The notes under the pieces are model-generated. The model was given only the letters and a program-made list of their open reading frames with translations. It did no database searches and had not been told where the DNA came from. From Paenibacillus taihuensis (GTDB lineage Bacteria > Bacillota > Bacilli > Paenibacillales > Paenibacillaceae): a stretch of DNA of 64,000 nt. The stretch is taken from NCBI RefSeq assembly GCF_003386535.1, contig NZ_QTTN01000026.1:3647-67646 (forward strand), in the 5' to 3' direction. Of the stretch, positions 1 to 64,000 are shown piece after piece. The translations under genes were made by a program, and so were the position numbers. Every line of letters begins with the position of its first letter. Position 1 is the first letter of the stretch.

Positions 1-178
1 GGTTTTCCGCAAATGTAGATCCCTGGAGGACTCTCTTTCCCTCATTACGAAGGTTTTCCGCAAATGTAGATCCCTGGAGTACTCTCTTTCCCTCATTCCG
101 CCGGTTCATTCCGCCGGTTTTCCGTTAAATGTAGATCCCTGGAGTACTCTCTTTCTCTCATTCCGCCGGTTTTCCGCC
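1..178. repeat. Tandem repeat of about 51 bp, three units plus a stub
   Basis: Units start at 1, 52 and 116, with a fourth partial unit at 168-178. Each begins GGTTTTCCG and contains AAATGTAGATCCCTGGAG. A 13 bp duplication (GGTTCATTCCGCC) sits between units 2 and 3. The array continues off the left edge and ends just downstream of the nagA stop codon. No coding potential is seen. It looks like a non-coding intergenic tandem repeat; its function is unknown. Confidence 0.85.
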
Positions 179-190
179 AGCTTCTAGGAT

Positions 191-1375
191 CTAATACACT
201 GCCTGCCCGTTCTGCCAGACCGATCGCCCGCCGACAACCGTCTCTTCGATCTGAATCTGTCCATCCTTCATGCGAAACAGTGTCAGGTTCGCTTGGGCTC
301 CCGGCTGCAAACGGCCTAACTCCTCCCAGCCCATCGCATCCGCAGGGCGCTTCGTCACCGCGTCGATTGCCTCAGCCAAGCTGACGCCGGCGAGCCTGAC
401 AGCGTTCTCGATGCCACACACCAATGGCTGCGCCGAGCCTGCCAGGATACGCGCATCTGCGGCCGTCTGCAGCCTGCCGTTCTCGAGCAGCTCGACCTGC
501 TGCCCGATCTCGCTCGCGTAGCGGCCCGGCGGCATGCCGCCGAATTTGACGCTGTCGCTCACGAGGATGAACCGGCCCTGCTTCGCCCGGATCATCGACT
601 TTAGCACGGCAGCGCCAAGATGATGCCCGTCGGCGATCAACATCGCCGTCAGCGAGTCGTCTGCCAGCTGCTCCCAAATATAATTGGGATGCCGCGGCAG
701 AACCGGATGCGCTCCGTTGCCGAGGTGCGTCGACATCGCGGCGCCAGCGGCCACTGCCTCCGCCAGCTCCTCCGGCGACGCCAGCGTATGCCCGATGCTG
801 ACGCGAACGCCCGCCTCGCGCAGCTGCCGAATGAACGCCGCCGCGCCGACCTTCTCCGGCGCGACCGTGCACAGGGCAATTCGCCCGCCTGCCGCCGCCT
901 GCCAATCGGCGAACTCGGCGTAGTCCGGCTCGCGAATATGCGCGCGTTCATGCGCACCGCGAGGTCCATCTTCGGCCGATAGATACGGCCCTTCCAGATG
1001 GATGCCCGGTATCGTCTCGCCGAGCAGCGCATCCTGCTCGCACGCGGCATGGATTGCGCTCATCGCTTGGCGAATCCGCGGAGCGCTGCCCGTAATGACG
1101 GTCGGGCAGAAGCTCGTCACGCCGCGGGCGAACAAGGCGCGAGCCACTCCGGCGACATCCTCCGCCGTCGTCGCCTCGCCGTTCAGGTCATACCCGGCGA
1201 AGCCGTTCACCTGCAGATCGATCCAACCCGGAGAGATCCAGCAGTCATTATTACTTTCAATCCCGTTTCCGCCTACATTATCTCTTCCGCTAACCCCAAC
1301 AATCAACCCGTCTTCCACCTCGATATGTACCAGCTCGCCGGTATCATAACGCCTTCCCGTCCACCGCTTCCGCAT
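191..1375 (-). CDS. nagA: N-acetylglucosamine-6-phosphate deacetylase
   Basis: Removes the acetyl group from GlcNAc-6-phosphate in the cytoplasm, feeding the deaminase encoded just upstream. The 394-residue protein has the amidohydrolase signature of the family: PGWIDLQVNG near residue 50, HLEGPYLS with metal-ligand Glu128, His196 in IGHT, His217 in STHLGNG, and the catalytic Asp274 in LVSDS. The usual THLFNAM is replaced by THLGNGAH, so this is a divergent branch. The start is placed at the ATG at 1375, one base after the nagB TAG stop; a longer reading from 1471 would run far into nagB. Last gene of a four-gene operon, translationally coupled to nagB. Confidence 0.9.
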   Translation of the reverse strand: MRKRWTGRRYDTGELVHIEVEDGLIVGVSGRDNVGGNGIESNNDCWISPGWIDLQVNGFAGYDLNGEATTAEDVAGVARALFARGVTSFCPTVITGSAPRIRQAMSAIHAACEQDALLGETIPGIHLEGPYLSAEDGPRGAHERAHIREPDYAEFADWQAAAGGRIALCTVAPEKVGAAAFIRQLREAGVRVSIGHTLASPEELAEAVAAGAAMSTHLGNGAHPVLPRHPNYIWEQLADDSLTAMLIADGHHLGAAVLKSMIRAKQGRFILVSDSVKFGGMPPGRYASEIGQQVELLENGRLQTAADARILAGSAQPLVCGIENAVRLAGVSLAEAIDAVTKRPADAMGWEELGRLQPGAQANLTLFRMKDGQIQIEETVVGGRSVWQNGQAVY

Positions 1376-1376
1376 G

Positions 1377-2120
1377 CTACTCGCAGGCCGCCAATTCCGT
1401 ACGCGCAGCCGAGCTGCGGTCCAGATAGAGCGTCCAATTCGGATGCGTGCGCAGCATTGTCGACGGCACATTCGGCGTAATTTCGCTCGAAAGGGTCAGC
1501 CGGATCGCCTCCGCTTTTACCGCATGAGGGACGCAGGAGAGAATCACCCTGCTCTTCAAAATCTGCCTCACGCTCATCGTAATCGCATGCGTCGGCACGT
1601 CCTCCAAACCTGCGAACCAACCTTCGCCTACCTGCTGCCGCTTGCAGGCTTCGTCAAGCTCCACAACGATGTAAGGCTCCTCCGTATCGAAGTCAGCCGG
1701 CGGATCATTGAACGCAATATGCGCATTTTCCCCGATACCAATAAGTGCAAGATCAATCGGCGCTTCGCGGATCGCCTCATTCAGCCCGGCAATCGTCGCA
1801 CGGAGATCGCCCCTGCCGTCGACGAGGTGGTACGAGCCTAGCTCTACCTGACCGATGAAGCGTTCGAGCAAGTAGGCTTGGAAGCTGGCAGGATGATCGG
1901 GCTGAATGCCCGCATACTCATCCAGATGGAACATCTCCACCTTGCGCCAATCGACCGGCTGCGTAACGAACGCCTTGAAGAATTCAAACTGGGACGAGCC
2001 CGTAGACAGCAGCAATCTCGCTTTTCCTTGGCGGCTGATTGTCTCCTGAAGCACCGATGCCGCATGCGCCGCAGCTCGCGCGCCTAGCTCCTGTGCATTT
2101 TCCAGTACATGAATGTCCAT
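1377..2120 (-). CDS. nagB: Glucosamine-6-phosphate deaminase-like protein (NagB family)
   Basis: Expected to convert glucosamine-6-phosphate to fructose-6-phosphate and ammonia. The 247 residues show the sugar-phosphate isomerase fold motifs STGSSQ, HLDEY (Asp67, matching the proton-abstracting Asp72 of E. coli NagB) and GIGENAHIAFNDP. In E. coli the last motif carries Asp141, His143 and Glu148; here these are Asn132, His134 and Asp139, so two catalytic positions differ and the exact substrate is uncertain. The start at 2120 follows a good GAGGTGGGG ribosome site that overlaps the TGA of the upstream oxidoreductase. An ATG-like start at 2141 lies inside that gene and has no site. Confidence 0.82.
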   Translation of the reverse strand: MDIHVLENAQELGARAAAHAASVLQETISRQGKARLLLSTGSSQFEFFKAFVTQPVDWRKVEMFHLDEYAGIQPDHPASFQAYLLERFIGQVELGSYHLVDGRGDLRATIAGLNEAIREAPIDLALIGIGENAHIAFNDPPADFDTEEPYIVVELDEACKRQQVGEGWFAGLEDVPTHAITMSVRQILKSRVILSCVPHAVKAEAIRLTLSSEITPNVPSTMLRTHPNWTLYLDRSSAARTELAACE

Positions 2121-2133
2121 CCTGTTCCCCACC

Positions 2134-3381
2134 TCATCCAAGTTTTATTAGATCCGCGATGCGGACCGGCTGCCCTTCCCGGATCGACCGATTCGCCGCA
2201 AAACCGATGGCGCAAGATAACGCTCCATCCTTGCTAGTCGCCTGCCTGCCATCGGACTCGCCGCCAATGAGCAGTGCGCGAAGCAAGCGCTCATCGGCAC
2301 CGCCATGCCCGCCGCTTTCCTCAGCCACAGGAACATGGATCACCTGCCCCTGCCTGCCAAACAGCTTGATCGATTTTTCCGTACCACCGCTGCTGCCGCC
2401 ACTACCGACACCGCTCGGGTCAAACCCTTCCGCATACACCGCTTCCAGTCGCCCCGCAGTACCGGTAATCACCATACGAAAGCCTTCATACGGCGCATAA
2501 GCGGTCAGAGAATAACTCATCATCGCGCCTCTGGCATAGCGGGCAGTCAGGCTGACCGTGTCTTCAATGTCGATCTCATCCGCAAACACGCAAGCATCGC
2601 GGAAGTACTGATCCACGTCCTCGCAATCTGAATAAAGCTGCTTATAGTTCCCTTTTCCGATATCGATGTGAAATTCGCAGCTCGCAGCATAATCGCAGTT
2701 ACTGCAGCGGTCCCCTCGTTCCTCACGAGTCGCTCCATAAAACTTCGTCGCTCCGAACGCCTGCACCTGCGCCGGCTCATCCTCCAGCAGCCAATTGATG
2801 ATGTCGAAGTGATGCGTCGACTTGTGGACGAGCAGCCCGCCGGAATTCTTCTTGAGCCGATGCCATCTCCGAAAATAATCCGCTCCGTGCTTCGTATCCA
2901 GAAACCATTCGAAATGCACATGCGTGATCGTACCAAGCGTCTCTTCGGCAGCCAGCTCTTTCAACTGTCCCATAAAAGGCATATACCGCAGGTTGAACGT
3001 CACCGTCACCTGCTTGCCGGTGAGGCGTTCCGTCTCCAGGATCAAGCTGCACTTGTCCTCGTCAATCGTCAGCGGCTTCTCCGAAATGACATCGCAGCCC
3101 GCCAATAACGCCTCCGCGATATACGTGTGATGCGTGCTATCAATAGAAGTGACAATGACGACGTCGGGCTTCGCCTCGTCCAGCATCACCGCAAAATTAT
3201 CATAGACCGGCACGTTCCCGCCCCCGGCCTCGCCGATTCTCGCTTGCAGCAATGCCGCGCGCTTCACATTCGTATCGAACACGCCGACAATCGCAGCCGT
3301 ATCCGCATAATCCCGGCTCATCGGCACCGCATACATATACGTGCATCGATTTCCCGCGCCCACAATCGCATAGCTCTTCAC
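2134..3381 (-). CDS. Gfo/Idh/MocA family NAD(P)-dependent oxidoreductase
   Basis: A 415-residue sugar dehydrogenase-like enzyme with an N-terminal Rossmann fold (AIVGAGNRC near residue 5) and the family signature EKPLTID near residue 100. A GGLLVHKSTHHFDIINWLL segment around residue 180 carries the Lys/His residues used in catalysis in this family. A Cys cluster CSNCDYAASC lies near residue 225, possibly a structural metal site. It starts with GTG at 3381 behind AGGAGGGAAGGG, and the upstream gene's TAG stop overlaps that site. It lies between an acetyltransferase and nagB, so oxidation or epimerisation of an amino sugar is a fair guess; the substrate cannot be read from sequence. Confidence 0.85.
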   Translation of the reverse strand: MKSYAIVGAGNRCTYMYAVPMSRDYADTAAIVGVFDTNVKRAALLQARIGEAGGGNVPVYDNFAVMLDEAKPDVVIVTSIDSTHHTYIAEALLAGCDVISEKPLTIDEDKCSLILETERLTGKQVTVTFNLRYMPFMGQLKELAAEETLGTITHVHFEWFLDTKHGADYFRRWHRLKKNSGGLLVHKSTHHFDIINWLLEDEPAQVQAFGATKFYGATREERGDRCSNCDYAASCEFHIDIGKGNYKQLYSDCEDVDQYFRDACVFADEIDIEDTVSLTARYARGAMMSYSLTAYAPYEGFRMVITGTAGRLEAVYAEGFDPSGVGSGGSSGGTEKSIKLFGRQGQVIHVPVAEESGGHGGADERLLRALLIGGESDGRQATSKDGALSCAIGFAANRSIREGQPVRIADLIKLG

Positions 3382-3397
3382 CTTCGGCCCTTCCCTC

Positions 3398-4585
3398 CTA
3401 GAAAAAGTCCGTCATATATGAGATTCGCCGCGGAATCGCCTGCTCCCAAGCAGCAATTGCCTCCTGCGATCCGGAGAGCAGTCCTTGAACCGCCAACTGC
3501 GAAGGCCGCTGACATCCAATCAGCATCGCACCGAACGTCTGAATCGAACAACCAACCGCTCCCGCGCCGCTGACAGCCTGCTCCTCAGCAAGAAGCGCAG
3601 CTTCAGCCCGCCCGTCCGCGCCGATTGAGATTTTCCACAAGCCGCTGTTCCATTCCGCATGCTCATCAACAAGCGCAACCTGCAGCACTCCACCACCCGG
3701 GCCATCCCCGGAAAAACGATACCGCTCTACGAATGCAGCCACATCAACGACACGGAACATAAAATTCGCCAGCAGCTCATGCTGGAGCTTCGGCTCCGCC
3801 ATCCCGAACAGGAATGGCTCGTCGCCAGGCGCCGAGAACTTCAGCCGCGACACGATGGAGTCATGGTTCCTGATGAACTGCCAGAGGCCGTTTCGGCTCT
3901 CTTGATCGAGATAGACAAGCTCATGCACCGCAAGGTTCCTGTCCTTGATGTCATACAGCATATAGCCCGTCGGCTCGCCGCTGCCCGCTGCATAATAAAC
4001 CGCCAAACTTCCGAGCTTCCGCCGAAACACATGGTTCAGCCACCAATTCTCGTCCCGCTTCAGCATACCGTTGTACCTTTTGGCATAGCTGTCGTAGACT
4101 GCATCTGCCTCTGTCCAGTCCTCCGCTCTGAGCCGCTTTACCTCCCCTGACGCGGCCGGATATTTCGGTGCCGCGCCAAGCTCAAGCGTAAACACGCTCT
4201 GCACCGAGAAATACTCCCAGCCGTACTTGCGGTAGAAGCCGTACGCGAAAGGATTCAGCATCGACACGCTCTGCCCGCTCGCCCGCATCTCCGCCAGACT
4301 TCTCGCCATCAGCTTCCCTACCATACCCTGCCTGCGCAGCTCCGGATACGAAGCGACATGGGCGATACCGCCCATCGCCATTTCTTCGCCTTGCACATAG
4401 ATCGCAAGCGGCAGAATAGCTAACTGTGCAGCAAGCTGTTCATCCACGAAATAGCCGAGATAGTGCTCCATGTTCATTTTGGCAAGGCGCTGCTCGATGT
4501 CGCTCTCGGCGAACCGGACGGCGAAGGCCGCCTGCGTCAGCTCAAGCGATTGCCGCGCTTCCTCCTGCCTGATCGTTCGAATCAT
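3398..4585 (-). CDS. Eis-like GNAT N-acetyltransferase
   Basis: 395 residues with the layout of the Eis family: an N-terminal GNAT domain with the acetyl-CoA loop motif ELRRQGMVGKLM near residue 85, a second GNAT-like half, and a C-terminal SCP2-like domain. It ends in a free carboxylate (DFF), which acts as general base in Eis enzymes. First gene of the amino-sugar operon, reading away from the divergent AraC regulator. The start at 4585 is backed by AGAAGGGGGAG; the 4618 start has none. In this context it could acetylate an amino sugar or aminoglycoside-like compound, which is inference. Confidence 0.8.
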   Translation of the reverse strand: MIRTIRQEEARQSLELTQAAFAVRFAESDIEQRLAKMNMEHYLGYFVDEQLAAQLAILPLAIYVQGEEMAMGGIAHVASYPELRRQGMVGKLMARSLAEMRASGQSVSMLNPFAYGFYRKYGWEYFSVQSVFTLELGAAPKYPAASGEVKRLRAEDWTEADAVYDSYAKRYNGMLKRDENWWLNHVFRRKLGSLAVYYAAGSGEPTGYMLYDIKDRNLAVHELVYLDQESRNGLWQFIRNHDSIVSRLKFSAPGDEPFLFGMAEPKLQHELLANFMFRVVDVAAFVERYRFSGDGPGGGVLQVALVDEHAEWNSGLWKISIGADGRAEAALLAEEQAVSGAGAVGCSIQTFGAMLIGCQRPSQLAVQGLLSGSQEAIAAWEQAIPRRISYMTDFF

Positions 4586-4815
4586 GCTACTCCCCCTTCT
4601 GGCCGGCGATGCCTGCACAAGGATTTCTTTATGCCCCCACTATAGCGAATCGGCCCCGTACCTGATACAGGCAGTATTTGATATCGTTCATTTTATTTGC
4701 ATTACCCAAAAATACTGTGAAGTTATGAAAATAAGACCATTGTTCAAATGCCCGCTATTCTATAAAATTGATGTAAACAGGCTTGAAAACATACCACGAC
4801 GAAAGGGTTGTTTTC

Positions 4816-7071
4816 ATGAATCGAATTTTATCGCTCCTTGCATTTCCGATTGCCCGCATCAAGTCTCCATCCCTATTCCTATGGCTCCTGATCAGCTACA
4901 TCACGATTGTCACGCTGCTCGTTTCTTTCATTCTGTACTCTGTCTTCTTCTATCGCGGCCACATCAAAGATGAAGTGATCACTTACAATAACCTCAACTT
5001 GAAAAATACGATCGACAGCTACGAGGCCAAAATCAGCCTGATCGAAAATTCCATTCTCTCCTTCTCCATGAACGACAAAATCGCCGCGCTCGATAAGCCG
5101 GACTTCGATTATGCCGCAGGCGGCAAGCTAATCGATGAGATGCAGCAGTACCTCGCCAACCAATCGCTCTACCTTGAGAACATGATTATCTACTTCCAGA
5201 AAAGCAACGTCACCATAGAGAAATCCCGCGGCGCCGATGCCGATGTCATGTTCCAGCGCTATTACTACAGCAAAGACTACTCGTACGAGTTCTGGAAATC
5301 ACAGTTTGACAGCCTCTATGTCACTCGAATACTGCCGGCTTCCGACTTTTCGGAGTACGATTATTTGAACAGGAAAGTAAGCACACAGCTCATCCCGATC
5401 ATAATTAAGAACCAGACGAATCCGTCTGTCCTTATCATCGCGCTCGCGGATGCGCAGAAGATGTTCAACGCGTTCCATCAATCCATTACGAATGAATTCT
5501 ACATCATGGATGATGTGCAGCGGCCTTTCTTCGCAAGCGGCAAGTCGGATGAGACGTTCCCTGCTTTCGATCGAAACGCCAGCTTCGTGAAGCATGGAAA
5601 CAATTATTATTTCTATAAGAAAGGCGAGACGAGCAGGCTCACGTATGTCAACGTCATTCCGGACGATACCATCTCGCAGATGAAGTGGAACATTAACTTC
5701 GTCCTGCTGCTCGCGCTTGCGGTTGTGATCAGTATTCTCGCTGCGTTCCTGTTCAGCCTGCAATTCAACCGTCCGGTCAAGCAGCTCGTGCAAGCCATTC
5801 AGCAGCTGACAACGGGCTTCCCGTGGCAAAAGCAAAAGCATAGCAGCATCAAGGAGTTCGCCATCATTCAGGATAAGGTCCGCCATCTGCTTGATTCGAA
5901 TTTCGATATTAGCCAGAACCTGGAGGAGAAGAATTCGCTGCTGCGCCACTACGCGTATATTAACCAGCTCAAGAATATCCGGGGCAACACGAGCTATCTG
6001 AAAGATTTGATCAAGAGCAACCAGCCGTATCGGGTGGTGCTGTTCACGCTGACCTTCCGCCCGCAGCTGCTCGAGGAAATTGCGGATGACGAGGAACGCG
6101 CGACACAGTTCATTAGAGCCTATATCGATAAAATCCTGACAGAGAAGTACCCGGAATCGCTCACTCTCCAGCTCGAGAGCGATCAGCTGCTGTCTGTCAT
6201 CTACTCGGAGGACTCCGAGCAGGATCTGAATGAAACACTCGAAGCGCTCAAGAATGTGCTCGAGCTTGATCAGGCCTACTGTTTCTCAACGATTGCGGTA
6301 AGCTCACGCTTCGAGCAGCCGGAAGAGTTCAAGGTGTCGTTCGAGCAAGTGAAGTCGCTGCAGCTGCACCGGAAGTTTGGCAGCGGCAACCAAGTGCTGT
6401 GGGAGAGGTCGGATCTGAAGCTGGCGAATTATTATCTGATGCCTGCGCAGGAGGAAGAGCTGAATGCGAGCTTGACCAGCGGCAATGAAGGACAGATTAT
6501 GCAGTTCGTGCGAAGAGAGCTTGCGACTTTCCGTAAGAAGGAGGCCGGCGAGCATGAGGTGCGGTGTTTTGCAAGCTGCATCGTAGATAGAGCCAAGCGC
6601 GCGTTCATCGTCAATCAGCTCGATACCGAGCTGCTTCAAACGATGGATAACCACCTTGCGCACTGCCATACGTTCGAGGAGCTGGAGCTGTCGTTCGAGG
6701 AATGGCTGCCGCGGCTGACGGACCTCATCAGGAGCAAGAAAGAGAAGAAGGATCATATTACAAGCTTCGTATTCGACTATTTGGAGCAGCATTATGCCCA
6801 CGACATCACGCTGGATATGATGGCGGATAAGCTGAACATTACGCGCAGCTATCTGTCTACATACTTCAGAGAGAAGACAGGCACATACTTCGTCGACTAC
6901 GTGAATTTGATTCGGGTAAGCCGGGCAAAGGAGCTTCTCTCGCGTTCCGACGTCAAGATTCAAGACGCCGCCGCCCGGGTTGGCTACCAGAACATCAACT
7001 CCTTCAACCGGATGTTCAAAAAGTTTACCGGCGTGACGCCGAGCGAGTTCCGCAAGGTGCAGCGAGCTTAA
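4816..7071 (+). CDS. Membrane-anchored AraC-family transcriptional regulator
   Basis: 751 residues in the layout common in Paenibacillus: transmembrane segment 1 at about residues 17-39, an extracellular sensor domain to about 285, transmembrane segment 2 at about 288-312, a coiled-coil/HAMP-like linker, and a C-terminal double helix-turn-helix AraC domain (DMMADKLNITRSYLSTYF, then GYQNINSFNRMFKKFTGVTP). The start at 4816 lies 9 nt after GAAAGGG. It is divergent from the nagBA operon and is the natural candidate to control it in response to an outside signal, probably a glycan. Such one-component sensors usually activate neighbouring sugar genes; that link is inferred from position. Confidence 0.88.
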   Translation: MNRILSLLAFPIARIKSPSLFLWLLISYITIVTLLVSFILYSVFFYRGHIKDEVITYNNLNLKNTIDSYEAKISLIENSILSFSMNDKIAALDKPDFDYAAGGKLIDEMQQYLANQSLYLENMIIYFQKSNVTIEKSRGADADVMFQRYYYSKDYSYEFWKSQFDSLYVTRILPASDFSEYDYLNRKVSTQLIPIIIKNQTNPSVLIIALADAQKMFNAFHQSITNEFYIMDDVQRPFFASGKSDETFPAFDRNASFVKHGNNYYFYKKGETSRLTYVNVIPDDTISQMKWNINFVLLLALAVVISILAAFLFSLQFNRPVKQLVQAIQQLTTGFPWQKQKHSSIKEFAIIQDKVRHLLDSNFDISQNLEEKNSLLRHYAYINQLKNIRGNTSYLKDLIKSNQPYRVVLFTLTFRPQLLEEIADDEERATQFIRAYIDKILTEKYPESLTLQLESDQLLSVIYSEDSEQDLNETLEALKNVLELDQAYCFSTIAVSSRFEQPEEFKVSFEQVKSLQLHRKFGSGNQVLWERSDLKLANYYLMPAQEEELNASLTSGNEGQIMQFVRRELATFRKKEAGEHEVRCFASCIVDRAKRAFIVNQLDTELLQTMDNHLAHCHTFEELELSFEEWLPRLTDLIRSKKEKKDHITSFVFDYLEQHYAHDITLDMMADKLNITRSYLSTYFREKTGTYFVDYVNLIRVSRAKELLSRSDVKIQDAAARVGYQNINSFNRMFKKFTGVTPSEFRKVQRA

Positions 7072-7119
7072 AGAGCGCGCGTGGGAGGCTGACTGAAAAC
7101 TGAACTGGTTGCCATCCAG

Positions 7120-7161
7120 GCTGCGAACTGGCTGCGATCAAGCTGCGAACTGGCTGCGATC
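7120..7161. repeat. 20 bp direct repeat, two copies
   Basis: GCTGCGAACTGGCTGCGATC occurs at 7120-7139 and again at 7142-7161, two bases apart, within a wider CTGGCTG-rich stretch just after the AraC regulator stop. It has no coding potential and its role is unknown. Confidence 0.8.
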
Positions 7162-7180
7162 TGGCTGAGCATGTCGCGAG

Positions 7181-7367
7181 CTATAATGGATAAATCCACT
7201 CATTTGGAGCAGAAATAGTCGATTTGTTTTGCTATATTGGATTTTTCCATTCATCCTCGGCTGAACGGGTCAAAAAGGCCGCAGATCGGCAAAAATGAGT
7301 GGATATTCCCAATATAGAGAGCAATTTCGGCTCAATTAGACGTTCTAGGTTGGAAAAATCCACTGTA
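7181..7367. repeat. Intergenic repeat cluster, four copies of a 20-23 bp motif
   Basis: The motif CTATATTGGAT-N4-CCACTCAT occurs forward at 7181-7203 and 7232-7254 and in reverse complement at 7294-7316 and (shorter) 7350-7367. Copies two and three can pair into a long hairpin. The rest of the 400 bp gap between the regulator and the GH2 gene holds no supported gene; the open frame at 7232-7447 is an artefact of these repeats. Similar sequence is familiar to me from Paenibacillus intergenic regions, but I could not check this. Confidence 0.75.
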
Positions 7368-7417
7368 GCTAAAGACGCCACTTCCCTCTGCTGAACGGTC
7401 AACTTAATCCTGGCACC

Positions 7418-7466
7418 AGAAAACCTTCGTCCCCGGATCGCTATCAACCGAGAACGAAGGTTTTCT
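7418..7466. terminator. Bidirectional intrinsic terminator
   Basis: A perfect 13 bp inverted repeat, AGAAAACCTTCGT at 7418-7430 and its complement at 7454-7466, with a 23 nt loop and A/T-rich outer arms. It lies 5 bp beyond the stop of the last gene of the glycan operon and would end that transcript. Confidence 0.75.
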
Positions 7467-7470
7467 CATT

Positions 7471-9231
7471 TTAAGCCAAATTGATTGCCCGAATCGTCTC
7501 GAGCTGAATCTTCGGCCGGCGGTCTTCCGTCAACAGGCCGTTAACTTCCTGCTGCACGTCGGTCACTTGCGTATAGCAATAGCCGCAGATGCCTTCCGTG
7601 TCCTTGATTGCTTGCGTGATGCTGCGGAACCGAGCGACGAACGCCTCTTCGCCTTCCACTTGGTTTCCGTAGCCCCAGCCCTTCTCGTCACGGAAAGCGA
7701 TGCCGCCGAATTCGCTGATGATGATCGGCTGGCCGCGATACGCGTAGCCTTGCGCCATCGCGAACCGTCCGTTGTTGAAGGCAAGCTCATTGCCGGCAAT
7801 GGCGTCCAGGTTCCGGTAGCGGGCAAGGAACTTCTCGCCGCTTTCTTCGTAATCGTGCAGCGTCAGAATGTCGGAAACGGTGTGCTCCCAGCCGTCGTTG
7901 ACGATGACCGGACGCATCGGATCGATCGCCTTGGTCAGATGGTAGATCGCCTCCGTGAACTGCTGCTGGCGCTTGTCGGCGAAGACGTTGCCGATGCCCC
8001 ATGACTCGTTGAACGGCACCCATGTCACGATGCTTGGATGGTTGTACTGCTGCTGCACGATTTCCAGCCACTCGCGAGTGAACCGGTCGACCGCCTCGTC
8101 GTTGAATTCGAACGTCGCGGCCGCTTCCGACCAGACGAGCAATCCCTTCACGTCGCACCAGCACAGGAATCGCGCATCCTCGATCTTCTGATGCTTCCGC
8201 ACGCCGTTGTAGCCCATCGCCATAATCGCGTCGATGTCGGCGATGATCGCCTCTTCCGACGGCGGCGTCAGGTGACTCTCCGCCCAATAGCCCTGGTCGA
8301 GAATCAAACGTTGGTAGAGCTGATCGTAGTTCAGCATGATTTTGCCGTTCACGATGGAGATCTTCCTCATGCCGAAATACGAGCCTACGCGGTCGACGAC
8401 CCGGTCGCCTTGGCGCAGCACAAACTCGACTTCGTACAGCCTCGGGTTGCGCGGGCTCCAATATTCGATCCGCCATTCCCGCTTCTCGCTGATCAGATCC
8501 ACCGTCGCGGAGAATGCCGAGCGGTCGATCAGCTGCGTCGTCTCTTTGATCAGGACGCCTTCCATGCTAATCGCGGTCGTCAGCCGCAGCGGCTCCGCAT
8601 CCGAAGCGATCGCCACGCGGTAATCGAAACGAACGGCGTTGGCGTCGACGTCCGGCGTGATTTTCACGTTCTGCACATGATTCGCATCGACGTATTCCAG
8701 CCAGACAGTCTGCCAGATGCCTGTCGTCTGTACGTACCAGCAGCCGAAATTCTCCTTGCGCCAGCGCTGCTTGCCTCTCGGCTGCGTGCCGCTCTCGGTG
8801 TCTTCCGCTCTGACGACGATCTCATTCGCTTCGCCGGCTGGCTTCAAGAAGGACGTCACATCGAACGAGAATGCAGCATACGCGCCTTCATGGCTGCCCG
8901 CATAAGAACCGTTCACCCATACTTTAGCCAGGTAGTCTACCCCTTGGAAATGCAGCAGCACCTGCTTGTCACGCTGTTCCGCTGGGACCTCGAATGTCCG
9001 GCGGTACCAGACGTACTGATGGGCGGTCTCATCTGCGATGCCACTTGCTTTGGTCTCGTATGCGAACGGCACCTCGATGCGGAGTCCGCTAGCGAACGCC
9101 TCGAACCAGCGCTTCGTTTCCCCTTCATTGGCATCGTCGAACCGGAAATCCCACGAGCCGTTCAGATTCAGCCAATCATTACGTACAAATTGCGGCCGCG
9201 GGTAATCCGGGCGATATTTGTTGAGCGTCAT
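7471..9231 (-). CDS. Glycoside hydrolase family 2 protein (beta-glycosidase)
   Basis: 586 residues without a signal peptide, so cytoplasmic. An N-terminal jelly-roll sugar-binding domain (VWVNGSYAGSHEG near residue 107), an Ig-like domain and a TIM barrel follow the GH2 plan. Acid/base Glu409 sits in VPFNESWG and the nucleophile Glu507 in IISEFGG. Beta-galactosidase, glucuronidase and mannosidase activities share this fold and cannot be separated here. The start is placed at the ATG at 9231, six bases after AAGGTG, rather than the in-frame GTG at 9240 that falls within that site. Last gene of the glycan operon; paralogous to the GH2 gene at 11797-13557. Confidence 0.88.
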   Translation of the reverse strand: MTLNKYRPDYPRPQFVRNDWLNLNGSWDFRFDDANEGETKRWFEAFASGLRIEVPFAYETKASGIADETAHQYVWYRRTFEVPAEQRDKQVLLHFQGVDYLAKVWVNGSYAGSHEGAYAAFSFDVTSFLKPAGEANEIVVRAEDTESGTQPRGKQRWRKENFGCWYVQTTGIWQTVWLEYVDANHVQNVKITPDVDANAVRFDYRVAIASDAEPLRLTTAISMEGVLIKETTQLIDRSAFSATVDLISEKREWRIEYWSPRNPRLYEVEFVLRQGDRVVDRVGSYFGMRKISIVNGKIMLNYDQLYQRLILDQGYWAESHLTPPSEEAIIADIDAIMAMGYNGVRKHQKIEDARFLCWCDVKGLLVWSEAAATFEFNDEAVDRFTREWLEIVQQQYNHPSIVTWVPFNESWGIGNVFADKRQQQFTEAIYHLTKAIDPMRPVIVNDGWEHTVSDILTLHDYEESGEKFLARYRNLDAIAGNELAFNNGRFAMAQGYAYRGQPIIISEFGGIAFRDEKGWGYGNQVEGEEAFVARFRSITQAIKDTEGICGYCYTQVTDVQQEVNGLLTEDRRPKIQLETIRAINLA

Positions 9232-9307
9232 TAATTTCACCTTGCCTTTTTATGAAAATGACTGCTTCGATCTAGCGGCTATGGAAGCTATGAAAGCTAT
9301 GGAATAT

Positions 9308-11770
9308 TCAAGAAGCAGGCGCGACCTGGAACGCGCCGAACCGTGCGCTGCCGCCGACTGACTTCAACCCGACACGGCCGTGCAGGAACGCCGAATCGCT
9401 ATCATCGACGTAGCGAATCAGCGGCTCCGCGCTGGTACCTGCGTACACAGCTATCGTATTGCCAATCGCCGAGACTTTCAGGTGAAGCTTCTCGCCCGGC
9501 TTCGGCAGAACGGTCTTCGCGTCTGCGAGCAGCGCCGTGCTGTAATCGTGCTTCGTCAGATGGACGCCTTGTCCGTCGACGTAAGCGAAGTAGCCGCGCA
9601 AGAAATCGTTGCGGTTCTGGTTCAGTTCCATGCCATTCGCCGGCTCGGTCACGCGAACAAGAATGCCCGCCTGTCCGTCTTCTTCCGGCACCGTGACATC
9701 GGCTTCAACCGCATAATCGGTATAACCGTCCTCGCCGGTCAGAATCTTGCCGTCTTCGTCCGATGTGACGCGCAGTTGGCCGTCTTTCACCGACCAGATA
9801 CCTTCATAGCGCGTCCATCCGGGAATGAACTTGACGCTGAAATCATCCTTCTTGGCGACGACAGGGGCGTACGGGGAAGCCGCGAACCAAGCAGCGTCAA
9901 GCGTTCCGCGCGTAGTTTCAAGTGTCAATCGGTGATTACCAGCCGCCAGCTTAACATCGTGCGCCGAGACGGTCTGCCAAGTGCCACCTGCGCTCGGCTT
10001 GACAGCCAAGTCGCCGGTGACCGGCTTGCCGTCCTCGATCAAGCGGAATGTGGCGCCTTGTTCTCCGGCGGCCACGCGGAAGTCGAAGCTGTATACACCG
10101 CTTTCGGCTGCGTTGACCAGGTAGGTCAACGGCTTCGACGACGCATCAAGCTTCGTCACCGCGAGCCCGCCGGCGCCGTCATCCGTCAATCCGTTCGCAT
10201 TGGCCACTCCGCCCTCATCTTGGAACGCGTTCACGCGACCCGGGAGCGGCGCATACGCCAAGCCGGCCGCACTGCCATCCACGGCATCGCTGAACGCGGC
10301 GTAACCGAAGGACGCATCGGCGTTGTCGACGGCGTAGCCGATAGCCCCCGCGCCCGCATCTGCGGGCAGCTCTGCTGCAAGCAGCTTCATGCCTTCCGCG
10401 TAGATGACCAGCTTATTGCCGGCTTTCTCTACGCGCAGCGTCTGCAGCTGGGCGAGATCGAGATTACCCGGTACGGATGCCGAGACCTTCATGGCTTCCG
10501 CGCCGTCTATCATGTAGCGCGCTTCTAGCTTGCCATCTGCCGCGCTCCAAGTCGCGATTCCGTAATTCTTCTTATCGGCGTACGAGAACACGATGCCTGC
10601 CTTTCCTTGCTTGCCGGATAACAGGCGTACGTGATATTCCGCCGTGTAGTTGCCCGCTGTCTCCTCCTTCGAAGCGAGTATCGACATGCCGGATGTGCCT
10701 GCACCTTTAGCGGTCAGTCCTTGTCTCCCGTCAATCGCCCACTTCGCGTCACCGACGCTGCTCTTCCAGGCTTTACCCAGCTTCTGACGGTCGAACCGGT
10801 CGGCGAATGCAGGCATTGCAGGCGCTGCCTGTTTCGACGATGTAGGACCAGCCACTTGCATCAAATCCCCGTCCCAGACAATGCGGTCGATATTCATATG
10901 CCGAAGAGGACCGACGACACCGTGACCCTCGAGATTGTGATACACCATATATTGCGTGTCCAGATCCGGACCCGTGACGATGGAATTATGCCCGAGCCCG
11001 ACAGTCGCTCCCTCCGTGCGCAGCAGGACGGGATCGTTCGACTGGCTCTGGAAATCCTGCAGCGGCGAAGCACTTACCGCCGCGTCAACGCGATATCCGG
11101 CGCTGAACACGTGGTTGCCCGTGTAAGTCAAATAATAGTTGTCATGGCGCTTGAACACGGTCGGACCTTCCGTCCAACCGCCCATGTACGCGCCTGTCTG
11201 CGTTTCTTCCGGACCGATTGTCAGCGGATCGGTCATCCGCGCGGCTTGAATGCCCATAGGTCCGGCATAGTAGAAGTACCATTGCCCGTCATCGTCCACG
11301 AATGTCGTGCCGTCTATGGTGCGGCCGAAATTATCGGTCGCGACCTTGAAAGGTCCTGTCGGCTTGTCGGCGACAAGCACGTAATGCCCTTGTCCAGCCG
11401 GTGAAGTGTACATATAGAACTTGCCGTTCCAATAGCGCACTTCAGGCGCGTAAGCCGCGATCGTAATGGGATCTTCCGTGCATAAGCCTTCGTATTTCCA
11501 GTCGACGAGGTCCTCGGACGACCAGACCTTCACGCCCGCGTCGGTATCGCGCGTGCTGACGTACAGATAGTACGTCCCGTTGTAGGCGAATACGAACGGG
11601 TCGCCCAATCCGTATTCGCCCCATTCGTCAGGCAGACTGATCGGATTCGTATATGTGCGGACGGTCGATTTCACCGAAGCCTCCGGTTTGCCGTCGTCGT
11701 TTCCCGTGCAGCCAGCCGCGCCGAGGCACAGCAGAATCAGCAGCGGTCCTGCCCATTTCATGCGTCCCAT
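9308..11770 (-). CDS. Secreted GH43 lipoprotein with carbohydrate-binding modules
   Basis: 820 residues. A lipoprotein signal peptide ends in GAAGC with Cys21 as the lipidated residue. The GH43 five-bladed propeller follows: base Asp57 in GLGDPF, Asp153 in IDGTTF and general acid Glu201 in WTEGPTV. After it come a concanavalin-like DUF1080-type domain (about 330-500), a CBM6-like domain (about 510-625) and a second concanavalin-like domain (about 640-818). It would trim arabinose- or xylose-containing chains at the cell surface before import. Start at 11770, behind CGGAGGG. Flanked on both sides by GH2 genes in one transcript. Confidence 0.87.
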   Translation of the reverse strand: MGRMKWAGPLLILLCLGAAGCTGNDDGKPEASVKSTVRTYTNPISLPDEWGEYGLGDPFVFAYNGTYYLYVSTRDTDAGVKVWSSEDLVDWKYEGLCTEDPITIAAYAPEVRYWNGKFYMYTSPAGQGHYVLVADKPTGPFKVATDNFGRTIDGTTFVDDDGQWYFYYAGPMGIQAARMTDPLTIGPEETQTGAYMGGWTEGPTVFKRHDNYYLTYTGNHVFSAGYRVDAAVSASPLQDFQSQSNDPVLLRTEGATVGLGHNSIVTGPDLDTQYMVYHNLEGHGVVGPLRHMNIDRIVWDGDLMQVAGPTSSKQAAPAMPAFADRFDRQKLGKAWKSSVGDAKWAIDGRQGLTAKGAGTSGMSILASKEETAGNYTAEYHVRLLSGKQGKAGIVFSYADKKNYGIATWSAADGKLEARYMIDGAEAMKVSASVPGNLDLAQLQTLRVEKAGNKLVIYAEGMKLLAAELPADAGAGAIGYAVDNADASFGYAAFSDAVDGSAAGLAYAPLPGRVNAFQDEGGVANANGLTDDGAGGLAVTKLDASSKPLTYLVNAAESGVYSFDFRVAAGEQGATFRLIEDGKPVTGDLAVKPSAGGTWQTVSAHDVKLAAGNHRLTLETTRGTLDAAWFAASPYAPVVAKKDDFSVKFIPGWTRYEGIWSVKDGQLRVTSDEDGKILTGEDGYTDYAVEADVTVPEEDGQAGILVRVTEPANGMELNQNRNDFLRGYFAYVDGQGVHLTKHDYSTALLADAKTVLPKPGEKLHLKVSAIGNTIAVYAGTSAEPLIRYVDDSDSAFLHGRVGLKSVGGSARFGAFQVAPAS

Positions 11771-11796
11771 GCGGACATCCCTCCGTTCGCCGGGTA

Positions 11797-13557
11797 TTAT
11801 CTGCCCGCCACGATACGGCGGATCTGTTCCAGCGGCAGCTTTGGCTGCCGGTCATAGGTCAGCAAGCCGTTGATCTCCTGCTCCACGTCAGTCAGCTGCG
11901 TGTAGCAGAAGCCTTGAACGAGCGGCGCTTCGCGAATCGGCTCCACGACATTGCGAAGCCTTTCTTCAAAGTCTGCCTCGTCCTTGGCGCCGGAGTAGCC
12001 CCATCCTTCCCAATCGCCTTTCTGGAAGGAGATACCGCCGAACTCCGTAACAAGCAGCGGCTGACCTTCATATGGGAAGCCAGGTACGAGAATCCAGCGA
12101 TTGCCCGGCCTTGCTGCGAGCGCATTGTCGATCGACGAATATCGGTCGGCCAGCACCTCGCGGCGCCATTCGTAGTCATGGATCGTGACGAGATCGGTCT
12201 TCACGAGTTCCCAGCCGTCGTTCGAGATAACCGGACGGGTCGGGTCAAGCGACTTGGTCATATGGTACATCGCTAGCGCATGCTGCCGCTGCTGCTCGTC
12301 GACGAGAATGTTGACGACGCCCCAGCTTTCGTTGATCGGCACCCAGGCGACGAGGCATGGATGGTTGTAGTCGCGTTCGACCGCTTCAATCCATTCTCGC
12401 GTCACGCGGCCGACATATGGCTCGGAGAAATGGTATGCATTCGCCATCTCGCCCCACACGAGCAGGCCGAGCCGGTCCGCCCAGTACAAGTAACGCGGGT
12501 CTTCGATCTTCTGATGCTTGCGGGCGCCGTTGAAGCCCATCTCCTTCGTCAGCTCGACATCGCGCTTCAGCGCATCGTCGCTCGGAGCGGTTAAGAGACC
12601 CTGCGGAAAATACCCCTGATCAAGCACCAGCCGCATCTCGTACGGCCGGTTGTTCAACAGCACGACGCCGCCCTCGATGGAAATTTTGCGCATGCCGAAA
12701 TAGCTGTCGACTCGATCGACTTCTGCCCCGTTCACGAGCAGCGTCAGACGCAGGTCATACAGGTTCGGCTTCTCTGGCGTCCACCAGCGGCCAAGGCCGT
12801 GATCGTTAAAGTCGTGAAGGCTGATGATGCGAGTCTCCGCGTCGCGCATGACACGGAACGTGTCCTCGGAGATCACCTCGCCATCGAACGAGACGGTCGC
12901 GCGCATGGAGACTTCGGCTCCCGGCTGCAGACCTGCAACGAATGCTTGGAGCTTCAATTGATTATGATCAATGTCTGGCGTCAGTCGAATCCGACCGATA
13001 TGCGCTTCGGCGACAGGCTCCAGCCATACCGTTTGCCAAATGCCAGTTGTGCGTGTATAGAAAATGCCTGCGGACTTCTCTTCCCAGAACTGCTTGCCGC
13101 GCGGCAGCGTGACGTCCTTGCTGTAATCGACTGCTTTGACGACGATGATGTTCTCGCCATCGCGCAGCGCTTCCGTAATATCCGCCTTGAACGGCGTGTG
13201 ACCGCCTTCGTGCGCCAGCACAAACTTTCCGTTCACCCAGACGCGGCAATCGTAATCCACCGCGCCGAAGTGAAGCACGATGCGCTTGCCAGTATAATCG
13301 ACAGGCAGTACGAACGAACGACGATACCAGACCGTGTCGTGAAACGCCGTGTCCGCGATGCCGCTCAGCTCGCTTTGATAACAGAATGGCACTGCGATAC
13401 GCGCCGGGAATTCTTGGTCGCCTTCGTGCCAACCCTCTCGTTCCCCAGCATTCGCATCATCGAATGCGAATTCCCATTCGCCGTTCAGATTCAACCATTT
13501 CTCGCGGACGAACTGCGGGCGCGGATATTCGTCTCTAAGCTCACTTGCTTGCACCAT
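11797..13557 (-). CDS. Glycoside hydrolase family 2 protein (beta-glycosidase)
   Basis: 586 residues, same length and plan as the GH2 gene two places downstream: sugar-binding jelly roll (CRVWVNGKFVLAHEGGH), Ig-like domain and TIM barrel. Acid/base Glu410 is in VPINESWG and nucleophile Glu505 in VTEFGG. No signal peptide, so it acts on imported oligosaccharides. It starts with ATG at 13557 behind AAGGAGTGG. The two GH2 enzymes are clearly paralogues that have diverged over their whole length, which suggests different linkages of the same glycan rather than a recent duplication. Confidence 0.88.
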   Translation of the reverse strand: MVQASELRDEYPRPQFVREKWLNLNGEWEFAFDDANAGEREGWHEGDQEFPARIAVPFCYQSELSGIADTAFHDTVWYRRSFVLPVDYTGKRIVLHFGAVDYDCRVWVNGKFVLAHEGGHTPFKADITEALRDGENIIVVKAVDYSKDVTLPRGKQFWEEKSAGIFYTRTTGIWQTVWLEPVAEAHIGRIRLTPDIDHNQLKLQAFVAGLQPGAEVSMRATVSFDGEVISEDTFRVMRDAETRIISLHDFNDHGLGRWWTPEKPNLYDLRLTLLVNGAEVDRVDSYFGMRKISIEGGVVLLNNRPYEMRLVLDQGYFPQGLLTAPSDDALKRDVELTKEMGFNGARKHQKIEDPRYLYWADRLGLLVWGEMANAYHFSEPYVGRVTREWIEAVERDYNHPCLVAWVPINESWGVVNILVDEQQRQHALAMYHMTKSLDPTRPVISNDGWELVKTDLVTIHDYEWRREVLADRYSSIDNALAARPGNRWILVPGFPYEGQPLLVTEFGGISFQKGDWEGWGYSGAKDEADFEERLRNVVEPIREAPLVQGFCYTQLTDVEQEINGLLTYDRQPKLPLEQIRRIVAGR

Positions 13558-13603
13558 GTTCTTCCACTCCTTCGAAGCTTATCTATTTATTTTTAAGAGA
13601 GTC

Positions 13604-14617
13604 TTATTTGCTTTTTTTCGTAATGATCCAGACGGTGAACGTCACGACGCCGAGTATGGCCGCTGCCAGCCAGAAGCCTCCCGGCGCGCTGACGAGCACG
13701 TTGTTCTGTTGATTGCCCTTCAACGCAAAAATAATGACGTTGCTCATGACCAGATACCAGAGCACATTGCGTCCCATCGTCTCGAAGACGGCGAACGGCG
13801 CCGGATAGCGTTCCATCTGCTTGCCGAGCAGATAGTAACCGTAGAGCAGCAAAGCAGGCCCGATGATCCACCATACGGACGGCGGGAATCGTTCCGGTAG
13901 CGCTCCGTCATCCGCGATCAAACGCCACAGGAACGCGCCGGATGCGATGGCTGCGCCTGCGAGCACGCGCCAGTCCCAGCCGATGCGGTAACGCGCGAAC
14001 AAGATACCGACGAGATAATAAGGGAAATATTGCAGCACCGGAAACGAAGCGAAGTCCCGCGTTCCGATGAGCGGTCCGAGCTTCATCGCATGGATGGAGC
14101 CGTATGGCATCCAAGTCGTCAGCAAGAGCAGGCCCGCGACCGCGAAACCGAGCCATTGGCGTCCGGAAAGCTTATTAAGAGGAACGAATAGAATAAGACC
14201 TGCAATCATGAGATAAGTGAATGACCAGAGAAACTCGGACCAGCCCGGCATATCCTCCAGCAGGAGGATCGGTCTGACCGTTGCCCAGGACAACACTTTG
14301 CCGTCGATGAACAACCGGTAAGCAAGTCCCGATACGTAGAAGGCGCCCAGCGTCTTGACTGCAGCCATCAGCATGCGCGGCGCCGCCTTCCGGAACGTCT
14401 TCGTATAATAAGCCAGCTCAGATACGTATCCGAAGCTGAATACGAAGCCGGTGAAGGTGATGAGATTAATGACGTCGATTACACGCTGCCCGTTCGGATA
14501 GATTTGCTGGTCGCTGAAGAACTGCAGCGTATGGCAGTACACCATCCCCAGCACGAGCAAGCCTTTGAACAGGTCGATCGCCCTCTCCCGCTTGCGCGCG
14601 ACTTGGACCTCGCTCAT
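13604..14617 (-). CDS. Polytopic membrane protein, acyltransferase-like
   Basis: 337 residues with about nine to ten hydrophobic segments. The N-terminus (RERAIDLFKGLLVLGMVYCH) matches the opening of acyltransferase-3 and heparan-glucosaminide-acetyltransferase-like (DUF1624) proteins, where a conserved Arg and His lie in and after the first membrane helix. Its ATG overlaps the stop of the upstream permease (ATGA), so it is cotranslated with the transporter. It might transfer an acyl group to or from the glycan or a surface polymer. The family call is moderately supported; the substrate is unknown. Confidence 0.6.
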   Translation of the reverse strand: MSEVQVARKRERAIDLFKGLLVLGMVYCHTLQFFSDQQIYPNGQRVIDVINLITFTGFVFSFGYVSELAYYTKTFRKAAPRMLMAAVKTLGAFYVSGLAYRLFIDGKVLSWATVRPILLLEDMPGWSEFLWSFTYLMIAGLILFVPLNKLSGRQWLGFAVAGLLLLTTWMPYGSIHAMKLGPLIGTRDFASFPVLQYFPYYLVGILFARYRIGWDWRVLAGAAIASGAFLWRLIADDGALPERFPPSVWWIIGPALLLYGYYLLGKQMERYPAPFAVFETMGRNVLWYLVMSNVIIFALKGNQQNNVLVSAPGGFWLAAAILGVVTFTVWIITKKSK

Positions 14618-15420
14618 CCTTTAATACCGGACAAGCTGACACCTTTGACGATTTGACGCTCGAAAATAAGGAACAGCAGCATGATCGGCAAGGATGCGAT
14701 CGTGTTGACGACCATCGGCTTGACGTAGTCTTCCGAGTACGAGCTCATCAGTGTCGGAATCCCCATCGGAAGCGTGAACAGGTTGTCGTCCGTGAGCGAC
14801 AGAAACGGCCAGAGGAAGTTGTTCCAAGACCCGATGAACGTCAGAATCGCCATCGAAGCCAGTGCCGGACGCGTCAGCGGCAGCATGATGCTGGTGAATA
14901 TGCGCCAAGTTCCGCCCCCGTCGATCTGCACGCTCTCGAGCAGATCATTCGGCACGCCGTCGAAGAAACTCTTGAGCACGATGACCGCGAACGGCGACGC
15001 AAGCGCCGGCAAGATCAAGCCTTGGTAGGAATTCAGTAAATTCATGTCCTTGGCTACTTGATAAAGCGGGATGATGATGGCTTCGCCCGGAACGAGCAAG
15101 CCTGCCAGGACGAAGAAGAACATGAACGAACGGTAGCGGAACGGTAGCTTCGACAGCACGAAGCCCGCAAGCGCCGCGATGATAACGGTCAAGATCGTCA
15201 CGACGACGCCGATACCGAAGCTGTTCAGCACCCAGTTCGACAGTTTCGTGGCACTCAGGATTTGATCGTAGACGGCGAACGAATACGGCGGCGTGAACCA
15301 GTCCAGCACCGTTACGATCTTCATCCCCTCTTCCTTAATGGACACGACGAGCATCCAGATGACCGGCGCCAGGAACACGAAAGCGAACAGGAGCGATACG
15401 ACGCGGTATACGTTTTTCAT
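14614..15420 (-). CDS. Carbohydrate ABC transporter permease, MalG type
   Basis: 268 residues with six membrane helices. The EAA-type loop that contacts the ATPase is seen as ESVQIDGGGTWRIFTSIMLP near residues 175-195. It forms the import channel with the permease encoded just upstream. The start codon shares a base with that gene's stop region. No ATPase gene lies in the operon, so the transporter probably uses a shared MsmX-like ATPase encoded elsewhere, as is usual for this class in Firmicutes. Confidence 0.93.
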   Translation of the reverse strand: MKNVYRVVSLLFAFVFLAPVIWMLVVSIKEEGMKIVTVLDWFTPPYSFAVYDQILSATKLSNWVLNSFGIGVVVTILTVIIAALAGFVLSKLPFRYRSFMFFFVLAGLLVPGEAIIIPLYQVAKDMNLLNSYQGLILPALASPFAVIVLKSFFDGVPNDLLESVQIDGGGTWRIFTSIMLPLTRPALASMAILTFIGSWNNFLWPFLSLTDDNLFTLPMGIPTLMSSYSEDYVKPMVVNTIASLPIMLLFLIFERQIVKGVSLSGIKG

Positions 15421-16310
15421 TAGGCGTTCGCCCCTTTCCGGTTGTTAAGCCAGTACTGGAAGATCGAGAGCACGAGCAGAATCGCGAACAGCATGTAAGA
15501 CATCGTCGCCGCGTAGCCGAGATCGTTCTTCTTGAAGCCCGTCTGGTAGATGAGCTGGATGATCGGACGGGTCTTGTCGAGCGGTCCGCCGCCCGTAATG
15601 ATATAGATCTGCATAAATACTTTGAACGAAGCGATGATTTGAAGCATCGTGATTGTCTTCGTAATGGGATTCAAGTACGGGAATGTAATCCGGAAGAAAA
15701 TTTGTCTATCGTTCGCGCCGTCCAATCGGGCGGCCTCGTAAATTTCATCGGGAATATCCTGCATGGCCGACAAATACAGGATGAAGTTGAATCCTACGGT
15801 CCACCACAGCGTGATGAGCGCGATGGCGATCCAGGAAAGGTTCGTTTCGTTCAGCCAGAAGATTTCGGAGTTCTCCGGAAGCAAGCGCACCAGATGAAGG
15901 ACCGAATTGACAAGCCCGGTATAGGGTTGAAACACGAAGAGGCCGAGAAAAGACGCGACCGCTACGGATAGAACGCTAGGCAGGAAGAATACGCTGCGGT
16001 ATAAGCGCTGCAGCCGGGATTTACGATTGGCGATCATCGCGAGCGCAATAGCCAAGATGACCATGGTAGGCGTCGTCAGCACGACGAAGATGACGGAATG
16101 CCAAATGGCTGACCACATCTCATTGTCGTGTATCATGCGGGAATAGTTATCCCAGCCAACGTATTTCATTTTGCGGATAAGCGTCCATTTGTAGAACGTC
16201 ATATTCACGCCTTTGATCATCGGCCATATGGTGAACAGGATATAGATAACCAGAAACGGCAGTAGATACAGAAGCGCCTGTACATCCGCCCTCAGCTTGT
16301 TCATTCTCAT
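15420..16310 (-). CDS. Carbohydrate ABC transporter permease, MalF type
   Basis: 296 residues with six membrane helices and the ATPase-contact loop EIYEAARLDGANDRQIFFRI near residues 190-210. The start is set at 16310 because GGAGGAGGGG lies 8 nt upstream; the in-frame ATG at 16331 is part of that ribosome site. It lies between the solute-binding lipoprotein and the MalG-type permease. Confidence 0.93.
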   Translation of the reverse strand: MRMNKLRADVQALLYLLPFLVIYILFTIWPMIKGVNMTFYKWTLIRKMKYVGWDNYSRMIHDNEMWSAIWHSVIFVVLTTPTMVILAIALAMIANRKSRLQRLYRSVFFLPSVLSVAVASFLGLFVFQPYTGLVNSVLHLVRLLPENSEIFWLNETNLSWIAIALITLWWTVGFNFILYLSAMQDIPDEIYEAARLDGANDRQIFFRITFPYLNPITKTITMLQIIASFKVFMQIYIITGGGPLDKTRPIIQLIYQTGFKKNDLGYAATMSYMLFAILLVLSIFQYWLNNRKGANA

Positions 16311-16397
16311 CGTTAACGCCCCTCCTCCCATTTCGCCGCAGAGCTTGCGGCCATGTACGGCCGCAAGCTCCCGGGAAACGTTGCGATATGAACTTTA

Positions 16398-17777
16398 CTA
16401 TTCGTTCAGCACTTTCTGAACGCCATCTTGCAGTTTGTCCATGGCTGCCGCCGGATCCAGCTTGTTCGCCCACACTTCGTTCAGAATTTTGAACGACGCG
16501 TTGTCGCGGATTTGCCAGTTCTTCGTGGATGGCTTGCTGAATTTAACCGTCGAAGCAACGGATGCATAGTCGCTGCGGTAAGGCATCGCTTTGTAGTCCG
16601 CGTTCTCAAGAACGGACGGCTTGGACGGAATATGGCCTGCTTTCGCCCAAATTTGACCGTTGGAAGCTACCCAATCCGCGAAGATCATTGCCGCTTTGCG
16701 CTTCGCCGGATCTTCGGATTTCGTTACTGGCAGGATAATCGTGTGGGAATCTCCCCATGTTGCTTCTTGGTCGAAAATCTTCGGAATCGGCATTGCGCCG
16801 AATTCGAGCCCTTTCGTCGCTTCCCAAGTACCTGTTGCCCATACGCCTGTCATCATGATCGCAGCCGTGCCGCTTTGGAAATTTTTATAGAAGTCCGGAT
16901 CGTTCTTCTTGATGTAGCCGCCCGTGTAGAGCTTCTGGATGTATCCGGCTGCTTTCGCGCCTTTCTCTTTGTCGACGGCTGCCGATTTCAAATCATCGGA
17001 TACGATGTCGTTGCCGCCTTGCTGGGAGTACAGCGCCCACCACAGACGGTAAGGATCGTCGTTGGAATTGGAAAGCGCAAACGGCGTTACTTTCGCCGGC
17101 AGCTTCGCTTTCAGCGTATCCAGGAATTTCATGAAGCCGTCCGCGGATTGCTCCATTACCGGTTTGCCGTCTTCGCCAAGGAGACCGGCGTCTTTCAGCA
17201 GCTTCTTATTGTAGAACATGATGAACGGATGCGTATCGATCGGAGCCGCGTAATGCTTGCCGTCGACGATCGTCGCGTTCAGCAGGTTCTGGTTGTACGA
17301 CGACCAGTCCACGCCTGCAACTTCAGCCACATCGTCCACTTCCGTTACGACGCCTTGGTCGATCAGGTCTGGCAAGCGAGATGTGTGGGAAATACCGACG
17401 TCAGGACCGTTTCCGTTGCCGACCGCGGTAATCAATTTCGTATAATATTCGCCCCATACGAGCTTCGTGTTCTTCACTTGAATGTTCGGATGCGATTTAT
17501 TGAACTCATCAACCAACGTTTGCATGTTGGCGCCGTCGCCGCCGTCGAACAGCGTCCAGAAGTTCAAGCTGACTTTCTCATCGCTGCCCGCAGAAGCGTT
17601 GCCGGCGTCCGCATTGTCCGCCGCGTTCGTTCCGGCGTTGCTGCTGCCGCTATTGTTTGCGCTTTCATTGCTGGCAGTGCCATTGTTTGCATTGCCAGCG
17701 TTGTTGCCGCCGCATGCGCTTAGAAGCAGGGAAATCGAGAGCAAAGACGTTGCTGCAAGGGATAATCTTTTGTTCAT
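16398..17777 (-). CDS. Extracellular solute-binding lipoprotein, sugar ABC transporter
   Basis: 459 residues. The signal peptide ends in LLSAC (lipidated Cys), followed by a Ser/Asn/Ala-rich linker to about residue 68 and a family 1 solute-binding domain with SLNFWTLFDGGDGANMQTLV at its start. It captures an oligosaccharide outside the cell and delivers it to the two permeases downstream. ATG at 17777 behind AGGGAGGCCC. First gene of the operon driven by the promoter at 17860-17888. Confidence 0.93.
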   Translation of the reverse strand: MNKRLSLAATSLLSISLLLSACGGNNAGNANNGTASNESANNSGSSNAGTNAADNADAGNASAGSDEKVSLNFWTLFDGGDGANMQTLVDEFNKSHPNIQVKNTKLVWGEYYTKLITAVGNGNGPDVGISHTSRLPDLIDQGVVTEVDDVAEVAGVDWSSYNQNLLNATIVDGKHYAAPIDTHPFIMFYNKKLLKDAGLLGEDGKPVMEQSADGFMKFLDTLKAKLPAKVTPFALSNSNDDPYRLWWALYSQQGGNDIVSDDLKSAAVDKEKGAKAAGYIQKLYTGGYIKKNDPDFYKNFQSGTAAIMMTGVWATGTWEATKGLEFGAMPIPKIFDQEATWGDSHTIILPVTKSEDPAKRKAAMIFADWVASNGQIWAKAGHIPSKPSVLENADYKAMPYRSDYASVASTVKFSKPSTKNWQIRDNASFKILNEVWANKLDPAAAMDKLQDGVQKVLNE

Positions 17778-17852
17778 GGTGGGCCTCCCTATTTGTTTTT
17801 ATCTCTAGAAACAAAGTGGTAATTTTGTTTTATTACACATTTTTCGTTTCTA

Positions 17853-17896
17853 TATACGTATACTACCTTCGATAATGGCAATTGTCAACGGTTTCA
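17853..17896 (-). promoter_or_regulatory. SigA promoter with overlapping perfect cre site
   Basis: On the minus strand a consensus -35 TTGACA (17883-17888), a 17 nt spacer and -10 TAGTAT (17860-17865) precede the solute-binding gene. TGAAACCGTTGACA at 17883-17896 matches the catabolite response element consensus TGWAANCGNTNWCA at all fixed positions and covers the -35 box, so CcpA should block polymerase when preferred sugars are present. A 10 bp palindrome TATACGTATA (17853-17862) overlaps the -10 and could be the operator of the ArsR-type regulator upstream. Promoter and cre are seen in sequence; the proteins that bind are inferred. Confidence 0.85.
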
Positions 17897-17930
17897 TTCT
17901 AGTTTTTTGGTTTTTATGCCAATAAAAGAA

Positions 17931-17961
17931 GCCTTAATTACAGGAATTCTGTAATTAAGGC
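17931..17961 (-). terminator. Intrinsic terminator of the ArsR-type regulator gene
   Basis: A perfect 13 bp stem (GCCTTAATTACAG at 17931-17943 with its complement at 17949-17961), a 5 nt loop, then TTCTTTTATT on the minus strand. It separates the regulator transcript from the transporter-hydrolase operon, so the two are independently controlled. Confidence 0.8.
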
Positions 17962-18000
17962 TCATTTACACCTCGTAAATTCCGATTACTCTGTATGCGA

Positions 18001-18930
18001 TTACTCCATGCCGTAATTAACTTTCATCACAATGCCCTGCTCGTAATCGCCAAACTGCTGGCCGAACAGGTTCACGCCGCCTTTATGAACCGCGTCGTCT
18101 TTGACGCCGATCCGGATTCTAACGCTCGGACGCTGCTTGAGGTTCAAGTCCCCGACATTGACCTCGGAAATCTCCTTCATGTCGAGCGTTGTCCGCTCCC
18201 CGTCGATGATCCAGGTCTTGAGCAAACCGTATTGCGTCGCTGCGTCGGACCACCAAGCCGGATTGAGCTTGCCCCTGCGGCCGCCGAAATCGCCGGGACT
18301 CGTCCACGAACCGATCTCCCGCCCGTTCACCCACAGCGTAATATCGGAAGGCCAATTGTTGTCGTAGTTAGGCGCTTCCGAGCATAGCTCCATGGAAACC
18401 TCGAGCGACTTGACCTTTGCGCCTGACGGCAGGTCGAGCGGCAATTGGTACTCAACGTACCCTTTGCGGAACCATATCAACTGCGCGTCGATATGTTTCG
18501 GATGATAGAACTGGACCGGCTCGTCCTCGTCGAACAGGAAGCCGCCCGCGCCAGCGATGCCGCAGGTTGGATACACTTCGCAGTCGCTGTAATGGCCGAT
18601 CGGCATCTCGACGCGGTATTCCGTGGTCTCGCCTTTCGGGAGCGTCTTCGGCATGTTGAAACCGATATGAATATCGTCGTAATTCCGGCTGCACACCTTC
18701 ATCGCCCCGCGAGTAGCCGGCAGCAATTCAGTGTTGATTAGGCCTGCAGCCTCCAGAACCTTCACGTTATTAGCGACGGTCGACACCGGAAGTTTAAGCG
18801 CTTCTGCGATTTCCACCACGTTCAGCTTCTTCGTGCTCAGCAGCTGCAGGACATCGACCCTCGACCGCGTCGACAACGCGTGCGCGACGCTCACCAGCTC
18901 GTCCGGATTTTTGAAGCTCAGTTCCAACAT
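18001..18930 (-). CDS. ArsR-type transcriptional regulator with beta-sandwich sensor domain
   Basis: 309 residues. A winged helix-turn-helix of the ArsR/DeoR kind covers about residues 1-75 (NVVEIAEALKLPVSTVANNV is the recognition region). The remaining 230 residues are predicted mostly beta and include LWVNGREIGSW, which resembles the jelly-roll VWVNGK motif of the GH2 enzymes in the same locus. This suggests that the regulator senses a sugar directly through a carbohydrate-binding-like domain. ATG at 18930 behind AAAGGAGGACGG. It lies upstream of the glycan operon in the same direction with its own promoter and terminator. The metal-binding residues of classic ArsR proteins are not evident. 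Confidence 0.82.
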   Translation of the reverse strand: MLELSFKNPDELVSVAHALSTRSRVDVLQLLSTKKLNVVEIAEALKLPVSTVANNVKVLEAAGLINTELLPATRGAMKVCSRNYDDIHIGFNMPKTLPKGETTEYRVEMPIGHYSDCEVYPTCGIAGAGGFLFDEDEPVQFYHPKHIDAQLIWFRKGYVEYQLPLDLPSGAKVKSLEVSMELCSEAPNYDNNWPSDITLWVNGREIGSWTSPGDFGGRRGKLNPAWWSDAATQYGLLKTWIIDGERTTLDMKEISEVNVGDLNLKQRPSVRIRIGVKDDAVHKGGVNLFGQQFGDYEQGIVMKVNYGME

Positions 18931-18963
18931 GTCTCCGTCCTCCTTTCAATTATTAATCGATTA

Positions 18964-18997
18964 CATGTATCATACATGAAAAAACGTTTTCAATCAA
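18964..18997 (-). promoter_or_regulatory. Promoter and palindromic operator of the ArsR-type regulator
   Basis: On the minus strand -35 TTGATT (18992-18997), a 17 nt spacer and -10 TATGAT (18969-18974). The -10 lies at the centre of a perfect 15 bp palindrome CATGTATCATACATG (18964-18978), a good candidate for autoregulation. A partial cre (TGAAAACGTTTTTT, two mismatches) lies in the spacer. Confidence 0.7.
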
Positions 18998-19051
18998 ACA
19001 TTTTGTATTAAAACAAAAATACCAATTAATACTGGTTTTGCATCAAGGACT

Positions 19052-19690
19052 CTACAAATATCTACTCAAATTATTCAGAATGACCCTATAAGCGTTCGGC
19101 CATAAATGGATGCCTTCCACGGTGAATTCCGGCTTCAAATTCCCTGTGTCATCAGTTAAACCTTCGTTCACGTTAATAAAAGAAAATCCATGCTGCTTAG
19201 CCAATTGTTCGATTGCTTCATTCGCCTCTAATATATTGGCGTTTGTTCGGGTCGCAAACATCGATTGCTTCTCTGATGGATCAAGTCCGAAGTCCGCTTC
19301 CGCATTGATTGGATAATAGGCCATCACGAATACTTCGCACAGCGGTAATCGCGACTTAATCTGATTCAGAATGTTATCGTAATTCATTAGCAGGGCATCT
19401 TTGCTATATCCGTTCTCTCCACTGCCTCCGATATCATTCGAGCCGATATTGATAAACAGCTTGCTTGGCTCCAAATCAAAGATGCAGATATCCATCGATT
19501 GCAGCAGATCAGAGGTCGTCGTACCCCCAATTCCGCGATTATAGATGACGCGATCTAATCCTAGGTTTGAAGTCAACTGCATCTCATAAATCGGGAATCC
19601 TTCCATTAGCGAGGATCCTACAAATAAGATTTGCCCTTTTTTGACGTGCTGGTTCAGCATGCGGTATTCATTCAGCTTGAGATGGTTCAT
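19052..19690 (-). CDS. SGNH/GDSL-type hydrolase
   Basis: 212 residues, cytoplasmic. The SGNH blocks are visible: FVGSSLME (nucleophile Ser in a GSS variant), GIGG (Gly block), GSNDIG (Asn block) and VEGIHLWPNAY with the catalytic His. The Asp usually two or three residues before that His is a Glu here. Such enzymes are esterases or deacetylases acting on lipids or acetylated sugars. The start at 19690 follows CAGGAGTGATC; the start at 19717 has no site. Close to the glycan locus but separately transcribed, so a role as carbohydrate esterase is possible but unproven. Confidence 0.85.
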   Translation of the reverse strand: MNHLKLNEYRMLNQHVKKGQILFVGSSLMEGFPIYEMQLTSNLGLDRVIYNRGIGGTTTSDLLQSMDICIFDLEPSKLFINIGSNDIGGSGENGYSKDALLMNYDNILNQIKSRLPLCEVFVMAYYPINAEADFGLDPSEKQSMFATRTNANILEANEAIEQLAKQHGFSFINVNEGLTDDTGNLKPEFTVEGIHLWPNAYRVILNNLSRYL

Positions 19691-19868
19691 AACGATCACT
19701 CCTGTTTTAGATGACATTCCTCGTCCATTTTCTACCTTTCACTCGCATAATTCGTTCGAGAGAACCTCTCATTGAGGCACTTTTACCTATGGGAAACAAA
19801 AGAGGCCATGATTACACTCTAGTTGCAATTCATTTTCCTATTCTTCTCTTCGAAAGGAGACCGGTCAT

Positions 19869-21434
19869 TTGAGAATGAAAGGTTTATTGTGGAAGGTAAC
19901 AGGATCTTCATTGTCCCTTCTCCTGCTGGCTGCCAACCTCGTAACGGCGGCACCTGCGGAAAAACATTCCTATCTAGTAGGAATCGTTCACGGCGCCTCT
20001 CAGAATGAATTGTCTGCACCCGGAATCGAGATGAAAGAACAATGGGACAAGCTGGACGCTGTTCGGATCGAGGCATCCCCCGCCGCCGCTCAAGGCTTGT
20101 CGCACAACCCGAATGTTACGTATGTGGAAGATGACCGGATCGTTCATGCAATGAAAGCAGCCGTCAAATCGACAAGCTACACCGACTCCACTTACACTTG
20201 GGGCTTGCAGGCGATTAACGCGCAATCGGCTTGGAACATGGGCGCAGCAGGACGGAACATCAAGGTCTGCGCATTGGATACCGGCATCGATTATGGCCAT
20301 CCGGAATTTGTAAGCAATGGCATCTCGGTCATCAAGGCCAGCAAAAACTTTGTAAAAGACGGCCATCCGGACGCAACCGACGGTTATGGTCACGGCACGC
20401 ATGTGGCGGGAACGATCGTCGGACAAACCAGCAGCAGCGGAAGCCGGATCGGTGTTGCGCCCAGCATTGACCTGTATGTTGCAAGGGTGCTAGGCGACGA
20501 TGGAACCGGCGCAACGAGCGGGATTATCAACGGACTGAATTGGTGTCAGCAAAATGGCGCTAAAATTGCCAGCCTTTCGTTAGGAAGCGATCGAGGTTCC
20601 AAAACGGAACAAAAAGCGTTTGATCAAGCTTATCAGAACGGAATGCTCAGCATCGCAGCCAGCGGTAACGATAGCGGCCCGATCGGCTATCCTGCGAAAT
20701 ACAGCTCCGTTGTAGCCGTGGGAGCCATTGACAGCAGCCTTAATCTTGCTTCGTTCTCCAATTTCGGTGCAGAGCAGGAAGTGGTGGCGCCCGGTGTCGG
20801 CACACTCTCGAGCGTGCCGCGCGGAACGGGAATGAACCCTTCGGCTTCGGAAGACGGAACCGTCTATAAAAGCGGTGCCGTCGAATATTCCTCTTACGGC
20901 AACGTAACCGGTCCGCTTGTTGAGTGCGGTTTGGCAGACACGGCAACTTCTTGCGTCAGCAAGCCGGCAACCGGCTCATGGATTGCTCTAATCAATCGAG
21001 GATCGAATGCCTTCTCCGACAAGATTGCGAATGCGAAAGCTCAGGGAGCCTCGGCAGCTATCATCGCCAACAACGATACGGCAAATGCCGATGATGCAGG
21101 CAGCTTCACGCTGGGCGGTGCCGGCAATTGGATACCGACCATTTCCGTCTCGTATAACAACGGTATAGCGATTCGGAATAATGGACTAGCTTCAGGAAAT
21201 GTCACAGTTAGCAAGTGGGACTATGCTTATTACGAAGGAACTTCAATGGCGACACCGCATGTCTCGGCAGTAGCCGCGCTTGCATGGTCCGTAAATCCGA
21301 ATTTGACCAACAAACAAATCCGCTCCATACTGCAGCAATCCGCCAAGGATCTCGGGAAGGCCGGATGGGACAGCAGCTTCGGATACGGCCTTGTACAGGC
21401 AGACGCCGCGGTTCAGTTGGCTATAGGAAATTAA
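19869..21434 (+). CDS. Secreted subtilisin-like serine protease with PA domain
   Basis: 521 residues: signal peptide (about 1-28), inhibitor I9-type propeptide (about 33-95) and S8 catalytic domain with Asp137 (ALDTGID), His175 (GHGTHVAGT) and Ser459 (EGTSMATPH). A PA-like insertion (about 310-440) sits between the His and Ser, as in minor extracellular protease Vpr relatives. It starts with TTG at 19869, nine nt after AAAGGAG; the ATG two codons later is too far from the site. Probably a feeding protease released into the medium. Monocistronic, as no gene follows in the same direction. Confidence 0.92.
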   Translation: MRMKGLLWKVTGSSLSLLLLAANLVTAAPAEKHSYLVGIVHGASQNELSAPGIEMKEQWDKLDAVRIEASPAAAQGLSHNPNVTYVEDDRIVHAMKAAVKSTSYTDSTYTWGLQAINAQSAWNMGAAGRNIKVCALDTGIDYGHPEFVSNGISVIKASKNFVKDGHPDATDGYGHGTHVAGTIVGQTSSSGSRIGVAPSIDLYVARVLGDDGTGATSGIINGLNWCQQNGAKIASLSLGSDRGSKTEQKAFDQAYQNGMLSIAASGNDSGPIGYPAKYSSVVAVGAIDSSLNLASFSNFGAEQEVVAPGVGTLSSVPRGTGMNPSASEDGTVYKSGAVEYSSYGNVTGPLVECGLADTATSCVSKPATGSWIALINRGSNAFSDKIANAKAQGASAAIIANNDTANADDAGSFTLGGAGNWIPTISVSYNNGIAIRNNGLASGNVTVSKWDYAYYEGTSMATPHVSAVAALAWSVNPNLTNKQIRSILQQSAKDLGKAGWDSSFGYGLVQADAAVQLAIGN

Positions 21435-21504
21435 TCGCTCGTTAAAGACTTCCGCGGCATTTTCCAGAAACCTATTTCTTTTCCATTTTATTTTATATCT
21501 AACC

Positions 21505-21822
21505 TCAACTAGGAACACAAGCAAATTGTTCAGTAAACAAACCAGGCTGCCGTCTTGATAGACGACAGCCTGCAGTTCCAGCAAGATCGCTAACAGTTGT
21601 TCCGGTAATCATCAGATCAAAGGTGACACTGATTGATCCAATTGTGTTATTGAGGAATCCAACAAAACAATTCGTCTCAATAAAGCTAGTACCCAACGGC
21701 ACAAAATGTCCCCACTCTAAAAGAAGTAAACGATCTGGATAGGTTGCAAGAACCGTCGGGTCATTCGATGCATTTGAATCTAATGCTCTCGTATAATTCA
21801 ATACAGATTTAATTGTGGACAT
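21505..21822 (-). CDS. Hypothetical protein, 105 residues
   Basis: I do not recognise the family. The protein is soluble and beta-rich (SISVTFDLMITGTTVSDLAG), with two Cys in the C-terminal third and a Met-Ser-Thr-Ile start. The start at 21822 lies about 6 nt after AAGGAAGGAGG, a strong ribosome site that argues for a real gene; a second ATG at 21825 is too close to it. It lies alone between the subtilase (convergent) and decayed genes. Confidence 0.55.
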   Translation of the reverse strand: MSTIKSVLNYTRALDSNASNDPTVLATYPDRLLLLEWGHFVPLGTSFIETNCFVGFLNNTIGSISVTFDLMITGTTVSDLAGTAGCRLSRRQPGLFTEQFACVPS

Positions 21823-21950
21823 CATTCGCCTCCTTCCTTCTAATAGAGTTTATGACCGATAACAGATTTTGCTTGGACTACCCTCTGCATAACACGCCCT
21901 CGCTTGGGTAAAGCCACGCCAATTCCATCTGACCCCAGGCTTCTTTTACT

Positions 21951-22091
21951 TCAGGCCTTCCCCGAACTTCCAAATTCAAAAAAATCATCTGCTAATAACT
22001 TAGAAAGCTCCATTGTCGAATTCCGAACCTCTGGGGTCAATAGTTTTTCTTCAAGTCTGAACAAGTCACTTCTGATGGATTCAAGGTTCAT
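21951..22091 (-). pseudogene. DUF4440 (NTF2-like) gene remnant
   Basis: A 46-codon frame starts at 22091 and reads [15 protein letters not shown], then LLTPEVRNS and [15 protein letters not shown] before a stop. This is the standard N-terminal third of DUF4440 proteins, which run to about 120 residues. The remaining two thirds are missing, so it is a truncated remnant. A GAAGAG ribosome site is still present. Confidence 0.7.
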
Positions 22092-22123
22092 ACTTCATCT
22101 CTTCTCTCGGAAATCGGTTCTTC

Positions 22124-22626
22124 TCAGCCCATTGTCGTTGCTGATTCACTTTTCTTTATTAATGTCATGGAAATCAAGCAAACAAAATATCCAACAAGGC
22201 AACCAACCATGTTCAGAATTACATCATCAATATCCGTTGACCCTAAATTGGTTACATCCTGGATCACTTCAATAGTTACAATAATGCCAAGAGATAAACA
22301 CATCGTTAGAAGAAACGTAGGTCTTCTCAATATGAGTGGAACCAACAAACCCATTGGTACAAATAAAATAATATTGGCAATCAAAGCAATTGACGCTGGA
22401 TGGTCGAACCCAAAACGCGATATGAGTCCCAAGATGAGATGATCGTCCGAAATGGTACTAGCTGTACATGCCAATAACCCTCTGCTTTTTGTGATTTCAC
22501 GTTTTCGATTCTATCCATAACTCTGTGAACACTTCCAAAGTATTTAACGACTACAAAGTTAACTAGACCAACTAGATAAATTGCAAAAATATACTTTGCT
22601 TTGATGGCTTTCAACAATCTATTCAT
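22124..22626 (-). pseudogene. VanZ-like membrane protein, frameshifted
   Basis: The N-terminal half (from ATG at 22626, behind AGGAGC) is in one frame, with a first membrane helix and the family motif VQLVPFRTI. That frame ends at 22381. The C-terminal half (IALIANIILFVPMG, then the helix MCLSLGIIVTIEVIQ and DIDDVILNMVG), all VanZ hallmarks, is in another frame and stops at 22124. The shift lies between about 22400 and 22440. Either the gene is broken or one base is wrong in the assembly. VanZ-like proteins are linked to teicoplanin tolerance. Confidence 0.8.
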
Positions 22627-22665
22627 GTCTAGCTCCTATCGTGGCAATCTGTAAACGACCTATGT

Positions 22666-23043
22666 CTAGAATATAAATATAAGAATATATATCAATCCGA
22701 CTGCAAGCTTTAAAAGCGAAATTATATATTCTTTAGATCCTTTCAAATACCTCCATTCCATAAACGTGTGCTGTCCCATACTGACTATAAAAAGTGCTAA
22801 CCAGAACCACTTGAGCGCATTGATATTCGTTGTATCCAAAACAAAGAAGAACACAATGAATGAAATGATTGCAAGTAATCCTTTTACCCACCTATTCACA
22901 CTTTTACCGTTCGTATCTGAGATCTTATTCGGTTCCTTTACAAGGAGATATTTCTTAACTATGAGTTCAAGTATGATTAAAAGCAGTAGTAATAATGACA
23001 TTGATAATACTGTAGATTGAATATTTGGAATCGAATAGGTCAT
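22666..23043 (-). CDS. DUF4181 family membrane protein
   Basis: 125 residues with four hydrophobic helices. The segment ALKWFWLALFIVSMGQHTF followed by MEWRYLKGSKEYI is the signature of DUF4181, a family of small membrane proteins of unknown role found in Bacillaceae and Paenibacillaceae. The start is set at ATG 23043 after GGCGGTGA; a GTG at 23052 is also in frame. It lies 39 bp upstream of the broken VanZ-like gene and may share its transcript. Confidence 0.75.
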   Translation of the reverse strand: MTYSIPNIQSTVLSMSLLLLLLIILELIVKKYLLVKEPNKISDTNGKSVNRWVKGLLAIISFIVFFFVLDTTNINALKWFWLALFIVSMGQHTFMEWRYLKGSKEYIISLLKLAVGLIYILIFIF

Positions 23044-23246
23044 TAATGTCACCGCCTTTCAATTGCGATTCTTCTTCCCGTCCACCAGTGTATTTCATAT
23101 ACGCTTCCATAGACTGGAAAGTTGCGATAGCCTGCCAATTGCGTCAGCAGCCTCTAGCATCAACCTCTCAGCAAGAAGGTATAATTAGGAACAGGCTAAA
23201 CCAGTTGGATCTACAAATCGAACTCAACTCTATTAGGAGGATAACA

Positions 23247-23615
23247 ATGAAAATATCAGGTATTATTCCGCAGCTGCGAACGATGAATCTCGAGGGCTCG
23301 ATACTGTTCTATACTACGCAATTAGGATTGGAGCTCGCATTCCGCCATGAAGATTTCTATGCAGGCATTCGTGCAGGCACTCAACTCTTCCATCTCAAGT
23401 ACGTTTGTGAAGAGGATCCCTCAATCGCATACACGAGAGAAGGCGAGCATTTCCATCTCTACCTGCAAACAGACGATGCCGCTGCCTTGGCCGAGGCGTT
23501 GAAAGCCCGCGGAGTCAATCTGACTGAGGAAGTGCACGAGACACTATGGAATACAAAAGAGTTTGTAATTGAGGACGACCAGGGGCACACGATTTATTTC
23601 GGCGAGGCACTCTAG
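23247..23615 (+). CDS. VOC superfamily protein (glyoxalase/bleomycin resistance fold)
   Basis: 122 residues with the paired beta-alpha-beta-beta-beta units of the vicinal oxygen chelate fold: LRTMNLEGSILFYTTQLGLEL at the start and EFVIEDDQGHTIYFGEAL at the end, with metal-ligand-like His/Glu residues. The ATG at 23247 follows TTAGGAGGATAACA. The longer in-frame reading from 23025 has no start signal and is rejected. The substrate cannot be told; relatives range from glyoxalases to drug-binding proteins. Confidence 0.85.
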   Translation: MKISGIIPQLRTMNLEGSILFYTTQLGLELAFRHEDFYAGIRAGTQLFHLKYVCEEDPSIAYTREGEHFHLYLQTDDAAALAEALKARGVNLTEEVHETLWNTKEFVIEDDQGHTIYFGEAL

Positions 23616-23756
23616 AGTAAGCGAATGTCAGGAGGAACGCCGCGCGTAACCTATCGTTCGAACTGGGAAATGGCAACATTTACTCCTTAAACTGCGTTCC
23701 CGCCTTTGTTAAAGTGGATAAGACTCGCGAAGATCAAGACAGGAGCTTTAATAGAC

Positions 23757-25076
23757 ATGAACGCTTTCTCCAAATCCATCATCGGCCTGCTCGGCGTAAC
23801 GTCGATCGCAGGGGCGATTTTCGGATATAAAGAATATCAGCATAATCGACAATGGGAACAGCAGCAGTATCATAGCGCCATTTATTGGGTTCAAATGCAA
23901 TCGATGCACTTGCGTGACTTCGATTACTCTCTCGCGGAGGCGCTCGCAGCCAGCTCTCCTACCAAGCGGCAAGAGGCGATTGAGGGAGCGATTGAGGACG
24001 CAGGCCTCATCATTCAAGATGCTTCTAGCGCATCCGCTACGATGAACCTTCAAGGGTTGTACTGGCCCGCTTACGAAACATTTTCCGTCGACAGCAGTCG
24101 ATACTTAGCCTATCCCTTGAGCGAGAAAGGGCCGACGCTTAATTCAGATCAATTAGAGCAAATTCTGCGGATGCGGAAATTCGCACGCACGGCAATGCCA
24201 TACGTTGATCGGATGAAAGCGAATGGCGTATCCCTCGCGGAGATCCAGCAAATATCGGCCGAGATGGACGCGGCGCTCGCCAAGCTTGATGGGATTTCCA
24301 TTTACGGCAATAAAGCCTTCAACGAATTCCGATACAATCTGAATCCTTACATACCGACGAAGCCGGGGCCGGTATTTAGCGGCGAGCCGACCTATAAGGC
24401 AACAGACTTGGCTGCAAAAGCCAAAATCTTCATGGGCGAGGCATGGAACAAAGGGCCAGGTAACCAAAGCGTCCACATGGTCTCAGGCGGTAGCGGGCCG
24501 GAATTCGGCGAGGTCATGGATTTCACGTTAGTGAATACCAATAAGGAAAAAAACAGCCCGTACACCGTGACGCTCAGCAAAAGCGGACATGTCATTCGCG
24601 TGACGCGCAGTGGAACGGAGAGTGGATCCTCCCCGCATGCGATGGACTTGCAACAAGGCATTGCGCTTGCCAACGAATGGATGAAACGTTGGTCCGATGA
24701 TCACCTAACACTCATAATGAATAATCAATCGGATACCTCGATTGGGCTCGTTTATATCCCGGTCCGAGAGGAAGTGCCAATTCCCCAGATGCAGGTCGTA
24801 TGGCGGTTCGACCCGCGCACAGGCGAACTAATCAGCTTCGATGCATCCGGTTATTTTAGCGATTACAATAAAAGCTTCCCGCTTCATCCGAAGTTGACCG
24901 CGAAGCAAGCTACCGCAGCGCTCAGTCCGAACTTACGCGCCACCGGCTCTCCCAAGCTCGAGATTCATGAGGGTAAGCTCGTGTACGAAATCCCCGTGAC
25001 TGGCGTAGAAGGAGTTAAACTCATTTACGTCAACGCACTTAAAGGTAGCATCGAAAGGATCGCTTATAACCCGTAA
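23757..25076 (+). CDS. YpeB-like PepSY-domain membrane protein
   Basis: 439 residues: one N-terminal membrane helix (about 7-22), a helical domain rich in Gln/Glu (about 30-190) and two to three PepSY-type domains in the C-terminal half (KAKIFMGEAW, QGIALANEWM, LTAKQATAAL segments). Length and layout match YpeB, which holds the cortex-lytic enzyme SleB in spores. No sleB lies next to it, so it may be a YpeB paralogue. ATG at 23757 behind ACAGGAGC; an in-frame TTG at 23706 lacks a site. Confidence 0.75.
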   Translation: MNAFSKSIIGLLGVTSIAGAIFGYKEYQHNRQWEQQQYHSAIYWVQMQSMHLRDFDYSLAEALAASSPTKRQEAIEGAIEDAGLIIQDASSASATMNLQGLYWPAYETFSVDSSRYLAYPLSEKGPTLNSDQLEQILRMRKFARTAMPYVDRMKANGVSLAEIQQISAEMDAALAKLDGISIYGNKAFNEFRYNLNPYIPTKPGPVFSGEPTYKATDLAAKAKIFMGEAWNKGPGNQSVHMVSGGSGPEFGEVMDFTLVNTNKEKNSPYTVTLSKSGHVIRVTRSGTESGSSPHAMDLQQGIALANEWMKRWSDDHLTLIMNNQSDTSIGLVYIPVREEVPIPQMQVVWRFDPRTGELISFDASGYFSDYNKSFPLHPKLTAKQATAALSPNLRATGSPKLEIHEGKLVYEIPVTGVEGVKLIYVNALKGSIERIAYNP

Positions 25077-25089
25077 TCTATGAAAATAG

Positions 25090-25130
25090 GCAGTCCCCGC
25101 GAGCATTCTTCCTGGGGCTGCTTGTTTTTT
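25090..25130 (+). terminator. Intrinsic terminator of the YpeB-like gene
   Basis: Stem GCAGTCCCC (25090-25098) with GGGGCTGC (25114-25121), one bulged T, then TTGTTTTTTT. Confidence 0.85.
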
Positions 25131-25170
25131 TGTTGGCCGAGATGTTCTGTCCGAGAATAGCCAAACGCAA

Positions 25171-25196
25171 AAAAAGCCGCACTCTGGCGGCTTTTT
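25171..25196. terminator. Bidirectional intrinsic terminator
   Basis: Perfect 10 bp stem AAAAAGCCGC (25171-25180) with its complement (25187-25196), 6 nt loop, A- and T-tracts on the two sides. It ends the minus-strand small membrane protein gene that stops at 25225. Confidence 0.8.
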
Positions 25197-25224
25197 CCAA
25201 ACACATATGAAATCAAAGCTTCTC

Positions 25225-25407
25225 TTATGGCTTATCCCACCCAAATAATGCCTTCTCAAACTTCGTCCTATTCAATAAATAGACAATTGCAAAGAAGAAC
25301 GGTATTGACGCTAACGACGGGCGAATAATACCATCCGCTGTCCATAAAAGGTCACACAGCATAAATATCAACAGATTCGTCGTAATATATTTTCGGAGTA
25401 GTTCCAT
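25225..25407 (-). CDS. Small membrane protein, 60 residues
   Basis: Two hydrophobic helices (TTNLLIFMLCDLLW and LASIPFFFAIVYLL) joined by a short polar turn, with a charged C-terminal tail. The ATG at 25407 follows ATGAGGG by 8 nt; the longer reading from 25422 lacks a site. I recall similar small proteins in Bacillus but no named function. It lies last in a run of minus-strand small genes at the edge of the first AT-rich island. Confidence 0.6.
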   Translation of the reverse strand: MELLRKYITTNLLIFMLCDLLWTADGIIRPSLASIPFFFAIVYLLNRTKFEKALFGWDKP

Positions 25408-25482
25408 TGTGGTATCCCTCATACAATGTGATTTATCACTATTGTATTCAGCACAAAAATCAATGGTGATGCTGTCAAGGCT

Positions 25483-25602
25483 TTAGTGATGTGCGAGTTC
25501 GAAGTTCTGCCACGATAAATAAACACATAAAATCGCTAGTGCAAAGAAAATAACAAGTGGTTCTCTTAAGAATTGCCTATACATAAATTTAATTCGTTGC
25601 AA
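25483..25602 (-). CDS. Possible 39-residue membrane peptide
   Basis: A short frame starting TTG at 25602, about 10 nt after GAAGGT. It encodes a basic N-terminus (QRIKFMYRQFLREP), one clear membrane helix (LVIFFALAILCVYL) and WQNFELAHH. Hydrophobic pattern and ribosome site support it, but the size and unusual start leave doubt. It lies between the CDGSH gene and the small membrane protein, on the same strand. Confidence 0.35.
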   Translation of the reverse strand: MQRIKFMYRQFLREPLVIFFALAILCVYLSWQNFELAHH

Positions 25603-25622
25603 GACAGCATCAACCTTCAAAT

Positions 25623-25647
25623 AGGGCAGTCGATTAACGACTGCCCT
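25623..25647. terminator. Hairpin downstream of the CDGSH gene
   Basis: Perfect 10 bp stem AGGGCAGTCG (25623-25632) with its complement (25638-25647) and a 5 nt loop. It lies 19 bp past the CDGSH stop; the T-tract is weak, so termination is likely but not certain. Confidence 0.6.
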
Positions 25648-25666
25648 CTCCGCTTTCATTTCCGAC

Positions 25667-25879
25667 TTAGTCCTTCTTCGCTCTCGGCGCGCTTACGAAG
25701 TTGATCGACTTGTGCGTGCCGTCGCAGAACGGCTTGTTGCCCGATGCTCCGCACCGACATAGCGAGAACGATTCTTTGTGCTCGAACGGGTTGCCTTCTG
25801 CATCCACTAGCTCGACTTGTCCTGTTACCCGAAGTGATCCGTTGTCGTTCACTTTAATCGTCACTTTGTTTTCTTCCAT
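25667..25879 (-). CDS. CDGSH iron-sulfur domain protein
   Basis: 70 residues carrying the complete 2Fe-2S signature CRCGASGNKPFCDGTH: three Cys and one His as cluster ligands. Such small proteins handle redox-active iron-sulfur clusters in the cytoplasm. ATG at 25879 behind TAGGAGGAG. Base composition is closer to the backbone than to the AT-rich genes to its right. Confidence 0.93.
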   Translation of the reverse strand: MEENKVTIKVNDNGSLRVTGQVELVDAEGNPFEHKESFSLCRCGASGNKPFCDGTHKSINFVSAPRAKKD

Positions 25880-26035
25880 GAGCTCTCCTCCTATGTATTA
25901 AAGATAATACAAGTATATCCAGTGATTGCTGGAAAAAGACGAGTCGGCTTAGAGCATGGTTTGTACTGTTAATCCGAGAGCAATTTAGGTAAGATGCCGT
26001 TGTATAGCACAAGTTGTGGTGACTATTCAATTAAA

Positions 26036-26085
26036 TGCCCGTTAGCGGAATAGGCCGCCGAAAATCATCGGCAGCCTGCTTATTT
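26036..26085. repeat. CCCGTTAG hairpin element 1
   Basis: Left boundary TGCCCGTTAG (26036-26045), then a 10 bp stem AGGCCGCCGA (26052-26061) and TCGGCAGCCT (26068-26077) with one mismatch. No clear right boundary. It lies about 75 bp downstream of the minus-strand gene that stops at 26159. Member of the dispersed family described in the findings. Confidence 0.7.
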
Positions 26086-26158
26086 TAAAAGAATATCTCA
26101 AAGAAAAACAAAACATCCTTTAAATGTTCCGTCCAGAACTAACCTTATTACGACCTGC

Positions 26159-26368
26159 TTATAACGGTTCTAAATCACCAAATGCTTGCTTCTTCAATAA
26201 TTCGTAGAGTTCTCTTATATTGAGAATGTTTAAACGAATGCTTTGTTCAGTAATATAGTAATCATCAATCATATCGTGGGGTACTGCTTCGATTATTTCG
26301 ACTTCCTGACTTTCTGCATTGTAAGCAAATATTATTTTTCGAGTATCCTTTTCTGTATCACTCGCCAT
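26159..26368 (-). CDS. Hypothetical protein, 69 residues
   Basis: Acidic soluble protein (MASDTEKDTRKIIFAYNAE at the start; NILNIRELYELLKKQAFGDL at the end), beta then helical. Family not recognised. The start is set at ATG 26368, just after GAGGAGTGG; the longer reading from a TTG at 26410 would run through that site. Part of the run of single genes each followed by a hairpin element. Confidence 0.5.
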   Translation of the reverse strand: MASDTEKDTRKIIFAYNAESQEVEIIEAVPHDMIDDYYITEQSIRLNILNIRELYELLKKQAFGDLEPL

Positions 26369-26442
26369 TGAACACCACTCCTCGGAGCTCGGATAGTGTA
26401 ATTTATTCAAGTAAGGTAATTTTAAGACACATTTTAACTCTC

Positions 26443-26520
26443 GTACCCGTTAGGATAATGAAACTGCCGATCCTTGATTCGAAATGAACATAGCGTTCTA
26501 TAGCTGAACAGGCCTATGCT
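26443..26520. repeat. Degenerate CCCGTTAG element
   Basis: CCCGTTAGG (26446-26454), then AACTGCCGATCC and, further on, CTGAACAGGCCT, the scrambled parts of the family consensus. It begins 13 bp beyond the stop of the frameshifted gene at 26533, the position these elements usually take. Confidence 0.45.
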
Positions 26521-26532
26521 TATTTAGATTTA

Positions 26533-26756
26533 TCAGTCTGATTTGTTCTTCTTTTTTGAACTAAATATTCTCTTGATAAAGGTAATAATCAAATCAATAA
26601 GAGCATTCATGAAAGAAGCTATAATCATGATTAATGAAAATACAATAATTAAATAATCTCTTGGTTCGGGAAGTGAACCTAAAACTGCTATTTCGATGAT
26701 TGGAAGTAATAAAAGAGTGCTCCCACGCTATACAGTTCTAATGCTTGCTTTTCCAT
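26533..26756 (-). pseudogene. Small membrane protein gene, frameshifted
   Basis: From ATG 26756 (behind TGGGGGTC) the frame reads MEKQALELYSVG, then loses frame. One base of shift restores STLLLLPIIEIAVLGSLPEP, the helix YLIIVFSLIMIIASFMNAL and a Lys-rich tail to a stop at 26533. Together they would make a two-helix protein of about 74 residues. The break lies near 26725. Either a recent mutation or an assembly error. Confidence 0.6.
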
Positions 26757-26817
26757 TTGTTGACCCCCAGTCACTCAATATCCCTTGGAACTTTATATTA
26801 TATAAATTGAGCAAACG

Positions 26818-26840
26818 TGCCCGTTCGGAACTGCCCGTTA
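26818..26840. repeat. Two CCCGTT boundary motifs back to back, no hairpin
   Basis: TGCCCGTTCGGAA (26818-26830) is followed directly by CTGCCCGTTAAA (26831-26842). This looks like the left and right boundaries of the hairpin element with the middle missing. The rest of the 260 bp gap to the next gene holds no supported frame; a weak -35/-10 (TTGACG 26954, TATCTT 26976, 16 nt apart) could serve the lipoprotein gene at 27018. Confidence 0.5.
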
Positions 26841-27017
26841 AATCACTTTTCACTTTAATACAGCCCTAAAAAAAAACTGCTCCAACCTCCATGCTCTCTG
26901 GGGAGGACTGATGGCATATGAAGATATTTCCCCTTTTTGAAAAGTCAACTAAATTGACGTTCTGTCACGTAACTTTATCTTGCCACCCACGTCATATACT
27001 CAAGGGGGGATTCACCT

Positions 27018-27908
27018 TTGAAAAAACGATTACTATTCGTAACACTCAGTCTTGTATTGGCAGCTTGCGGAAGTAAAGAACATCCAAATTCTTCTTCACA
27101 CGCAGACAATCTCTTGATTCATACCATTGATCCGACCATCGCACAATTAAAGGACTCTGTAGGCGAACCTAGCACGCTGCAGACCTCGTCCATGCTTCCT
27201 CTTGATCGCGCTTTAACCGCCGCTGCTGATGATTATGGACCCAGAACCGGAAAATGGTTCGAGGGGGACAATGGATTTAACATCCTGACTTCTACCGTTT
27301 ACGGGGAAGTGAAGGCCGGATCAGATATCGGAACAGGAATAAGCAAGATTCCGGAGGGTCGTTCCGTACGTTTCCAAATCACGAGCCGTGACAGTAAGGG
27401 CAAACGATTGAAGCTGATTATGCAAGAGATTGCCACTAGCACCAGTCTCGTAGATGGTCGGTTCGATTTTATTTACAAGTTGCCTGAACAACCGAACTCG
27501 AACTATATCCTTAGTATCGAAATTCTCAACACTAATGATGTTGTTGAAGACACTTTTCTATGTCCGGTCTATGTGCCGGCTCATGAATTGAACGCTCGCC
27601 TTACAGTTAAACCACCGGAAACTGCTGCCGATCAGACCGAACTAACCCTATATAATGCCGGTCCGACTAATTTGTATTTCGGTTATGGTTACTCCATTTA
27701 CCACAAAGAGCCCGATGGTTGGACGCTCGTTCCTGATGACAGCGCTGTAGAAGCTATAGGGCTTCAGGCAAAACCGGGAGAAACATTCGTTGAGAAGGTT
27801 ATGTTTCCCCGGAAGCTTGAGGCCGGACAATACCGACTCGTTAAGAGGCTTAATGGCTATATGACCGATTTGACAGCTACATTGGCTGCTGATTTCAAAG
27901 TTAGGTAA
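27018..27908 (+). CDS. Lipoprotein with bacterial Ig-like domain
   Basis: 296 residues. The signal peptide ends in LVLAAC (lipidated Cys17). The C-terminal 100 residues (LTVKPPETAADQTELTLYNAG, then GPTNLYFGYGYSIYHKEPDG and AGQYRLVKRL) match an Ig-like domain common in Bacillus/Paenibacillus secreted proteins. The middle part is beta-rich and unassigned. It starts with TTG at 27018, seven nt after AGGGGGGA. One of the few plus-strand genes in the island. Function unknown; surface exposure is the only firm inference. Confidence 0.75.
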   Translation: MKKRLLFVTLSLVLAACGSKEHPNSSSHADNLLIHTIDPTIAQLKDSVGEPSTLQTSSMLPLDRALTAAADDYGPRTGKWFEGDNGFNILTSTVYGEVKAGSDIGTGISKIPEGRSVRFQITSRDSKGKRLKLIMQEIATSTSLVDGRFDFIYKLPEQPNSNYILSIEILNTNDVVEDTFLCPVYVPAHELNARLTVKPPETAADQTELTLYNAGPTNLYFGYGYSIYHKEPDGWTLVPDDSAVEAIGLQAKPGETFVEKVMFPRKLEAGQYRLVKRLNGYMTDLTATLAADFKVR

Positions 27909-27921
27909 ATAATTATGAAAA

Positions 27922-27976
27922 AGAAGCAGTTGCCGGCGGCAAACTGCTCCTTGGTCACGGACGGCCCATAACTTAA
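27922..27976. repeat. Hairpin element 3 (GCAGTTTGCC type)
   Basis: Stem AGCAGTTGCCG (27925-27935) with CGGCAAACTGCT (27937-27948), then TTGGTCACGGACGGCCC and ATAACTTAA, which parallels the right flank of the element at 29692. It lies between two convergent genes and overlaps the TAA stop of the minus-strand gene at 27973. It could also terminate both transcripts. Confidence 0.6.
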
Positions 27977-28437
27977 TCCAATCCAGGTATCTTAACGATT
28001 TGATGATGTTTCAGCCCTAAATAAGAGTAAGTCAGACGTACATGGTTTGGATTTTGAATCGTCTTTTCTATAATTTCTACATTGTAATCAATATCGACTC
28101 CTTGGCTGTTTGTTGACCAAGAGTCAGAGCTAGTATATACTCTGTGACTTGGAATGATTTGTGTCTCGAAAGGTTTCCCTGAAATAGTCATTTCGTCGAT
28201 TTTTAACCCTTTGTAATCCAGTAACTCTATTTTTAATAATTTCACTGGTTTATCACTTGTATTAACAAGTCTAAAGTTGTAATTCTGCTGAGTATTCAAC
28301 AAATCCGATGCTGCAGATTCTACTGTTTCTTTAGATGCATCAATCATAAATGGATCAAACACTCGATTATTGACATAATTATATGAATACACACCAATTA
28401 TGATTAAGATAACGACGATACCAACGAATTTTTTCAT
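27973..28437 (-). CDS. Membrane-anchored hypothetical protein
   Basis: 154 residues: an N-terminal signal anchor (FVGIVVILIIIGVYSYNYV), then an extracytoplasmic beta-rich domain (NYNFRLVNTSDKPVKLLKIELL) resembling small Ig-like folds. Family not recognised. ATG at 28437 behind GGAAACGGG. Stop codon overlaps the hairpin element downstream. Neighbouring minus-strand genes are also small exported proteins. Confidence 0.6.
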   Translation of the reverse strand: MKKFVGIVVILIIIGVYSYNYVNNRVFDPFMIDASKETVESAASDLLNTQQNYNFRLVNTSDKPVKLLKIELLDYKGLKIDEMTISGKPFETQIIPSHRVYTSSDSWSTNSQGVDIDYNVEIIEKTIQNPNHVRLTYSYLGLKHHQIVKIPGLD

Positions 28438-28525
28438 AGTCTATCTACCCGTTTCCTTTTAATAATTCTTCCAAAATTCATACAGTAAAGCAGTGATTAT
28501 CTTCTGTTCCTCTTCGTTAGTTCAG

Positions 28526-28912
28526 TTACTCTTTTGGAGCTTTCTCCAACAATATGATCTCTTTTGCTGTGAAATTTCTTTTCTTCTGGAAATTGATTGA
28601 TTTTGACGAAATAATACGGACTTTATCTCCAGCTGAAAAATCATCCATTTGGATGGTGTTTCCTTGATTGCTTTTGAGTTCAGTTGTTGCATCTACATGG
28701 ATGCTGCATAAATATCCAATATCATTGACCTCGGTTTTCCCCCGATTAACTGCATCAGAACAATTTACAATGAACTCGTTGTTTCTAATTGAATCAATCG
28801 TATCGTCAAAAGACTTTATTCCGGGACTGCGGTGCAGTTCGTACAAAACAAAAATACACAAAGCAAAAAAGATGACCACAACCGAAAGAATCTTAAGTTC
28901 CCGATTGACCAT
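28526..28912 (-). CDS. Membrane-anchored protein, DUF3221-like
   Basis: 128 residues: signal anchor (LSVVVIFFALCIFVLYEL), then a small OB-fold-like domain with IQMDDFSAGDKVRIIS and FTAKEIILLEK, the pattern seen in DUF3221/YobA-type proteins of Bacillus. No catalytic residues stand out. ATG at 28912 behind TGGAGGTC. The 88 bp between this gene and 28437 holds no element. Confidence 0.55.
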   Translation of the reverse strand: MVNRELKILSVVVIFFALCIFVLYELHRSPGIKSFDDTIDSIRNNEFIVNCSDAVNRGKTEVNDIGYLCSIHVDATTELKSNQGNTIQMDDFSAGDKVRIISSKSINFQKKRNFTAKEIILLEKAPKE

Positions 28913-28936
28913 TTTTGACCTCCATTGGGTTGCAAA

Positions 28937-29580
28937 CTACCCGTTTAAGCGTACACTTAGTTTTTTTATTTCATTATCCCAAGACACGGTTGCCCCAATA
29001 ATTTCTGCAACCTGTTGTGCAGGAATATAAGTGATTCCGTCATGCTGTTCCAATACAGTATCCATAAACCGTAATTTCTCATCGCAAACTACGGAGTCAA
29101 ATCCAACACGATATGTATACTCCAGACCTTTAGATTTCACCGTTACTGCGTCGTCACTCAAGACATATTCAATACCGAACTTATTCATTAATCCTTCGGT
29201 CAAGGGGACCATAACCCGGTTATCTTTATTTACATAGGTAATGTCGTTCGGTCCAGCTGCAGCAACCTCTTGAAATCGACACCGCATGAAAACTCTGCAT
29301 AAGGCGTCCATACTTTAATTACTGCACCTACGTTGCCTTTCTCCACCTTATACGCTTCAAAATATACGTCATTTCCACCGTTTGCACGATTATATCGTAC
29401 TTCAAGCACCTTACCGAAAAACACATTCGATTCCTGCCTAGGCTCGATCATATATCCTGGAGAATAATCGCATGCCAGTACCCTTTTACTATTCAATATG
29501 CATCCACTTAACATGACTACTAATGCAATGAAAATGAGTATAAAATTTCTGAAAGCAAATTTCCCCCATACCCTTCTCAC
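28937..29580 (-). pseudogene. Secreted TIMP-like/stalk-domain protein, frameshifted and deleted
   Basis: The first frame (GTG 29580, behind GGGAGATGG) has a lipoprotein signal (VVMLSGC) and a TIMP-like domain with KVWTPYAEFSCGVDFK near its end, then runs out at 29230. The second frame carries a copper amine oxidase N-terminal (stalk) domain: YVNKDNRVMVPLTEGL to YIPAQQVAEIIGATVSWD, stopping at 28937. Intact proteins of this layout have about 100 more residues between the two domains, so the gene lost DNA and frame near 29270-29290. Confidence 0.75.
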
Positions 29581-29691
29581 TAATTACCATCTCCCTATAG
29601 GCTGCCGATAAATTGATGGAAAAGATCTCCTTTTATAGACGTTGCTTTTGTTGATTTGTTGCGCTTGAAGTTTAATCACAATTCCTTAATG

Positions 29692-29757
29692 AAAACAAGG
29701 AGCACTTGCGAATGGCAAATGCTCCTTGTTTTGTCACGCTATGTATTCGTTAGGTTA
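29692..29757. repeat. Hairpin element 4 with TTCGTTAGGTTAA flank
   Basis: An 18 bp stem with one mismatch (29692-29709 with 29715-29732), A/T tracts on both sides, then TTGTCACGCTATGTATTC and GTTAGGTTAA (29750-29759). The right flank equals the GCTATCGTGTCCCGTTAGCTTAA end of the family with losses. It lies 11 bp past the stop of the acetyltransferase gene at 29768 and can also act as a bidirectional terminator. Confidence 0.7.
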
Positions 29758-29767
29758 ATAAATCCCT

Positions 29768-30196
29768 TTACTTTACATCCTTATCTTGAATTACACCGAA
29801 CATCCCTGTCATTCCTTCGTGCTTTTTGTAGCCGTATTTGTTATAAAAAGATTCTTTACCTTGTGCTGCAAACAAACCGATAAATGATTTCTCTGGCGCG
29901 TTTTCCTTCAAGTAATCTTGAATAGTTTCCATTATTAGTCTGCCTATTCCTTTGTTTTGATGCTCAGGTAAGACTGCTATATCTTGAATGTAAAAATAAA
30001 TTCTCCCGTCGCCAATTACTCTGCCCATTCCCACTGCTTCGCCTTGGTTCTGGACAACTACACCAAATAGTGACTGGTTTAAAGATTCTTCTGCGACCTC
30101 GAAATTCATATAATCTTCCCAACCAACCGCACAACACAGTTTTTTATATTCTGATAACGTTGGAATTCTTTTTAGAATTGAAAGACCATACCCCAT
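29768..30196 (-). CDS. GNAT family N-acetyltransferase
   Basis: 142 residues forming a single GNAT domain: IQDIAVLPEHQNKGIGRLIM is the beta4-alpha3 acetyl-CoA pyrophosphate loop (Q/RxxGxG/A), and FYNKYGYKKH is the conserved C-terminal motif. Acetylates an unknown small molecule or protein amine in the cytoplasm. The start at 30196 follows AAGGAGAG; the 30229 start does not. Followed directly by hairpin element 4. Confidence 0.88.
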   Translation of the reverse strand: MGYGLSILKRIPTLSEYKKLCCAVGWEDYMNFEVAEESLNQSLFGVVVQNQGEAVGMGRVIGDGRIYFYIQDIAVLPEHQNKGIGRLIMETIQDYLKENAPEKSFIGLFAAQGKESFYNKYGYKKHEGMTGMFGVIQDKDVK

Positions 30197-30248
30197 AATA
30201 ACTCTCCTTATGTTGAAATAATGCTGCATTGGGCAGCTCGTTTTCCTC

Positions 30249-30613
30249 CTAATTACTTAGTTGAAAAAATTCTTTATTATTGTCATTCCAGTTAATTTCC
30301 ACTTCGATTGGCTTAGTCTCGTCAGTTACAATGCAACCTGCGCAACTACGCTGAATTTCAATAATTCTTTCTTTGTAGTCACTCTCTTTACGTACCACTT
30401 TTCCATTAATGGTTTTTCTAAGTTTTTCAGGCCGTTGTCTGTTTCATACTTATAACTAAAGGTGTACTTTCCATTCTCCCTATCTCCTTCAGTGATGTTT
30501 GCAGTATATTCGCCTTTCCAACTAACACCCTCACCGATAAGAGAAATTGACTTATCACTACAACCGACCAGCACCAATACCATGAACAGAACAATAACTA
30601 ATTTGTTCACCAA
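30249..30613 (-). pseudogene. Small lipoprotein gene, frameshifted
   Basis: Starts at 30613 with a lipoprotein signal (LVLVGC) and the conserved SISLIGEGVSWKGEYTANI. After GLKNLEK the frame is lost at an A-rich run near 30420-30430; the continuation TINGKVVRKESDYKERIIEI, SCAGCIVTDETKPIEV and INWNDNNKEFF in another frame ends at 30249. Intact Bacillus homologues join these parts with the same Cys-x2-Cys, so this is one broken gene or a homopolymer error. Confidence 0.75.
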
Positions 30614-30675
30614 GTCCTCCTGTGGGATATTTCAATTTATAAAATATACTCCGAATGGTTGTTAAAAGTTGCACA

Positions 30676-30764
30676 ATCCTGCCCGTTACTTCAATAAAAA
30701 CGGCAGCTGAGTCATTGCCCGCTGCCGTCGTGTTATATTGAGCGATAGTGCTCCTTTAGCTTAA
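30676..30764. repeat. CCCGTTAG hairpin element 5
   Basis: Left boundary CCTGCCCGTTACTTCAAT (30678-30695), stem ACGGCAGC (30700-30707) with GCTGCCGT (30721-30728), right flank ATTGAGCGATAGTGCTCC and TTTAGCTTAA. It lies 44 bp downstream of the anti-sigma gene stop. Closely similar to the element at 61094. Confidence 0.75.
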
Positions 30765-30807
30765 CACCCCACGGCAATAAACATTGCGGCATGAAAACAT
30801 GTGGGAG

Positions 30808-31764
30808 TCACTCTCCATTTTTCAGTTGAAGCTGAACTATCAAGCTTTCTACCGCTTGAATAAAATCTTGTTTGGTCATTAAGCTATTACCTAGAACGGT
30901 ATACTGTAGCTCAGTGTCGTCCTGTTGAAGCACGAAAGTAAGAGAACAATGATTCGGTTCGTAAATGACTTCACTACCGCCAATATTGATGATTTCTGCT
31001 TGCTCATCAAGATTACTCGTAGACATAGAGCCAGCAGATTCGGTCATATATACACTTAGGACCGGAGAATCCGAATTGTCCTCATCTACATAACTGAATT
31101 CGCCCCACTCAACTTGGTCGGTCAGTTTCACTGGTTCAACCAAATAGGCAAGATTCGAGTCAACCGATTTCGCAAACCATTGTTCCAACTGCTCATGCTC
31201 AACTTGAGCAATCTTATTATGAATCGTTCCTTTGGAAAACCGGTAAGAAGGAGATATTTTCGCAGGAGGCTTGAATTTCAAAAGAGGCGGGCTCTTCATT
31301 TGCTCTATATTGGTGACTACCATATCCTTTTGCAGCGGGAAGTAGTGCCCATCAATTCGATAGGCTTCCGCAATCAGAAAAACTACGGCTTCTCCCAGTT
31401 TTAATGAATCTGCGACCTCCGACATTTTGCTCCTGTACTGTGAGAGAATGCTTTCAATTTTACGATCTATTTCCACCCTCTCGCTTGAGGACTGTTTATA
31501 TTCAAAAGTAGCGTTTTTCTGCGCGTCGTGAAGAATGAACTTAGACAATAAAGCATAGGTATGAGATCCTGAAACAAAGATTAAGCATATGCACAATACA
31601 ACAATCGAAACAGGGATCGGCCTAAGCCATCGCGATATCCCATAATTCTTTTTCTTACGCAACAATAAACTCATTTTAATCGACTGTACATCCGGCTTTG
31701 GAACAGACTCTTTTTTCCATGCTTCTTCAAACTGTTCATAAGTATGAAATGCTGGTTTTTTCAT
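30808..31764 (-). CDS. Anti-sigma factor-like membrane protein
   Basis: 318 residues: a cytoplasmic N-terminus of about 45 residues, one membrane helix (VSIVVLCICLIFVSGS) and a 250-residue extracytoplasmic domain. Its start lies inside the end of the ECF sigma gene, the typical sigma/anti-sigma overlap, so it probably holds that sigma at the membrane until a signal arrives. No zinc-binding anti-sigma motif is present. The start at 31764 gives a 9 nt gap to AAGGAG; an ATG at 31770 is the alternative. Extracellular domain family not recognised. Confidence 0.7.
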   Translation of the reverse strand: MKKPAFHTYEQFEEAWKKESVPKPDVQSIKMSLLLRKKKNYGISRWLRPIPVSIVVLCICLIFVSGSHTYALLSKFILHDAQKNATFEYKQSSSERVEIDRKIESILSQYRSKMSEVADSLKLGEAVVFLIAEAYRIDGHYFPLQKDMVVTNIEQMKSPPLLKFKPPAKISPSYRFSKGTIHNKIAQVEHEQLEQWFAKSVDSNLAYLVEPVKLTDQVEWGEFSYVDEDNSDSPVLSVYMTESAGSMSTSNLDEQAEIINIGGSEVIYEPNHCSLTFVLQQDDTELQYTVLGNSLMTKQDFIQAVESLIVQLQLKNGE

Positions 31765-32278
31765 GTTCATGCTCTCCTTGTTCAGACTTAAGCAACTTTT
31801 GAAGTTTTCGTCTCGATCGTTCGAACTTCTTCCTGGTGGTTGCGGACGAATAATTAATAATCGCTCCGATTTCTTCAAACGACTTATCCTCTATAATTCG
31901 GAGCACCATAATGGAACGCTCCTCGGAAGATAATCCGGATAACAAACGATCAATGTCCAATGACGATTCCACATGAGCCAAAGAAGCATTCTGAAAGAAA
32001 TCAACATTCCATTCTTGTATGAAAGGTAGTAAGCGGAGCAACCTCCGTTTTTTTAGAATGTTCAAGCAATGGTTATGCGCGATTCGATAGATCCAGTTTG
32101 CTTCGGATTGAATATTTTTCTGATTGTTGAGACTCCTCATCGTTTTTACAAAAATATCCTGACAAGCATCCTCCGCATCTTGGCGTTGCCGGAGCATGTG
32201 ATAACAGTACTTAAAGATAGAATTGTGATATCGATCAATCATGCTCTCTAACCATGTATTGCTGCTGTTGGTTTCCAA
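31736..32278 (-). CDS. ECF-type RNA polymerase sigma factor
   Basis: 180 residues with sigma region 2 (HMLRQRQDAEDACQDIFVKT, then ANWIYRIAHNHCLNILKK) and region 4 (LSSEERSIMVLRIIEDKSF followed by EEIGAIINYSSATTRKKFER). It directs polymerase to a stress or envelope regulon. Starts with TTG at 32278 after AAGGTGGTGAGG. Overlaps the anti-sigma gene by 29 bp. Confidence 0.93.
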   Translation of the reverse strand: METNSSNTWLESMIDRYHNSIFKYCYHMLRQRQDAEDACQDIFVKTMRSLNNQKNIQSEANWIYRIAHNHCLNILKKRRLLRLLPFIQEWNVDFFQNASLAHVESSLDIDRLLSGLSSEERSIMVLRIIEDKSFEEIGAIINYSSATTRKKFERSRRKLQKLLKSEQGEHEHEKTSISYL

Positions 32279-32345
32279 TTCCTCACCACCTTTTAATCTT
32301 TATACTAGTAAAGACAATCAAAGAAATGATAATGTGACCAGAAAA

Positions 32346-32371
32346 CAAAAAAAACCGAAACATTAATCGGT
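32346..32371 (-). terminator. Intrinsic terminator, minus strand
   Basis: ACCGA/TCGGT stem (32354-32358 with 32367-32371) followed on the minus strand by eight T residues. It lies between hairpin element 6 and the ECF gene. Termination of the gene at 32541 would therefore happen after the element, which implies the element is transcribed. Confidence 0.65.
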
Positions 32372-32450
32372 CTTCAGTTCATCATATGGTTGATGCGATA
32401 TCCATCCATTATACACAGTACATCGTTATTTAAGGTATATTGTTAAACTA

Positions 32451-32530
32451 ATCTGCCCGTTAGCGCAACAGGCCACCGATAAAGGGCAGCCTGTTGTAAT
32501 ATTTTCGTTATCTAGTCTACGAAGTTAGGA
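32451..32530. repeat. CCCGTTAG hairpin element 6
   Basis: Left boundary ATCTGCCCGTTAGCGCAACA (32451-32470), stem CAACAGGCCACC (32466-32477) with GGCAGCCTGTTG (32485-32496), two mismatches; degenerate right flank TTTTCGTTATCTAG and GAAGTTAGG. Ends 11 bp before the stop of the gene at 32541. Confidence 0.75.
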
Positions 32531-32540
32531 ATCACTCATA

Positions 32541-32969
32541 TTAGCCTAAACTCTTGAGCCAACTTTTATAGAAATTTAATTGCTCGTCAATGCTTACAAA
32601 AGTTAGATCGTTATCACATTCAAAAATATCAACCAAATCACTTGTCTTTGCCTGTCTTCCAAAAGTTAACCTGTAAGCTAAGCGTCCTGCCCCCATGGAC
32701 AATGCCATTGGCGATGGATAAACATTTAACGCTGCCCCATTACACTTGATTTGTATATGACGTTCCTCCAGGTGTTGTCTGAGCTGCTTCAATGCATCAA
32801 AGAAGTTCTCGCTTTTGAAACTTATTTGTTCTTCACCAACTCTTATACTTAACAAAACCTTATCCTCGTCATCTGGTGCCTCTTCATACACTTCTAAGTT
32901 CTCCTTAGATTGAGAACCGTCTTTCCAACGGAAATAAACTAACTTCTCTTCTTTGGACAAATAAAACAC
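32541..32969 (-). CDS. Hypothetical protein, 142 residues
   Basis: Soluble alpha/beta protein. The C-terminal half (IQIKCNGAALNVYPSPMALS, AGRLAYRLTFGRQAKTSDLV, LNFYKSWLKSL) matches a family I have seen in Bacillus and enterobacteria, often beside toxin-immunity or mobile genes, but I cannot name it. No catalytic motif. The first codons FYLSKEEKLVYFRWKDGS begin at an ATG at 32969. Adjacent to another unknown gene 22 bp upstream, likely cotranscribed. Confidence 0.6.
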   Translation of the reverse strand: MFYLSKEEKLVYFRWKDGSQSKENLEVYEEAPDDEDKVLLSIRVGEEQISFKSENFFDALKQLRQHLEERHIQIKCNGAALNVYPSPMALSMGAGRLAYRLTFGRQAKTSDLVDIFECDNDLTFVSIDEQLNFYKSWLKSLG

Positions 32970-32991
32970 CTCTTTGATCCTTCAGCCGCTT

Positions 32992-33366
32992 TCATTGGAT
33001 GGCTGTTGTAGTTAAACGATCGTGCCCGTTCAATCCACGGTCCTCATCTATAATCCATGAGAGCTCTTTAGAAATAGCAATTGCAACGTTAGAAATGTCG
33101 GTTTCTATGATGTCATTACTGTAGTTAGGTAAATCTATCTCAATTAAATTCACTTCTTCAATACCCTCTAGCGTGTCATACGCGTAGTTACCATTTAGTC
33201 CAGCTGGAATACCTCTTAGTCTGATACTTTCTCCATGGAGTGCTTTGCAAAATGTTAGATGGCTTACTTTTTGAAAACCCAAAATATTAACTAAGTAATT
33301 TTCTAATATTTTTGATTGTACTTTCTCAGTGTAATTCTCAGAATGGATGCTTATATAAGCATACAT
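32992..33366 (-). CDS. Hypothetical protein, 124 residues
   Basis: Starts MYAYISIHSENYTEKV, soluble, alternating beta and helix (VSHLTFCKALHGESIRLRG; SNVAIAISKELSWIID). Family not recognised. The ATG at 33366 sits after GAGGTGAGG; the longer reading from 33396 has no site. Probably in one transcript with the gene at 32541. Confidence 0.5.
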   Translation of the reverse strand: MYAYISIHSENYTEKVQSKILENYLVNILGFQKVSHLTFCKALHGESIRLRGIPAGLNGNYAYDTLEGIEEVNLIEIDLPNYSNDIIETDISNVAIAISKELSWIIDEDRGLNGHDRLTTTAIQ

Positions 33367-33440
33367 TAACCTCACCTCACTCCTCCAAATTCGCAATGCA
33401 TCAGTGGTCTTCCTTCTAAAAGCATTGGCTCATTAACGTA

Positions 33441-33517
33441 AACTGCCCGTTAAAGGAATAGGCTGGCGAGTCGATAGCAGCCTGTTCCCGTTGCACTATC
33501 TTGACTGTTAGCTGTTA
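33441..33517. repeat. CCCGTTAG hairpin element 7
   Basis: Left boundary AACTGCCCGTTAAAGGAATA (33441-33460), stem TAGGCTGGC with TAGCAGCCT around GAGTCGA, right flank TTGCACTATCTTGACT and GTTAGCTGTTA (33507-33517). Both boundaries are recognisable. It lies 14 bp before the stop of the gene at 33531. Confidence 0.75.
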
Positions 33518-33530
33518 CAAAAGTATAAAT

Positions 33531-33908
33531 TTATCCCATATCAAATGTACTCCAGCCATTTCTCTTTATTAAATTTGCTGTTTCCTTAAAGTGTGCATAT
33601 GCTCTTCCGCTGTTCAATTTTCTTAACTTCTCAATAAAGCTATAAGGATATACGAACCTTGTTCTCGGTACCGTAAAGAATTCTATGTACATTGGAATAG
33701 CAAATGCATCTCTCCATCCAACACATTTTGTTAATTCAATGCTTCTATTATCCCCTTCATAGGAATCTGAAGCATTTAAATAATTGACCCAATTGTTTCT
33801 GCACTCTGCAAAGTCGATATAGATCTCTCTGTCTTGGTCATCCAAATAACTTAACCCATCAGTATTTATTACTTTAATTCTCGAATGATGGAATTCAGGA
33901 AATATCAT
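33531..33908 (-). CDS. Hypothetical protein, 125 residues
   Basis: Soluble protein (FPEFHHSRIKVINTDGLS; EIYIDFAECRNNWVNYL; FVYPYSFIEKLRKLNSGRAY). No family recognised; the acidic, aromatic-rich character recalls immunity-type proteins, but this is weak. ATG at 33908 overlaps AGAGGTG with very short spacing, so the start is uncertain. Followed by hairpin element 7. Confidence 0.45.
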   Translation of the reverse strand: MIFPEFHHSRIKVINTDGLSYLDDQDREIYIDFAECRNNWVNYLNASDSYEGDNRSIELTKCVGWRDAFAIPMYIEFFTVPRTRFVYPYSFIEKLRKLNSGRAYAHFKETANLIKRNGWSTFDMG

Positions 33909-33920
33909 CACCTCTTTTAA

Positions 33921-33965
33921 CAGCCCGTTCTCATTGTTTTATCGCGCCCGTTAGGCAACCAGGAA
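33921..33965. repeat. Two CCCGTT boundary motifs without hairpin
   Basis: CAGCCCGTTCTC (33921-33932) and GCGCCCGTTAGGCAACCAGG (33944-33963), about 24 bp apart. They resemble the left boundary twice with the hairpin lost. It lies downstream of the antiporter gene, the expected place, and the second copy includes GTTAGGC. Confidence 0.5.
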
Positions 33966-34047
33966 AGACATGAGCATGTACGGCGGCTAAACAAAAAAGC
34001 GTAGAATCCCCCCCAACATACCTTATGGTATTAATATTCCGAGATCG

Positions 34048-35199
34048 CTAGGTTATTAGATTGTTGATTCTTGAAAAGAATAGCTTTAACATTGGCGGAG
34101 TTATCAACGTAGTCAATATGATCACCATAACAATTGAAGTAAAATACTTCTCTAATAATAGCCCTGATTCTAAACCAGCCACCCCAATAATTAATGCCAC
34201 TTCACCTCTAGATACCATACCTGAACCGATGGCTAGCGATGAGATTAGATCAAATCCGGTTAGGCGCGCTCCAAGTCCACCGCCCAGCATCTTCGTCGCA
34301 ACCGCAATAACCGTCATGAGCAGTATAAACCAAATGTGATTACCCAAGCCTGTAAAGGTAATGTTTAATCCGATGCTGACAAAAAATACGGGAACAAAGA
34401 GTGTGTATGCGATCGGCTCGATTTTCGTTCCGACATCGTGATTGTATGCGGTTTGCGATATGGCTATCCCCCCAGCAAATGCCCCTATGATTCCTGCAAC
34501 GCCCATCGTTTCTGCAAAATAAGAAAATGCAAAACAGACAATAAGAGCAGCGCTCGTGACAGCTTCACTAATACGGAAAGGTGCAATGAGTTTCATGAAG
34601 AAGGGAACGAGAAACCATCCTGCAACGATGATCGCGACTAAAAATAATACCTTCTTAAAGATAAGCACGGCGAGAGATACATCCCCCCCCGGGCCAAGAA
34701 CACTCATCATCACGGCAAGGAGAACAACTACGATTACATCATCCACAACGGCAGCACCCAGAATTGTCGTGCCCTCTTTGGAGTCTAATCGATTCATCTC
34801 TTTTAACGTTTGGACCGATATACTGACCGAGGTCGCACAGAGCAGTAATCCAATGAATAGCGAGTGCGTATTCGATAGTCCGAGTGCAATAGATACGGTA
34901 TATCCACCGATAAAAGGAAGCATGATCCCTCCAAGTGCCACAGCGAACGACGCCTTCCAATTTTCCCTCAATTTGTCCAAATCCGTTTCTAATCCCGCAA
35001 TGAACATGAGTAACAGAACGCCGATTTCCGAAAAATGAGAAATAAACGCATCGGGGTGGATCCATCCGAGAATAGCTGGCCCCAAAACAATACCTGCAAT
35101 CAGCTTACCAAGCACGGCAGGTTGTCCGATCCGAACTGATAAATCACCAGCAACTTTCGTTGACAAGATAATCAGTACCAGATATAGCAGTACTTCCAT
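34048..35199 (-). CDS. Na+/H+ (K+) antiporter, GerN/NapA-like CPA2 family
   Basis: 383 residues, about 11-12 membrane helices. The segments GQPAVLGKLIAGIVLGPAIL, LLLCATSVSISVQTLKEM and the paired Asp residues in ILGAAVVDDVIVVVLL (ion-binding site of CPA2 exchangers) are present. The regulatory C-terminal TrkA domain of larger relatives is absent. It lies 22 bp downstream of a GerA-type gene, as expected for GerN/GrmA proteins that move monovalent ions during spore germination. ATG at 35199 after AGAGGTGTGA. Confidence 0.88.
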   Translation of the reverse strand: MEVLLYLVLIILSTKVAGDLSVRIGQPAVLGKLIAGIVLGPAILGWIHPDAFISHFSEIGVLLLMFIAGLETDLDKLRENWKASFAVALGGIMLPFIGGYTVSIALGLSNTHSLFIGLLLCATSVSISVQTLKEMNRLDSKEGTTILGAAVVDDVIVVVLLAVMMSVLGPGGDVSLAVLIFKKVLFLVAIIVAGWFLVPFFMKLIAPFRISEAVTSAALIVCFAFSYFAETMGVAGIIGAFAGGIAISQTAYNHDVGTKIEPIAYTLFVPVFFVSIGLNITFTGLGNHIWFILLMTVIAVATKMLGGGLGARLTGFDLISSLAIGSGMVSRGEVALIIGVAGLESGLLLEKYFTSIVMVIILTTLITPPMLKLFFSRINNLIT

Positions 35200-35221
35200 G
35201 TTGAATCACACCTCTTGTTTT

Positions 35222-36607
35222 TTAGCTTCCTCTTCGATTTCCTTTTTTCAAATAGGAATGCTTGCTGTTGATTATTTCTTTCAGATTGGAACGGAAAAAC
35301 ACATCACGCAATTCTTTCGGTTTAAAGGGGATTAGAGGACTGAAATATGGAACGTTTATGCTTTTAAGCATAACCACATGGATAATCATTACACTGGTGA
35401 GTAAAATCACACCTGGCAATCCAAACAATACCGCAGCCAATAAGTGTATATTGTTTAAACCTAAGATGGTTGAGGATATACCACCTCGGCTCTGAAACAA
35501 AAAAGTAATCACATACGCTAGAGATACTACAAACAAGCAAAACGGGCTAATTATTTTTAATTTTAATAAGCTTTCCGTAATTAATATCGTAGAAATAAAA
35601 GCAAAGAATGTTGTAAGGTTTTTATTAACCTTAAACATACCGTCTGTTAGAATTTTCAACAGCATAGTTAAAATTACTGCACTTATCAATGGTGATACAA
35701 GCGCATCCTTAGGATAGAACAACTTATTTATTTTTTCAGAAAACACATTACTTTTATACAACAATATATATGTTGCCGACGCATGAGTAGCAATAAAGAA
35801 GGATAAAACCTTAATGAATCTGTTCGAAAAACTCCCGTAAGACGAATAGTACTCTTCGGGCGATTGAAAGAAGCTAACAAATAAAGATGGACAAATAATT
35901 GCATGTGGAGTGTTATCCACAAAAACAACGACTTTACCCTCTAAAATAGCACTCGCTGCAATGTCCGGCGCCTCTGTGTAGGAAGTCAAAGGGAATATGG
36001 TCATTTTATTCTTCTTGAGTGCTACTTCGACAATTGCAGCCTGTAAAACGTACTTCACGTGTACATCATTTATCCGTTTTTTTACTTCTTTAAGAACTCC
36101 CTTATCTACAATATTTCTCATATATGCAATCGAAATAGTCGTAGGCGTTAATGTGCCTTTTTCGATGTTTTCAACCATGAAATTAGGCGTTTTGAGAATG
36201 CCTCTCAAGATACTTATATTGGTCGCAGCTTTTTCAGTAAAACCCAAAAGTAATCCCACTGAATTCCTCTCGGTTAGGGCTTCGCCTATAGGACGTTCTT
36301 TCCACATCGAAACATCAACAATTGTCATGTTACCTGAGACGTTATTCACAACCACTGCATTACCTTGTATGATCGCCTTTATAGATTCTTTTGTGCTATG
36401 AGACAGCAGCATTTTCGCTGTTTTTAGAGCAGCGTTAACATTATGTACAAGTGGCGATATTACATGTTCCTCTAGTCTCTCCGTATTAACCAAACCGTCA
36501 ATATAAAAAACGGAAGCCTGTATTGCACTGTCTTCTCCAATATTCCTGATTACGATATCGGAACTATTACCTAACGCGTTTTGGATATCTAATGCATTTT
36601 TGTGCAT
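35222..36607 (-). CDS. GerA-family spore germination protein
   Basis: 461 residues with a soluble N-terminal domain (about 1-235) and four to five membrane helices in the C-terminal half, as in GerAA-type subunits of the nutrient receptor. The signature ERPIGEALTERNSVGLLLGF deviates from the usual Pro-Glu...Arg-Gly-Pro-Arg-Glu form but keeps GFTEKAATNISILR. No GerB- or GerC-type subunit follows; instead a GerN-like antiporter does. The start at 36607 follows TTGGGAGTG by 6 nt. It acts in the spore inner membrane. Confidence 0.88.
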   Translation of the reverse strand: MHKNALDIQNALGNSSDIVIRNIGEDSAIQASVFYIDGLVNTERLEEHVISPLVHNVNAALKTAKMLLSHSTKESIKAIIQGNAVVVNNVSGNMTIVDVSMWKERPIGEALTERNSVGLLLGFTEKAATNISILRGILKTPNFMVENIEKGTLTPTTISIAYMRNIVDKGVLKEVKKRINDVHVKYVLQAAIVEVALKKNKMTIFPLTSYTEAPDIAASAILEGKVVVFVDNTPHAIICPSLFVSFFQSPEEYYSSYGSFSNRFIKVLSFFIATHASATYILLYKSNVFSEKINKLFYPKDALVSPLISAVILTMLLKILTDGMFKVNKNLTTFFAFISTILITESLLKLKIISPFCLFVVSLAYVITFLFQSRGGISSTILGLNNIHLLAAVLFGLPGVILLTSVMIIHVVMLKSINVPYFSPLIPFKPKELRDVFFRSNLKEIINSKHSYLKKGNRRGS

Positions 36608-36726
36608 GGAAAGCACTCCCAATTAAAATGTAGCCATAGTGTGCCCTCGTTTTGTGCTATCATTCCAAGTTTACTGTAAAGTCATTATTAATGAAATATT
36701 ATGCACAATGGACGCATAGAGGCAGA

Positions 36727-36761
36727 AAGGCCTGCCTCTCCATGACGGAGAAGCAGGCCTT
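36727..36761. terminator. Intrinsic terminator of the SLH protease gene
   Basis: Perfect 9 bp stem AAGGCCTGC (36727-36735) with its complement (36753-36761), inner bases partly paired. Only a short pyrimidine run follows on the minus strand. Confidence 0.65.
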
Positions 36762-36772
36762 CCTTGTTCTTT

Positions 36773-39700
36773 CTATTGGTTCGTCATAAATCCGGAGTAC
36801 GTCAGCCAGCGCTTCAGCGCCACGGCTGCTTCAGCACGGGTTGCATTCGTTTCCGGCTCGAACGTACCTTCTTTATTGCCTTCAAGAATGCCAGCACCTG
36901 CCGCTTGTGCGACGGCAGCCTGTGCCCAGCTTGCGATGCTGCCTTTGTCTGTAAAGTTAAGCGGTGCGAGTTTACCTTCCGCTTTGCCCGCAAACTTCAG
37001 CGCGCCAGCTAGCATAACCGCCATTTCTTCACGCGTAATTGTAGCGTTCGGGGCAAATTGGTCCTTGCTGCGTCCCTTCACAAAACCTGCTTCCACGATA
37101 GCGTGAACGGCGCTTGCATACCATTTGTCCGCAGCTACATCCTTGAACGATGTCGTAGTATCCGCCATTTCCAAACCAAGTGCTCTTGCAAGCAATGCCG
37201 CAAATTCCGCACGCGTCACCGTACTTCTTGGCGAGAATTTATTTGCGGACACCCCTTTAATAAGCTGTCTGGAAGCGAGCAGTTCAATTTCGTTCTTCGC
37301 CCAATGATCGGTCACATCGGCAAACGATTTCGGCGCGATTTGGGCGATACCGTAGAGGCTTGCATGCGGCGCAAGAATGACCGCTTCTAGTTTACCGTTT
37401 TTATTCGATACGGTTGCCGGGATGAAGGATAACTCACCCGTGATCGGATCAATCAGCACAGCCATATACGATTTGTCGCTATCTTGACCATCAATTGCAA
37501 GTGTTCTTGTCACATACGTGCTGCCAAAGTTCGTCAGTTCTTCGGTTTTGCCGCTCGCGCTAACCGTCACCGTGAAGTTGACAACACTTACTACGTTCAT
37601 GTTGTGTGCTTTGGCGCTGTCATCAATGCTCATCTGCTGCTCGGCGGTTGGCTTAGACATCGAGATGATGACTTTCATGCCGCTGAGTTCGGAGCCGAGC
37701 TTATCCGCCGCACCTTGCAAGTCCGCTGCGCCCAGCGGCAGCTCGAAGCTCGAATTGCTTGCCTCGACGGAAATGACTGCATTTGGATGCGATACCGCAG
37801 CAGCAGCAAGTACATCTGACGGCAAATGAGACTCGATGCTGTCCGCCGCTTGATCCAGGTGGATGATGATCGTTTGCTTGCCTTTCTCGTTCTCCTGGAA
37901 CTTCTCAAATGCCTTGGCAAGATCAACCGCATCAGGCGTTACTGTCACATGCTTCTTGCCGTCCGCTGATGTATCGACATGAATCTGGTCAGCATCAGGC
38001 GTTAGAACAACGCTGTCATCGCTCCCTGATACGCCATTATCCGATACAGGCGGAATAGCAGCTTGCGGCGACGCTGACGTCTTCGCTGTAACCACGTCGG
38101 AAATCCGTGTTTCCGGACCGCCTGTCACAGCAAGTCTGAAGCCGTAAGACGTACCCGGAGAAAGCCTCACCACTGTAACGGTGCCGCCAGCAAGCGGGAG
38201 AGGTTCCTCTGTAACCGAAGCAGTCCATGTCGCACCGTCATCTTTAGATTGCTCCAAGCTTGCACCCGTTGCGCCCGCAGGCATCTTCAGTTTGAATTGA
38301 ACGATCGTTTCACTAACCTTCGTTAGCGTTAATGGATCTGCTACCCGAAGTAAATTGTTTTCTACAAAGTGCAGATCCGTCTCGTCTACAACGCCGTCTT
38401 TATTCAGATCCTCCGGCAAGATTGGTTCATTAGTGGTTCCGAGATGATCATTGATAGCAGCTATATCGGCGGTATCAATCTTACCATCGCCGTTTACATC
38501 ACCGGCATAGCTAAGCATTTGAGGCATAATGCCATTCTCTCCGACCCATTCGTCATACATCGTTCTTCCCAATCGCACCGACGATTTGCTCGTTAAATAT
38601 CCTGGAATGTCAACGCGGAATTCGGTCTTGTTCTCGCTGACCGGAATTCGATCGAACGCCACGCTGCCATTCGAGCTAACTTCACCAGGATACGAATGAC
38701 CGTCGACCGTCGCGGTCACGACAGCTCCGATCGTTGAGTAGTCTTTCTCATAGTTCAATTCGCCATTGCCATCGCTGAAGGTCATAAGCGCCTCTGGGTA
38801 TACGGAACCTTGAATCATGGAGTGTTTCGGTATCACCTGGTAGCTGTCGATTTGATTGAATACTGGGATTTCGGTTGCCTCTTCCGCCCCAGCTTTCGTG
38901 TAATAAAATTTCTCGATATTCTGCTCAATGTTCATTTTATCGAGACCTGTGTAGTTCTCGTCATCGATCAATTTGAACGTCATATCCAGGAAAGGCATAT
39001 CGCCGTCTAATCCGGCAAACTCATTCCCGGCTACGGAGGCGCCGACGTTCACGATTTTCTTGCCTTGCCACATTTCATCGTCACGAATGACCGGTTCATC
39101 AACGGTAACCGTTGCATTCGCGGCATTCGCCAATGCTTGAAAGGCATCGTTGACCTTCACACTCTCAAACTGCATGTATGGGTAGTAGCTCACATCATAT
39201 TTGCCCGCAACAAGATCTTCGACGTTATTCAGGCTGAGCGTCATCGTAACTTCGTCGCCCAAATACAGTCTGTCCTTGTCATACTCAGGCACGACGTAGG
39301 GCGAGCCCGCCTTAATAAAGCCATAGTGCTGGAAATCAGCGACTAGATAGCCGTTCGTCGCCAGATCAATTGGGAATAATGCAAGCGTCATCGGTCTATC
39401 CTGCAACGTTTCCGGATCGATCAGATCATCTCTTGTGATGCCGAATTTCACATCACCGTTAGCCTCTACCTTGAACTCGCCATTCGCGTCCACGTTCTGA
39501 TTCTGATAATAGAGCAGATGGTTGGCGGATTGCGTAATGCCGAGCGGCGCCAGCTTGGCGGTTCCATCGTCATACAGGTTCGCATGAATCCAAATGGCTT
39601 CCGTATTGTTGCCATCGAACTCCTCCGTCGTAAACATGGAGTCATCTACTTCATATACGCCAGGCGGCTTGTCAAGGAACGTCAGCTTCGGACGCGTATT

Positions 39701-42544
39701 ATCAATGATAAACATCTGCTCCTTAGTAAAGGTGCGGCCCTGCACGTCTTTCGCAACCATGGCTATGGAATATTCACCTTCTGCAAGAAGTACCGGCTGA
39801 GTCGAAATCCGCTGGTTGGCCGGATCCCCGACATACGGGTACATCCATTCTCCTACTTGCAGCCATAGCTCCTGATCGATTTGAGCTTCCGACGCATCTC
39901 GCGGCTCTGGATAGAAACTGCCAATCGGCTTGCCATGCTTGTCTTTTACGATCGTTTCGATGGTTTGCATCGGACTGCTCAGCTTGAACATCATAAACTT
40001 CTGGCTATCTTGAAACGGATGGGCAACTGCCGGGTATTCCGACATGAATGCCGGATTAATCAGATGCATATACTCGATGCCCGGCTCCACGACACGGATG
40101 GCAAAAGGAAGCTGATAATGCTCTTCAGCATTTTCCGCATTGGTAAGGTGAACATAGCCCTCGTACTTACCCTTCGCCGCTGTCTCCGGTATGACGATGT
40201 TCACGCTCATCGTGACCGATGAACCCGCTTCAACCATTACGGTGCTTGCTCCATTCACATTCACATCGACATTGTTATCAACTGCGTTTACATTGCCCCC
40301 CGCATAATACTCGCTCGATACGGTAAAGGTTTTGTCCGTATCGCTTTTATTCGTAATCGTCATTTCCTTGCTGTCTTCCATGCTCTGGCCTTCATTTGGT
40401 GCCAAAGTTCCAAAATTAATAAGGCCTGTCGGGTTGTTGATCGTAATCGGCAGCCCATCCTCATCCAGGCTTCGCGCCGTATTCTTCACTTGGATGGAGA
40501 CATCGGCATTTATCGCTTCAGTGACGTCAACTTCGCCTGCGCCAACCTGATACACGGAATAGTCGCCATTCAGATCATCTGCCGTATTCATTAGAGCAGC
40601 TCTGACATCAAATGGCGTGTAGTCAGGGTGCTTCTGCAAGATAAGAGCGGCAATACCCGCTATATGCGGCGTTGCCATCGAAGTGCCGGAAATACGTGCA
40701 TACGCATGCGTGTAATCGATGCCTGCTTCTGGACTATGAATATATTCTGGATAAGTGGAGTAGACATTCACACCCGGTCCCACAACGTCGGGTTTAATGT
40801 CGTCACTCCCGTTAACCGGGCCTCTTCCACTGAAGTCGGCCAAATGTCCGCCTTCGGTTTCCGTGCCGCCGATGGAGCTGAACGTAATCTTCGGATCCAC
40901 CATCGCTTTCAGCGATTCTCCAACCGCCTCAGTCGTACGGAACGTCGGAATGAATTCCGAACCATCGCCTACAAACGGAATTTCGCCGTCCGCTACGTTA
41001 TTCGACATGATCGCAGCAATGGCGCCCGCTTTCGCCGCTTTCGCGATTTTATCGTGAAGGGAGAGCGTCCCGCGCTGAATGAAAGCAACTTTGCCCGTAA
41101 GATCTTTGCCCTCAAAGTCAGCTGTATCGCCCAAGCCTACATCGACAAGCGGTAGCTCTGTGTCCAACAGGCTGGCAAGCGGGTTATAGTTGTACGCCAT
41201 GATCTTCAAGTCACTAAGAGGAACTGAGTTCGATGCGTCAGCAACACTGCCTGACATCGTTGCAATCGTTATAGCGAAATCACTTGCGCCAACCGTAATG
41301 GCAAGCGGCGACGTGCCGGGAGAACTCATCGTTTTCTCGTCCGGGCCTGCATTTCCGGCTGCTACTGCGCAGACAACGCCAAGCAGCGTCGCGTTGTTAA
41401 TCGCAACGGACTCCGGAACGAGCGGGTCATTCACCATTACGCCGAGAGAAAGATTAATGACATCCATGCCGTCTGCGACGGATTTATCGATACCTGCCAA
41501 TATACCGCTCTCATCGCCGCTTCCGTACGGACCCAGTACGCGGTATACATAGAGATCCGCTTCCGGCGCTACGCCGAGAGCCGGCGCATCCGTCGCACTG
41601 TTCTTGGCACGGCCGGCGATTGTTCCCGATACGTGCGTACCATGATACGTATAGTAGGTGCCGTCACCTTGATGTTCATCCATTCCGGACGCTTGCCAAT
41701 CGGCGTATGTGGTTTCCATCGGATCGGCGTCGTTATCGACTTCGTCCCAGCCTTTGACGGTTGTTGGATCGACTGACTTCGGATCGACGCCTTCCCCTGC
41801 GCGGTATCCTTTGTAAGCATCAGTCAAATCCGGGTGATTATAGTCAATCCCGGTATCCAGCACGCCTACTTTAATGCCCTTGCCGGTGATACCGGCCGCA
41901 TGAAGATCATAAATACCGTTCAGCGGGATCGTATTATCCGCGGAAGGCGCGTCTAACTGCTGCACCGCATCAGTAGGCACCTCCATTTCTTTCGGGTCCA
42001 GCTTTACGGTATTATCCTTGTAAATATGCTTCACGACGCCTGACTTCAGCAGGCTCTCGATCTCGTTGCCCGGCAGTGTCATGGCAACGCCATTGAATGC
42101 ATGACGGTATTCTCTTGTGATTTCAATTTGGCCGACTGAGAAAGGTGTTATCCCCTCGCTGCCATCGTTCTTGCTGGCAAGCTGTTGAACGAATTTCTGA
42201 AACGTCTCATGATTATCTTCGGCATTCTCAGCGGCTTCACTCAAAGAGATGCGAACACCTTCAGATGCTTGCTTCAGCACTTCGATTTCGGCAGGCGCTT
42301 GCTTGAACTCAACGATGACATTCTCAGGCGCGCCGCTCTTCGTATTTAAGTCTGTCGACAGGATAGGCTGCTCAAGCTTCAATTGCTGAAGCGCTTTCTT
42401 CTGATCTAGTGATAATCGGCTAAGTAAACGCCCAGCATCCTCATGCGCGTCCGAGGCGTAAGTATAAACCGGAAGCGATATCGATAGAAGCATACTACCG
42501 ACGGCCACTTTAGCAACGAATTTGTTCCATTTGCCTTGTTTCAT
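36773..42544 (-). CDS. S-layer-anchored subtilisin-like protease (SLH, dockerin-like repeat)
   Basis: 1923 residues. Signal peptide to about residue 30, propeptide, then an S8 domain with Asp230 (GVLDTGID), His301 (YHGTHVSGT) and Ser622 (SGTSMATPH) and a PA insertion at about 450-555. Ig-like and Fn3-like domains follow. A dockerin type I-like pair of calcium loops (DVNGDGKIDTADI and DLNKDGVVDETDL) lies at about 1343-1400, an Fn3 domain at about 1405-1490, and three SLH domains at about 1738-1921 with TRAEF, TREEM and TRAEA. These bind pyruvylated secondary wall polymer, so the enzyme is displayed on the cell surface. ATG at 42544 behind CAGGAGAC. Confidence 0.93.
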   Translation of the reverse strand: MKQGKWNKFVAKVAVGSMLLSISLPVYTYASDAHEDAGRLLSRLSLDQKKALQQLKLEQPILSTDLNTKSGAPENVIVEFKQAPAEIEVLKQASEGVRISLSEAAENAEDNHETFQKFVQQLASKNDGSEGITPFSVGQIEITREYRHAFNGVAMTLPGNEIESLLKSGVVKHIYKDNTVKLDPKEMEVPTDAVQQLDAPSADNTIPLNGIYDLHAAGITGKGIKVGVLDTGIDYNHPDLTDAYKGYRAGEGVDPKSVDPTTVKGWDEVDNDADPMETTYADWQASGMDEHQGDGTYYTYHGTHVSGTIAGRAKNSATDAPALGVAPEADLYVYRVLGPYGSGDESGILAGIDKSVADGMDVINLSLGVMVNDPLVPESVAINNATLLGVVCAVAAGNAGPDEKTMSSPGTSPLAITVGASDFAITIATMSGSVADASNSVPLSDLKIMAYNYNPLASLLDTELPLVDVGLGDTADFEGKDLTGKVAFIQRGTLSLHDKIAKAAKAGAIAAIMSNNVADGEIPFVGDGSEFIPTFRTTEAVGESLKAMVDPKITFSSIGGTETEGGHLADFSGRGPVNGSDDIKPDVVGPGVNVYSTYPEYIHSPEAGIDYTHAYARISGTSMATPHIAGIAALILQKHPDYTPFDVRAALMNTADDLNGDYSVYQVGAGEVDVTEAINADVSIQVKNTARSLDEDGLPITINNPTGLINFGTLAPNEGQSMEDSKEMTITNKSDTDKTFTVSSEYYAGGNVNAVDNNVDVNVNGASTVMVEAGSSVTMSVNIVIPETAAKGKYEGYVHLTNAENAEEHYQLPFAIRVVEPGIEYMHLINPAFMSEYPAVAHPFQDSQKFMMFKLSSPMQTIETIVKDKHGKPIGSFYPEPRDASEAQIDQELWLQVGEWMYPYVGDPANQRISTQPVLLAEGEYSIAMVAKDVQGRTFTKEQMFIIDNTRPKLTFLDKPPGVYEVDDSMFTTEEFDGNNTEAIWIHANLYDDGTAKLAPLGITQSANHLLYYQNQNVDANGEFKVEANGDVKFGITRDDLIDPETLQDRPMTLALFPIDLATNGYLVADFQHYGFIKAGSPYVVPEYDKDRLYLGDEVTMTLSLNNVEDLVAGKYDVSYYPYMQFESVKVNDAFQALANAANATVTVDEPVIRDDEMWQGKKIVNVGASVAGNEFAGLDGDMPFLDMTFKLIDDENYTGLDKMNIEQNIEKFYYTKAGAEEATEIPVFNQIDSYQVIPKHSMIQGSVYPEALMTFSDGNGELNYEKDYSTIGAVVTATVDGHSYPGEVSSNGSVAFDRIPVSENKTEFRVDIPGYLTSKSSVRLGRTMYDEWVGENGIMPQMLSYAGDVNGDGKIDTADIAAINDHLGTTNEPILPEDLNKDGVVDETDLHFVENNLLRVADPLTLTKVSETIVQFKLKMPAGATGASLEQSKDDGATWTASVTEEPLPLAGGTVTVVRLSPGTSYGFRLAVTGGPETRISDVVTAKTSASPQAAIPPVSDNGVSGSDDSVVLTPDADQIHVDTSADGKKHVTVTPDAVDLAKAFEKFQENEKGKQTIIIHLDQAADSIESHLPSDVLAAAAVSHPNAVISVEASNSSFELPLGAADLQGAADKLGSELSGMKVIISMSKPTAEQQMSIDDSAKAHNMNVVSVVNFTVTVSASGKTEELTNFGSTYVTRTLAIDGQDSDKSYMAVLIDPITGELSFIPATVSNKNGKLEAVILAPHASLYGIAQIAPKSFADVTDHWAKNEIELLASRQLIKGVSANKFSPRSTVTRAEFAALLARALGLEMADTTTSFKDVAADKWYASAVHAIVEAGFVKGRSKDQFAPNATITREEMAVMLAGALKFAGKAEGKLAPLNFTDKGSIASWAQAAVAQAAGAGILEGNKEGTFEPETNATRAEAAVALKRWLTYSGFMTNQ

Positions 42545-42624
42545 AGCGAGTCTCCTGTCCCCATTAAGGAAAGATTTATTCAGCGGATACTATCCTACAA
42601 GAGTACTTGCTAGAATACTAATCA

Positions 42625-42662
42625 AGAGGCAAATATCGGGAGAACCCCGATGCTTGCCTCTT
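42625..42662. terminator. Hairpin between the two SLH protease genes
   Basis: Long stem AGAGGCAA...TTGCCTCT (42625-42662) with an inner CGGG/CCCG stem. It follows the 42676 stop and precedes the promoter region of the next protease gene; likely a terminator, though the T-tract is weak on the minus strand. Confidence 0.65.
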
Positions 42663-42675
42663 TCTTATAGGTTGC

Positions 42676-45600
42676 TTAGTTGATCAGACTCGCTTTTTTA
42701 AGCATTCTTTCTACAATGCTTGCGACTTCCGCACGCGTAATGTTGCTCTTCGGATGGATCGACCCGGTTTGATCCCCGGTAATCAAGCCGCATTTCACGT
42801 TAATCGCTGCGTAAGTTTTCGCCCAGTCGCTGACGGCGCTGCCATCTTTAATGCTCGCTAGCGATGCATCTGCTTCGCTGACGCTGATCGTGGTGCCGAT
42901 TCCTGCAAGCTTCATCGCACGCGTCAGCATCACCATCGCTTCTTGCCGCGTTACTCGCTTCGCCGGAGCAAACGCATCTGCCGTTACGCCTGTAACAAGT
43001 CCGTAACGTGCCGCAGCCGAGATTGTTTTTGCATACCAGGCAGCTGGACTTACGTCTTTGAATGGACTTGCCGAATCCGCTGCCGGAATGCCTAACGCGT
43101 TTACGAGAATGGTCGCAAACTCCGCTCTTGTCATTTCACCTTTCGGATTAAACGCTCCGTCGCCTTGACCTTTCACGATCAATCTGGAAGCCAGGTTCTC
43201 AATTGACGCTTTAGCCCAGCCCTGAATGTCGCTGAATGATTTATGACTGTTAACAAGCATGTACATGCTGTTTGTAAGACTGTTGATTCTCGCCACTTGT
43301 TTGCCATCCTTCGTCGCGAAGAAGGTTGGAACTTGACGCAATGTTCCATCCGCCTCGACAACAACCGCAGTAACTGCCTCGTTGTCCCCGCCACTCGGAA
43401 TGACCATGTCGCGCTCCACATAGCCGTTAAACTGGTTAATGACAGTTTCGTGACCGCCTGTTGATGCGATAATCTCGAATACAACAGGAGCCCCAACAAG
43501 AACAACGCCATTCCGATTTGCTGCATCTTGGGCTGCTTGCTGCTGTGACGTATCTGGTTTAGCAATATGAAGCTCGACCTTAACATCGCTGAGTTTAACG
43601 CCATCTTCGAGCTGTCCATTCAATGCACTTAGCAGCTGCTCTGCACCGATTGTATAAGATGCTTCAGGTGTGGAGATCGTTACGGTAGCTTGCTTATCAA
43701 CCAATTGCTGTACGAGGTTGCCTGTAAGAATACCGTTTGTAACTTCACTTGCTTTATCCGTGCTGATTGTGATAACAACGCCATTCTCGCTGTTCTTCAA
43801 TTGTTCTAAGAGCAAACCTTCATCTACGGTAACTGTATTCGTATTTCTGCCGTTCTCAACTGCAGTTGTTTCGTCTACAGGCGCTTGAATCGCTTTGGAA
43901 CTGTCTTCTCCATTATTGCCGTCACTAGGGACACCTGGAGTTCCGAGACCAGGTGAACCGCCAGATGGTGTACCGCCTGAGTCAGCCGCTTTCACGACAA
44001 GCTCAAATTTCTTCGTCAACGGCGCTGCATCATTCTTCGTTGTCGTCGACGTCAACGTGACCGTCTGATCCGTGCCTGCTCGATGAACGCCCCCATCTGT
44101 GCCAATGATTGCGGGATTGCTGGATATCCAAGCAATCGTCGTATCGTTCGAACCCTTCGTCGGCAGATACAGATCGGTTGTGACCGCGTTCGGTTCGACG
44201 TTGTTCTTCTTAATCAGATTCCATACGATTGATGCCTGCGCCGCTTGAACGGACGCATTGTCATCCGTATCTTCGCTTCTTACGTAGAACCCGAAGGAAG
44301 CATATTTGTAGAACTTGCCGATATTGAACAGACCTTGAACGTTGACATATTGGTTCTGAGCAGGTCTTGTTACTTTACCGTCTGCTGCAATGACTTCAGG
44401 TGTATACGATTCCCAAGTAACCGAAGCATCACCGACTGTTGATGGCAGGTTAATGTCGTGAGTGACATCCATTTCGCTCTTGTTCTCGCCAAGCAATTGC
44501 TTCATCGTCAACGATTTTACCGCTTGAATAAGAGCGGTTCGATCTGCGTAGTACGGGTCCGGTTTTACTGTCAAAGAGAACGTTCTAACCGCGGTGCTGC
44601 TTCCTCTAGTCACAGTCGCTTTCAGTACGACAACTGCATCGCCTTCATCGAACAGCGGCTTATAGACACGGCCTGTATTTGTGATATGTGCCGTATCGTC
44701 AGAAGACCATGTAATGGTTGAGCCGTTTGCACCGCTCGTTGGAAGCTCAAGCGGCAGCGTGATATCGGCCTGCGATTCGTTTCCACCTTTGATTACGCTC
44801 CAATCCAGGAACCCTTTATCTTGATTGACAGCCGATTGATTGCTTGCGAGCTTCGCCGGTACGGTTAACTCGAATGACTTGGTCGCTGTCTCGCTGCCTT
44901 TTGTAACGGTTGCCGTCAGCGTAACAGGCGTATCCACAGCCGGTCTTGTTACAACGCCTAAACCACTGATAATCGAAGGTTCATTGCTGCTCCAGCTAAT
45001 TTGCGTTTGACCAGCTTCATCTCGATATGGCAAGTTCAGGTTCGTCTCAATTGCATTCTCGCTGACGTTCAAGCCTTTAATTTTGTCCCAAGTCAGCGCC
45101 TCAGCCGATTGCGCCGCTACGACGGAATCGGGATCTTCCGAAGCGCCAAGACGGTAAACGATCAGATTAAATACAAGTGGATGGTTACCATAGAATAGTT
45201 TGCCGTCCATGATGAGATCACCATCAATTCCCAGCACATTCGGTCCAGGCTGGAGATCATCTACATGAATCGTAAACGGATGTACTCCGGCTGGCTGTTC
45301 AAAGCCTTCAGGGAACGTGTAATCATCATAATAGATGGTGTTGCCCCACTCTGTGCCAAACAAGTTTCTTATATAATCATTTGAACCCCTTCTCGTGTCT
45401 TGCAAAACGGTATAGAAAGGTGCGCCCTCACTGTGAACCGCTCCTGAAATATCCAAAGAGGTTTGATCGGTGAAGAAAGCAGCTGTCCCTGTCGACTGAT
45501 CGATTACGGTGTCATCAAATGAAACATAAGGGAAGCTCGTATTCTTGATCACGGTAACAGGAACCGTCGTCTGATTACCTAGGAAATCGATCATCGTGAC

Positions 45601-48600
45601 CGAATGCGCGCTTGCTCCTTCGGCTATATCACCTGCATCCTCGTAACCAAGGGGCTGATAAAAGTAATAATATTGGTCCGCTTGCGGATCATAGTGGAGC
45701 TGCGTTTTGATGGCGTGATCACCTGTCAGAAGAATTGGATAATAATCCATCACTCCATAATAGGGATATTGACCAACCGTTCCATCATTGCCATATCTGG
45801 ATGTGATATTTCCGTTTAGATACGGCGAAGTAAACTCCTCATGGAGCGCGCTTTTATCGATACTGCCGTAATCGATGAAAATCGATTCATCATGCGTTGC
45901 CAGGTTAGCAGGTACATCCAATATCGGAATGATAGCTTCCGGATCATCGCCTACAGCCAACACGACTTGCTTCTCTGCAAGTTGTGCATGATAGCCAACA
46001 TGAATGGAGTTTGTATTACCCATGAAATCTGTTGCCGTGATGACAAGGCTATGTTGATCCTCATCTGTAATGACGACCGGATAACGGAACGTATCATCCA
46101 CATAATCGTTGACTTTACTGCCCATTGCTACAGGGTCTCCACCATCAAGCGAGTATTCGACCTTGAAGCCTCTTCCGTTCTTGATCAGATCCATCACTGT
46201 TGCGTTGAGCATAAGCGATACATTGTTCGTATCTGGTACAAAATAAGCTTTCGTAGTTTCGCTGCCGTCTCCATTACCAGTATTGAAAGTGATGGTCGGT
46301 GCCGTCGCATCGACATACGTATCGACATTGATATAAGGAAGGTTAGGCTCTAGTCCAGATTGCCCTTCACCTAAGCACACGAAATTCATCGAGTATTTGC
46401 CATCCGGCAAGCTATCCGGAATGACGACATGCGCTGATATCGAATACTTTAACCCTGTTCCAAACGGAGTTGGCTCAGGCCATGTGCCGGTATCATCAAT
46501 CGGAGCTCCGACAATCGTTTTCGAGCCGTCCTCGTTCGTTCTTACGAATTGAACCTGAACATTATCCAAATCTTTACCAAAGGCATCGAAGCTGAGATCG
46601 ATTGAATCCCCTCTTTTCACATTCGCGTCATAGTACACACTTCTTGGATGATGATTAAAGCTTGCAGTTTGGAAATCAATCCAAACCGCTTTGTTCGAAT
46701 TATTCACGACGACCGAATACTCTTCGCCATAGTTGCCCACTCTGTCAATCGGCGCAATCGTAATGACATTCAGTCCGTCCCGCAGATCTTTAATCGGCAT
46801 CTCGAAGGTTCCGTCATCGTTATGCTTCACGTCATCCTTGTAGTTGGTAAACGGCTCTGAACCATTGATCGCATAATAAATGTTCCAGTCACCGCCGCTT
46901 TCCCCGTTCGGCGCGTCCGCGTCATCGTCCATCTTAAAGCGCAGCGTGTATTCGCCTGTGCTCGTCTCGTCCGGCTCATTCAGCTCATCGTAGCCGACAT
47001 GCTTGAGGATATCCAGGCTTGGCGCATGCGTATCTTTATAAGCAGGCATGTAAATGGTTGGCTGCGGCTTCGCATTCGGAGCATCCGCTGTAGCCGTGAC
47101 GGCGAAATAGTACTGGCCATCCGGCACAGGCACGCCTTCGTTCGTTCCATCCCACATCATTCCCTCTGTTAATGAACCGGGAATGCCGCCGGAGTAAGGA
47201 TCATTCTTCACAACCCAGTCATTGCTTGTCAAATGGGTGACGAAGTTATGCTCTTTATCGACTACATCGACTTTCACATTACGCGCATCGCGAAGCAGCG
47301 CAATAACGGGTACGGGGTACAATGCGTTCTCCGGTGAGAAGGCATAGAACTTGTCCCCTAGCGAACGTTCATAGTTGTTTTGCGGTTCACCATACAGGAA
47401 TGGGAATCCGTTGTGCATGTCTACAAATGCCATTTGCGTTCCGAGCCCGGAACTACCCCATACGCTATCCGGGCCGGATGGAGCATCAATAATGGCCGGA
47501 GCATCCCACTTGCCGTTAAAGCCTGTGTAAGGGACATTCAATGTAGGCAGGCTCGCGTCAGTCGGCGTCAGATACACATAGCCCTCGATGAAGGTATTCT
47601 TCATCTCGGATGGATCCACCGTCAAAGTAACGGTCACACGCTGAGTGGATTTCGCCCCTACCGTGATTTTGGACGGACTGAAGCTCAGCTTCGAATGGTC
47701 CAAATATCGGCTGCGAATATTGTCGGAGCTGGTATCCAAACTCGCGTGAAGCAAATCCGTCATAACCGTTCCGCTTAGATCATACGTAGCAGCTGTGGTT
47801 GTCAGATTAGTAGCGGTGAGCGTAAATGTAGTCTTCGCTCCGATCTCCTTCAGACTCACACGGCCTGTGCCGTCCGGTCCGGAAACAACGACAGGCGTTT
47901 GAACCGCAAGGTCAGGCCGAATCATACCTGCGCCTTGGCGTCTCGGTTGATATTCCGTATTGTAATCCGCACGATCTGCAGCATTCTCTTCGTTCACATA
48001 ATCTCGCTTCGCCGGAATCGACGTATTCATGACCACATTCTTCACGAGTTGAACGAAGCTTCTTGTTCCGGATGGAAAGCCCTTCTTCTTGAAGGCCTGC
48101 ATCACATCGGCTACCGCTCCCGCTACATACGGAGCTGCCATCGATGTGCCGTCTTCGCTCTCATACGCATTGTGGACATTGGGATCGGATATCCGCACTG
48201 AAGATACGATCTTGTGGCCTGGAGCCATAACCTCGGGCTTCAGCAGCAGATCGCTCGTTGTTCCCCATGAAGAGAAATCCGTAGGACTGCCAGGATTGGA
48301 TGCAGCAAAGGCCGAGCTCGTCTCATCGGTCTCAATGTACATTTGCAGCACTGGTGCTGCTCCTGGTTCCGGTGGAAGATCGATTCCAATATCAATCCCG
48401 GAGAACGGACTGATATCAATACCGCCGCCACCTCCAGCTCCACCGCCCATCGATGCAAGTGCCGCTTCTAAAGCTGTGCCCTCCTCGTAACTGATGAAGG
48501 AAAACGGAATTTCCATTTGCCCTTGCGGCGTCGGCGGCTTCTTAGTCGCGTCACTATTGTAAACGATGGCGCCAATCGCGCCATGCTCTTTGGCGATTTT

Positions 48601-50214
48601 CACTTTATCGTTAAAGGTTAACGAACCGCGTTTGATCAATACCACTTTGCCTGTTACGTCAACACCTTCGTAATCCTCGTCATAGCCCAAATGATCGTTC
48701 CTCAGACCGACCAGCGAGATGGAATCGTTATCCCATACATCGAGGCCTTTCCAGGCGTCCAGTCCATGTCCTGTAATAAAAGGCGCATCGAAGCTGTAGC
48801 TAAACGTAACGTCATGCTGCACAACGATATTGTTCGCTGCCGCTACCGTGAAGGAATCGGGATACACGCCCGGATTGCCGATTTTGTTCAAGTCCGGCGT
48901 TTCGCCAAGTCTAATCGAAGCCCCTGATTCGCCTTTATCATCGTAGGCATTGGAAGCATTGCAGGCTGCAACGACAACGACAACACCTGCATCTGTCGCA
49001 TTGCGAATGGCAATGCCCATCGGATCGTTCGCATCGCGCTTATCAAACGTCGAGGAAGCGCCGAGGCTCATATTGATGACATCCGCCTTCATCGCTGTCG
49101 CGTGATCGATCCCTTTGATAATATCCTCGGTCAATGCGCCTGCTTCGGTTTCGGAGAACACTTTCTCCGCAATAAGCTGCGCTTCCGGCGCTACGCCCTG
49201 AAGCACATCGCTTGAACCTGCCGCAATTCCGGCCACATGCACGCCGTGCGAGCTTGGCGAGAGATCCGTCTTTTCCATACGCGGAATAATATCCTCGTTC
49301 TGATCGGCCCAGTTGTAGCCTCCAACGACTTTGTCCGTAAATGGAGCTTTGTTATTCTTGTACTTCGCTTTCGACATATCATGTGGGGCAGGGAATGCTT
49401 CATGACTAGGATCGATACCTGTATCGACGATTGCGATGACCATGCCTTCGCCCTTGTATCCAATCGGCTGTTCGCCGGTTGCAGAACCGTCCCATAGCTT
49501 CTTGATCCCCGTCAGATCATGTTGCTCGTTAACTGCTGGAAGGAACATTTGTTGAAGCGTAACTGCTTTAACATTAGGAAGTTTTTTAATCGCGTCTATA
49601 TCGCTATACTTGATGTCATCAAGACTGAAGCCTTTGAACACGTTCTCATAATCGTGTTTGAAATGCAATGTTGGTCTTGCGCTCTTCGATTTTCCGGTAG
49701 ACAGCGTACTCATAATTTGATTCTTCGCCGTCTTAATATCCGCAGTAATTGCGGTATGTACGGAATCTTCGACAGCAGTAGCATTAATGCCTGGCTTTGT
49801 CGTTGAAGCTGACATCGCTTGCGAAATGGTTTGCCCTTTCAACTCTACGATGACATCGACGATCTCATCCGGCTTGTGCAGCCCGGCGCTCAGCTTCTCT
49901 GAAGCCATTACTTTCTCGCTCTGCTTCTTCTCGAAGTCATGCATAGCTGCTTCTTTCAAGCTCTTCTGCGCCTTTGCCTTGAACGCTTCGAGCTGCTCCT
50001 GGGTGTACGAGGAACCGCCTTTAACTCCTGCACCGTCAACGTTATGCACTTGAATCCCTGCATGTGGCTTCGGAGCGCTTTCTCCTGCATAAGCTGCTGC
50101 GGGTGGCTGCAATGGCGCATCTTCTTCCGCCAACACGAGCGAACCGTTTGACAGAACGAGACAAGAGATCGACAAATACGTCACGACTCGCTTAAGTCTG
50201 TTCGAAATTTTCAT
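42676..50214 (-). CDS. Giant S-layer-anchored subtilisin-like protease
   Basis: 2512 residues. Signal peptide to about 29 and a propeptide to about 240. The S8 domain has Asp264 (AIVDTGID), His323 (SSHGVHVAGI) and Ser691 (EDGTSMAAPY), with a PA insertion (about 490-590) and a Gly-rich loop near 590. The oxyanion Asn sits in AACN instead of the usual AAGN. A long stalk of Ig/Fn3-like domains follows, including four repeated bacterial Ig-like domains at about 1690-2070 (each has a W-S-S-N/D-x-P/T-x-x-I core), a Gly/Pro linker near 2075, and three SLH domains at about 2320-2510 (TRAEF, TRQEA, TRAEV). Cell-surface protease. ATG at 50214 behind GGGGAG. Confidence 0.92.
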   Translation of the reverse strand: MKISNRLKRVVTYLSISCLVLSNGSLVLAEEDAPLQPPAAAYAGESAPKPHAGIQVHNVDGAGVKGGSSYTQEQLEAFKAKAQKSLKEAAMHDFEKKQSEKVMASEKLSAGLHKPDEIVDVIVELKGQTISQAMSASTTKPGINATAVEDSVHTAITADIKTAKNQIMSTLSTGKSKSARPTLHFKHDYENVFKGFSLDDIKYSDIDAIKKLPNVKAVTLQQMFLPAVNEQHDLTGIKKLWDGSATGEQPIGYKGEGMVIAIVDTGIDPSHEAFPAPHDMSKAKYKNNKAPFTDKVVGGYNWADQNEDIIPRMEKTDLSPSSHGVHVAGIAAGSSDVLQGVAPEAQLIAEKVFSETEAGALTEDIIKGIDHATAMKADVINMSLGASSTFDKRDANDPMGIAIRNATDAGVVVVVAACNASNAYDDKGESGASIRLGETPDLNKIGNPGVYPDSFTVAAANNIVVQHDVTFSYSFDAPFITGHGLDAWKGLDVWDNDSISLVGLRNDHLGYDEDYEGVDVTGKVVLIKRGSLTFNDKVKIAKEHGAIGAIVYNSDATKKPPTPQGQMEIPFSFISYEEGTALEAALASMGGGAGGGGGIDISPFSGIDIGIDLPPEPGAAPVLQMYIETDETSSAFAASNPGSPTDFSSWGTTSDLLLKPEVMAPGHKIVSSVRISDPNVHNAYESEDGTSMAAPYVAGAVADVMQAFKKKGFPSGTRSFVQLVKNVVMNTSIPAKRDYVNEENAADRADYNTEYQPRRQGAGMIRPDLAVQTPVVVSGPDGTGRVSLKEIGAKTTFTLTATNLTTTAATYDLSGTVMTDLLHASLDTSSDNIRSRYLDHSKLSFSPSKITVGAKSTQRVTVTLTVDPSEMKNTFIEGYVYLTPTDASLPTLNVPYTGFNGKWDAPAIIDAPSGPDSVWGSSGLGTQMAFVDMHNGFPFLYGEPQNNYERSLGDKFYAFSPENALYPVPVIALLRDARNVKVDVVDKEHNFVTHLTSNDWVVKNDPYSGGIPGSLTEGMMWDGTNEGVPVPDGQYYFAVTATADAPNAKPQPTIYMPAYKDTHAPSLDILKHVGYDELNEPDETSTGEYTLRFKMDDDADAPNGESGGDWNIYYAINGSEPFTNYKDDVKHNDDGTFEMPIKDLRDGLNVITIAPIDRVGNYGEEYSVVVNNSNKAVWIDFQTASFNHHPRSVYYDANVKRGDSIDLSFDAFGKDLDNVQVQFVRTNEDGSKTIVGAPIDDTGTWPEPTPFGTGLKYSISAHVVIPDSLPDGKYSMNFVCLGEGQSGLEPNLPYINVDTYVDATAPTITFNTGNGDGSETTKAYFVPDTNNVSLMLNATVMDLIKNGRGFKVEYSLDGGDPVAMGSKVNDYVDDTFRYPVVITDEDQHSLVITATDFMGNTNSIHVGYHAQLAEKQVVLAVGDDPEAIIPILDVPANLATHDESIFIDYGSIDKSALHEEFTSPYLNGNITSRYGNDGTVGQYPYYGVMDYYPILLTGDHAIKTQLHYDPQADQYYYFYQPLGYEDAGDIAEGASAHSVTMIDFLGNQTTVPVTVIKNTSFPYVSFDDTVIDQSTGTAAFFTDQTSLDISGAVHSEGAPFYTVLQDTRRGSNDYIRNLFGTEWGNTIYYDDYTFPEGFEQPAGVHPFTIHVDDLQPGPNVLGIDGDLIMDGKLFYGNHPLVFNLIVYRLGASEDPDSVVAAQSAEALTWDKIKGLNVSENAIETNLNLPYRDEAGQTQISWSSNEPSIISGLGVVTRPAVDTPVTLTATVTKGSETATKSFELTVPAKLASNQSAVNQDKGFLDWSVIKGGNESQADITLPLELPTSGANGSTITWSSDDTAHITNTGRVYKPLFDEGDAVVVLKATVTRGSSTAVRTFSLTVKPDPYYADRTALIQAVKSLTMKQLLGENKSEMDVTHDINLPSTVGDASVTWESYTPEVIAADGKVTRPAQNQYVNVQGLFNIGKFYKYASFGFYVRSEDTDDNASVQAAQASIVWNLIKKNNVEPNAVTTDLYLPTKGSNDTTIAWISSNPAIIGTDGGVHRAGTDQTVTLTSTTTKNDAAPLTKKFELVVKAADSGGTPSGGSPGLGTPGVPSDGNNGEDSSKAIQAPVDETTAVENGRNTNTVTVDEGLLLEQLKNSENGVVITISTDKASEVTNGILTGNLVQQLVDKQATVTISTPEASYTIGAEQLLSALNGQLEDGVKLSDVKVELHIAKPDTSQQQAAQDAANRNGVVLVGAPVVFEIIASTGGHETVINQFNGYVERDMVIPSGGDNEAVTAVVVEADGTLRQVPTFFATKDGKQVARINSLTNSMYMLVNSHKSFSDIQGWAKASIENLASRLIVKGQGDGAFNPKGEMTRAEFATILVNALGIPAADSASPFKDVSPAAWYAKTISAAARYGLVTGVTADAFAPAKRVTRQEAMVMLTRAMKLAGIGTTISVSEADASLASIKDGSAVSDWAKTYAAINVKCGLITGDQTGSIHPKSNITRAEVASIVERMLKKASLIN

Positions 50215-50266
50215 CCGCTTCTCCCCATTCTCTTTACAATTAGTATTAATTTCATACTTTTTACTA

Positions 50267-50308
50267 ATAGTAATGGAGCAGCCATGCGCGGTAAATCGGG
50301 GGAATTCG
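50267..50308 (-). promoter_or_regulatory. Putative activator site and promoter of the giant protease gene
   Basis: On the minus strand CTCGAATTCCCCC (CCCCC at 50302-50298) is followed after exactly 25 nt by TACTAT (50272-50267), a plausible -10. The same motif with the same 25 nt gap precedes TATAAT upstream of the Spo0E-like gene. No good -35 lies between, as expected of an activator-dependent promoter. Confidence 0.55.
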
Positions 50309-50393
50309 AGCAGCCAAGCCGCTAGAAATCAATAGTTTGTATGCTATAATTCATGTACTGTACGACATTGAAATCATTTTCCGCGCTCAACTT

Positions 50394-50403
50394 GGGGGAA
50401 TTC
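50394..50403 (+). promoter_or_regulatory. Inverted copy of the CCCCC motif in the regulator leader
   Basis: TTGGGGGAATTCAA surrounds GGGGGAATTC at 50394-50403, between a TATAAT at 50345-50350 and the regulator's ribosome site. It is the same motif on the opposite strand, and its place downstream of the likely start site suits autorepression or roadblock control. Confidence 0.45.
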
Positions 50404-50437
50404 AATTTTTTTCTAGCAAATACTGGAGGGCCATGGC

Positions 50438-51694
50438 ATGCATGTAGGAAAAATCATCAGATTTTATCGCGAAAAAGCTGGAATGACCCAGGATCAGCTC
50501 GGCAGAGGCATCTGCTCCGACACGCATGTCAGCAAGATCGAACGCGGATCGACGGATGTTTCCCCGGAAGTCATCACACTGCTGGCCGATCGGCTCGGCA
50601 TTCAGATTGAGCTGGAGCTTCAACATTTAGCGGAGATCAAGAAACGGCTGCACGCTTGGCACGAAGCCATCATGCTGCTGCTATATGACGATATGGAAGC
50701 CATTAAAGAGGAGCTCGAGAAGGAGAGCCTCATCCAAATTTCGGATTATAAAACCCTCTACAAATTGCTGCAGGGCAGATACTACCTCGTCCATCGGAAG
50801 CTCGGCAATGCACATGGAATTATCAAAGAAATGGAACGAACCAAATCAAAGCTGCCTCACTATGAAAGCAACCTACTCTTGCATATTACTGGCATCTATC
50901 TCTACTATACACAGGACTATTTCAAAGCGATCGAAACCTTGAACAGGATTAATGAAGAGGAATATAACAATCCAGAGTACTACTATTACCTGGCCATGTC
51001 TTACCACTGGCTTGAGTCTCGGATGATGGCCTACTATTACAGCGAGAAAGCACTGCGGCACTTTAAAGATACCCATAACTTCTTAAAGAGCATTGATGCG
51101 GAAATGCTCATGCTCCTACAAATCATTTATGACGATAACCGGAATTACCAAGCTATCGCCAGCCGGTTCGAAAATATCATTAAATCCTGCGATCTCTGTC
51201 AAGCGCCACAACTGAAACGAATTGCCGTGCACAATCTCGGGTTTCTATACCACGAGAATAAAGCTTATGAGCTAGCCGGCAAGTATTATCAAGAAACAAT
51301 GGAGCTATCCGAACCAAAGTCAGCGCTCTATCTGCTTTCTTTTGAAGGGTATATCCGGAGTTCCGCTGAGGGGAAGCTGTTAGCCGAAGAAGAGTTGCTG
51401 AGTATGGCGCAAGACGGACTGAAGATATCGAGAGAAGCAAGAGATGAAGTTCTTATCGCCAGATTTCATCTCCTCATCTTGTTCATCGAAGAGAAGCAGG
51501 AAGACTATTACAACTATCTACGCTTGACTGCTTTGCCCATACTGCGAAAGCAAGGCGATGCCTTCCTCGTACAGCGTTACGAGAAAGAGCTATTCAATTA
51601 TTATGTGGAGACTAATCAGACTGCCTTGGCGCTTGAGACGGCCAGTTTATTCATCAACAAGGCGAAACCGGCACCGGCGCTGCAAGCAGAATAG
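50438..51694 (+). CDS. XRE-TPR transcriptional regulator, RRNPP quorum-sensing type
   Basis: 418 residues: an N-terminal XRE helix-turn-helix (about 1-60; AGMTQDQLGRGICSDTHVSK), then helical tetratricopeptide repeats to the end (for example YYLAMSYHWLESRMMAYYYS and AVHNLGFLYHENKAYELAGK). This is the plan of PlcR, NprR and related regulators that bind an imported oligopeptide through the TPR domain. No obvious pheromone precursor gene lies next to it. ATG at 50438, eight nt after GGAGG; an ATG at 50433 closes after four codons. Divergent from the giant protease gene, which it may activate through the shared motif. Confidence 0.85.
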   Translation: MHVGKIIRFYREKAGMTQDQLGRGICSDTHVSKIERGSTDVSPEVITLLADRLGIQIELELQHLAEIKKRLHAWHEAIMLLLYDDMEAIKEELEKESLIQISDYKTLYKLLQGRYYLVHRKLGNAHGIIKEMERTKSKLPHYESNLLLHITGIYLYYTQDYFKAIETLNRINEEEYNNPEYYYYLAMSYHWLESRMMAYYYSEKALRHFKDTHNFLKSIDAEMLMLLQIIYDDNRNYQAIASRFENIIKSCDLCQAPQLKRIAVHNLGFLYHENKAYELAGKYYQETMELSEPKSALYLLSFEGYIRSSAEGKLLAEEELLSMAQDGLKISREARDEVLIARFHLLILFIEEKQEDYYNYLRLTALPILRKQGDAFLVQRYEKELFNYYVETNQTALALETASLFINKAKPAPALQAE

Positions 51695-51710
51695 TCCCAC
51701 AGCAAAGAAT

Positions 51711-51755
51711 AAAGGCAAGCTATCGGTGTATACCAACCGATGGCTTGCCTTTTTA
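51711..51755 (+). terminator. Intrinsic terminator of the XRE-TPR regulator
   Basis: AAAGGCAAGC, T, ATCGGT paired with ACCGAT, G, GCTTGCCTTT, followed by TTTATTTTTT. A strong stem of about 16 bp with a short loop. Confidence 0.88.
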
Positions 51756-51785
51756 TTTTTTCGGTGAATTGTGTTTATTCTGTTG

Positions 51786-51830
51786 GTCGAATTTCCCCCA
51801 ATACTTCTATGAACTAGATTCATTTATAAT
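51786..51830 (+). promoter_or_regulatory. Putative activator site and promoter of the Spo0E-like gene
   Basis: GGTCGAATTTCCCCC (CCCCC at 51795-51799), then 25 nt, then a consensus TATAAT (51825-51830). The motif and the spacing match those upstream of the giant protease gene. The -35 position (TACTTC) is poor, as at activator-dependent promoters. Confidence 0.55.
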
Positions 51831-51908
51831 TCATTTATTCGACCAGGCAAAGATTTAGTGAGATATTGCTTCTGGAATGGTAAGAAAATTGAGGTAATGG
51901 GGTTAAAA

Positions 51909-52148
51909 ATGATCTTAACTCGAAAATCAGCTATCGTAACCGATAGCTCCGCTGCCGTTAATGATGCTGGTCAGCTTCTTCTTGAGATAGAAAGCTTAAG
52001 GGAACAGTTGCATACATCGTTTGAACATTTAGGATTGACTTCGCCAATTGTACTTGAAAAGTCTCAGCAACTTGATGAGTTGCTTAATAATTATCATGTA
52101 TTTCTTAAGCAGCGAAATAATCAGACTCAGACCTACAGCCACGAGTAA
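51909..52148 (+). CDS. Spo0E-family aspartyl-phosphate phosphatase
   Basis: 79 residues. The C-terminal 50 hold the Spo0E signature: LLLEIESLREQLHTSF, then SQQLDELLNNYH, where SQxLD is the conserved motif that inserts into the Spo0A active site. Such proteins remove phosphate from Spo0A and delay sporulation. The ATG at 51909 follows TGGGG by 6 nt; upstream ATG 51897 and GTG 51858 have poor spacing. It lies after the XRE-TPR regulator and carries that locus's CCCCC motif, tying cell density to sporulation timing by inference. Confidence 0.8.
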   Translation: MILTRKSAIVTDSSAAVNDAGQLLLEIESLREQLHTSFEHLGLTSPIVLEKSQQLDELLNNYHVFLKQRNNQTQTYSHE

Positions 52149-52156
52149 AGCTCTTG

Positions 52157-52501
52157 TTAAGTTCTTAGCAAGTTTGTATGCCCATAGTTCAAATCTTCAA
52201 AAATCGGTCTTTGTACTTTGTTTATTTGATCTAGTGAGATAGAATTTATATCCCAAAATTGTAATTTCAACGATTCATTTTGATCGTCCCGGAACTTAAT
52301 AGTATCCCCATCTTCTGATAAATGATCATTGTAATTTGTCATAGCATTGAATAGAAACATAATGAAAACAACCTTGTTTCCATCCAGTCTCCTCTTTCAC
52401 CTCTCGGATCATCGTTTCTTTAATAGTTTCACCTGGTTCCATCCCTCCACCCGGCAATCTCCAATCGCCGTAATCAGCTCTGCTGTAGTATTTTAAAAAT
52501 C
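52157..52501 (-). pseudogene. NUDIX hydrolase remnant
   Basis: On the minus strand RADYGDWRLPGGGMEPGE followed by TIKETMIREVKEETGW (about 52480-52390) is a complete Nudix box. The frame then breaks, and the typical C-terminal part (SLKLQFWDINSISLDQI, RPIFEDLNYG) continues in another frame to 52157. The N-terminal strand and the piece between the two parts are missing. No start codon is credible. Dead gene. Confidence 0.75.
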
Positions 52502-52591
52502 TTATTTACATATTATCTCCACACCAAACTTTTTGTTCACCCGTAAGGTCTTAGTCTTACGGCCCTAATTGTAAAGGAGAGTTTAATCGTC

Positions 52592-53107
52592 ATGTTTGCT
52601 TCCCATTCTTCAAAGGAAGTGCTGCAATGCATCTTGCTACACAAAGATAACGCTTATCGTTTGGCATATACATACGTCAGAAATCCCGATGACGCGCTGG
52701 ACATAATTCAAGAGGCCATTCAGAAAGCTTTAGCAGCTTCAAAGTCACTTAAAGATGTGACCCAGTCGAAGAGTTGGTTTTATCGCATCGTTATAAACAC
52801 TGCGTTAGACTTTTTGAGAAAGCAGAAAAACGTCGTTACGCTAGACGTGGAGACGCTTGAAACCTTTGGGTTAAGCTCACAAGATGCATACAAGGACTTT
52901 GATTTGGAGTCAGCGATGAGTTTGCTCCCTCCTCTTTATCGAAGCGTAGTCGTGCTTCGGTACTTCGAAGACATGAAAATTGAAGAAATCGCCCAAGTTT
53001 TAAACGAAAATGTCAACACAATCAAGTCGCGATTATACGAAGCTCTTCGAAAATTGCGCTTGTTCATGAACGATGAAAACTTGAATAAGGTGGATGGCAA
53101 TGGTTAA
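52592..53107 (+). CDS. ECF-type RNA polymerase sigma factor, SigV-like
   Basis: 171 residues with region 2 (AYTYVRNPDDALDIIQEAIQ, then SWFYRIVINTALDFLRK) and region 4 (LPPLYRSVVVLRYFEDMKIE, EIAQVLNENVNTIKSRLYEA). Its partner just downstream has the extracellular domains of RsiV, so the nearest known model is SigV of Bacillus, which answers lysozyme. ATG at 52592, eleven nt after AAAGGAGA. Its stop overlaps the anti-sigma start by 8 bp. Confidence 0.93.
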   Translation: MFASHSSKEVLQCILLHKDNAYRLAYTYVRNPDDALDIIQEAIQKALAASKSLKDVTQSKSWFYRIVINTALDFLRKQKNVVTLDVETLETFGLSSQDAYKDFDLESAMSLLPPLYRSVVVLRYFEDMKIEEIAQVLNENVNTIKSRLYEALRKLRLFMNDENLNKVDGNG

Positions 53108-53978
53108 CAAGATGACCGAACTGAAGCGACAATATAGCGAAATACCTGTCCCCGAGGGTCTGGACATTATTGTGGATGAAGCAATTCGCAAGCATCTCCA
53201 TAAGAAAACGATACGGATTCGATGGATAGCTGCTGCAGCTGCAATTGTGACCTTGTTTATCTCTGCTTTAAACGTGAGTCCCTCATTCGCGAGTGCGTCT
53301 TCGAAGTGGCCCGTAATCGGCCCCATCGCTAAAGTACTAACTATCCGCGAGTACAAGGTTGAAGAACCCACTTATAAAGCGCATATTCATGTTCCGGCAA
53401 TTACCGATCTTGGAGACAAGTCGTTAGAGCAACAGCTGAACGACAAATATTCTGCGGAGAGCAAGCGGCTATACGATGAATTCATGTCCGAGGTCGAGGA
53501 TTTGAAGAAAGGCGGCGGTGGAGAAGCAGGTGTTGAAAGCGGCTATGTTGTCAAAACCGAAACGGATCGCCTGTTATCCGTCGGACGCTATGTCGCGAAT
53601 ACCGTAGGTTCTTCCTCCACCACATTCAAATACGATACGGTCGACAAAGTGAACCATGTGCTCATCACGCTGCCGAGTCTATTTAAAGACGATCGGTATA
53701 TCGAGATCATTAGCAACAACATTAAGGAACAAATGTTAGCGAGAATGAAACAAGAGAAGAACGCGTTTTTCTGGGTTTCCGGGAATGGCCAGCCTGAGTC
53801 GGACATGAATTTCAGATCAATTGAGAAGGATCAAAATTTCTATATTAATTCTGATAATAAACTGGTCATTTCCTTCGATAAGTACGCTGTCGCTCCAGGA
53901 TCGATGGGCATAGTCGAATTCGTCATACCGACGGAGCTATTAGTTAACGAACTGGTTAATCAAGAATACGTAAAATAA
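53100..53978 (+). CDS. RsiV-like anti-sigma factor (DUF4163/DUF3298)
   Basis: 292 residues: a cytoplasmic sigma-binding N-terminus (about 1-40), a membrane helix (WIAAAAAIVTLFISAL), then DUF4163-like (about 85-190) and DUF3298-like (about 195-285) domains with FFWVSGNGQPESDMNFRS and LVISFDKYAVAPGSMGIVEF. In RsiV these outer domains bind lysozyme and trigger stepwise cleavage. The start is set at ATG 53100, after AAGGTGG; the ATG at 53094 is too close to the site. Function by homology; ligand not proven. Confidence 0.85.
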   Translation: MVNKMTELKRQYSEIPVPEGLDIIVDEAIRKHLHKKTIRIRWIAAAAAIVTLFISALNVSPSFASASSKWPVIGPIAKVLTIREYKVEEPTYKAHIHVPAITDLGDKSLEQQLNDKYSAESKRLYDEFMSEVEDLKKGGGGEAGVESGYVVKTETDRLLSVGRYVANTVGSSSTTFKYDTVDKVNHVLITLPSLFKDDRYIEIISNNIKEQMLARMKQEKNAFFWVSGNGQPESDMNFRSIEKDQNFYINSDNKLVISFDKYAVAPGSMGIVEFVIPTELLVNELVNQEYVK

Positions 53979-54068
53979 TTCCGTATCAGAGAATTCATCC
54001 AAACTTTTTCGCAAGGTGACCCGTCATAGCTATGTGCATCCCACAATAAGCTTACGGAGGTCATTTCC

Positions 54069-55040
54069 ATGAAGAAAAAGACTGTTATCGCTGCAGGGTT
54101 AGCCGCAACCATGACATTAGGGCTCGCGGCTGGTGTTTACGCATCTGGGCAATTGACCCAAGTGAAGGCATTCTTAAATCCGTCCGTACACGTTAATGTA
54201 GGCGGAAGCCAAGTCGAATTAATAGATCAAGACGGCTCGGCAGTGACGCCTCTCGTTTATAATAACCACACGTATTTGCCCGTTCGCAGCGTAGCTAGAC
54301 AACTCGGTTATGACGTGTATTGGGAAGGATCCTCACAGACGGCATATTTCACCCCCAAGAGCGAGTATCTCGAGTATCGAGCAGATGAGCGATTGATATT
54401 GGACAAATACGGATACTCCTTGCAGATTCCGTCATCGTTTGGCGGCAAGCTTCGACCGACTGTATGGCCGACCGAAACGGTCGCAGACGGAATTAAGTCC
54501 GGAGCATTGTCAGCGGGCGCTCTTAGCGCGATCGACTTGCTTTACTTGCCGCAGGATGCAGCCTCCCCTGAGGCACGTGTTCTCGCTACGGTTGAGGTTA
54601 TTGATCAGGCAAATTGGAGTGCAGAGAGCCACGATGTTAAAGACTCGGTGTTGGGAACTAAAGGCGAGTATGTGTACGTCCTCAGAGATGCGAAGGAGAA
54701 TCCGTTCGGGGTAGGCACACCGGACAACGCAAGTTACAAGGCAATCGTCGATCATTTGACAGCGAGAGGCTATGATCTGGTCCTCACGCCGGCCGTTTCG
54801 GCAAGCGCGGATATCGTATCTAAGCTAGTCGGCTCTTGGACCGAATCGCGCAAAGGAACGGTAATGGAGTTGACTGCAGACGGCGTCTTTTATCGTGCTG
54901 GTCAAGCAGTTGGGAACTACTTGATCATTGACTCTTCTCATATCCGTATCGTAGCGGACATGTCTGATAGTACGGTCGAATTCGTTGTAAACGGAGATAC
55001 ATTAGAGTTGGCCGGTCAAACGTTCGCTAGGAATAAATAG
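54069..55040 (+). CDS. Secreted stalk-domain protein (copper amine oxidase N-terminal-like)
   Basis: 323 residues: signal peptide to about residue 26, a short Pro-Ser-Val-His-Val-Asn linker and a stalk domain (about 40-95; PLVYNNHTYLPVRSVARQLG followed by YDVYWEGSSQTAYF). A middle domain (about 100-245) is followed by a lipocalin-like C-terminal barrel (LVGSWTESRKGTVMELTADG). The stalk domain is common on Paenibacillus surface proteins. ATG at 54069 behind ACGGAGGTC. It follows the RsiV-like gene in the same direction and may belong to that sigma's regulon. Confidence 0.82.
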   Translation: MKKKTVIAAGLAATMTLGLAAGVYASGQLTQVKAFLNPSVHVNVGGSQVELIDQDGSAVTPLVYNNHTYLPVRSVARQLGYDVYWEGSSQTAYFTPKSEYLEYRADERLILDKYGYSLQIPSSFGGKLRPTVWPTETVADGIKSGALSAGALSAIDLLYLPQDAASPEARVLATVEVIDQANWSAESHDVKDSVLGTKGEYVYVLRDAKENPFGVGTPDNASYKAIVDHLTARGYDLVLTPAVSASADIVSKLVGSWTESRKGTVMELTADGVFYRAGQAVGNYLIIDSSHIRIVADMSDSTVEFVVNGDTLELAGQTFARNK

Positions 55041-55053
55041 AACACAATAACAA

Positions 55054-55089
55054 GAAGGATGCTCAATCCAAACGGGATCGGCATCCTTC
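55054..55089 (+). terminator. Intrinsic terminator of the stalk-domain gene
   Basis: GAAGGATGC (55054-55062) pairs with its complement (55081-55089); the loop contains an ATCC/GGAT inner stem. ATTTAGTTATTT follows. Confidence 0.75.
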
Positions 55090-55129
55090 ATTTAGTTATT
55101 TCATATTTATTAGAGTACTTATTGATGAA

Positions 55130-55215
55130 AACTGTCCGTTAGCGGAACAGGCTGCCAATTTAGAGTTGGCAGCCTGTTCTTTGTTATGTTTTCGGTTCTC
55201 ATTCTCCATTAGCTC
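55130..55215. repeat. CCCGTTAG hairpin element 9
   Basis: Left boundary AACTGTCCGTTAGCG (55130-55144), a perfect 14 bp stem GAACAGGCTGCCAA (55145-55158) with its complement (55166-55179), right flank TTTGTTATGTTTTCGG and CCATTAGCTCA. The right end touches the TGA stop at 55214. The T-rich side faces the gene's stop, the wrong side for a minus-strand terminator. Confidence 0.8.
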
Positions 55216-55579
55216 ATTCTTCAGGATTTTCCCAATCCTCATCTAAAACTAATTTGCCTGTCTTATCTCTAATAAAAGCAGTACCTGGTGGAGAATCAAG
55301 AAATTGAATAATATCCAAATCATAATTACATATCGTATTGACTTGGTAAACGGCATGATATTTAGGATTACTCATATAATTTTCATCCTCATCACCAGCC
55401 ATAAACCGCCACCCACTATCTGGATAACTAGAACTCGGTTCTTCTCTGTACATAAACCCAACCTTACTACCATCAACTGTTATCCTGTCAGTTGCAATAC
55501 ATCCTTCTTCAGATTCAATTAATCTTTTTATTTTATCTCCAGGGATTTTGTACTTTTTCTTTTTATTAAACCCAAACAT
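55214..55579 (-). CDS. Hypothetical protein, 121 residues (DUF2185-like)
   Basis: Starts MFGFNKKKKYKIPGDKIKRL; contains EEGCIATDRITVDGSKVGFM, YREEPSSSYPDSGWRFMAGD and NYMSNPKYHAVYQVNTICN. This order (a gatekeeper-like first strand, SGWRF-x-G-D-E, then NTICNYD) is that of DUF2185/immunity-protein-like families. Likely cytoplasmic. The start at 55579 follows AAAAAGGGG; the longer reading from 55705 passes through degenerate element sequence and is rejected. Confidence 0.68.
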   Translation of the reverse strand: MFGFNKKKKYKIPGDKIKRLIESEEGCIATDRITVDGSKVGFMYREEPSSSYPDSGWRFMAGDEDENYMSNPKYHAVYQVNTICNYDLDIIQFLDSPPGTAFIRDKTGKLVLDEDWENPEE

Positions 55580-55711
55580 ACATTTGCCCCTTTTTATTGC
55601 ATATCGTTCAACCTCAATAAGATTCGCGATACCTAACACACTATCCTGCCTGTTTTGCGAAATGAAAATGGAGCAGTTGCGGATCTCGAACTGCATATAC
55701 CTCATCGAACT

Positions 55712-55801
55712 ATCCTGCCCCGTTCAACGAAACACAATAGCTGGCTAGATGCCCAGCTGCCGTCGTGTTGTAATAGGTGATAGTGAGTATCCTATTAGCG
55801 C
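55712..55801. repeat. CCCGTTAG hairpin element 10
   Basis: Left boundary ATCCTGCCCCGTTCAACGAA (55712-55731), stem AGCTGG/CCCAGCT (about 55739-55757), right flank GGTGATAGTGAGTATCC and TATTAGCGCAA. The TAA stop of the gene at 55795 lies inside the right boundary (TTAGCG). A further boundary-like ATCCTGCCTGTTTTGCGAAA lies at about 55643-55662. Confidence 0.7.
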
Positions 55802-55986
55802 AACCATGTGGTTAACGGTTTATCATCCCAAATTTGTACTTCTATGTACCTCTCAGGTCCATTTTTCCCCTGAGTATTCCATTCCTGGGGTAACCCGAAT
55901 TCATTAATTACATGATAAATCTCATTTAACGTATACACCTGACCTCGATATTTCTTCCCATCTTGATACCTCATGGTTGGAAACAA
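55795..55986 (-). CDS. Hypothetical protein, about 63 residues, possibly truncated
   Basis: Reads RYQDGKKYRGQVYTLNEIYH, then VINEFGLPQEWN and RYIEVQIWDDKPL. The family is not recognised. The start is uncertain: TTG 55986 and ATG 55974 both lack a ribosome site, and the open frame continues upstream for a few codons, so the N-terminus may have been lost. Confidence 0.4.
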   Translation of the reverse strand: MFPTMRYQDGKKYRGQVYTLNEIYHVINEFGLPQEWNTQGKNGPERYIEVQIWDDKPLTTWLR

Positions 55987-56152
55987 GTCTACATACGTAA
56001 AACTTAATGTCTATTACTGCATGTGTAATGACACCTGACGGAAAGGAGATTTGTACGTTTCCTACTAAGACAGTCTCTTTGTTGCAGTTAATAGACTAGA
56101 TAAGAAACCATGGCTGTACGCATGTCGCAATGGAAATGCTACTATTTAATCA

Positions 56153-56214
56153 TTGACGCCAAAAAAATAATAAGTTAAAATCGCAAAGGTAAAATGATAA
56201 TGATTTTCATTCTT
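56153..56214 (+). promoter_or_regulatory. Promoter with Fur box upstream of the FTR1 gene
   Basis: -35 TTGACG (56153-56158), a 17 nt spacer and -10 TAAAAT (56176-56181). GATAATGATTTTCATTCTT (56196-56214) matches the classic 19 bp Fur box at 15 positions and covers the expected start site, so iron-loaded Fur should repress. Confidence 0.75.
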
Positions 56215-56247
56215 GGTTTTGTATTTATAGCTAAGGTGGGGTAACCA

Positions 56248-57711
56248 ATGCGTTTTATTACAGGAATTATTGCCTTACTTTCGCTTATGCTCGTGTTTCC
56301 TCCAGGTGCGTACGCTTCAGGCTCTGGTGTTGAGAATATGACTAAGCTTAATGTCTACATCGAGAGAGCTCTCGATCAAGCGGGCACCGATTTGAAATCT
56401 TCTAAAAAATCGTATGATCAGTTCCATGACCAGTGGCTACAGGTGGAAGGTACCATCAAAGCCGATTCAGTGGACGCGTACAAGGACATCGAATCGCAAA
56501 TGGGACAGGTCGAATACGCCTATATGACCGAAAAGTCTAAAGACGCCAAAACGGCTCTTCAAGGCTTGGAACAAGCGGCCGAAGACTTTATTGCTGGAAA
56601 ATATGGCAAGTCGACCGATTCGACGGACCAAGATTTGTCGCTCTCCGATTTTATTCATTTGCTGCAGCAGATTAAAGATAACGTACATGCGCAAGATCAA
56701 CAGCAATCGCTTGAAGCGATCTCGAAGGCTCGGGAAACTTGGCTTAGCGTAGAAGGAATCGTCGTGGCGCAATCGGCTTCCGTCTACAGCAGTTCGGAAC
56801 GGGACATGGTCGTGATCCAAGCGATGGTCAAGGATCAGAAATTCGACAACGCAGAGAAAACGACTGACGATATGATCGCCTATCTTACACCGCTTAGCCA
56901 AAAGTCCGCTTATACGTTCTGGGATGCAGCCATGATTCCGATCCGTGAAGGCTTAGAAGCGTTGCTCGTCGTAGGAGCGCTGCTCTCTTTTGCGAAGAAA
57001 TCGAATAAAGGGCATGGGAAAGTGTGGATCTTATCCGGTGTCGGCGCCGGTCTTGTTCTTAGCACGATTCTAGCCATCATCATTAAGGTTGTATTCTCAT
57101 CGGGAGCCTTTGGCCGAAATAATTTCATTATCTCGGGCTGGACAGGAGTTTTCGCTGCAGCCATGCTTCTTTACATGAGCTACTGGCTGCATAGCAACTC
57201 CAACATGAATCAATGGAATAGGTTCATCAAATCCAAAACCGAAACAGCGATGAGCACGGGACGGGTAGTCTCTCTCGGCCTTCTATCATTCCTGGCGGTG
57301 TTCCGCGAAGGCACCGAAACAGTTCTGTTCATCATCGGCATGATCAATCAAATTAGTGTGCAGCAGCTGCTATTGGGGATGCTGATTGGTTTTGGGTTTT
57401 TAGCGGTACTCGCGTTTCTCATGCTCTATGTAGGATTCAAATTGCCGATCCGTCCGTTCTTTATGATCTCGAGCTTGATTGTATTCTACTTATGCATCAA
57501 ATTTATGGGCCTTGGCATTCACAGCTTGCAGCTTGCGGGGATCGTGCCAGTATCGAACTCGTCAACGCTTCCGAGCATTGATTTTATTGCCTTCTACCCA
57601 TCTTGGCAAAGCTCGGCACCGCAACTGGTAATCACGTTATTTGCGATCGGATTCTTAATCATGGGCCGTTTGCGCAAGAACAGATCCAAAGCACAAATTG
57701 CAGCAACCTAA
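56248..57711 (+). CDS. FTR1-family iron permease (EfeU-like)
   Basis: 487 residues. Signal peptide to about 23, an extracellular helical domain (about 25-215) and a seven-helix FTR1 domain holding both REGLE-type motifs: IREGLEALLV (about residue 231) and FREGTETVLF (about residue 352). Their Glu residues carry iron through the membrane. It brings iron into the cell together with an extracytoplasmic partner, here probably the lipoprotein encoded 26 bp downstream. ATG at 56248 behind GGTGGGG. Controlled by the Fur box just upstream. No EfeB peroxidase gene is present. Confidence 0.92.
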   Translation: MRFITGIIALLSLMLVFPPGAYASGSGVENMTKLNVYIERALDQAGTDLKSSKKSYDQFHDQWLQVEGTIKADSVDAYKDIESQMGQVEYAYMTEKSKDAKTALQGLEQAAEDFIAGKYGKSTDSTDQDLSLSDFIHLLQQIKDNVHAQDQQQSLEAISKARETWLSVEGIVVAQSASVYSSSERDMVVIQAMVKDQKFDNAEKTTDDMIAYLTPLSQKSAYTFWDAAMIPIREGLEALLVVGALLSFAKKSNKGHGKVWILSGVGAGLVLSTILAIIIKVVFSSGAFGRNNFIISGWTGVFAAAMLLYMSYWLHSNSNMNQWNRFIKSKTETAMSTGRVVSLGLLSFLAVFREGTETVLFIIGMINQISVQQLLLGMLIGFGFLAVLAFLMLYVGFKLPIRPFFMISSLIVFYLCIKFMGLGIHSLQLAGIVPVSNSSTLPSIDFIAFYPSWQSSAPQLVITLFAIGFLIMGRLRKNRSKAQIAAT

Positions 57712-57737
57712 TAAACTATCATTTGGAGGACTTATCA

Positions 57738-58109
57738 ATGAAGCAATTACTAGCTGCACTAATCCTTGTTCTGGCTTTAACACTTTCCGGCTGCGGATCC
57801 AACAAAGCGGATGACACTGTCAAGAAGGGCGCGAATGATTTGATCAGCGTTACGGATGATCTTCAGAAGGAAATCGAAGCCGGCAACGAAGCGAAAATCA
57901 AAGAACTCGGTCCAAAATTGGAGGACGTTTGGTCTTCTTTCGAGGATAGTGTCAATAAAGACTATGCGGATTACTACGAGAAAATCGAAGAAAGCTTGAA
58001 TCCGGAAGTTGCCGCATCGAAAGCAAACCCGATCGATATCAAACTCGTTGGAAAATTGAACGAGAGCTTGAATAAAACGCTGACGGAATTAGTGCAAAGC
58101 ATCAAATAA
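57738..58109 (+). CDS. Small helical lipoprotein, FTR1 companion
   Basis: 123 residues. The signal peptide ends in LTLSGC (lipidated Cys). The rest is charged and helical (VTDDLQKEIEAGNEAKIKEL; KLEDVWSSFEDSVNKDY), similar in style to the N-terminal helical domain of the FTR1 protein and to EfeO/EfeM iron-binding parts. No known iron motif is certain. ATG at 57738 behind TTTGGAGGA; it shares the Fur-controlled transcript. Role in handing iron to FTR1 is inferred from position. Confidence 0.7.
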   Translation: MKQLLAALILVLALTLSGCGSNKADDTVKKGANDLISVTDDLQKEIEAGNEAKIKELGPKLEDVWSSFEDSVNKDYADYYEKIEESLNPEVAASKANPIDIKLVGKLNESLNKTLTELVQSIK

Positions 58110-58268
58110 TGTGAAAGTAAATACGGAACGAGCTCCTCAGGCAACGTTATGGAAAAGTAGGATTCAACTTTTCTAATTTCACTTTCATTCGCAGCTGGAT
58201 CGCATTCTAAAACGAACTAAACTGGGTTTGTGATTTGCGTTTTACGAACAAATTCGTTCATCCTCATA

Positions 58269-58313
58269 ACAAAACCTCCCAAATTTAGCTTCGCTAAATT
58301 TGGGAGGTTTTGT
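58269..58313. terminator. Strong bidirectional terminator
   Basis: A perfect 21 bp stem (58269-58289 with 58293-58313) and a 3 nt loop, A-rich before and T-rich after. It ends the iron operon. The rest of the 363 bp gap to the next gene shows nothing else of note. Confidence 0.88.
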
Positions 58314-58472
58314 CTGCTTCAGTGATATCAAGCAATTAAAGAACTTTATTTTAAACAAGACTCATTTCAGACCCGTCAACAAATTAACTCTAATTCACGA
58401 CCTCGATATCCAAAGTAGTAATGGATATTTTATGAAAATTAAGAATTTGCAGTAGATCTTCGCATAAAAGTC

Positions 58473-58745
58473 TTATCTTAACTCATCTGTGTCTTTAGCT
58501 TTTCTAACGAACTTTATATCTGCTACAAACTTAATACTACCGTCGCGAGTATAGTTACTTAGTTTAAATGGGTTTATTATCTTTCCCTCCACCATATACC
58601 CCCAACTATTTAAAACAACATCAAAATCAAATGCATCAGATACAAGTTCTTCAAAACCACCATCAACACAAACTGTTATTTTAAGAATGTCACCTTTCTT
58701 AATATCAATATTTTTCTTATGAAAAATCTTTTTTAAATTTTGCAT
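58473..58745 (-). CDS. Hypothetical protein, 90 residues
   Basis: Lys-rich N-terminus (MQNLKKIFHKKNIDIKKGD), then a beta-rich body (ILKITVCVDGGFEELVSDAF; GYMVEGKIINPFKLSNYTRD). No family recognised. Low GC. ATG at 58745 after GGAGACGC. Lies between the iron operon terminator and the IS110 element. Confidence 0.5.
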   Translation of the reverse strand: MQNLKKIFHKKNIDIKKGDILKITVCVDGGFEELVSDAFDFDVVLNSWGYMVEGKIINPFKLSNYTRDGSIKFVADIKFVRKAKDTDELR

Positions 58746-58879
58746 GCGATGCGTCTCCGTTATTCAATATCAATTGCATTAAAGTACCCGTCCCTCGGTT
58801 TTAAGGGTTTATCTCACATATACTCACTCATTCGCAGGATTTCATCACCTTGAATTCATCATGCAGGTGGGGAAAGTTA

Positions 58880-59146
58880 GAGGCGAGTGCCGTCTGGCCA
58901 TTATTTGGGTATGCGGGAACAGGAGAATCGCACTAGCCATTCCCTTACGCTTCATTCTACTGCACGCAAACTCTACAAGTGCCCTGGTGTTTACCATCCC
59001 ATGACTCGACGGGTCTATGCCCTAACATTCCATCGTCATACTTATCCAAGGTGTGGAGACCGATTGCGTTTAGCGGACGGGTCTAAGCCCTTTTCGGGCA
59101 CGAACTCGGTTCTCAATGCTTTCTTTGTCAAAATCCCGCGAACGAG
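58880..59146 (-). ncRNA. Candidate bridge RNA region of the IS110-family element
   Basis: Non-coding and about 50 percent GC amid AT-rich neighbours. It holds two near-identical 16-mers, GACGGGTCTATGCCCT (59008-59023) and GACGGGTCTAAGCCCT (59076-59091), 68 nt apart, plus GCCC/GGGC hairpins. IS110-type recombinases use a bridge RNA with two loops that pair with donor and target; a repeated core in two loops fits that idea. Position 3' of the transposase fits the IS1111 group. Inference only. Confidence 0.35.
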
Positions 59147-60440
59147 TCAATATACGTGACGGTTCATCACCTTAGGCTGCTTGTGAAACGAGATAGCTGG
59201 CTTTTTCCGGAGAGAGGTTTCAGCCCAATGGACCATACCGATCAGAATTCGTGCCACTTTACCCACAAGCTTGAAGACAGACTGTTGCTTTTTCATGTGT
59301 TTTACTTGAACATTATGCTGATGCAATTCTTGAAAGATCGGATTAACTCCGATGAGTTGAATGGTTGCTAAGTATAGATATTTCCTTAGGTTGGAATCCC
59401 CTCGTTTGGAGATGACGATCTGCCCTTTCCTTTTTCCCGACGTGCTTTCTGCCAGATTCAGACCGGCATTGCGCAGTAACTGACGCCCATGAGCATACTG
59501 TCTTAGGTCACCTGCACCTGCTAAGATGGCCGCGACGAATATTGGACCAAATCCCTTAATGGAACGGAGCTGAACGGCCATGGGGATCTAGATGCTTTTC
59601 TATGTCTGCTAACATATCCATAATTCGTTCGAACTCTGTAATTAGACGCACAAAATCTTGCTTTGCTTCGGTTAAGGCTGTTACGTCTCCTACACTCCGC
59701 CTAGCTTGCGCAAGGAGCTCAGCAGCCTTTTGTATGCCTGTAGTGCTGCCTGCCCTTTGCATATGTTTTCTCCACATCGAAACGATCTCCGGTGTTGACC
59801 GTCCAGCAAGATCCTGCGGCGTAGGCAACTCCTTCAACGTTGCCATAGAACGTTTGCAGGTCCAATCCTTGAATACCAAACTGAACTCCGGGAACCGAAT
59901 ATCCAGCCACTGAATGATTCGATTTTGCAGCCGAACGCTATTGGTAACCCAAAATTCTCGATCACTCATCAGCGTTCGAAGACGCTGGAATACATGTGTC
60001 TGTTTGGTATGTTCATAGTAGAAGCCTCGACTTACTACATCTGCTATGACAAGTGCATCTTTTGGGTCGCTCTTCGATTGGCAGTTGTCGCGGTTTTCTT
60101 TATTGCGCTTTGTCGTTGCTGGATTGACTAAGACGACTTGCAATCCTTTATGGGTAAGCCAGTTGGCCAAGTTCCACCAATAATGGCCTGTTGGCTCCAT
60201 ACCAATGATTACTTTGCTCATACGATGCTTTTGCTGGAGGTCTTCCATCCACCGGTGCAGCTTTTCAAATCCCTCGATGCTGTTGCTAAACGATACATGT
60301 CGATTCGTGAGCACGATTCCACGATAATTCGTAACCTGTGCCACATGTGTTTCTTTGGCCATGTCGATTCCAACGATGAGATGCGAGGTGGTAATTCGTT
60401 CAATTCGTTGATTTTGAGCTTCCGATTGTTTAAACTTCAT
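59147..60440 (-). pseudogene. IS110-family DEDD transposase, one-base frameshift
   Basis: The N-terminal frame (ATG 60440, behind AAGGAGGCGC) carries the DEDD RuvC-like domain: VGIDMAKETHV, IGMEPTGHYWW and KSDPKDALVIADV. It stops at 59556. The C-terminal Transposase_20 domain, with SIKGFGPIFVAAILAGAGDL and the catalytic Ser region GLNLAESTSGKRKG, is in another frame to 59147. Removing one C from the CCCC run near 59578-59581 fuses them into a normal-length protein of about 430 residues. The element is therefore probably dead unless that base is an assembly error. Confidence 0.85.
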
Positions 60441-60568
60441 AACAAGAGCGCCTCCTTGATGTGTTGTGGACAAACCCATCATACCGAGGCGCTCCTTTTT
60501 TGACAAAGGCCATTTCTTAGCCTTAACAGGAATGTTTATTTGAACGCCGAATCGTCGTTTCCAACTAG

Positions 60569-61042
60569 CTACTCAACTTGATTAACTAAATTTATTAGTT
60601 CATTTTGAGTTAGTTTATTTTCTCCTAATGGCCCCAGATGGCCGTTGGCGTTAATGTAATACACAAAGCGAGCTATAAATCCATTCTCACTTTCCCACCA
60701 TATCGACTGACTATCCTCATCTTCTTTATAATAGGCAAGTATCCCGTTTTCGAGCTGTATAGACTGCATTTCTTCGCTATCCGATAACGTATCAAGTTTG
60801 CCAATAATAACCTTGCTCAAAATGTATCTTATTTCTTGGCCAGTCTGCTTATTTTTATAATGGAATACAAATTGGTGAAGGTTATCAATTTCAATTTCAG
60901 TGCGAACCTCATTTACTTCAAACGGGAATTTTGAGGGTTCAGTGAAATCATAAAGCATCGAGTTGGTTCTGACATCCGTCTGCTTAACGCCATTACATCC
61001 ACTTATTAAACAACAAAGTAGTAAGAAAATAATAAAACGAAT
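60569..61042 (-). CDS. Small lipoprotein, probable ATT start
   Basis: The frame is open from 61042: RFIIFLLLCCLISGC is a clear lipoprotein signal with lipobox LISGC, followed by NGVKQTDVRTNS and a 130-residue domain (FPFEVNEVRTEIEIDNLHQF; YILSKVIIGKLDTL). No ATG, GTG or TTG lies before the signal; an ATT at 61042 sits six bases after GAGGGGGG. The obvious ATG at 60958 would delete the signal peptide. Either a rare ATT start or a mutated ATG. Family not recognised. The IS110 element lies just downstream and may have replaced its hairpin element. Confidence 0.6.
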   Translation of the reverse strand: MRFIIFLLLCCLISGCNGVKQTDVRTNSMLYDFTEPSKFPFEVNEVRTEIEIDNLHQFVFHYKNKQTGQEIRYILSKVIIGKLDTLSDSEEMQSIQLENGILAYYKEDEDSQSIWWESENGFIARFVYYINANGHLGPLGENKLTQNELINLVNQVE

Positions 61043-61093
61043 TCTAAGCCCCCCTCATGGTTTAGTGCCTATATATTACCGCAAATTGGAACT

Positions 61094-61182
61094 GTTCTGC
61101 CTATTACTTCAATAAAACGGCAGCTGATCATTAAACCAGCTGCCGTCGGTGTTATATTGAGCGATAGTGTCCGTTAGCTAAT
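61094..61182. repeat. CCCGTTAG hairpin element 11
   Basis: Left boundary TTCTGCCTATTACTTCAAT (61095-61113), perfect 10 bp stem ACGGCAGCTG (61117-61126) with its complement (61137-61146), right flank ATTGAGCGATAGTGTCC and GTTAGCTAA (61173-61181). About 80 percent identical to the element at 30676, 30 kb away. It ends about 10 bp before the stop at 61191. Confidence 0.82.
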
Positions 61183-61190
61183 CAATTTAG

Positions 61191-61595
61191 CTATCCTTCA
61201 ACTAATTGATAAAATCTAATGTCGCCTTTTTCTGTTTCAACTATCAGTATGTCATTTCGCTCTTTGACACGGAATATCTTTGTTCCCACTTCCAGTTTAT
61301 TTGCTGTTCCGTTTTTAAAATCTTTACTAACATTACTTTGGTGACTGATTTCAGTTACTTGTACGTCTTTGGTTAAATTTAACTCGTCTACCCATGACAC
61401 TCCTGCATTATATATGGTGTCTCTATACATAAAAATATTAGCATTCGAATCCATTCTTAAAACTTCTTGAGCAGTTGGATTTCCAGTTGTAGTATTCACA
61501 CTCTGCTGTTCTGAAATTTGCTTGATGGGTTCTTTTCCGCAACCAATCAACAAAGAAAAACTACATATTACAACATATATAATATTCCTTTTCAC
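61191..61595 (-). CDS. Small lipoprotein, 134 residues
   Basis: Signal peptide ending in LLIGC; mature part has VLRMDSNANIFMYRDTIYNA, VSWVDELNLT and ANKLEVGTKIFRVKER, then DILIVETEKGDIRFYQLVEG. I recall Bacillus/Paenibacillus lipoproteins with this pattern but no named function. GTG at 61595 is preferred, eight bases after AAAGGGGGG; TTG 61598 is possible. Hairpin element 11 follows the stop. Confidence 0.65.
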   Translation of the reverse strand: MKRNIIYVVICSFSLLIGCGKEPIKQISEQQSVNTTTGNPTAQEVLRMDSNANIFMYRDTIYNAGVSWVDELNLTKDVQVTEISHQSNVSKDFKNGTANKLEVGTKIFRVKERNDILIVETEKGDIRFYQLVEG

Positions 61596-61676
61596 CAAAT
61601 TGTCCCCCCTTTACATATCCATTAATTGAAATTGAGACGTGGAAATCCTCTTGAATGTTGCAGCCTTTATTCAACT

Positions 61677-61752
61677 CTCCTGCCCGTTAACGCAACAGGC
61701 CGCCGAATACTAAGCCTATTCTTCGTTGTGCTATCGAACCTGGTTAGCTTAA
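61677..61752. repeat. CCCGTTAG hairpin element 12
   Basis: Left boundary CTCCTGCCCGTTAACGCAAC (61677-61696), partly lost stem (AGGCCGCCGA left arm, only AGCCTATTC on the right), right flank TTGTGCTATCGAACCTG and GTTAGCTTAAG (61743-61753). Both boundaries clear. It lies about 35 bp before the stop at 61788. Confidence 0.72.
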
Positions 61753-61787
61753 GTACATTGAATTTCATAATCTAAGCTTCAATCAAA

Positions 61788-62225
61788 TCAAACTATACAT
61801 ACTTTATGAAACCCTTCAGACACCGTTGGAATTTCCAGACTATTGTGCATTCTCATTATCGCAGTATCAGAAACTGGCTTATCTCTTAGACTGTTTCTTT
61901 TACGGCAAACCTCAATCGGTGTACTTATGTAATAACAAATTTTTTCACAGTTAGAATATCTCTTTAAAGCAGCTACTCTTGTTCCTGATGCAACATTTGT
62001 AGCATCAAGTATGACGCTGATTCCCTTTGTTATATTATTAAATGCCCTAGTATATAATTCATTAAATACAATAGGATCAATCTTTTCATCATAACCACCA
62101 GGAAATAACTCTTCTTTTAATGCATCCGAAGACAGTATTACCGCAGTTTCTTTAATAGCTAATTCCTTTGCGAATGTAGATTTCCCTGCTCCGGGCAAGC
62201 CAACTAACATGATTAACTTAGACAT
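61788..62225 (-). CDS. P-loop kinase, T4 polynucleotide kinase/zeta-toxin-like
   Basis: 145 residues. Walker A GLPGAGKST at residues 9-17, an Asp in ILSSDALKEELF (proposed general base), ILDATNVASGTRVAAL as the second conserved block, and the lid Arg/Lys in EVCRKRNSLRDKP. Family members phosphorylate nucleic acid ends, small molecules or UDP-GlcNAc; the target here is unknown. No antitoxin gene is next to it. ATG at 62225 behind AGAGG. Flanked by hairpin elements 12 and 13. Confidence 0.85.
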   Translation of the reverse strand: MSKLIMLVGLPGAGKSTFAKELAIKETAVILSSDALKEELFPGGYDEKIDPIVFNELYTRAFNNITKGISVILDATNVASGTRVAALKRYSNCEKICYYISTPIEVCRKRNSLRDKPVSDTAIMRMHNSLEIPTVSEGFHKVCIV

Positions 62226-62370
62226 ATCATTTCCTCTCTTTCTTTTGTCTTACTTTTAGACACACCTCCTAGTATCAGTGACCCCGCTCCTCTCAATTTG
62301 TGAGTATAATAGTTTCACTCTTCTGTCCGTTTGTTGAGCGGATCACTTAGAATCGAAAGCAAGCGATGGA

Positions 62371-62450
62371 CTGCTGTTTATCGGAACAGGCTGCCGTTTT
62401 TATGTCGGCAGCCTGTTATCTTTTCTGCTATTGTGTCCCGTTAGTTGAAT
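62371..62450. repeat. CCCGTTAG hairpin element 13
   Basis: Left boundary ACTGCTGTTTATCGG (62371-62385), perfect 12 bp stem AACAGGCTGCCG (62386-62397) with its complement (62407-62418), right flank TTTTCTGCTATTGTGTCC and CGTTAGTTGAA. A lone left-boundary remnant (TTCTGTCCGTTTGTTGAGCG) lies just before it at about 62322-62341. Confidence 0.8.
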
Positions 62451-62474
62451 CGATTATTGCTCAATGCTTCTCAT

Positions 62475-62636
62475 CAAGCACCCAGCTACCACCGGCAAAC
62501 TGCTCCATGATTCGTTAAACAAAAGTTCCGAGTTACATCCCTTGTCATCGAAACTAGGAGATACAGCTATTCGTGCTTGTCTGAAAGACAAGATAAAGGA
62601 ACATCCGTTGCTGGATGGCCCTAATTGAACTATCGT
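62475..62636. other. Non-coding gap with element remnant and plus-strand gene scrap
   Basis: ACCGGCAAACTGCTCCATGA and TTCGTTAAAC (about 62494-62522) match parts of the elements at 27922 and 29692. After it, a plus-strand frame reading GDTAIRACLKDKIKEHPLLD to a stop near 62628 looks like the tail of a lost gene. No start is present. Confidence 0.35.
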
Positions 62637-63506
62637 TTATAGCTCATGGATAGTAATCACATAGTAACTAGATTCTGCAGTTATCTCAAACCCTACGGAA
62701 TGATAGAGGTTTAGTGCACGTCTATTTTCAGTCACTACTCCAAGTCGAATTGTAGAACACTTCTGCTCTAGTAAAAGTTTAACTACACCAGCAAGAATTT
62801 CACGACCGTATCCTCTACCCTGTTGTGATGTAAGTACACATAAGTCGTGAATAACAGCAGTGTCCTTGTTCACCCAATTGACTCTGATCATCCCAACTGG
62901 CGACAGGCTGTCCAAAGCGATGTAAGTCACTCGTTCAGGTTCTATAGTGCGAGCAAAATAGTTCCTAGTCCATGTCTCTGAATCGCCAAAGGCTTGCGAT
63001 GAACATCTAACCATAAATTCCAAATCTTGATTTTCTGCTAATTGTAAAGTCAAGCCCGAACGACATGATATATCTGCATGTAATTGATTTAGATTCATGG
63101 AGAACTCTGACGTTCTAAAGATTGCGCCTATATGCTTTATGAAGTCTATACCTGGCTTCGAATTCGATGGTATACGAAAGCGGCAGGTTTCGATGCCCTG
63201 TGTTAACATTTCGGACATCGCACGTTTTAGCAAAGCTTTAAAAACGCCTTGTCGACGAAAGCCCGGATGAACCATCCCGTTAATATTAGCTTCAGTCCCA
63301 TCGGAAGTATACCAACTTACAAACCCTATTAACTGACGACCGAGAAAACAAAGGTATGCCTCGTCTCCCCCTATAGCTTTAAGGCTTTCTACGCCCACCC
63401 TCAAACTAGACCTATCATTCGTCTTGCATAGTTGCTCCAACGTTCGAATTTGATCTATCTGATGATTGGAATAGTCCATCATTTTAATACTTTGATATCC
63501 TTGCAC
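62637..63506 (-). CDS. GNAT family N-acetyltransferase, two-domain
   Basis: 289 residues with two GNAT halves. The first has INGMVHPGFRRQGVFKALLK; the second has IHDLCVLTSQQGRGYGREIL, both acetyl-CoA loop motifs, and ends with ENRRALNLYHSVGFEI. Such tandem GNATs include mycothiol-synthase-like and antibiotic-acetylating enzymes. It starts with GTG at 63506, ten nt after GAGGG; the ATGs at 63482 and 63479 lie too far from a site. Substrate unknown. Confidence 0.87.
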   Translation of the reverse strand: MQGYQSIKMMDYSNHQIDQIRTLEQLCKTNDRSSLRVGVESLKAIGGDEAYLCFLGRQLIGFVSWYTSDGTEANINGMVHPGFRRQGVFKALLKRAMSEMLTQGIETCRFRIPSNSKPGIDFIKHIGAIFRTSEFSMNLNQLHADISCRSGLTLQLAENQDLEFMVRCSSQAFGDSETWTRNYFARTIEPERVTYIALDSLSPVGMIRVNWVNKDTAVIHDLCVLTSQQGRGYGREILAGVVKLLLEQKCSTIRLGVVTENRRALNLYHSVGFEITAESSYYVITIHEL

Positions 63507-63686
63507 TTATTGGTTGCCCTCATTAATAAGGAAATACGCAGTTTATGGACGATTAGGCGCTATCCTTTTAGTTTCTGTCCGCTTGTTCAAGGTTACCATT
63601 GAAACCGCCTCCTCGATAATGGTGACTATATTCTTCACTAAATACTGATAAAAGTCAAATGTCTCCAAAGAACTGCCTTTAAACTA

Positions 63687-63768
63687 TTCTGCCCGTTAGC
63701 GGAACAACCTGCTGGATCATTTCAGCAGGCTGAGTTATTGAAGTATCGTGTCCCGTTAGAGCTTAATG
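63687..63768. repeat. CCCGTTAG hairpin element 15
   Basis: Left boundary TTCTGCCCGTTAGCGGAACA (63687-63706), stem CCTGCTG (63708-63714) with CAGCAGG (63723-63729), right flank AGTATCGTGTCCCGTTAG and AGCTTAATG. Both boundaries keep the full CCCGTTAG. A lone left-boundary remnant (TCTGTCCGCTTGTTCAAGG) lies at about 63573-63591. It follows the partial gene stopping at 63829. Confidence 0.8.
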
Positions 63769-63828
63769 AACTCTGTTGAATGCCTAATACATGAATACAG
63801 TGTTAACTGATGATCGCGATATATTGCT

Positions 63829-64000
63829 TCAAAAGTACTTTGCATATTTTTTCTTGTTTAATTCTCTTAGATTTGAATAGGTGTATTCCAAAGTAAGATC
63901 AAAACTCGTCTTTAAACTAATGTATTGCCCTAATTGATTATTAAAAAAGTAACTAGGCAAATTGTGGATCGCACTAATGTATTCTGATAGTTTCTTCCCT
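63829..64000 (-). CDS. C-terminal part of an unknown protein, cut by the window edge
   Basis: An open frame enters from the right edge and reads KLSEYISAIHNLPSYFFNN, then LGQYISLKTSFDLTLEY and LRELNKKKYAKYF before TGA at 63829. 56 codons are visible. Composition and strand match the other island genes, and element 15 follows 60 bp downstream. No family can be assigned. Confidence 0.5.
   Translation of the reverse strand, partial: GKKLSEYISAIHNLPSYFFNNQLGQYISLKTSFDLTLEYTYSNLRELNKKKYAKYF

Follow-up and report, generated by a model that had tools for sequence, protein, structure and literature searches.

The 64,000-nucleotide stretch of Paenibacillus taihuensis DNA analysed here (the window) very probably contains an orphan gene-cassette array. 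Sequence comparison with one genome per species, from which we infer recombination, shows that short units bounded by sites of about 26 bp in direct orientation, each made of two inverted arms of about 10 bp around a 6-bp spacer, recur in different surroundings. Three kinds of units can be distinguished from the sequences: gene units (R site to L site), terminator-like hairpin units (L to R), and recombinase units in which a gene that we call IntP replaces the hairpin. In our judgement this is probably a third kind of gene-cassette system, independent of both integrons and dif modules and common to Bacillales as a whole. Genes and terminator units would be put together by a mobile Xer-like recombinase, which is one of the array's own units, through conventional double-strand recombination between two compatible types of site. 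Searches of the literature outside bioRxiv found no description of the system.

In the window, CCCGTTAG occurs seven times, always on the + strand, with 1.1 occurrences expected and seven reached in 0 of 100 shuffles. The initial annotation had described elements alternating with minus-strand genes, and this layout is present for the ORFs starting at 55214, 55795, 60569, 61191, 61788 and 62637. ORF analysis also places the stop codon of the 55795 ORF inside the boundary repeat, as described. Elements were scored with a model, R1, built from relatives only, whose E-values are given for a 757-kb search. The features are as follows.

26026..26108, + strand: second-array element (R1 E 0.0027)
30669..30771, + strand: second-array element (R1 E 4.2e-6)
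32443..32527, + strand: second-array element (R1 E 1.5e-5)
33433..33523, + strand: second-array element (R1 E 2.9e-6)
55122..55224, + strand: element with L site, hairpin 55145-55179 and decayed R site (R1 E 1.6e-7; inverted repeat)
55214..55705, - strand: gene unit, Imm33 immunity-like protein, 163 aa (ORF; PF09951 E 6.7e-33)
55705..55810, + strand: weak element, the stop codon of the next ORF lying within its R site (R1 E 0.19, R2 E 0.0092)
55795..55986, - strand: 63-aa ORF, gene 55795 of the initial annotation (ORF)
58251..58313, - strand: probable remnant of the start codon and ribosome-site hairpin of IntP (blastn to IntP 5' regions; inverted repeat 58269-58313)
58473..58745, - strand: 90-aa ORF, no Pfam family (ORF, Pfam search)
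58787..60538, - strand: IS110-family element that breaks up the array; its transposase spans two frames (PF01548, PF02371)
60569..60958, - strand: gene unit, lipoprotein-like as first annotated, no Pfam family (ORF, Pfam search)
61087..61189, + strand: element with L and R sites (R1 E 1.4e-6; PWM sites)
61191..61598, - strand: gene unit, lipoprotein-like as first annotated, no Pfam family (ORF, Pfam search)
61670..61759, + strand: element with clear L site and diverged R site (R1 E 2.4e-5)
61743..62331, no strand: mobile gene unit, R to L (twice in G352, a genome of another genus, at 91%, flanks unrelated)
61788..62225, - strand: small P-loop kinase (AAA_33), cargo of the 61743..62331 unit (PF13671 E 9.1e-21)
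62361..62456, + strand: element with decayed L site, hairpin 62385-62417 and R site (R1 E 1.9e-7; inverted repeat)
62637..63506, - strand: gene unit, GNAT acetyltransferase with two stretches (PF00583 E 1e-23)
63679..63773, + strand: element with L and R sites (R1 E 2.2e-9)

The second array (26026-33523) is more decayed. Seven left-end matches with at most three mismatches are found in this genome, six of them on the contig of the window. The IS110-family element has further copies in loci L119, L127 and L039, and one sub-threshold Rfam match falls in the window. The sigma-factor block at 52514-55102 was also considered as a cassette; it is placed elsewhere in genome G303 and is not called a cassette because no sites surround the copy there.

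Each element consists of two recombination-type sites of about 26 bp, in direct orientation, around a terminator-like hairpin. The L site reads TTnnnCTAAn-CTGCCC-GTTAGCTnAA and the R site TTnAnCTATC-GTnCCC-GTTAGnTnAA. Hence, the boundary repeats first noticed are real, but they are about 26 bp long instead of 8 bp, and the two differ, notably in their spacers (CTGCCC for L, GTnCCC for R). The L arms match at 5.2 of 10 positions vs. 2.9 when scrambled, and the spacer CTGCCC is present in 82/133; the R arms match at 4.0 vs. 2.7, in a loose register. Across 50 array loci, 410 of 414 elements share the strand that prevails in their locus, and the longest ORF points toward the R site in 186 of 217 intervals (19 are opposite and 12 have no ORF). 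Elements had been said usually to start 0-60 bp after a stop codon; indeed, 129 of these 186 ORFs stop -15 to 60 nt from the R site (median 33), the acetyltransferase of the window, with its stop about 197 nt away, being an exception. Judging from hairpin quality and A/T flanks, the hairpins may act as two-way terminators insulating the units. Six array loci gave no Rfam match at the gathering threshold, so that a 1.79-kb repeat that starts at R sites does not qualify, at this cut-off, as a group II intron.

Movement of units is suggested by homologous stretches. Among 234 non-IntP stretches (at least 200 bp, at least 70% identity), a site lies within 22 bp of 123 left ends and 36 right ends in at least one copy, and a rough estimate from site density gives 14 site-adjacent ends by chance. 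For the 57 non-recombinase stretches of at least 200 bp and at least 90% identity, 45 left ends but just 9 right ends coincide with the motif in register. These HSPs are not independent, the 45 left-end events reducing to 18 distinct downstream 12-mers, several from one repeat family of about 200 bp; the shuffled-motif control is also imperfect, with means of 5.4 (left) and 2.2 (right) and single site-like shuffles reaching 34 and 20. Whole units with junctions inside the repeat, which the initial annotation proposed to look for among strains, are thus found between species. As in integrons, cassettes appear to be exchanged at the repeat. Aligned ends place the junctions within the site, next to GTTAG and either in the 6-bp spacer or at its border. 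The first mismatch around the motif ranges from -12 to +13 for left ends and from -14 to +10 for right ends, and because of this scatter the exact base of exchange is not fixed.

Individual units illustrate two modes of movement, of the gene alone (R to L) or of the gene with a hairpin (L to L, R to R). The kinase unit of the window (61743-62331) matches, with aligned ends, the two G352 copies and three copies in G222 (96.6-97.1%). A unit is shared by G222 and G253 at 96%, the site at each end being recognised in one copy. L-to-L units are common to G312 and G192 (87%) and to G286 and P. hemerocallicola (85%), and an R-to-R unit to G227 and G192 (90%). The gene plus its element, initially proposed as the moving unit, does seem to move as such, yet often the gene travels without the element, since the two sites that bound an element point the same way. 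G000 and G303 have common flanks and different array content. Three large L-to-L differences appear when G222 is compared internally; these are not used as proof because repeated unit families blur them.

The initial annotation also suggested searching for a recombinase near an array end, and a tyrosine recombinase does lie inside the arrays of relatives. IntP is a Xer-like tyrosine recombinase, and its gene stands in the place of the hairpin between L and R. The cassette system as first proposed is therefore supported, with the amendment that its recombinase is itself encoded in such a unit, of which the window has a probable relic. All 22 near-complete copies in the fetched loci are in the gene direction; an R site follows the gene in 16 and an L site precedes it in 10 (shuffled flanks, 10 and 5 of 1100), leaving 6 and 12 copies, respectively, with no recognisable R or L site. 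These 22 loci carry 1-16 elements, the sole element match in L121 and L124 being the border of the IntP unit itself. XerC-like proteins near arrays (L069, L071, L072-L074) were suspected first; they belong to another group and were used as controls. Around other tyrosine recombinases, 10 of 12 control loci have no element at E<=1. As with mobile genes, IntP often occurs in several copies and in broken form. In the window, tblastn found no IntP. The segment 58251-58313 matches IntP 5' regions by blastn (L119, E 5e-7 and 3e-5; L120/L121, 8e-6; E for the window only) and is probably what is left of an IntP start, the remainder of the gene being absent.

Elements are found in 296 of the 394 genomes of the family, the other 98 having no element match. 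IntP is detected in 102 of the 394 at E<=1e-30, distant matches included, and in 62 at E<1e-70, two of which (G186, G240) have no element under strict filters. Relatives of IntP occur on 9 plasmid and 5 phage records, the phage matches being at most 36% identical. Of four fetched Bacillales plasmid loci with recombinases about 50% identical, two have this layout, each with site versions of its own; in the plasmid loci L181 and L182, the sites differ along with the recombinase. Cargo genes include GNAT, NUDIX, glyoxalase and phosphotransferase families. PADLOC, run on 147 cargo proteins, matched two families at E<=1e-5, by 4 and 3 proteins.

A divergent integron, in which the elements would be attC sites used as folded bottom strands and IntP the integrase, is one rival explanation. 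It would account for the array order, the hairpin element after the stop codon, the tyrosine recombinase and the GNAT, NUDIX, glyoxalase and phosphotransferase cargo, and we take the GTTAG near the junction to resemble the integron G^TTRRRY. The two boundaries were at first taken as boxes of one attC. The attC consensus is RYYYAAC / GTTRRRY, to which the site consensus GTTAGCT / AGCTAAC is, by eye, close without fitting. Arm pairing gave no overall support. For the outer arms of the two sites of an element, 1304 of 2000 shuffles are as complementary (345 elements), unlike attC outer boxes. For the inner arms over all positions, 206 of 2000 are as high (402 model-fitted rows, those under 78 nt dropped and opposite-strand shadow matches kept); two of six inner positions pair above shuffled (0 and 4 of 2000 as high), and two others below. 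Between the arms within a single gene unit there is no covariation (696 of 2000). An earlier test on 133 of 293 elements gave 467 of 5000 for next-unit arms, and another with 133 elements gave no overall support for attC-type pairing. Whole-structure covariation exceeds that of shuffles, helix 1 (inner arms) included, in an alignment fitted to that same structure. Over the arms as a whole, no covariation between the two boundary sites was found, in agreement with the initial remark that they do not fit attC. Moreover, IntP scores 91 bits, in two pieces, on the integron integrase model TIGR02249 (cut-off 265) vs. 188 on XerC. It has about 25 residues where IntI4 (2a3v) has about 65, the alignment splitting into two pieces with about 40 residues absent between, and so lacks the IntI-specific insert. 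Its nearest solved and named relatives are XerA, XerC and XerD, although it falls below the curated cut-offs of these models. As genes also move without the hairpin, we find an integron improbable.

Slightly less probable still is a MITE-like origin of the elements from a 1-kb IntP insertion element, with copies gathering between genes that stay put. Of all units, the 1-kb IntP block is indeed conserved best, and its ends often coincide with an L and an R site. However, gene-only units recur in new surroundings with their ends at sites, so that more than the element changes place, and a single strand and gene-element order per array would be unexpected under free insertion. We give the least credit, very little, to ordinary homologous recombination between repeated intergenic hairpins: repeats are abundant, some longer ones lying beside sites, but the junctions sit inside a 26-bp site that borders unrelated DNA on one side, and the arrays have a recombinase linked to them. 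RecA needs homology longer than 26 bp.

In the favoured cassette system, IntP would bind the arms of any two sites and recombine them in double-stranded form, in the manner of XerC/D at dif. From between two sites in direct orientation, the DNA would be released as a circle with one intact site, containing a gene (R x L), a hairpin (L x R) or a gene with a hairpin (L x L, R x R); such a circle could re-enter at any site. With less certainty, a hairpin over the IntP ribosome site may hold its expression low. IntP is decayed in this genome; the array would therefore be passive unless helped in trans.

If true, Gram-positive soil bacteria would gain gene-stockpiling arrays as Proteobacteria do from integrons, and many small Paenibacillaceae genes (GNATs, NUDIX, glyoxalases, phosphotransferases, immunity proteins) would be explained as an exchangeable, genus-crossing pool. 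The system can be tested at once because a recombinase and defined sites are in hand. According to PMC9024848, integrons are very occasional in Firmicutes, for reasons called unclear, and IntegronFinder 2.0 reports one complete integron there (Limnochorda pilosa) and a few CALIN. A different, widespread cassette system in Firmicutes would bear directly on this rarity: the capacity would exist, built from other parts.

Like integrons (IntI / attC / attI), in the form of sedentary chromosomal arrays, the present system strings short genes together in long arrays of one direction, has a hairpin element behind the stop codon and uses a tyrosine recombinase, and the cargo is similar. Unlike them, its recombinase is Xer-like, without the IntI insert, and is encoded inside a unit; its two simple sites show no overall covariation, and its genes can travel without the hairpin. 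In integrons, cassettes enter at an attI site beside the integrase; some of the IntP copies have L- and R-type sites next to them. In the dif/pdif modules (XerC/XerD) of Acinetobacter plasmids, short Xer-type sites enclose genes that are shuffled as modules. The same holds here, and the sites likewise have two inverted arms and a spacer of about 6 bp. However, dif modules, which are mainly on plasmids, rely on housekeeping XerC/XerD and on dif-like sites that alternate in orientation, whereas the recombinase here lies in the arrays, which are chromosomal, with two site types and hairpin units, and one orientation prevails per locus, as counted above. Although the arrays have a linked recombinase of their own, host XerC/XerD may also act. 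The system thus departs from integrons and dif modules in key features, and it seems to serve Gram-positive soil bacteria for gene capture, working like an integron but built differently.

The initial annotation had proposed that minus-strand genes and repeated elements alternate in the window, and this layout is real, in the order that it listed. Each element is made up of a pair of ~26-bp sites in direct orientation (L and R) around a terminator-like hairpin, the genes lying between elements. CCCGTTAG is found 7 times in the window, always on the plus strand, where 1.1 copies are expected. With up to three mismatches, only 7 left-end matches exist in the 6.79-Mb assembly and, because 6 of them fall on the window's contig, the elements are local. 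The window features discussed below are:

52514-55102, sigma-factor block (2.6 kb)
58251-58313, match to the start and leader hairpin of the recombinase IntP
58787-60538, IS110-family element, with further copies in three fetched loci (L119, L127, and L039)
61743-62331, kinase unit

In elements of relatives, the ends are conserved and the hairpins between them variable. A first covariance model, R1 (28 aligned elements, no pairs set between the outer arms), gave 180 matches at E ≤ 1 over 41 loci; a second, R2, was rebuilt from 150 matches including window elements and then used to search the array loci. Both boundaries are imperfect inverted repeats, with the consensus TTnnnCTAAn-CTGCCC-GTTAGCTnAA for L and TTnAnCTATC-GTnCCC-GTTAGnTnAA for R. 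Comparing each left arm with the reverse complement of its right arm gives 5.2 matches per 10 positions over 133 L sites, where scrambled arms give 2.9; for R sites, the values are 4.0 and 2.7, and spacer length is variable. The hairpin between L and R has a median score of 22 (354 elements); in the first 150 elements, the score is 23 vs. 13 for shuffled sequence. With its A-rich left and T-rich right flanks, it would be organized as in a two-way terminator. Pairing tests gave no overall support for an attC-like folded substrate, two inner positions being the exceptions. A second family of ~200-bp units, beginning with GTTAGCTTAATGAAATTGCATGG and poorly captured by the element model, follows L sites in many copies in three genomes (G222, G253, and G227).

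With R2 at E ≤ 0.1 and overlapping matches removed, 50 loci contain 414 elements, 410 of which are carried by the majority strand of their own locus. Genome G352 has 44 elements across 56 kb with one 11.6-kb gap, and G222 has 36 across 116 kb, including a 55-kb gap. In 217 element-to-element intervals of 250-1500 bp, for which the longest ORF alone was tabulated (mean size 178 aa), this ORF is directed towards the R site in 186 cases and oppositely in 19, with no 60-aa ORF in 12; the stop lies -15 to 60 nt from the R site in 129 of the 186 R-directed ORFs. A cargo sample of 147 ORFs (150 of 198, minus three IntP copies) comprises GNAT (7), AAA_33, NUDIX, and glyoxalase (4 each), and DinB, methyltransferase, and APH (3 each), the remainder belonging to many families found once or twice each.

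Sequence comparison establishes that the arrays consist of discrete units, with junctions in the sites and a recombinase linked to the arrays. Outside IntP, all-against-all comparison (at least 200 bp and 70% identity) gave 234 homologous stretches, in which at least one copy has a site within 22 bp of the left end in 123 cases and of the right end in 36, for a rough expectation of ~14. Among the 57 stretches at least 90% identical, the motif is in register with the left end in 45 cases and with the right end in 9 (shuffled-motif control: means of 5.4 and 2.2, single site-like shuffles reaching 34 and 20), and the 45 left-end events share 18 distinct downstream 12-mers. At the aligned ends, one side of the site agrees between copies and the other is unrelated. 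Relative to the first C of CCCGTTAG, the first mismatch falls at -7 to +3 in ten left-end pairs at least 96% identical and at -12 to +13 over all 45 left ends; over the 9 right ends, the range is -14 to +10. This scatter would be owed partly to later mutation. Judging from these positions, the junction is within the site, either inside or bordering the 6-bp spacer beside GTTAG, the exact base not being fixed.

The window's kinase unit, a gene-only R-to-L unit, has two copies at 91% identity in G352, which belongs to a different genus, these copies being 98.9% alike. Of the same gene-only kind, one unit is present in three copies in G222, and one is common to G222 and G253 (96%, site recognized in one copy per end). 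L-to-L units (gene plus hairpin) are common to G312 and G192 (87%) and to G286 and P. hemerocallicola (85%), and an R-to-R unit to G227 and G192 (90%). Direct sites along the whole array account for the three kinds of units alike. We infer that circles with one site would leave the array and enter again, and that IntP would act on double-stranded sites, as XerC/D do. A 1.79-kb repeat at four places (L042, L045, L046, and L120; 84-90% alike) also begins at an R site; it matches no Rfam family at the gathering threshold.

IntP (query from L082, 281 aa) is a tyrosine recombinase contained in the arrays of relatives. Its patches TGCRVGE, GKGSKQR, HRFRH, and LGH..STTQIY are those we would expect of this family. 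Counting distant 30-37% matches, it is found at E ≤ 1e-30 in 102 of 394 Paenibacillaceae genomes, often in several copies and often broken; at E < 1e-70, 60 of 62 genomes (counted by eye) are among those with element matches. In 22 near-complete copies picked from the top matches (L082, L119-L138, and L140), IntP always has the direction of the cassette genes, with an R site recognized 3' of it in 16 and an L site 5' in 10 (cut-offs of at least 13 of 18 for R and 11 of 14 for L, reached by 10/1100 and 5/1100 shuffled flanks, respectively). In copies with L before and R after the gene, IntP thus occupies the hairpin's place in an ordinary element. Among IntP-containing stretches (296 HSP ends per side), 92 start at L and 120 end at R, within 30 bp. 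These 22 loci contain 1-16 elements, L121 and L124 having the IntP unit's own border alone. Around other tyrosine recombinases, 10 of 12 loci have no element at E ≤ 1 (exceptions, L071 and L084); no elements were found in L142, which ends at a contig end. The ribosome site GGGAGG of IntP lies within a conserved leader hairpin (by eye, for example in L132 and L134), which suggests translational control. In G253 (super-locus 8481-9039), an IntP unit carries a ~440-bp internal deletion, possibly an intermediate in the reduction of a recombinase unit to a short one.

Nine plasmid records encode IntP relatives of 35-53% identity; seven are at ~50% (Peribacillus, Niallia, Sporosarcina, Cytobacillus, and one labelled Arthrobacter citreus). 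Of four fetched plasmid loci (L180-L183), L181 and L182 have the array layout, with short minus-strand genes including NUDIX and GNAT, and the recombinase also between L and R, in opposite direction. At the sequence level, the site versions of these two plasmids are established to differ along with the recombinase: L is TTCAACTAAnCTGCCAT and R ACTAACGCATCAGTTAGTTGAATAAG in L181, and L is ACCTGCCCCGTTAG and R AAAGCACCCGTTAGTTCAAC in L182. An annotated group II intron reverse transcriptase lies within the L181 array (15421-16749). Near the 38%-identical recombinase of Clostridium lacusfryxellense (L143), no element matches were found; the system may reach further with other sites.

IntP is absent from the P. 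taihuensis genome at E ≤ 1e-30, and the window's contig has no tyrosine recombinase match. The stretch 58251-58313, which matches the beginning of IntP and its leader hairpin in G319 and Cohnella lupini (best E-value 5e-7, for the window alone), is probably a relic of IntP. Blocks flanking the window's array are also present in G303 (83-91% identity), where the peptidase block precedes an intact copy of IntP and an array that differs from the window's; at E ≤ 1e-20, the two arrays have 127 bp in common, no more. G322 has the peptidase block and only weak scattered site matches (PWM scan, 80 kb). From these comparisons, the contents of the arrays are replaced within a neighbourhood that is retained. 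The order of the sigma-factor block differs in G303, where no sites were found at its borders.

In open-licence PubMed Central, bioRxiv apart, we found no account of arrays of this kind from either Paenibacillaceae or Bacillales, which is not proof of absence. The NCBIfam scores of IntP are 188 bits for XerC (cut-off 335), 186 for XerD (330), and 91 for the integron integrase (265); its relatives of solved structure are XerD and XerA, whereas IntI4 aligns with it in two pieces only. In L119, L127, and L039, the right end of the IS110-family element abuts an element start, reminiscent of IS1111 elements, which insert in attC. Finally, the cargo spectrum of these arrays is similar to that familiar from integron cassettes.
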